Source: a virus. From it: a stretch of DNA of 20,457 bases. The position numbers and the translations under genes are program-made. Each line of letters begins with the position of its first letter. Position 1 is the stretch's first letter. Positions 1 through 20,457 of this stretch are shown here, one piece after another. Location of the stretch: IMG/VR virus record IMGVR_UViG_3300025840_000338, positions 1 through 20,457 of that record; one strand, written 5' to 3'. Under the pieces are notes generated by a model that worked only from the letters and a program-made list of their open reading frames with translations, was not told where the DNA came from and did no database searches.

Positions 1-1440
1 CATTCTAAAAAAATTCCAACGGAATTATTAAAATACGAATTAAGGAAAATGCAACTGAAAGTGTCTGAGGAGTCCCGTTCCTCCTTCCTAACTTTTGTAA
101 AAAAAGTTTGGCCTGACTTTGTTGCAGGAGAACATCACAAAATTATTGCACAAAAATTTGAAGACATTTCACGTGGAAAGATTAAGCGACTTATTGTAAA
201 TATGCCGCCAAGACATACAAAGTCTGAGTTTGCTTCTAATTTGTTTCCTGCGTGGATGTTAGGACAAAAGCCAAAGCTAAAAATAATTCAGACAACACAC
301 ACCGCAGAGTTATCATATAACTTCGGTAGAAAAGTGAGGAACCTTTTTGATCAACAAGATTTCAAAGATGTATTTCCTGAGGTTAGTCTATCCCAAGATT
401 CAAAAGCGGCAGGACGTTTTACTACCAATTCTGGTGGTGAGTATTTTGCTGCTGGAGTGGGTGGCGCTATTACTGGTCGAGGTGCCGATCTTCTTATTAT
501 TGATGATCCTCATTCAGAGCAAGATGCCCTCTCTCAAACCGCAATGGACAATGCGTATGAGTGGTATACTTCTGGTCCTAGACAGCGTCTCCAGCCTGGT
601 GGATCTATCGTTATTGTAATGACTCGTTGGTCCACAAAGGATCTTACAGGAAAATTATTAGCACAACAGTCAAACGAACACTCTGATCAATGGGAAGTTG
701 TAGAGTTTCCAGCCGTCTTGAACGACAAACCGTTATGGCCAGAGTTTTGGAAAATCGAAGAACTACAAGGAGTCAAAGCATCTTTGTCTGAACAGAAGTG
801 GCAAGCGCAGTGGCAACAAGCACCAACCTCAGAAGAAGGTAGTATTATTAAACGTGACTGGTGGAAAATATGGCCAAAAGATGACATCCCTAGTTTGATG
901 CACGTGATACAAAGTTATGACACCGCCTTCAGTAAAAAGGAAACCGCTGACTTTAGTGCGATAACTACATGGGGTGTATTTAAACCCGTGGAACACGGCC
1001 CACCGCACATCATCCTCTTAGCGATGCGTAAAGGTAGATGGGACTTTCCCGAGTTAAAAGAAATTGCGTTAGATGAATATAAATATTGGGAACCTGAAAC
1101 AATCTTGATCGAAGCGAAAGCTTCTGGTATGCCCTTAACACAGGAGCTACGTCAAGTAGGAATTCCTGTAGTAACTTATACGCCTAGTAAGGGCAATGAT
1201 AAGCACGTACGTGTAAACTCCGTAGCTCCACTTTTTGAAGCGGGCCAAGTATGGGCAACCGATGATCGTTGGGCAGAAGAAGTTATTGAAGAATGTGCCG
1301 CTTTCCCTTATGGTGATCATGACGATTTAGTCGATTCAACAACACAAGCTTTGTTGCGATTCAGGCAGGGTAATTTTATTCAACTGGAGTCAGACTACGT
1401 TGATGAACCCATGTACATAGAACCAAGGAGATATTACTAA
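1..1440 (+). CDS. terL: Terminase large subunit (TerL), 5' end probably outside the window
   Basis: ATP-driven DNA packaging motor and headful nuclease, which docks on the portal. Numbering from the ATG at 49 (463 residues), the ATPase half shows a Walker A-like loop PPRHTKSE at residues 53-60 and a Walker B strand DLLIIDDP at 147-154. The nuclease half shows SYDTAF with D291 and YGDHDDLVDS at 421-430, which carries the acidic metal ligands. The frame stays open from 49 back to base 1 and those 16 codons read like protein (KIPTELLKYELRK). The AAGGA at 42-46 lies only 2 nt from the ATG, too close for a good ribosome site. I therefore think the true start is left of the window, with 49 as the alternative. 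The stop overlaps the next start by one base. Family identity is firm; only the start is uncertain. Confidence 0.93.
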   Translation, partial: HSKKIPTELLKYELRKMQLKVSEESRSSFLTFVKKVWPDFVAGEHHKIIAQKFEDISRGKIKRLIVNMPPRHTKSEFASNLFPAWMLGQKPKLKIIQTTHTAELSYNFGRKVRNLFDQQDFKDVFPEVSLSQDSKAAGRFTTNSGGEYFAAGVGGAITGRGADLLIIDDPHSEQDALSQTAMDNAYEWYTSGPRQRLQPGGSIVIVMTRWSTKDLTGKLLAQQSNEHSDQWEVVEFPAVLNDKPLWPEFWKIEELQGVKASLSEQKWQAQWQQAPTSEEGSIIKRDWWKIWPKDDIPSLMHVIQSYDTAFSKKETADFSAITTWGVFKPVEHGPPHIILLAMRKGRWDFPELKEIALDEYKYWEPETILIEAKASGMPLTQELRQVGIPVVTYTPSKGNDKHVRVNSVAPLFEAGQVWATDDRWAEEVIEECAAFPYGDHDDLVDSTTQALLRFRQGNFIQLESDYVDEPMYIEPRRYY

Positions 1441-4400
1441 TGGCAGAGAAAAAACCTTTTGGACAGTCTATTGATGACGCTATTAAAGGTGGTATTCGTA
1501 ATATTTATGAAAATGAAAGCGCACAAGCTTTTGGAAGAGGGCTTATAAATAATCCTTTGAGTAAAGGGATTATGCAGTATGTCGTCGATCCTGTAGCAGA
1601 ACTTGGAACACGTGCCGCTTCTGCAAAAGGTATTCTTCCTTTTTTACCTGAGTCAAGCTTGTTAAGTTTACTTACACCTGAAGTTACCATGGACAGACAG
1701 ACAAGAGAGAGTATAGATGAAAACATTACTCAATACCCCACAATGGGTGAAAGACTTGAAAAACGTATGGATAGAACTCGAGCAGATATTGGTGCTTTTG
1801 GTGAATTTATTTTTGGAGATGTACGAAAAGCAGGGGAAAGCTTAAATCAAGGAGTAAAGTTTGCAGACCTACCGCCTGAACAAAAAATGGCATCGAGATT
1901 TTTCTTATTAGATATTTTACCCATACCTGGAGTTGGGCCAGCTACTAAAGCAGGAGCTAAAGCAACAAGAGAACTAGAAAACTTACAAGCATTAAAATCT
2001 CGAATGGTAACAAGTGATGGAAGTGTCGGCGCTGCGGCACCATCAGAGCTGATGACGGAACAAATTAGAAATACTGTAGGACCTATTTCTGACGAAGAAC
2101 TGCAGTACTTATCGACAGCTTTTTTTAATTTTCCCGCAAAACAACGAAACATGGTTCACGGCTTATTGGATGAAATGGAGAAGGAAAAGTTTGCTGGATT
2201 TTTAAAAGAAAAAGCTACACCTGAAATGTTTCCTGGAAGAGTTAAAATTGAAAATGGAATAAAATATTTTAGAAATGATGGTGCTAAAGGTAATCAAACT
2301 TTTTTACCTGAGGATCAAATTTATATAAATATATTAGAGTCAGAAGGTAACAAAGGGATTATAAGATTTAATAGAGCAACAGAAGGACCCCCTCTTTTAA
2401 AAAATTTAAAATCACAGATGAACAAAAAATTAGAGGGCGTAGATCCAAAGGATTTAAATGCTATTCATAATATTTTTAGAGAAACTTATTTAAATACAAC
2501 AGGCAGAACGATAGATAACACTCCTGGTGGAAAATCTACAGGAACTCATTTGTTAAGTACAATAAAAAAATATAATGCTACAAATCCTGAAGTTCAAATT
2601 CCTTTGGCACAAGATGCTAAGATGTATAGAGCTTCAAAAAGAGTAGGTTCAGATGTAGAATTAGCAGACTACTATGAGCAGAATATAACAGATAAAAAAC
2701 AAGGTAAGGTTGCTCTTAGAAATGAGGACCCAGAGTATAGGTTTTTTTCTAATGTAAAAAGAACAACACCTGATCTTAAAACACCTCAAGAGTTTTTTGG
2801 TAGTTATAAGTTAGAGGATATAAGACCAGGAGGTAAACTTCATGATAAATTTTTACAATTTGAAGCTATTGATAAAATAAGATTAGACGCAGCAAAAGAT
2901 TTAAAACCTATTTTACAAAAAATATTTAAACAGGTGAGGGAAGACTCTCTCAAAGATTTTCCTGTTAAAAGAGATATGGATATAAGAACAAGTTTAAATC
3001 TTGCTCATAAATTTGAAACTCAAGGTATTGCCAATAAATATGTATCCCCTGATAAGTACGGAAAAGGTGCTGATCCTGCTGAGTTATATATTGATATTTC
3101 AGAATACAACTCATTTATCCAAAGAGGTTACGAAGAAGAAGCAAGAAAACTTTATGCAAGATATGCGGATAAAGGAGATGAGATAGATTTTCAAAAACTT
3201 CAAGAAATAGACAAAGAAATGAAAATACTAGGAATTGAAGGTGAAATAGCACCTGGACAAAAAATTGGTCAAGCTATGCCCATAGATCAAAAAATTTCTG
3301 AGATAATGATTGAAGCGATGAACAAAAACTATGTAACCCAAACAGATGTTAATAAAGCAATAACAGCAGTAAATAAAATTGCTAAAACAAAAAAACAAAA
3401 TGCTAAATTATTTGAAGGATCTGATATAATAGAAAAAGCACAAGGAGGCTTAGTGGAACCAGTTAAAGCGAGTACGGGCGGTTTCTTTTCTAAATTGTTT
3501 GGTAAAGCAAAGTTTAGAGAAGAAGGAATGGATGTTCCTGATATATACAATCCAACCGCGGCCCAACGAACAAAGCTCGAGGAGCTTTATCCTGGTATGG
3601 CTTTTCCTGAAAAGATAGACGGTCAAGTTTATTATTCTAATTTAGATACAGCACTTCGAAAACAAAACGCACCACAAGTTTTTAATACGCAAAAAGAATT
3701 AACAGATTATTTTAACGCAAGTGGGGTAGGTGTTGATGAAGTATATGATGCAAAACTAGATTCATACATCAAAGCAAAAACAGATCGAGGGTTGCCACTT
3801 CTATCAAATGAGATGTTGCAAATATCAAACGAGTCACCACTGCGTGAAGTATACTTTGATGCATATGGTTTTAGATCAGACAAGTATAATAAAAGCAATA
3901 CTTTCAAAAACTCAAACTATGATCAAGGTTTAAACTCTGGCTTTGTACCGAATACATATAGAGAAAGAGTTTTACGTATTCCTTTCACCGCTCTTCGTGG
4001 TGATCCAGGAAAGTCTCCTGGTGTAGGATCTCATGTGTTTGGTGGACAATACGGCGATCAACGAGATAACTACATGATTGCTTGGTCGCGGCAAACGGAC
4101 CGACCTGCTTTTATCTTACCAGGTGAAACAGTAGACGCGCAATCAGGTAAAATTGTTTCACCAAAGGGTGTTGCTGATAAAACAAAACTACAGAATATAG
4201 AAAACAAAATTCAAAAATTAGGTCAAGATCCTATCGCTACTTTAAATATCGTTGATGATGTTTTCGATGCTCGTGACACACAAGCCGTGATGACAGCCGT
4301 AAAGGACTTAGTAGAAAAATCAAATGGCAGAATTAATAATAACAGAGCGATGCAAATTATTTTAGGTCAAGCAAAAGAAAAAAAGAAACAAATAAAAAAA

Positions 4401-5516
4401 CTACAAACACAATACAACGAAGAAGCTCAACGAATAGATGATTTTAAACCAGCAAAAAAACAAGAAGTAAAAGCAACAGTTGTAGAAGAATTACAATCTG
4501 ATTTATCACAAGCCGCAACAAAAAAAGCAAGAGACCTCGCTTTAAAATTAAAAGTAATGGCGGATCAAAATATTCCGTTAGAAAGTATGAAAGATAATGA
4601 ACTGTTAACATATTTTCAACAAACAAAAGATACAGGAGGATATGGTGTATCAAGACCTGTTGGAGCAAGTCGATTAGAGTTGCAAAGTCAATACGATCAG
4701 TTGATGGATCTCCAACGAGAGCTAACAGCTTTAGCGCGTCAACGACCATATCAAATGAATGCAGAGCAAATTAATTTTTATAGAGATAAAGTAAAAGGAC
4801 AACAAACAGCGATAATTGACACAATGGTAGAAGCTATTTCAAAAGATTTAATGAGCCAGTTATATGCGGATGTACCGCTTAAAAATAGATTACAGTGGGC
4901 CGATGCTGTCTTTAAACAAGCGGTGGCAGAAGCATGGCATCGTAAGTTTGTAGAAAAAGATCCAAACGCACCGAGTTTTATTGGTATTCAAAGTGGAGTT
5001 AATAGACGCGGTATGTGGAGACAAGATGGAAGCACAGCCACTTCTATTGAAGATAGAGCAAAAGATAAAGCGTCACGAATTGAGAGTTTCACGAACGCTG
5101 TAGCGAGTGGCCGTGATGCGTCGTTAGATAGAACTCAATACCCTGGCGTAGGCACAGACGAGTTCTACGGCGGACCGTTGACCGTGACTCCTGAAGGCAC
5201 ACACTATACAGGCGTGGGTGAGTCTATTATGAAAAAACTAGCAAATGACTACAACTCAAGAGTCGTTATTTTGAACTCTGCAACAAGTAATCCGACCTCA
5301 ACAAATTATTTTAAAATTATTAATCAAGATACAGGAGCTGATGTGGGCATCGGTGATACCTACCGACAAGCAGAAAACATTGCAAATGACCTTGTGGATA
5401 AAGAGGGAGGAAGATATAAGATTGAACGTACAACAGAAAAGGTATATGATACAGAACCTATCTTTGGTATAGAACTAACACCAGAAATGGGGCAACTGTT
5501 TAAGATATATAAATAA
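1440..5516 (+). CDS. Large polyvalent-type phage protein with C-terminal LPD-like domain
   Basis: A 1358-residue protein filling the slot between TerL and portal, with its ATG sharing a base with the TerL stop. Residues 1-190 are helical with a Gly/Pro patch LDILPIPGVGPATKAGAKAT. About 220-665 is Lys/Ile-rich and unrecognised. About 700-1358 resembles LPD domains of phage polyvalent proteins. There is SHVFGG at 864-869 followed by NYMIAWSRQTDR at 877-888, then VEELQSD at 1015-1021 matching the family's E-x-QSD signature. Next come a helix with FIGIQSG at 1180-1186 and YTGVGESIMKKLANDY from 1256. LPD proteins are thought to be injected or virion-associated and act on host targets, so such a role here is inference. 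Residues 669-672 (GGLV) match a motif in the small basic proteins nearby. The middle third is clearly more AT-rich than both ends. Enzymatic activity is unknown. Confidence 0.75.
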   Translation: MAEKKPFGQSIDDAIKGGIRNIYENESAQAFGRGLINNPLSKGIMQYVVDPVAELGTRAASAKGILPFLPESSLLSLLTPEVTMDRQTRESIDENITQYPTMGERLEKRMDRTRADIGAFGEFIFGDVRKAGESLNQGVKFADLPPEQKMASRFFLLDILPIPGVGPATKAGAKATRELENLQALKSRMVTSDGSVGAAAPSELMTEQIRNTVGPISDEELQYLSTAFFNFPAKQRNMVHGLLDEMEKEKFAGFLKEKATPEMFPGRVKIENGIKYFRNDGAKGNQTFLPEDQIYINILESEGNKGIIRFNRATEGPPLLKNLKSQMNKKLEGVDPKDLNAIHNIFRETYLNTTGRTIDNTPGGKSTGTHLLSTIKKYNATNPEVQIPLAQDAKMYRASKRVGSDVELADYYEQNITDKKQGKVALRNEDPEYRFFSNVKRTTPDLKTPQEFFGSYKLEDIRPGGKLHDKFLQFEAIDKIRLDAAKDLKPILQKIFKQVREDSLKDFPVKRDMDIRTSLNLAHKFETQGIANKYVSPDKYGKGADPAELYIDISEYNSFIQRGYEEEARKLYARYADKGDEIDFQKLQEIDKEMKILGIEGEIAPGQKIGQAMPIDQKISEIMIEAMNKNYVTQTDVNKAITAVNKIAKTKKQNAKLFEGSDIIEKAQGGLVEPVKASTGGFFSKLFGKAKFREEGMDVPDIYNPTAAQRTKLEELYPGMAFPEKIDGQVYYSNLDTALRKQNAPQVFNTQKELTDYFNASGVGVDEVYDAKLDSYIKAKTDRGLPLLSNEMLQISNESPLREVYFDAYGFRSDKYNKSNTFKNSNYDQGLNSGFVPNTYRERVLRIPFTALRGDPGKSPGVGSHVFGGQYGDQRDNYMIAWSRQTDRPAFILPGETVDAQSGKIVSPKGVADKTKLQNIENKIQKLGQDPIATLNIVDDVFDARDTQAVMTAVKDLVEKSNGRINNNRAMQIILGQAKEKKKQIKKLQTQYNEEAQRIDDFKPAKKQEVKATVVEELQSDLSQAATKKARDLALKLKVMADQNIPLESMKDNELLTYFQQTKDTGGYGVSRPVGASRLELQSQYDQLMDLQRELTALARQRPYQMNAEQINFYRDKVKGQQTAIIDTMVEAISKDLMSQLYADVPLKNRLQWADAVFKQAVAEAWHRKFVEKDPNAPSFIGIQSGVNRRGMWRQDGSTATSIEDRAKDKASRIESFTNAVASGRDASLDRTQYPGVGTDEFYGGPLTVTPEGTHYTGVGESIMKKLANDYNSRVVILNSATSNPTSTNYFKIINQDTGADVGIGDTYRQAENIANDLVDKEGGRYKIERTTEKVYDTEPIFGIELTPEMGQLFKIYK

Positions 5517-5524
5517 GGAAAAAC

Positions 5525-7918
5525 ATGGCAGTAGACAGACCAATTAATTACAATGGAACAGAGCCACAACAATCTGTTCCTGTTGATATAGAAATTCAAG
5601 ACACAGGTGATGCAAACATTGAAATAATGGAAGACGGGTCGGCGATCGTTGGTAACGTACCAGAACAACCTGATATTCAATTTGGCTCCAACTTAGCGGA
5701 GTACATGGAAGAGAATGATTTAATTTTTATTTCAAACGAACTTCTTAGTAAAGTAGAAGACGACAAAATATCTAGAAAAGATTGGGAAGAAACATACACC
5801 AAAGGTTTAGACTTAATGGGTTTTAAATACGAAGAACGCTCTCAACCATTTCAAGGAGCAAGTGGCGTGACACATCCACTTTTAGCCGAGAGTGTTACAC
5901 AGTTTCAAGCACAAGCATATAGAGAACTGTTACCTGCAGGAGGACCTGTTCGAACACAAATTATTGGAAAAGAAGATACACTAAAACAACAACAAGCAGA
6001 GCGTGTATCAGAGTTTATGAACTATCAAATTATGCATGAGATGGAAGAGTATGATCCAGAGTTAGATCAGATGTTATTTCATTTACCTCTAGCAGGGTCT
6101 GCATTCAAAAAAGTATATTTTGATGGCACACTAGGCAGAGCTGTTTCTAAATTTGTTCCTGCTGATGATATTGTAGTGCCTTATACGGCAACTGATTTAC
6201 AGTCCGCAGAACGCGTAACACACATCTTGAGACGTTCTCAAAACGATATTAAAAAATTAGTAGTGTCTGGTTTTTACCGTGATGTATCTCTAGAAGTATC
6301 AACCGAACAAGATCGTATCTTAGAGAAAGAACGTGAAATATCTGGCATCGAAAAAACAAACTACGAAGACGATAACTACACATTACTAGAAGTACATTGC
6401 GATTTGGATGTGCCAGGTTTTGAAACAGAAAGTGGTGTAAAATTACCATACATTGTAACGATGGACGAAGGATCAGGTAGAATTTTATCTATTTACAGAA
6501 ACTATAGAGAGATGGATCCTCTATTTAAAAAAGATCAATACTTTGTACACTTTAAATTTTTACCAGGACTAGGCTTTTATGGATTTGGATTAATTCATAT
6601 GCTGGGCGGTTTGTCGCGAACCGCGACTGCTGCACTACGTCAATTGATTGATGCAGGAACGTTATCCAACCTACCTGCAGGGTTCAAGGCCCGCGGCCTA
6701 CGGATCAAAGATGATGATTCGCCGTTACAACCAGGTGAGTTTAGAGACGTGGATGCACCGTCAGGTGATCTACGTGCAGGACTTTTACCACTGCCTTATA
6801 AAGAACCAAGTCAAACATTATATGCTCTTCTTGGTTTTGTTGTACAAACAGGAACACGATTTGCAACGGTAGCTGATCAAAAGACAGGAGAGAACTTAGG
6901 AGCAAACGCCCCTGTTGGAACAACAATGGCAATGATGGAGCGTGGCACTAAAGTCATGTCTGCTATTCACAAAAGATTACACTACGGACAAAAAATAGAA
7001 TTTAATTTACTTGCAAGAATATTTGCTGAGTACTTACCAACAATGTATCCGTATGAAGTAGAGGGAGCACCACCACAAATTAAACAACAAGACTTTGATG
7101 GAAGGGTAGATATTTTACCTGTGAGTGATCCTAATATTTTCTCGGTATCACAACGTGTTGTATTAGCACAAACACAACTACAATTAGCACAAAGCAATCC
7201 AAAAGGTCATAATGTATACGAAGCATATCGACGAATGTATACAGCACTTGGGGTGACAGACATTGCTTCTATATTGCCTCCACCACCGCAACCATCTCCT
7301 GTTGATCCAGGTATGGAAAATGCGATGTCATTAAAGGCAATGAACTTACAAGCATTTCCACAACAAAATCATGATGCACATATAAACGCTCATAGAGGGT
7401 TTATGTCGTCTATTTTAGTTAAAAACAATCCTGTAGTGATGGGAATATTGCAATCACATATTTCTGAACACGTTTCATTACAAGCAAGAGAGCTTGTTCA
7501 ACAGAAATACATGGAACAAATGCAGCAAATGCAGCAAACAATACAACAAACACCTTCTCCAGAGCAACAACAAGAGCTACAAATGCAATTACAAGCAATG
7601 CAAATACAAATGGAAGGTGAAATTGCACAGTTAATTAACGAAATGACAACGCAAATGATCACTGAAGAGCAAGAATCAATGGATAATCAGCAAGATGATC
7701 CGTTGGTCAAGCTAAAAGAGCAGGAATTGCAACTTAGAGCGATGGAAATGCAACGAAAAGATGCTGAAACAGACAAAAGATTAGAAGTAGAACGCGAAAG
7801 AATTGCTGCAACCGACAAAATTGCACAAGATCGCATCGATTCTCAAGAAGATATTGCACAATTACGTGCAAATGTTAATCTGAGTAAGCAAAATGATAAA
7901 AAACCTAACACCAACTGA
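5525..7918 (+). CDS. Portal protein (head-tail connector)
   Basis: A 797-residue protein that should form the dodecameric ring at the capsid vertex through which DNA enters and leaves, acting as docking site for TerL and the tail adaptor. Start ATG follows AAGGA at 5515-5519. After an acidic N-terminus, the core has QPFQGASGVTHPLL near residues 105-120, FHLPLAGSAFKKVYFD near 190 and YFVHFKFLPGLGFYGFGLIH near 340, which are typical of large podovirus portals in marine phages. From about residue 655 the chain turns into a Gln/Met-rich region and then a charged coiled coil (KLKEQELQLRAMEMQRKDAE) running almost to the end, likely the barrel or a tail extension reaching into the capsid. Position after TerL supports the call. 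The last 26 bases overlap the next gene. Confidence 0.88.
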   Translation: MAVDRPINYNGTEPQQSVPVDIEIQDTGDANIEIMEDGSAIVGNVPEQPDIQFGSNLAEYMEENDLIFISNELLSKVEDDKISRKDWEETYTKGLDLMGFKYEERSQPFQGASGVTHPLLAESVTQFQAQAYRELLPAGGPVRTQIIGKEDTLKQQQAERVSEFMNYQIMHEMEEYDPELDQMLFHLPLAGSAFKKVYFDGTLGRAVSKFVPADDIVVPYTATDLQSAERVTHILRRSQNDIKKLVVSGFYRDVSLEVSTEQDRILEKEREISGIEKTNYEDDNYTLLEVHCDLDVPGFETESGVKLPYIVTMDEGSGRILSIYRNYREMDPLFKKDQYFVHFKFLPGLGFYGFGLIHMLGGLSRTATAALRQLIDAGTLSNLPAGFKARGLRIKDDDSPLQPGEFRDVDAPSGDLRAGLLPLPYKEPSQTLYALLGFVVQTGTRFATVADQKTGENLGANAPVGTTMAMMERGTKVMSAIHKRLHYGQKIEFNLLARIFAEYLPTMYPYEVEGAPPQIKQQDFDGRVDILPVSDPNIFSVSQRVVLAQTQLQLAQSNPKGHNVYEAYRRMYTALGVTDIASILPPPPQPSPVDPGMENAMSLKAMNLQAFPQQNHDAHINAHRGFMSSILVKNNPVVMGILQSHISEHVSLQARELVQQKYMEQMQQMQQTIQQTPSPEQQQELQMQLQAMQIQMEGEIAQLINEMTTQMITEEQESMDNQQDDPLVKLKEQELQLRAMEMQRKDAETDKRLEVERERIAATDKIAQDRIDSQEDIAQLRANVNLSKQNDKKPNTN

Positions 7919-8123
7919 AGTATTACAGGAATATTTTAACGAATTAGTAATATTTGGTGATACAGCTTGTGAAAATCAAGAACAACAGATCCTTTTAGCA
8001 GGTGCCATGATGGCTGTAGCAAAAATGCTATACCATAACAACTTATCGGAACAAGAATACTTAAATATTATGAACCACAACGGAAGAGACTTGCTAAATC
8101 TGTTAAAACCCACTATACATTAA
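7893..8123 (+). CDS. Small hypothetical phage protein
   Basis: A 76-residue, mostly helical, slightly acidic protein. It starts inside the last 26 bases of the portal gene in another frame, so translation is probably coupled to portal; only a weak purine run (GAGTAAG) precedes the ATG. A central hydrophobic helix (ILLAGAMMAVAKMLYH, about residues 33-48) is interrupted by a Lys and a His and looks like a packing helix rather than a membrane span. I do not recognise a family. Its size and place right after portal would suit a small head-completion or portal-associated protein, but nothing in the sequence proves it. Confidence 0.6.
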   Translation: MIKNLTPTEVLQEYFNELVIFGDTACENQEQQILLAGAMMAVAKMLYHNNLSEQEYLNIMNHNGRDLLNLLKPTIH

Positions 8124-8133
8124 GGATAAAACT

Positions 8134-8541
8134 ATGAGTGTATCAATTAAAAAAAGTAAAAAAGAAGGAACTGGTCCCGTTGGATCAAATGTTATACCTA
8201 CTTTACCTAAAGATGTAAAAGAAATGTTGAGAGGCAAATCGTCTCTTGGACCATCCGTGATTTCAAAAATAAGAGATATGGTGGGAAGTAATAAAAGAGT
8301 AAATATTGATGATATAAGAAGATATTTAAAAGAAAAACAGGGTACAGGCGAAACTCCTAAACTTATGCCTGAACAAAATTTACCAGAAAGAAAAGTACCT
8401 AAAGGTGAAAAACCAAATATGCTTGATGTAGCTGGTGGTGCAAGAACTTTAAATGTAAAAAATGGGGGCTTAATAAAAAAGAAAAAACCTAAAAAGGCTG
8501 GTAGACTCGCAAAACGTGGTTATGGAGCTGCTAGAAAATAA
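8134..8541 (+). CDS. Small basic protein with C-terminal GGLIKKKK tail
   Basis: A 135-residue basic protein preceded by TAAGGA at 8121-8126. Residues 20-70 look helical (DVKEMLRG, IRDMVGSNKRVNIDDIRRYLKEKQ) and could be a small helical domain. The tail is a Lys-rich segment: GGLIKKKKPKKAG starts at residue 111, followed by RLAKRGYGAARK. This Gly-Gly-hydrophobic plus lysine pattern recurs in several other small genes of the window. The end overlaps the next start by one base. I recognise the tail style from marine phage genomes but no named family. A DNA- or RNA-binding or virion-internal role is a guess from charge alone. Confidence 0.6.
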   Translation: MSVSIKKSKKEGTGPVGSNVIPTLPKDVKEMLRGKSSLGPSVISKIRDMVGSNKRVNIDDIRRYLKEKQGTGETPKLMPEQNLPERKVPKGEKPNMLDVAGGARTLNVKNGGLIKKKKPKKAGRLAKRGYGAARK

Positions 8542-8855
8542 TGGGTAAATATAAAGATATAGACTTAACGAATAAGCAGAAAAAATTAGTTGCAGGAGAT
8601 TATGCTAATCTTCAATCAAATAAAAGTAAAGGGAACGTTATAAGTACAATTCGAACAATCGATATGGGTAAAATACTTGGTGCTTTTCCTTTTGTTAGTG
8701 GTTCAACTAGAACTAAAAATAATGCTAAAGGTGGCATGATGAAAAAGAAAAAGTTTCCTGATTTGAGTGGTGATGGTAAAGTCACTAAAAAGGATATTTT
8801 AATGGCTAGAGGAGTTATTAAAAAGAAAAAATCCAAAAAGAAGGCAAAAAAATGA
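8541..8855 (+). CDS. Small basic protein with EF-hand/dockerin-like loop
   Basis: A 104-residue protein whose ATG shares a base with the previous stop. It carries GGMMKKKK at residues 64-71, immediately followed by a 12-residue loop starting at D74 that fits the EF-hand/dockerin calcium loop: D74, S76, D78, G79, K80, V81, T82 and D85 fall at loop positions 1, 3, 5, 6, 7, 8, 9 and 12. The helix ILMARGVI follows, and the protein ends in a poly-Lys tail. Only one loop is present, whereas canonical EF-hands come in pairs. Calcium binding is therefore plausible but unproven. It sits between two other small basic genes in the same apparent operon. Function unknown. Confidence 0.6.
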   Translation: MGKYKDIDLTNKQKKLVAGDYANLQSNKSKGNVISTIRTIDMGKILGAFPFVSGSTRTKNNAKGGMMKKKKFPDLSGDGKVTKKDILMARGVIKKKKSKKKAKK

Positions 8856-9037
8856 AATTTAAAAATGCAAAAATGACTACTGTCGCTGCAAAAAACCCTT
8901 TTCCTAATATGAAAGTGGGTTCTGATGCTGCAATGACTTTCCCTGCTTTTGTGGTAAAAAACAACAAAGGTTCAGGACCAAAAGGTCAAACGAGCAACAT
9001 GCAAATTAAAAAAGTAGCATTTAAAGGCGTAAAATAG
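8852..9037 (+). CDS. Small basic hypothetical protein
   Basis: A 61-residue basic protein that overlaps the preceding gene by four bases (ATGA), a usual sign of coupled translation. It has no membrane segment and no cysteine. Its composition is rich in Lys, Asn, Gly and Phe, with segments such as NPFPNMKVGSDAAMTFPAF and a basic end (KKVAFKGVK). No family recognised. It closes the group of three small basic genes between portal and lysis modules; immediately after its stop comes a TATAAT hexamer and a strong ribosome site for the next gene, so it may be the last gene of a transcription or translation block. Confidence 0.5.
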   Translation: MKFKNAKMTTVAAKNPFPNMKVGSDAAMTFPAFVVKNNKGSGPKGQTSNMQIKKVAFKGVK

Positions 9038-9066
9038 TATAATCCTCAACTTAACAAGGAGGTAGT
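9038..9066 (+). promoter_or_regulatory. Candidate -10 box plus strong Shine-Dalgarno ahead of the lysis genes
   Basis: A perfect TATAAT lies at 9038-9043, directly after the previous stop. AAGGAGGT at 9056-9063, an almost full anti-16S match, lies 3 nt before the ATG at 9067. No good -35 hexamer is seen 16-18 nt upstream, and such hexamers occur by chance in AT-rich DNA, so the promoter half is weak. The ribosome site is solid and decides the start of the 44-residue gene. Confidence 0.3.
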
Positions 9067-9201
9067 ATGAATCTACTGAAAGATCTATGGGATCATTTGA
9101 AAGAATGGTCGGATTGGAAAATGAAGGATTGGATCAAGGCGGCTATTGTAGCTATCGTGGTCATCTGGGTAATTAGTTGGATGACAGGCGGAGCAGCATA
9201 G
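9067..9201 (+). CDS. 44-residue single-helix membrane protein, possible holin partner
   Basis: A very short gene supported by the best ribosome site of this region (AAGGAGGT, 3 nt spacing). The N-terminal 25 residues are amphipathic and Trp/Lys-rich (DLWDHLKEWSDWKMKDWIK). They are followed by one membrane helix, AAIVAIVVIWVISWM at about residues 26-40, and a short GGAA end. The stop TAG overlaps the GTG start of the three-helix holin, so the two are translationally coupled. Small membrane proteins placed beside a holin often act as antiholin, pinholin or holin partner; that is inference. I recall similar short Trp-rich proteins from marine phages, without a known function. Confidence 0.7.
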   Translation: MNLLKDLWDHLKEWSDWKMKDWIKAAIVAIVVIWVISWMTGGAA

Positions 9202-9614
9202 TGCTTAATCTTCTCGGTGGCTTACTTGGTGGCGGAAAAGGTGGAGCCTTAGAAACTATTTCAAAAGTTGTCGATGAACTTCATACGAGTGAGGAAGAAA
9301 AACTAGATAAAAAAATTCTAATGCAACGCTTACAACAAAAGCTTGCAGAAAAACAATTAGATGTTAATGCAAAGGAAGCCAGCCATCGCAGCGTATTCGT
9401 TGCTGGCTGGCGACCAGCTATAGGATGGTGCGGAGCCCTAGCTTTATTTTTCGCGTTCATCTTATCTCCCTGTATTGAATGGTATGCAAAATTCTCAGGT
9501 ATAGATATTGTACCACCTGCTATAGAAACTGGGCCTCTTCTAGCAATTGTCACTTCAATGCTCGGCGTATCTGGTCTTCGCACTTTTGAGAAGGCACGAG
9601 GATTAACTAAGTAA
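9201..9614 (+). CDS. Three-transmembrane holin (GTA_holin_3TM-like)
   Basis: I place the start at GTG 9201, which shares a base with the previous stop (TAGTG). From there the protein is 137 residues and opens with a Gly-rich segment (LLGGLLGGGKGG). The TTG at 9177 would lie inside the previous gene and adds an unlikely charged leader. A helical, charged segment at about 20-65 (KKILMQRLQQKLAEKQ) is followed by VAGWRPAIGWCGALALFFAF, the family's hallmark W-R-P-x-x-G-W entry to the first membrane helix. A second hydrophobic stretch includes PAIETGPLLAIVTSMLGVSGL and the end FEKARG. This matches the holin family of gene transfer agents and alphaproteobacterial phages. It would sit in the inner membrane and give the lysozyme access to peptidoglycan. 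Confidence 0.82.
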   Translation: MLNLLGGLLGGGKGGALETISKVVDELHTSEEEKLDKKILMQRLQQKLAEKQLDVNAKEASHRSVFVAGWRPAIGWCGALALFFAFILSPCIEWYAKFSGIDIVPPAIETGPLLAIVTSMLGVSGLRTFEKARGLTK

Positions 9615-10030
9615 TGAGTTGGAATTTTAATGAAATGTTAGACAAGTGTTGGATGACAGCACTTCAACATGAACCAGAGGCAAAACTCTATCAAGGGTTT
9701 GCTACAAAAGAAATGAAATTTGTAAATTCTGTTTTTAGAGGAAAAAATAATACTACTCTTTTAGTAGAGTGTAATGACGAAGGAGAATCACATTTACATG
9801 ATGTTGACAGTCCTTATATGGATGATTGTGTTATTCACCCACCTATAAAAATGTCACAAGAAGAGTCACTAAAAATATTAACAGAACATTTGGTAAATCC
9901 AGAGTGGTCAAATGTTGTTCTACGTAAACCTCTTGGACCAGAACCAATTAATACTTCTTATATTTATACATGTGTTACTGGTTATTGGGCCGTGGATACA
10001 GAAACAGGAGCCGTTACTAAATTTTCATGA
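9614..10030 (+). CDS. Hypothetical protein within the lysis cluster
   Basis: A 138-residue soluble-looking protein whose ATG shares a base with the holin stop (TAATG); GAGGA at 9598-9602 may serve as ribosome site. It has no signal peptide or membrane helix. It is acidic in the middle (DEGESHLHDVDSPYMDDCV) and ends overlapping the lysozyme start by four bases. Aromatic segments such as SYIYTCVTGYWAVDTETG suggest a beta-rich C-terminus. No family recognised. Its place between holin and lysozyme could mean a role in lysis timing, but unrelated genes often sit in such clusters. Confidence 0.6.
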   Translation: MSWNFNEMLDKCWMTALQHEPEAKLYQGFATKEMKFVNSVFRGKNNTTLLVECNDEGESHLHDVDSPYMDDCVIHPPIKMSQEESLKILTEHLVNPEWSNVVLRKPLGPEPINTSYIYTCVTGYWAVDTETGAVTKFS

Positions 10031-10467
10031 CATACGACGAATTAGCAGGTTCCGTAAAACTATCCGAAGGCTTCAGAGATCACGTGTACATAGACACGGA
10101 AGGATTTCGCACAATTGGGTGGGGTCATAAAGTAGTACATGAAGATAAGTTTGAAGATGGTAAAACATACACAAAAGAAGAATTACAAGAAGTATTTGAT
10201 AAAGATTTAAATAAAGCAATTGGTCAAGCAAGAATGTTGATGGAAGAACATGGTGTAACCGATTTGCCTATTTTAGCACAACACACCATTACCGAAATGG
10301 TATATCAACTTGGAAAATCAGGCGTGTCCAAGTTCCGTAACATGTGGAAATGCCTGCAGAACCGAGATTTTAACGGCGCGAGTTTAGAAATGTTAGACTC
10401 GAAATGGAATCGTCAAACTCCTAATCGTTGTAAAAAATTATCGGATCAAATGAAATCATGCGCATAG
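10027..10467 (+). CDS. T4-type lysozyme / endolysin (GH24)
   Basis: A 146-residue peptidoglycan hydrolase cleaving the MurNAc-GlcNAc bond. The catalytic triad is complete with the spacing of T4 lysozyme: E14 in LSEGF, D23 in YIDTEG and T29 in FRTIGWGH (E-x8-D-x5-T). The C-terminal signature KWNRQTPNRCKKL matches the Q-TPNRA-R segment of the family. Length is close to T4 lysozyme (164) and typical of single-domain phage endolysins. There is no signal peptide or anchor, so release into the periplasm should depend on the holin encoded upstream. The start overlaps the previous stop (ATGA) and the end overlaps the next gene by 10 bases. Confidence 0.92.
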   Translation: MTYDELAGSVKLSEGFRDHVYIDTEGFRTIGWGHKVVHEDKFEDGKTYTKEELQEVFDKDLNKAIGQARMLMEEHGVTDLPILAQHTITEMVYQLGKSGVSKFRNMWKCLQNRDFNGASLEMLDSKWNRQTPNRCKKLSDQMKSCA

Positions 10468-10652
10468 AAAATTTTTTTACTTATTATAAAAATCAATTAT
10501 TAAATAGACAAACAGCAGTAGAACAAGCTATATTGCAAGGCGTTTCAGATTGGAACGAATATAGGTATTTAACAGGTAAGTTACATGCCTTACAACAAGA
10601 AGTACAGGAACTCACGGACCTGCTAAAAAAACAGGAGCTAGACGATGACTAA
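10458..10652 (+). CDS. Small coiled-coil hypothetical protein
   Basis: A 64-residue protein starting 10 bases inside the lysozyme gene and ending 8 bases inside the GroES-like gene, so it is coupled on both sides. The N-terminal half is basic and aromatic (NFFTYYKNQLLNRQ). The segment WNEYRYLTGKLHALQQEVQE from about residue 33 begins a strong heptad-like helix continuing to a short acidic end (LDDD). I recall similar small proteins with a YRY-x-x-G motif in marine phages. No function is known to me. There is no membrane helix, so it is not an obvious spanin. Confidence 0.6.
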   Translation: MRIENFFTYYKNQLLNRQTAVEQAILQGVSDWNEYRYLTGKLHALQQEVQELTDLLKKQELDDD

Positions 10653-11058
10653 ACCAAAACTAATAGTCCCAAAACATGTTTGGGATGGCAAACAAGCAGA
10701 ACAAAAAAAACAAGAGCTAGAAAAGATTCCTGAACCAACAGGCTTTAGAATTGTTCTATTTCCTTTACGATTGCAAGGTAAAACAAAAGGAGGAGTTCTT
10801 CTTACTGATGACACAATTCAAGAGTCACAAATAACAACAAATATATGTAAAGTTTTAAAAGTAGGCCCTAGTGCTTACAAAGATAAAGAAAGGTTTCCTG
10901 ATGGTCCTTGGTGCAAGAAGGATGATTGGGTTTTAATTACTAGATATGCGGGATCTAGAATTAAAATAGATGGGGGCGAATTAAGGATTATTAATGACGA
11001 TGAAGTTCTGGCAGTTGTTGATGATCCAAGAGATATACTGCCAGCTAATATTTTATAA
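10645..11058 (+). CDS. GroES-like co-chaperonin (Cpn10)
   Basis: A 137-residue protein with a Cpn10 fold signature after a charged N-terminal extension of about 30 residues. The first strand is GFRIVLFPLRL (33-43). The mobile loop then reads KTKGGVLLTDDT (46-57), where V51-L52-L53 sits where GroES has the Ile-Val-Leu tripeptide that grips GroEL. The middle strand is ICKVLKVGP. The later strands are KKDDWVLITRYAG and the region EVLAVVDD. Host GroES is about 95 residues, so this version is enlarged at the N-terminus and in the KDKERFPDGPW insertion. It should cap host GroEL and help fold virion proteins, as T4 gp31 does; its place just before scaffold and capsid genes agrees. Ribosome site AGGAG is at 10632-10636. 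Confidence 0.85.
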   Translation: MTKPKLIVPKHVWDGKQAEQKKQELEKIPEPTGFRIVLFPLRLQGKTKGGVLLTDDTIQESQITTNICKVLKVGPSAYKDKERFPDGPWCKKDDWVLITRYAGSRIKIDGGELRIINDDEVLAVVDDPRDILPANIL

Positions 11059-11072
11059 ACATGGAGAACTCT

Positions 11073-12035
11073 ATGCAAAACGCAAGTGAAAAAATGGTTC
11101 CAATAGACACATCAGGTGATCCCGTTGAAGTGGAACTTAATGAAGATAAAAAAGAAGAGGGTGTTGAAGTTCAACAAGAAGAGCAAGAAACCAATAACCT
11201 TGTTGAAGAAACAGTAAAGCAAGAAGAGCCTAAAGAACTTTCACGTGAAAAGATTGAACCAGAAGTTCCTACCGATCCTTATGAAACAGGAGATCTTGAT
11301 AACTATAGTAAGGGAGTAAAGAAAAGAATTAACAATCTCGTAGGAAGAATGCGAGAAATGGAAAGACTTTATGAAACTACTCAAAAAGAAAATGAAGAGC
11401 TTAAAAAGAAATATAGTAGTGTGGGTAGAGGTTATGTATCAGAATTTGAAGGTAGAGTTACATCTTCAGTAGAAGCTGCTAAATCCAAACTTAAAAAAGC
11501 TATAGAAGATAATGACACGGAAGGACAAGTAGCTGCGCAAGAACAATTGGCGCAAGCAAAAGCAGACTCTGTGCGTTTAACTAATTTAAAAGCTAATCAA
11601 AAAAGAGATGAAGAAGCTCAAAAAGCTTTTCAACAACAAGCGCAAATGCCTCAACAAGAGCAACCTTATCAACCTGTCGATTATAAAGCAGAAGATTGGG
11701 CAGCAAAAAACACTTGGTTTGGATCAGATAAAGCTATGACTGCTACTGCAATGTCTTATCATGATGAATTACTGCAAGAAGGGTTTGACCCAACAAGCGA
11801 TGAGTATTATAATGAAATTAATTCTTATATAAGAAGCGAGTTTCCTCATAAGTTTAAAAAAGCTGAAGAGGAGAAACAACCCGAAACGAAACAGCCCGTT
11901 CAGACTGTTGCGTCGGCCGTACGAAAAACTAAATCTGGACGCCGAGTCGTGAAGCTCACACCTTCACAAGTTGCAATAGCTAAAAGACTTAATGTGCCAC
12001 TAGAAGAATACGCAAAACACGTGAAGGAGGCGTAA
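11073..12035 (+). CDS. Capsid scaffolding / assembly protein
   Basis: I choose the ATG at 11073 because GGAG at 11063-11066 lies a normal 6 nt before it; the ATG at 11061 overlaps that site. That gives 320 residues. The N-terminal 70 are very acidic and low in structure. Next comes a long helical region (NYSKGVKKRINNLVGRMREM, then more coiled coil). After it are a Gln-rich linker and a conserved-looking segment with WAAKNTWFGSDKAM and EINSYIRSEFPHKF. A basic C-terminal part ends in the helix LTPSQVAIAKRLNVPLEEY. This acidic-coil-basic layout, and the place before the capsid gene, fit scaffolding proteins. These drive shell assembly through a C-terminal helix and then leave or are degraded. 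No protease motif was seen. Confidence 0.8.
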   Translation: MQNASEKMVPIDTSGDPVEVELNEDKKEEGVEVQQEEQETNNLVEETVKQEEPKELSREKIEPEVPTDPYETGDLDNYSKGVKKRINNLVGRMREMERLYETTQKENEELKKKYSSVGRGYVSEFEGRVTSSVEAAKSKLKKAIEDNDTEGQVAAQEQLAQAKADSVRLTNLKANQKRDEEAQKAFQQQAQMPQQEQPYQPVDYKAEDWAAKNTWFGSDKAMTATAMSYHDELLQEGFDPTSDEYYNEINSYIRSEFPHKFKKAEEEKQPETKQPVQTVASAVRKTKSGRRVVKLTPSQVAIAKRLNVPLEEYAKHVKEA

Positions 12036-12503
12036 ATGACTGAAACTAAAATAAACAAAACCTCACGCAAATTGGAAACCCGTGAAAAGGATACTCGAAA
12101 GAGGGGATGGGTTCCCCCTTCGAATCTTGAAGCACCTGAACCACCTGAAGGTTATCACCATCGGTGGGTAAGAGCTGAATATCGTGGTATGCAAGATGAA
12201 AAAAACATCATCGGTAGACTACGAAGCGGATATGAATTTGTAAAATCAGATGAATATCCCGATAGAATGGATTTACCATCTATCGCTGACGGCAAATATA
12301 AAGGTGTAATAGGGATAGGTGGATTATTACTAATGCGTTGTCCTGTTGAAGTTAAAGAAGACAGAAATTCTTATTTCAGAAACTTAACGGATTCAAAGAC
12401 ACAGGCAGTAGAAAATGATCTCCATAAAGAAGAGCATCCAGCTATGCCAATCCATCAGGAAAGGCAAAGCAGAGTAACATTTGGAGGCAATAAGAAATCT
12501 TAA
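12036..12503 (+). CDS. Conserved hypothetical protein of the head module
   Basis: A 155-residue protein with a strong ribosome site, AAGGAGG, at 12024-12030. The N-terminus is basic and extended. The middle has HHRWVRAEYRGMQDEKNI, then GRLRSGYEFVKSDEYPD, then YKGVIGIGGLLLMRCPVEV, which looks like a small alpha/beta core. The tail is polar. I recognise this pattern as a conserved gene between scaffold and capsid genes in many marine phages, but know no assigned function. A minor head or assembly role is inferred only from position. Confidence 0.7.
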   Translation: MTETKINKTSRKLETREKDTRKRGWVPPSNLEAPEPPEGYHHRWVRAEYRGMQDEKNIIGRLRSGYEFVKSDEYPDRMDLPSIADGKYKGVIGIGGLLLMRCPVEVKEDRNSYFRNLTDSKTQAVENDLHKEEHPAMPIHQERQSRVTFGGNKKS

Positions 12504-12546
12504 TGAGTAAGATCATTTATGTCTCTGAAAAATTTAGGAGACTACT

Positions 12547-13131
12547 ATGGCTAACATAGATCAAGCTTTCGGTTTAAGACCGATAGCTAAAGTTGGTTCT
12601 GCCCCTGGTGGAACAACTGGTACGACTAAATACTCTATTACAAGTGGCGCAAGCGCAATATTTACAGGAGACCCCGTTAAGCCAAAGGCTGACGGATCAA
12701 TTGAGGTAGCAACGGCTGGCGACCCTATTAGAGGTATTTTTTTAGGATGTTTCTACACAGATCCATCCACAGGCAAACCTAGATATAACAACACTTTCCC
12801 CGACGGTACGGTGGCAAGTGATGCTATAGCTTTTGTTGCTGATGATCCTGACCAATTATATATTGCTCAGCAAGATTCAGTTGGAAGCAATCTAGTAGCA
12901 GCTGACTTAAACCAAAACTGTGATCTAGTTTTTGGTGCTGGTTCTACCACTTCGGGTATTTCTGGTGTAGAAATTGATTCAAGTTCTAAAAATACTACTG
13001 CAGCACTTCAGGTGAAGTTGATTGATTTTTATGACACACCGAGTAATGACGCTACGGCTAATAACTCTGTTCTTGTTATAAAACTTAACAACTCTGATAT
13101 GAACGGTGGTACTGGAACTGCAGGCGTATAG
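12547..13131 (+). CDS. Head decoration-like structural protein
   Basis: A 194-residue protein, predicted beta-rich and high in Gly, Thr, Asp and Ser, with ribosome site AGGAG at 12536-12540. The N-terminus (NIDQAFGLRPIAKVG) and the segments FTGDPVK, DQLYIAQQDS and VFGAGSTTSGISGVEIDSSS are of the kind I recall just before the major capsid gene in marine phages. It has no membrane segment or signal peptide. A role as capsid decoration or stabilising protein is inferred from its beta-rich composition and the capsid gene starting 9 bases downstream. It could also be a minor capsid protein. Confidence 0.68.
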   Translation: MANIDQAFGLRPIAKVGSAPGGTTGTTKYSITSGASAIFTGDPVKPKADGSIEVATAGDPIRGIFLGCFYTDPSTGKPRYNNTFPDGTVASDAIAFVADDPDQLYIAQQDSVGSNLVAADLNQNCDLVFGAGSTTSGISGVEIDSSSKNTTAALQVKLIDFYDTPSNDATANNSVLVIKLNNSDMNGGTGTAGV

Positions 13132-13140
13132 GAGTAGATT

Positions 13141-14043
13141 ATGGCGATTAATAGAGCGCAACTCGCGAAAGAGCTAGAACCTGGCCTTAACGCCTTGTTC
13201 GGTATGGAGTATTCTCGTTATGAAAACGAGCATGCTGAGATTTTTGACCAAGAAACAAGTGACAGAGCTTTTGAAGAAGAAGTAATGTTAGTTGGCTTCG
13301 GTGAAGCTGCAGTCAAGCAGGAAGGTTCTGCTGTACAATTTGATACAGCTCAAGAATCTTTCACTGCTAGATATTCTCATGAAACTGTTGCATTAGCATT
13401 CAGTTTGACTGAGGAAGCAGTCGAAGACAACTTGTACGATACTTTATCGGCTCGTTACACAAAATCTTTGGCACGTTCAATGGCATACACAAAGCAACAA
13501 AAAGCAGCGAACATTTTAAATAATGCATTCACAACTGCTGGTGGTGATGGTGTTTCATTAGTAAACACAGCACACCCAACTGCTTTAGGTGGCACATTCT
13601 CAAACAGAAGTGCAACTGATGCTGACTTGAACGAAACCTCATTAGAGCAAGCGATGATCGACATTGCAGGCTTTATCGACGAAAGAGGGCTAAAAGTTGC
13701 AATGCAAGGTAGAAAACTAATTCTTCCTGTAAACATTCAATTTGTAGCTGATAGAATTTTAAATTCTACTCTAAGAGTTGGTACTGCTGATAATGACATC
13801 AACGCACTTAGAAACATGGGTATGCTACCTGATGGATACGTGGTTAACCACTACCTATCAGATACTGATGCATACTTCATCAAAACTGATGCTCCTAATG
13901 GATTCAAACACTTCGTAAGAGCTGCCCTTGCTACTGGCATGGAAGGTGATTTCGATACAGGAAACATGAGATATAAAGCACGTGAAAGATACAGCTTTGG
14001 TTTCTCAGATCCTAGATGTGTATACGGATCTCAAGGTTCATAA
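13141..14043 (+). CDS. Major capsid protein (HK97-fold, Mu gpT-like)
   Basis: A 300-residue protein, the likely building block of the icosahedral shell. Features of the Mu gpT-like branch of HK97-fold capsid proteins are visible. These are an N-terminal helix (QLAKELEPGLNALFG), an extended-loop region around YSHETVALAFSLTEEAVED, the tandem SLARSMAYTKQQKAANILNN spine helix, and the C-terminal strands KARERYSFGFSDPRCVYG. Length suits a coat protein without a fused protease or scaffold. GGAG at 13131-13134 serves as ribosome site. A strong terminator follows 29 bases after the stop, as expected for the most abundantly expressed gene. Confidence 0.9.
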   Translation: MAINRAQLAKELEPGLNALFGMEYSRYENEHAEIFDQETSDRAFEEEVMLVGFGEAAVKQEGSAVQFDTAQESFTARYSHETVALAFSLTEEAVEDNLYDTLSARYTKSLARSMAYTKQQKAANILNNAFTTAGGDGVSLVNTAHPTALGGTFSNRSATDADLNETSLEQAMIDIAGFIDERGLKVAMQGRKLILPVNIQFVADRILNSTLRVGTADNDINALRNMGMLPDGYVVNHYLSDTDAYFIKTDAPNGFKHFVRAALATGMEGDFDTGNMRYKARERYSFGFSDPRCVYGSQGS

Positions 14044-14071
14044 GAATTAACTAAATCTTTCTTAGGTGAAG

Positions 14072-14097
14072 AAGGCGCTTGTAAGAGCGCCTTTTTT
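14072..14097 (+). terminator. Rho-independent terminator after the capsid gene
   Basis: Inverted repeat AAGGCGCT (14072-14079) and AGCGCCTT (14086-14093) with a 6-nt loop gives an 8-bp stem, GC-rich in its centre. A run of six T at 14092-14097 overlaps its base. It is the only clear intrinsic terminator I found in the window. Confidence 0.9.
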
Positions 14098-14198
14098 ATT
14101 TTATAACTTATGTACCTAGATTAATTAAGTTGTGTAGACTGACTAGGCAGACGGTATAGAGACTACATGACGAGGGCTATACACCATAGGAGGTTATT
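14098..14198 (+). promoter_or_regulatory. Intergenic leader, possible promoter for the downstream virion genes
   Basis: No gene lies in this stretch after the terminator. A new promoter would be expected here to express the next block, but I see only weak candidates. TATAGA at 14155-14160 has TTGTGT 19 nt upstream, and TATACA at 14180-14185 has no good -35. AGGAGGT at 14188-14194 is a strong ribosome site with 4 nt spacing to the ATG at 14199. The promoter claim is low confidence; the ribosome site is clear. Confidence 0.3.
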
Positions 14199-14720
14199 AT
14201 GGCACAAACGACTTTTCAAGGGCCAGTTAAATCAATTAACGGTTTCATAGGAGCAGGTGTTGGAAACGTAGTAAGCTTAACAGCGGATACAACTCTAACA
14301 GTTGCAGACCACGCAGGTCGAATTTTAACGTGTAATGATGCAGACGGCAAATTTACTTTACCAACGATTGACGCTACAGCTGATGCTAACGGCACAGGAC
14401 CAGGCAACGATCCAAACAACACTAACAACGTAGGCGCTACTTTTACTTTTATTGTAGAAACAGCAGCTACTGATATGGACGTGTTAACTGATGGTACCGA
14501 TAAATTTGTTGGTGGTGCTTACATTGGTATTGATGATTCAGCAGCAGGTAAAACTTTTATCTCTGGTGCAACTAACGATGTTATTACACTAAACGGAACA
14601 ACAAAAGGTGGACTTGCAGGTAGTATTATTAAATGTACTGCAATGGCTGATAATAAATATCATGTCGAAGCACAGTTATTAGGTTCAGGAACTCTAGTAA
14701 CTCCATTTGCGGATGCGTAA
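14199..14720 (+). CDS. Beta-rich virion structural protein
   Basis: A 173-residue protein rich in Thr, Gly, Ala and Asp, with strong ribosome site AGGAGGT. It begins with TTFQGPVKSINGFIGAG and alternates short hydrophobic strands with Gly/Asp turns (VSLTADTTLTVADHAGRIL, NDVITLNGTTKGGLAGSI), typical of beta-sandwich virion proteins. I recall this N-terminus from marine phages in the block after the capsid gene. The exact role (decoration, head fibre or tail part) cannot be told from sequence. It has no signal peptide. The next ATG shares a base with its stop. Confidence 0.65.
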   Translation: MAQTTFQGPVKSINGFIGAGVGNVVSLTADTTLTVADHAGRILTCNDADGKFTLPTIDATADANGTGPGNDPNNTNNVGATFTFIVETAATDMDVLTDGTDKFVGGAYIGIDDSAAGKTFISGATNDVITLNGTTKGGLAGSIIKCTAMADNKYHVEAQLLGSGTLVTPFADA

Positions 14721-15034
14721 TGTTCGGTCTTAAAAATAAAGAACTAACTTCGAGCGGACAAGTTACGACTAAAGTCTCTGCGGGCACTAACACTCTTAGT
14801 GCCCCCGCTAGAGTTCTACAGTTAAGCATTAGATGCGGTACAACTTTAGGAAGAGTGGATCTAAGAGATAACGGTTCAGGTGGAACTGTTAAATACACAG
14901 TTCCTACTCCTGCAATCGGCGCTGGTGAAGATGAAGTAATGACGATTAGTTTTCCAGATTTAGGTATTAAATTTGATACAGATCTTTACGTTTTCTTTAA
15001 CCAAGCAACGCACGTAGAAGTTTTGTACGCATAA
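14720..15034 (+). CDS. Small beta-rich virion protein
   Basis: A 104-residue protein translationally coupled to its upstream neighbour (TAATG). Predicted strands alternate with Gly/Asn turns: VLQLSIRCGTTLGRVDLRDN, GTVKYTVP, DEVMTISFPDLGIKF, and DLYVFFNQATHVEVLYA. The compact all-beta look and the location between two other beta-rich genes suggest a virion component. I recall similar short proteins next to comparable genes in marine phages but no assigned function. It has no membrane helix or signal peptide. Confidence 0.6.
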   Translation: MFGLKNKELTSSGQVTTKVSAGTNTLSAPARVLQLSIRCGTTLGRVDLRDNGSGGTVKYTVPTPAIGAGEDEVMTISFPDLGIKFDTDLYVFFNQATHVEVLYA

Positions 15035-15035
15035 G

Positions 15036-15833
15036 ATGGCTAGGCTTGTCACATCAATTTCTAAATTAGGATCCTCTGAGCCATTTGAACTTCAGGTGGC
15101 TCAGGGACAAATCGCTTATCACAAACATATTTACAAGTTTGGACAAAATTCAGTCGTTGGAAATAGTGTAGAAACTATCTGGCAACAAGGTGGTTTATAT
15201 TCTTATCCACCAAGTGCAACTACAATGACGGTATCTAGTTCTAATACAAATGATACATCAGCAGGAACAGGTGCAAGAACAGTTTTAATTTCTGGATTGG
15301 ACGGAGATTATAATGAAATATCTGAAACTATAACACTAAATGGTCAAACAGCTGTTACTACTACTAATTCATTTTTACGAGTAAACAGAGCAATAGTTTT
15401 AACCGCAGGAAGTGGCGGGGCAAACGCAGGAACTATTTATGTAGGAACAGGAACAGTGACTACAGGTGTACCTGCCAATGTTTATACAACAATTAATGGA
15501 GATGGCACAAACCAAAGTCTTCAAGCATTTTGGACAGTACCCGCAAACTATAACGCTTATATTCATCAAACAAATATCTCAACAGGAAATAGTTCAAATA
15601 CTCCCGCTGTTTTAAAAACTTTGTTAGTGGCAAGACCACATGGTGGAGTATTTAACACAAAAGAAGTAATTGTATTAACAGATGGCAATCATCTACAGAA
15701 CTATAGTTTTCCCATTACATTAACAGAAAAAACAGATATTGAATTTAGAGCAGAGTCAAGTTCAGGATCTGTAAGCTTTAATGTGTCTGCGTCTATGAAT
15801 ATTTTATATGTTAGAATGGGAAGCAGTTTATAA
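15036..15833 (+). CDS. Virion structural protein of the marine phage FG-nDT-GTGAR type
   Basis: A 265-residue, mostly beta protein. It shows a run I know from virion structural proteins of marine myo- and podophages: IYKFGQNSVV near 32-41, ETIWQQGGLYSYP, then SSSNTNDTSAGTGARTVLI, then GLDGDYNEISETITLNGQ, and FLRVNRAIVLTAGSGGANAG. The C-terminal half has further strands (FNTKEVIVLTDGNHLQNYSF, DIEFRAESSSG). In other phages such proteins are found in the virion; a tail, fibre or head-surface role is inference. The start lies one base after the previous stop with little ribosome site, so it probably depends on reinitiation. The end shares a base with the next ATG. Confidence 0.7.
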   Translation: MARLVTSISKLGSSEPFELQVAQGQIAYHKHIYKFGQNSVVGNSVETIWQQGGLYSYPPSATTMTVSSSNTNDTSAGTGARTVLISGLDGDYNEISETITLNGQTAVTTTNSFLRVNRAIVLTAGSGGANAGTIYVGTGTVTTGVPANVYTTINGDGTNQSLQAFWTVPANYNAYIHQTNISTGNSSNTPAVLKTLLVARPHGGVFNTKEVIVLTDGNHLQNYSFPITLTEKTDIEFRAESSSGSVSFNVSASMNILYVRMGSSL

Positions 15834-16108
15834 TGGCTGATAAGCAACCACGTAGAAATAAAAAGAATTTCCGCCCTACTGAAAAGGGGGCGGGAATGAC
15901 TAAAGCTGGGGTAAAGAAATATAGAGCAATGAACCCTGGTTCTAAATTAAAAACAGCAGTTACAGGTAAAGTTAAAAAAGGATCTAAAGCTGCTAAAAGA
16001 AGAAAATCATATTGTGCAAGAAGTGCAGGTCAAATGAAACAATTTCCAAAGGCTGCTGCTAATCCAAATTCAAGATTACGACAGGCTAGGAGACGTTGGA
16101 AGTGTTGA
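15833..16108 (+). CDS. Small basic phage protein, DUF6321-like
   Basis: A 91-residue strongly basic protein. The order GMTKAGVKKYRAMNPGSKLK, then KAAKRRKSYCARSAGQMK with C61, and the final RRRWKC with C91 match the small phage family I know as DUF6321 (AG-x-KKY, RRKS[FY]CAR, R-W-K-C). Function of the family is unknown. The two cysteines could bind metal or form a crosslink. It begins the second group of small basic genes, coupled to the structural gene upstream through TAATG, and the next reading frame overlaps its end. Role in DNA binding or inside the capsid is only suggested by charge. Confidence 0.75.
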   Translation: MADKQPRRNKKNFRPTEKGAGMTKAGVKKYRAMNPGSKLKTAVTGKVKKGSKAAKRRKSYCARSAGQMKQFPKAAANPNSRLRQARRRWKC

Positions 16109-16641
16109 GAGTTTTATTAATATTATCAATTTTATTATTTTCACAAAAAATTTATGGAGAAACGAACACCGTGTCTTCGACGGTGGTGACAAATTCGACA
16201 CCGCCAACTGCTTCGGCGCCAAGTGTTGTTGTAAACAATTCTGATATTTGTAAAGTAGCAACGTCAGGCGCCATACAAACAAATATACTTGGTTTGGCTA
16301 CAGGCGTTGTAGTGGACGATGAGCTGTGTCAATTGCTCAAGCTCAGTAGGCAGATGTATGCTGCAGGCCTAAAAGTTGCGGCGGTGAGTATATTAGCACA
16401 AGACTCAAGGGTGTTTGACAGTTTAGTGATGGCAGGAACACCACCTCCGTACATGGGTTCTATTGGCAGTGAAGCTTTAGAGAAATGGAAATCAAATCCA
16501 CATATGATACCAGAAGGTAGCATGGTATTTAAAGATGATGTTTTAAAAATTAATATAAATGAGGATGTAGATGATGGCGAATTCAAAAAGTTTTTATTTT
16601 TGGCTATGGCTATGTATATCGGTCTCCCTATCCTTTTCTAG
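16102..16641 (+). CDS. Exported hypothetical protein with signal peptide and C-terminal hydrophobic end
   Basis: The start is ambiguous. GTG 16102 lies 9 nt after AGGAG at 16088-16092 and gives 179 residues; TTG 16096 and TTG 16105 are alternatives. The protein opens with a signal peptide (LRVLLILSILLFSQKIYG, likely cut before ETN). A Ser/Thr/Pro/Val linker follows (SSTVVTNSTPPTASAPSVVV), then a helical core with two cysteines (NNSDICKVATSGAIQ, DDELCQLLKLSRQMYAAGLK, RVFDSLVMAGTPPPYMG). It ends in a hydrophobic helix FLFLAMAMYIGLPILF. I recall the core from marine cyanophage and other ocean phage proteins of unknown function. The last 71 bases overlap the next gene. Export by the host is likely, but the target compartment and role are unknown. 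Confidence 0.65.
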   Translation: MLRVLLILSILLFSQKIYGETNTVSSTVVTNSTPPTASAPSVVVNNSDICKVATSGAIQTNILGLATGVVVDDELCQLLKLSRQMYAAGLKVAAVSILAQDSRVFDSLVMAGTPPPYMGSIGSEALEKWKSNPHMIPEGSMVFKDDVLKININEDVDDGEFKKFLFLAMAMYIGLPILF

Positions 16642-18148
16642 TAAAGCACAAGTAGATTGCTCCACAACAACTGTCGGTTTATGTGACGAGGTTGTTGATC
16701 AAGTTATTATTGAAACAGTAACTGAAACAATTGAAATGAAACCCGATGGTATTCTAACTACCACAACCACCGAAAAAGATATTACAACCACCACCGTCGA
16801 AAACAAAGATAGTGGTGATATTCTTGATAGTGACAACGGATATGTAGCGACTTCGAAGGACGGTTCAATGGGCTCAGACTGGGGTGGCCAAGGTCCCGCT
16901 AGTATGCCTACAGGAACTTATTGTGGTGATTTAGGAACTGATAGATGCGCTGAAATTACAGGGTCTGATAATAATACAAGCGCTATGGGTGTTGAAGGAA
17001 TGGGAACCACCTTTATACAAACAGTTGATGTATCTGAACTCGATATAAAATATGGAGGTAGAACTAACTATTCTATCAAAGTTGATAAGCAAGATGCTCA
17101 AGATAGAATATATATGCATATTACAGGAAGAGACGGAACTACTGAGGTATTTAGTGGTACTGATATTTTATCGGAGTCGGGTGTTAATAGTGGTTATCAA
17201 GTATACGAAAGTGGCTTTGATTTTTCAGGCACCATTACAAATTTAATTATAGAGGTAGGCGGACGTGATGTGAATTTAGCCGTGGGCCCAGTTTTTGATG
17301 ACGTAAGCATTCGTGTGTTATACAACACTATTTCTACAATAGTACAACAAACGATTACATCTGTAGAAATGTGGGTTGCTTACGGTGGTAGTACCGAAAC
17401 AGAAGTTATAGATATTGTAGAAGATTTTTTTGATCATAATGATTTTGTAGAAAAACCAGGTGGTGAAATAGATATACAACCAATTGAAGAACCAGATACA
17501 GAAGTTTCTTACGAAATGGTTGAAATGGAAATGGAAATAGAAATGCCTGTCATGGAGGTAGAAATACCAGAGATGGAAATGGAAATGCCAGAAATAGAAG
17601 TGGCGAGTGTTGAGACAGAGATAGAAGCAGAGATGGAAATGGAAATGGAGATGCCTGAACCAGAGGTAAATGAGCCAGATCCACAACCAGAGGAGGTACA
17701 AAATGAACCTACTGAAGAAGATACTACAGAGCCTGAACCTGAAACGCAGGAGGAGCCTAAGCAGGAAGAAAGCGCACCAGAGGCTACTGAAAATGAAACT
17801 AAAGAAGTTGAGGTTGAGGAAGTAGAAGAAAAAGAAGAACCTAAAGAAGAGCCTAAACAAGAGGAAAGTAAAAAAGAAGTGGCGGCGAAAAAAATATTAG
17901 AGAAGATGGGTGATAAAGGTAGATATGATTCAGCAAATCAGTTAAAAACATTAATTGTGATGCAAGTATTAGGTAATTCAAAATCATTCTTTGATTCACA
18001 AAAACAACTGAATGATATTGAAGGATTTTTTACAGATCAGTTTATTCCTGATGCTGAACTTACAACAAACAATATAGCACAATATTTCTTGTTTGCAGGA
18101 AGTGATGGGCTAATGAACGAAATGGTAATGCAACAGTGGCAGAATTAG
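16571..18148 (+). CDS. Exported protein with beta-sandwich-like domain, Glu-Met repeat and conserved C-terminus
   Basis: A 525-residue protein starting inside the previous gene, with GAGG at 16561-16564 as ribosome site. It has a signal peptide (FYFWLWLCISVSLSFSSKA) and a Thr-rich linker. A predicted beta domain follows at about 150-252, ending in GPVFDDVSIRVLY, a pattern like galactose-binding/CBM beta-sandwiches. A Glu-Met low-complexity tract at about 314-362 uses repeats such as EMEMEIEMP, and an acidic Pro/Glu/Lys linker runs to about 436. The C-terminal domain at 437-525 (GDKGRYDSANQLKTLIVMQV, YFLFAGSDGLMNEMV) resembles segments I recall from other marine phages. The Met repeat is encoded by a GAAATG-type hexamer tract. 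Carbohydrate binding and surface location are inference; no lipobox is seen. Confidence 0.65.
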   Translation: MMANSKSFYFWLWLCISVSLSFSSKAQVDCSTTTVGLCDEVVDQVIIETVTETIEMKPDGILTTTTTEKDITTTTVENKDSGDILDSDNGYVATSKDGSMGSDWGGQGPASMPTGTYCGDLGTDRCAEITGSDNNTSAMGVEGMGTTFIQTVDVSELDIKYGGRTNYSIKVDKQDAQDRIYMHITGRDGTTEVFSGTDILSESGVNSGYQVYESGFDFSGTITNLIIEVGGRDVNLAVGPVFDDVSIRVLYNTISTIVQQTITSVEMWVAYGGSTETEVIDIVEDFFDHNDFVEKPGGEIDIQPIEEPDTEVSYEMVEMEMEIEMPVMEVEIPEMEMEMPEIEVASVETEIEAEMEMEMEMPEPEVNEPDPQPEEVQNEPTEEDTTEPEPETQEEPKQEESAPEATENETKEVEVEEVEEKEEPKEEPKQEESKKEVAAKKILEKMGDKGRYDSANQLKTLIVMQVLGNSKSFFDSQKQLNDIEGFFTDQFIPDAELTTNNIAQYFLFAGSDGLMNEMVMQQWQN

Positions 18149-18651
18149 AATTTGCGGGTTTAAAGTTTAAAGGCGGAAAGATAGTCGTTGTCTTAACAGC
18201 ACTAGGTACATTGCTTGGTGGTGCGTGGGGCGCGTTTGAATTTTATAAGGATTATCTAACGATGAAAGATACCATATCTCAATATGTCAGCCCTGACCTT
18301 TCAGGCTTTGATAAACGTATAGATTTAGTACAACAAGAAGTAGAAATGCTACAGAGTGAAATGAGTATGATTCTAGAAGAAGTTGGATTAGTGGCAGATG
18401 TAGCTAAAGAATTAAAAAACGATTTAAAAGGTGATGTGAGACGTATTGAAACAATTGTTGAGGATGTAGAGACAAGAGTAAAAGAAGATTCTAGATCAAA
18501 TGAAAAAGACTTAAAATTAACGGTGGATGGTATTGAGTCTGATATGCAAAAATTAGAAAATGAGCTAAATGAAGCTATGACAGAATTACAAGAAAGCATT
18601 GATAAACAAATTAAGCTAACTCTCGCTAATCCTTTATCTCAAATGAAGTAA
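18136..18651 (+). CDS. Membrane-anchored coiled-coil protein
   Basis: A 171-residue protein starting at GTG 18136, overlapping the end of the previous gene by 13 bases. A short N-terminus with FAGLKFKGGK leads into one membrane helix (VVVLTALGTLLGGAWGAFEF, about residues 18-37). A long charged coiled coil then runs to the end (DLVQQEVEMLQSEMSMILEE, LKLTVDGIESDMQKLENELN). This resembles i-spanin topology, with an N-terminal anchor and a coiled coil in the periplasm, but it lies far from the lysis genes and is not paired with an obvious lipoprotein. A virion or infected-membrane role is also possible. I recall similar proteins in marine phages without function. Confidence 0.65.
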   Translation: MAELEFAGLKFKGGKIVVVLTALGTLLGGAWGAFEFYKDYLTMKDTISQYVSPDLSGFDKRIDLVQQEVEMLQSEMSMILEEVGLVADVAKELKNDLKGDVRRIETIVEDVETRVKEDSRSNEKDLKLTVDGIESDMQKLENELNEAMTELQESIDKQIKLTLANPLSQMK

Positions 18652-18791
18652 TGGTAGCTAAACTCCCAAATAACCAATACTTTACACCTATTAAAAAAAG
18701 AACTAGTATAGGTAATTCTTCACGCAGTAGGCCGAAGAATAAAAACAAAAGACGTCAACACGTTAAATATAGAGGTCAAGGTCATGGGTAA
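18651..18791 (+). CDS. 46-residue basic phage protein
   Basis: A tiny gene coupled to the previous one (TAATG) and overlapping the next by 8 bases. It reads LPNNQYFTPIKKRTSIGNSS and then a run of Arg/Lys/Asn (SRPKNKNKRRQHVKYRGQG). I recognise the pattern F-TPIKK-TSIG and the KKYRGQG-like end from short proteins of marine phages, which argues that it is a real gene despite its size. It has no cysteine, membrane helix or known function. The charge suggests nucleic-acid contact. Confidence 0.6.
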   Translation: MVAKLPNNQYFTPIKKRTSIGNSSRSRPKNKNKRRQHVKYRGQGHG

Positions 18792-19053
18792 ATTATGTGC
18801 TAGAGGAAAAGCTGCAGCTAAAAGAAAATTTAAAGTTTACCCTTCTGCTTATGCAAACATGTATGCAAGTGCTGTGTGTTCTGGAAAAGTAACACCAGGC
18901 GGTAAAAAGAAACCAAAGAAAAAAGCTAATGGAGGAATGATTAATAAAATTTCTCAACAACGAAAAAAGGTATCCAACTATAATCAAGGAGGCATTGCTA
19001 AAGGTTGTGGTGGTATTATGGAAAATAAACGTAAAGTAACCGCAGTAACATAA
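18784..19053 (+). CDS. Small basic Cys-containing phage protein (CARGKAAAKRK type)
   Basis: An 89-residue basic protein with AAGGT at 18778-18782 as likely ribosome site. The N-terminal half, KLCARGKAAAKRKFKVYPSA with C5 and AYANMYASAVCSGKV with C32, is strongly conserved in my memory of marine and cyanobacterial phage proteins. The C-terminal half carries ANGGMINK at 48-55 and GGIAKGCGGIMENKRKV from 69 with C75. It therefore contains two copies of the Gly-Gly-hydrophobic motif seen elsewhere in the window. Function unknown; virion or nucleoprotein role is a guess. Confidence 0.7.
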   Translation: MGKLCARGKAAAKRKFKVYPSAYANMYASAVCSGKVTPGGKKKPKKKANGGMINKISQQRKKVSNYNQGGIAKGCGGIMENKRKVTAVT

Positions 19054-19311
19054 ATGTCCTTACGAAAGTGGGTAAAAGAAAAATGGGTAGATATAGGTGC
19101 TCCCAAAAAGAATGGTAAGTATCAACCTTGTGGTAGATCTAAAGGCAGTAAAAGAAAATATCCAAAATGTGTTCCTATAGCAAAAGCTAAAAGCATGACA
19201 GCAGGACAGAAGAAATCTGCTGTTGCTAGAAAAAGAGCTGCAGGCAATACAGGACCTAAACCAAAGAATGTCGCAACATTTACAAAAAGAAATAAAAAAA
19301 GACGTACGTAA
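19054..19311 (+). CDS. Small basic phage protein, DUF5872-like
   Basis: An 85-residue protein that begins directly after the previous stop. The order SLRKWVKEKWVDIGAPKKNG, then QPCGRSKGSKRKYPKCVPIA with C26 and C39, then KSMTAGQKKSAVARKRAAG matches what I know as DUF5872, a small basic family of phages and giant viruses with unknown function. The two cysteines are 13 positions apart. The next gene starts inside its last 44 bases in another frame. Confidence 0.78.
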   Translation: MSLRKWVKEKWVDIGAPKKNGKYQPCGRSKGSKRKYPKCVPIAKAKSMTAGQKKSAVARKRAAGNTGPKPKNVATFTKRNKKRRT

Positions 19312-19852
19312 GTGGTCTGAACACTTTCTTGAGATACCTAATAAACATTTAGGTGGTTTTCCCGCATGTCCTTTTGCAAAGAAAACATGGCAGAATAATA
19401 AAGTTATTATTGAAGTAAAGAGAAAGAACAAATGGTATAAAACACAACTTAACGCTCAATTAAAACAATTAGATTTTCATATCCATGAGATATTGATATT
19501 TTGTGATCCATACTTTAATTATTCTCTAGAGGAATTTCAGGATATTATTGATGCATACAATGATTGGTATAATGAAAAGGATATATTTTTTATGGGTTTT
19601 CATCCCCTCAATCCAGCCAATGAAGAAGAACAAGAGTTTCTGGTTACTCCAAATGGGGAGACCCCACTTGTAGAGAGTGATCTTATGTATTCTATGATGT
19701 TGATACAAAAGTTCTCGCAATTACAGGAAGCTTCTGATAAACTACATCGTCAAGGTTACTATAAGAAGTGGCCAAAAGGGTATTATAAAGACGTCGTAGT
19801 ATCTAGACAAAAAACCTTTAAACGAATATTCGGAGGTCGATATGATGGGTAA
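19268..19852 (+). CDS. Conserved hypothetical phage protein (WSE-LEIPNKHLGG-PACPFA type)
   Basis: I place the start at ATG 19268 (194 residues); upstream codons of the same frame read as a shadow of the DUF5872-like gene. The N-terminus has KWSEHFLEIPNKHLGGFPAC followed by PFAKKTW. The middle has FHIHEILIFCDPYFNYSLEE, DWYNEKDIFFMGFHPLNPAN and EEEQEFLV. The end has SMMLIQKFSQLQEASDKLHR followed by QGYYKKWPKGYYKDVV. Mixed alpha/beta composition with many conserved-looking aromatic residues suggests a globular, perhaps enzymatic, protein. I recall this family in marine phages without a known function, usually next to small basic genes as here. The end overlaps the next gene by 11 bases. Confidence 0.7.
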   Translation: MSQHLQKEIKKDVRKWSEHFLEIPNKHLGGFPACPFAKKTWQNNKVIIEVKRKNKWYKTQLNAQLKQLDFHIHEILIFCDPYFNYSLEEFQDIIDAYNDWYNEKDIFFMGFHPLNPANEEEQEFLVTPNGETPLVESDLMYSMMLIQKFSQLQEASDKLHRQGYYKKWPKGYYKDVVVSRQKTFKRIFGGRYDG

Positions 19853-19991
19853 GAAAAAATCAGTTCCAATGAAACGAGGTGGCGTTGCTAAAAAACGTGG
19901 CGGTGGCATGATGATGGAAATGAAACGTGGCGGTAAAGTCATGAAGGGTAAAAAGAAAAAAGTAATGAAGAAAAAAGGCAAGAAAAAATAG
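19842..19991 (+). CDS. 49-residue Lys/Gly/Met-rich basic protein
   Basis: A tiny gene with an excellent ribosome site, GGAGGT at 19832-19837, before ATG 19842 (or 19845). About 45% of the residues are Lys or Arg, with three Gly-Gly-hydrophobic units: KRGGVAKK, RGGGMMMEMK and RGGKVMKGKKKK. It is the purest example of the motif shared by other small genes here. It is likely real because of the ribosome site and the perfect fit between two genes (11-base overlap on the left, next ATG directly after its stop). Function unknown. Confidence 0.62.
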   Translation: MMGKKKSVPMKRGGVAKKRGGGMMMEMKRGGKVMKGKKKKVMKKKGKKK

Positions 19992-20457
19992 ATGCCTACG
20001 TATTCTTCGACAGCAAGCTTTGATCTCTCTATAGATGATATAGCAGAGGAAGCATTTGAACGATGCGGTCTACAAATTCGTAGTGGCTACGATGTAAAGA
20101 CCGCACGACGTTCTCTTAATTTAATGTTAGCTGAATGGGCTAATAGAGGTTTAAATCTTTGGACAATTCAAAAACAAGAAAAAACATTAGCGGCTAATAC
20201 AACAGCTTTAACTGGAACTAATTTATTTGGATCTGGTGCAGATGATAGTCAACAGATTGTTGATATTACTGATGTCATTATTCGTGATTCAAGTAATAAT
20301 GATTTCTCAACAACCAGTATTAGTAGAGCTACCTATTGGAACTATACCGTTAAAACGACCAGCGGACGACCAACTCAATACTATTTTGAACGTACGATAA
20401 ACCCAACACTATATCTATATCCTGCTGCAGATTCAGCATACACTCTAATATATTATG
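19992..20457 (+). CDS. Head-tail adaptor-like protein, cut by the window end
   Basis: At least 155 residues, still open at the right edge. The N-terminal helices (LSIDDIAEEAFERCGLQI, VKTARRSLNLMLAEWANRGL, then NLWTIQKQE) resemble the first domain of phage adaptor proteins such as P22 gp4 and related marine podovirus genes. In these, helices pack on the portal, and D-A--SLN-ML-EW is a recurrent pattern. A beta-rich part follows (YYFERTINPTLYLYPAADSA). It would bridge portal and tail after packaging. The call is an inference from motif style and position; the missing C-terminus limits it. Confidence 0.6.
   Translation, partial: MPTYSSTASFDLSIDDIAEEAFERCGLQIRSGYDVKTARRSLNLMLAEWANRGLNLWTIQKQEKTLAANTTALTGTNLFGSGADDSQQIVDITDVIIRDSSNNDFSTTSISRATYWNYTVKTTSGRPTQYYFERTINPTLYLYPAADSAYTLIYY

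Follow-up and report, generated by a model that had tools for sequence, protein, structure and literature searches.

The question raised by this locus is whether the Gly-Gly-hydrophobic strings scattered over its proteins belong to one functional motif. The window, which is the whole stretch of 20,457 nucleotides from the viral record IMGVR_UViG_3300025840_000338, was the subject of a preliminary description listing eight such strings, all of which are found in the genes named. The strings fall into several classes: chance occurrences, the openings of conserved basic tails and, at one site, the counterpart position of a C-terminal tag that is conserved in relatives.

Excess and conservation of the Gly-Gly strings

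The pattern [NKRQC]GG[MLIV] occurs 11 times in the window against 2.0 expected from per-protein shuffles, a count reached by none of 2000 shuffles; for the reversed pattern, [MLIV]GG[NKRQC], there is a single occurrence against an expected 2.0. Among 1010 non-redundant proteins from related IMG/VR loci, the forward motif was counted 122 times against 45.8 expected (z 12.9), and the reversed motif, as a control of the same type, 48 times against 48.5. Since the forward motif exceeds the shuffles while the reversed motif stays at expectation, the excess is real and directional; the earlier claim of a motif beyond composition holds, and composition alone as the cause is ruled out by the reversed control. 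The excess is sharpest for GG[MLIV][AVMLI] within 30 residues of the C-terminus, with 28.3 families against 4.8 ± 2.2 expected (reversed control, 7.2 against 4.8). The family-level C-terminal count in the other ORFs of new loci, a small replication sample, was 1.8 against 0.8 ± 0.9. A search of related proteomes against shuffles, as proposed previously, thus showed an excess in the 1010 IMG/VR proteins but none genome-wide in the whole genomes of HTVC023P, HTVC027P, 023Pt, CRP-901, DSL-LC04, HTVC106P, HTVC203P, HTVC010P, P-SCSP2 and T7. The pooled structural module likewise lacked a motif excess (50 against 41), and these counts together rule out a genome-wide property of marine phages.

Gly-Gly with its following hydrophobic residue is kept in homologs at three of the eight listed sites, namely QGGLVEP in a 1358-residue protein, GGLIKKKK in gene 8134 and QGGIAKG in gene 18784, and is not kept at GGMMKKKK, NGGMINK and CGGIMENK. 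Moreover, the sequences that follow Gly-Gly in the different proteins of one genome resemble each other no more than those from separate genomes do (mean BLOSUM -1.3 versus -0.7, p = 0.92). Because about half of the sites are not conserved and the following sequences are unlike within genomes, a single motif common to all the listed proteins is ruled out, and the suggestion of a common handler is not supported. Four of the 11 window occurrences lay outside the original list: one each in genes 14199 and 15036, one at residue 16 of the 1358-residue protein and one in the GroES co-chaperonin gene (10645..11058, plus strand; Pfam Cpn10, 38.4 bits against a cut-off of 21.1). The last of these, KTKGGVLL (about 10780-10803, plus strand), is a look-alike: it is an ordinary GroES mobile loop, a defined chaperonin loop in which KTKGG is followed by hydrophobics, and is unrelated to the tags and tails described below.

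Small basic proteins and their tails

Gene 8134 (8134..8541, plus strand) encodes a small basic protein with a swapped N-terminal part and a conserved basic tail, GGLIKKKKPKKAGRLAKRGYGAARK (8464..8538, plus strand). In the alignment of 21 homologs the Gly-Gly of the GGLIKKKK tail is present in 21/21 and is followed by a hydrophobic residue, R-A-RG-G-A is invariant, and the third codon positions vary at Gly-Gly. The product of gene 18784 (18784..19053, plus strand; 27-40 homologs) consists of a conserved N-domain (residues 1-40), a variable linker and a conserved tail, GGIAKGCGxVMxxRRKVT. AlphaFold places two helices in residues 1-40, with pLDDT of about 50 from residue 41 on, and the match to PHROG 27331 spans residues 1-47 only. 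At QGGIAKG, Gly-Gly is kept in at least 38 of 40 homologs, followed by I/V and then by A in all 40. NGGMINK lies in the variable linker and is missing from some homologs, and at CGGIMENK the kept string is AKGCGxVM, the second G being A, N, D or K elsewhere. GGLIKKKK and QGGIAKG each open a predicted disordered Lys/Gly-rich C-terminal tail (hA[KR]GxG) of small late proteins, separate from the tag described below; these tails would more plausibly be DNA- or head-bound. When a degenerate DNA pattern for GG-h-A-x-[KR]-G-x-G was run over IMG/VR, the raw count was 39 stretches against 52 for the codon-reversed control; only location differed, in that the forward hits cluster in small proteins, 12-20 residues before the C-terminus.

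The remaining listed strings are non-conserved or low-complexity. GGMMKKKK (8730-8753) of the small basic protein encoded at 8541..8855 (plus strand) aligns with GGSP or GGSV in other homologs; this protein has a conserved EF-hand-like segment, FPDLSGDGKVTKKDILMARGVI (about 8754-8819, plus strand), with a Pfam Dockerin_1 match below cut-off (E 0.012). KRGGVAKK and RGGGMMMEMK belong to a 49-residue, low-complexity Lys/Gly/Met-rich protein (19842..19991, plus strand) with only four homologs.

These observations bear on the view that the strings of the small basic proteins are, for the most part, low-complexity Lys/Gly tails that are disordered and bind DNA or RNA, with Gly-Gly-hydrophobic as a by-product. 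The predicted disorder of the tails agrees with it, as do several homologs in which GGS, GGR or no residue at all stands in place of Gly-Gly, and the restriction of within-genome similarity to paralogous tails. Against it, the excess is directional and C-terminal, and the 8134 tail keeps Gly-Gly plus hydrophobic without exception, the 18784 tail almost without exception. This view is somewhat unlikely.

The terL-adjacent protein and the C-terminal tag

The anchor of the locus is the terminase large subunit gene, terL (49..1440, plus strand; PHROG 38, E 1.4e-111), and the portal protein is encoded at 5525..7918 (plus strand; PHROG 1216, E 2.9e-53; about 52% identical to that of HTVC023P). Between them lies the gene for the polyvalent-protein-like product of 1358 residues (1440..5516, plus strand). 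Among its 16 full-length homologs, identity is 13-27% up to residue ~650 and, beyond it, mostly 42-78%, and Gly-Gly stands exactly between the variable N-terminal and the conserved C-terminal half in 16/16, followed mostly by x-V. The string had been placed correctly at residues 668-674, but its coordinates (3441..3461, plus strand) fall outside the interval 8134-19991 to which it had been assigned. QGGLVEP is the border of a swappable N-terminal and a conserved C-terminal module in a terL-adjacent protein of polyvalent type, and the linker around it is predicted to be disordered (pLDDT ~31). In other phages the C half has a match in an ORF that stands alone (E about 1e-71 to 1e-73). In loci L037, L039 and L040 the protein is split: the first ORF ends in GGLLNIEE[MV]LNSD, and two bases further on the ORF homologous to the C half begins. 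No convincing PDB match was obtained for the fold of the C half; its structural matches to phage proteins were weak, one of them being annotated as large polyvalent protein-associated (E 0.08).

In relatives with separate genes, the first ORF following terL ends in a tag, [A/S]GG[LI][AP]x[IM]LG[V/E]-COOH. The tagged ORF comes directly after terL in these relatives. Within the HTVC027P-like terL lineage, 62/62 distinct first ORFs end in GG[LI][APS]x[IV]LG[VLA] (2.2 expected; at most 9 in 300 shuffles), the spacing to the stop always being nine residues, against only 2/386 of the other ORFs. In HTVC027P itself the tagged product is gp41 (QGZ17822), which ends in ASGGLPHILGV. In a second terL lineage the tag, with the consensus ASGG[LI]A[RY]MLGE, is carried by 49/62 distinct first ORFs (1.7 expected). 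The strict tag is found almost only at this position, 73 of its 85 occurrences in the surveyed loci being at the first ORF after terL. The freshwater DSL-LC04-like phages mostly lack it; 11/39 matched, and for three of these the match fell by chance in a small membrane protein.

The bodies of the tagged proteins have a median identity of 25%, near background, whereas their tails have 67%, and 77% of pairs give no BLAST hit. With the tail removed, about 14-17 of the proteins are mutually hit-free, a number that may include a few proteins matching the pattern by chance. A description of the tagged proteins as outright unrelated families was withdrawn, as single linkage chains 135/140 of them together. 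Comparison of the large tagged proteins with Pfam and PHROG returned nothing above cut-off, and no description of the tag was found in the part of the literature covered.

Third codon positions vary at the Gly-Gly, L/I and A/P of the tag while the residues are kept, so the constraint acts mainly on the protein. A cause at DNA level was considered, since in the HTVC027P group GGAGTTTAA holds a Shine-Dalgarno-like AGGAG just upstream of a TTG at which the next ORF probably starts; in this group it accounts in part for the final two or three residues of the tag. In the L197 group the Gly codon of the tag varies (1.35 bits), and the objection is therefore weaker there. As an explanation of the whole tag it was rejected, as it accounts in a single lineage for part of the final residues and not for GG[LI][AP]xIL. 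From its position and the split arrangement, QGGLVEP is the counterpart of the tag with which the separate first ORF ends in relatives, and may be its remnant.

Candidate roles of the tag

The leading reading, plausible although short of probable, is that the terL-adjacent tag serves for docking or for virion loading. Its short hydrophobic peptide, set behind a flexible Gly-Gly hinge, would bind a single partner while the head assembles (portal, scaffold, capsid protein or the next-ORF product), and docking would carry variable, effector-like proteins into the virion for injection with the DNA; in the lineage of the window the two genes would have fused, leaving a tag remnant at the junction. 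The earlier suggestion of a virion-targeting or processing signal proved a sensible lead, as one listed site led to a highly conserved C-terminal tag on mosaic terL-adjacent proteins.

Encapsulin cargo-loading peptides are likewise C-terminal and short, with a flexible linker, hydrophobics around a glycine hinge and varied cargo (PMC7925596), and encapsulin shells are described as resembling HK97-type phage capsids (PMC8229669). The trait of a short conserved C-terminal peptide on divergent proteins is also found here (62/62 and 49/62; 67% against 25% identity). The tag nevertheless differs in sequence and sits on terL-adjacent phage proteins, and its binding to a capsid is putative. Phage T4 loads varied internal proteins, partly basic, by means of a capsid targeting sequence (CTS), which is also a short conserved signal on otherwise divergent proteins (PMC9026906). 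The CTS, however, is N-terminal and gp21-processed, whereas the tag was C-terminal in the first ORFs examined, with no processing known. The 1358-residue protein, with its variable N half and conserved C half encoded between terL and portal, resembles the polyvalent proteins of phages and conjugative elements, which are large and built of swappable modules in a portal/terminase context (PMC5512222), although Pfam gave no match above cut-off and identified no named polyvalent domain in it.

Adenovirus and African swine fever virus proteases cut at GG-X sites in basic core proteins and polyproteins, where Gly-Gly is likewise followed by another residue. By comparison, Gly-Gly here could be a processing site at which a phage or host protease separates the modules of the 1358-residue protein and trims the tails of other late proteins. 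The exact placement of Gly-Gly at the module border in a predicted disordered linker (16/16) and the natural protein end at the corresponding site of the split phages would fit, and peptidases and autoproteolysis are among the known features of polyvalent proteins (PMC5512222). The split version, however, keeps the residues after Gly-Gly up to the C-terminus, more than a discarded leaving peptide needs, which speaks against processing. The C half, where coverage was weak, showed no recognisable protease domain, and a non-exhaustive search by Pfam and PHROG of the window proteins scanned, and of the C-half model, recognised no cysteine protease. Processing is on balance unlikely. Docking of the first-ORF product inside the infected cell, to terminase, the next-ORF product or a host factor and without virion loading, would account for the strict linkage of the tag to terL and the following ORF; it is less likely still, given the prediction that portal-terminase phages package their polyvalent proteins (PMC5512222), an indirect argument. 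Mimicry of the GroES mobile loop to recruit GroEL is very improbable, for although KTKGGVLL of the phage GroES fits the same pattern, [AP]xIL follows the first hydrophobic of the tag where the GroES loop has three hydrophobics in a run, the small-protein sites continue into lysines, and the match is short.

Extension of the loading-tag reading to marine short-tailed phages at large is more tentative. There the tag may be a general loading signal for rapidly swapped terL-adjacent effectors, which the virion would carry and deliver by injection to SAR11 and other hosts, the cargo being fused to its carrier at the tag in some lineages.

The real motifs behind the original Gly-Gly finding are now separated from their look-alikes. 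If the tag is not a loading signal, it is still a strongly conserved element beside terL without a known role. If it is, it would provide a portable peptide for placing foreign proteins in phage heads, and the injected effectors of some very abundant ocean phages, whose genes of this kind are now nearly all annotated as hypothetical, would become identifiable by sequence alone.

Gly-Gly-hydrophobic strings in the window and its relatives

The 20,457 bases represent a marine phage fragment carrying a head and packaging region, with terL (49-1440), a gene for a 1358-residue protein in the terL-portal interval (1440-5516), portal (5525-7918) and a run of small genes after it, GroES (10645-11058), the major head protein (13141-14043) and additional genes for structural proteins. 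The portal shares ~52% identity with that of Pelagibacter phage HTVC023P and 46% with that of freshwater phage DSL-LC04. A 525-residue protein (16571-18148) begins in the manner of a signal peptide and contains a long acidic region of Glu, Met and Val repeats.

The preliminary description had grouped Gly-Gly-hydrophobic strings in dispersed small basic proteins as one motif and suggested a common handler. All the strings listed are found in the window, where [NKRQC]GG[MLIV] is enriched over composition shuffles (11 observed, 2.0 expected). Since the motif had been picked after the data were seen, its reversal was used as a control and other sequences were examined. Among 1010 non-redundant proteins from loci retrieved via portal and via one small protein, the forward motif occurred 122 times against 45.8 expected, and the reversed motif 48 times against 48.5. 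Per protein family, the excess was concentrated in the last 30 residues, with GG[MLIV][AVMLI] in 28.3 families versus 4.8 +/- 2.2, and the reversed pattern in 7.2 versus 4.8. The excess is not genome-wide, being absent from the genomes of ten cultured or reference phages, including T7 (an eleventh, C72C1, gave a motif z of 2.7), and was not seen in the pooled structural module.

Homologs of the small basic proteins

Homolog alignments split the list, and a single handler for all of its proteins is not supported. Overall, the original observation holds in part, and its interpretation likewise gains partial support. In gene 8134 the N-terminal parts are swapped among homologs and the tail GG[LM][IMV]...AGRLAKRGYGAARK is kept, with GG in 21/21 and varying codons. 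Gene 18784 combines a conserved N-domain, a variable linker with NGGMINK and a conserved tail, GG[IV]AKGCGxVMxxRRKVT; its CGGIMENK lies within GCGxVM, and the second Gly is not kept. AlphaFold models of this family give two helices (residues 1-40), the largely disordered remainder holding all three GG strings. In relatives of gene 8541, GGMM is replaced by GGSP or GGSV, and the kept element is the EF-hand-like FPDLSGDGKVTKKDILMARGVI. Gene 19842 has four homologs only, and KTKGGVLL is the GroES loop. An IMG/VR-wide scan for GG-h-A-x-[KR]-G-x-G gave no more hits than a codon-reversed control; many forward hits lay in small basic proteins, 12-20 residues before the C-terminus, a placement indicating that the basic tail is present beyond close relatives.

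An EF-hand-like segment, GDGKVT(K/Q)KDIL(M/I)(A/G)RGVI, is encoded at 8754-8819 within a small basic protein, and in other phages the end of such a segment (TQKDILIGRGVI) directly precedes the C-terminal tag of first ORFs after terL (e.g. 2451-3092 of relative L354). The small basic proteins at 15833-16108 and 19054-19311 match Pfam DUF6321 above and DUF5872 below cut-off; such proteins are very widespread among marine phage contigs.

A C-terminal tag next to terL

The most valuable outcome, a C-terminal tag of the first ORF after terL, is peripheral to the original finding. In terL-portal intervals the endings of the first ORF include ASGGIAKMLGE, KSGGLAGILEV, ASGGLPHILGV, YARGGLATMFTRRR and similar, the second ORF usually having none. 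A partial literature search found no published description. Occurrence was assessed in new loci retrieved by terL alone. With HTVC027P-like terL, 60 of 62 distinct first ORFs carried the initial pattern and 62/62 once Ser was permitted at one position (2.2 expected), and with L197-like terL 49 of 62 were tagged (counting those of at least 100 residues; 1.7 expected), counts which test conservation across divergent bodies and not random occurrence, as both queries came from known-tagged phages. In the former, the distance from GG to the end is always nine residues, and the positions after GG read [LI], [APS], x, [IV], L, G and [VLA]; the latter consensus is ASGG[LI]A[RY]MLGE. With DSL-LC04-like terL, 11 of 39 matched, three of these being chance hits to a small membrane protein; the freshwater loci were mostly tag-negative.

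Third codon positions at GG, L/I and A/P vary freely in both tagged lineages. The HTVC027P group also keeps the GGA-GTT-TAA end in DNA, resembling a Shine-Dalgarno site for a next ORF with a likely TTG start, so that its final Gly-Val cannot be put down solely to protein function; the Gly codon varies in the L197 group, where this objection is weaker. To call the carriers unrelated would be too strong, since 135 of 140 tagged ORFs join one chain by single linkage. Nonetheless, 77% of pairs lack a BLAST hit, 14-17 ORFs are mutually hit-free, and median identity is 25% for bodies and 67% for nine-residue tails. The carriers are mosaic proteins in which the tail stays constant.

Other tags, endings and internal strings occur in relatives' loci. 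Two L050 proteins (1977-2960, 7270-8658) carry three similar tags (GGIADHFRSR, GGIANHFRKKF, GGLANLFRVKNQY), possibly for a shared partner within that genome. A second type, SGPxPxSGPxxxGLxxLxxRV-like (e.g. RSGPAPQSGPTPQGLQGLFNRVKKI), ends proteins at L094:3689-5995, L115:113-2065 and L197:4193-6481. In large proteins of the terL-portal interval (L094:1084-3609, L115:113-2065), GGRVG[LF] strings recur and a twin-arginine-like stretch (e.g. AGGMTRRAFLKLMGGVAAGIGAVKSG) lies in mid-protein.

The fused protein and a possible role for the tag

In all 16 full-length homologs of the 1358-residue protein, GG falls exactly at a step in identity, from 13-27% before to mostly 42-78% after, in a stretch predicted to be disordered (pLDDT ~31). 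Another phage group has a separate ORF that is homologous to just the C half. In L037, a relative with this split version, ...LKNGGLLNIEEMLNSD closes the upstream ORF, and the ORF for the C half starts two bases later; GG therefore marks the end of the N-module in fused and split arrangements alike. A protease may instead cut the fused protein at GG, a reading that agrees less well with the conservation of the residues that follow.

Conserved, fixed in position, constrained at the protein level and equivalent in fused and split genes, the tag may, by analogy, work as a docking or loading tag, with a flexible Gly-Gly preceding a conserved hydrophobic C-terminal peptide. Its nearest known analogues are encapsulin cargo peptides (PMC7925596) and the T4 capsid targeting sequence (PMC9026906), and packaging and injection are expected of polyvalent phage proteins (PMC5512222). 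Rapidly changing proteins encoded at one locus would thereby share a tag for partner binding, loading and perhaps injection.
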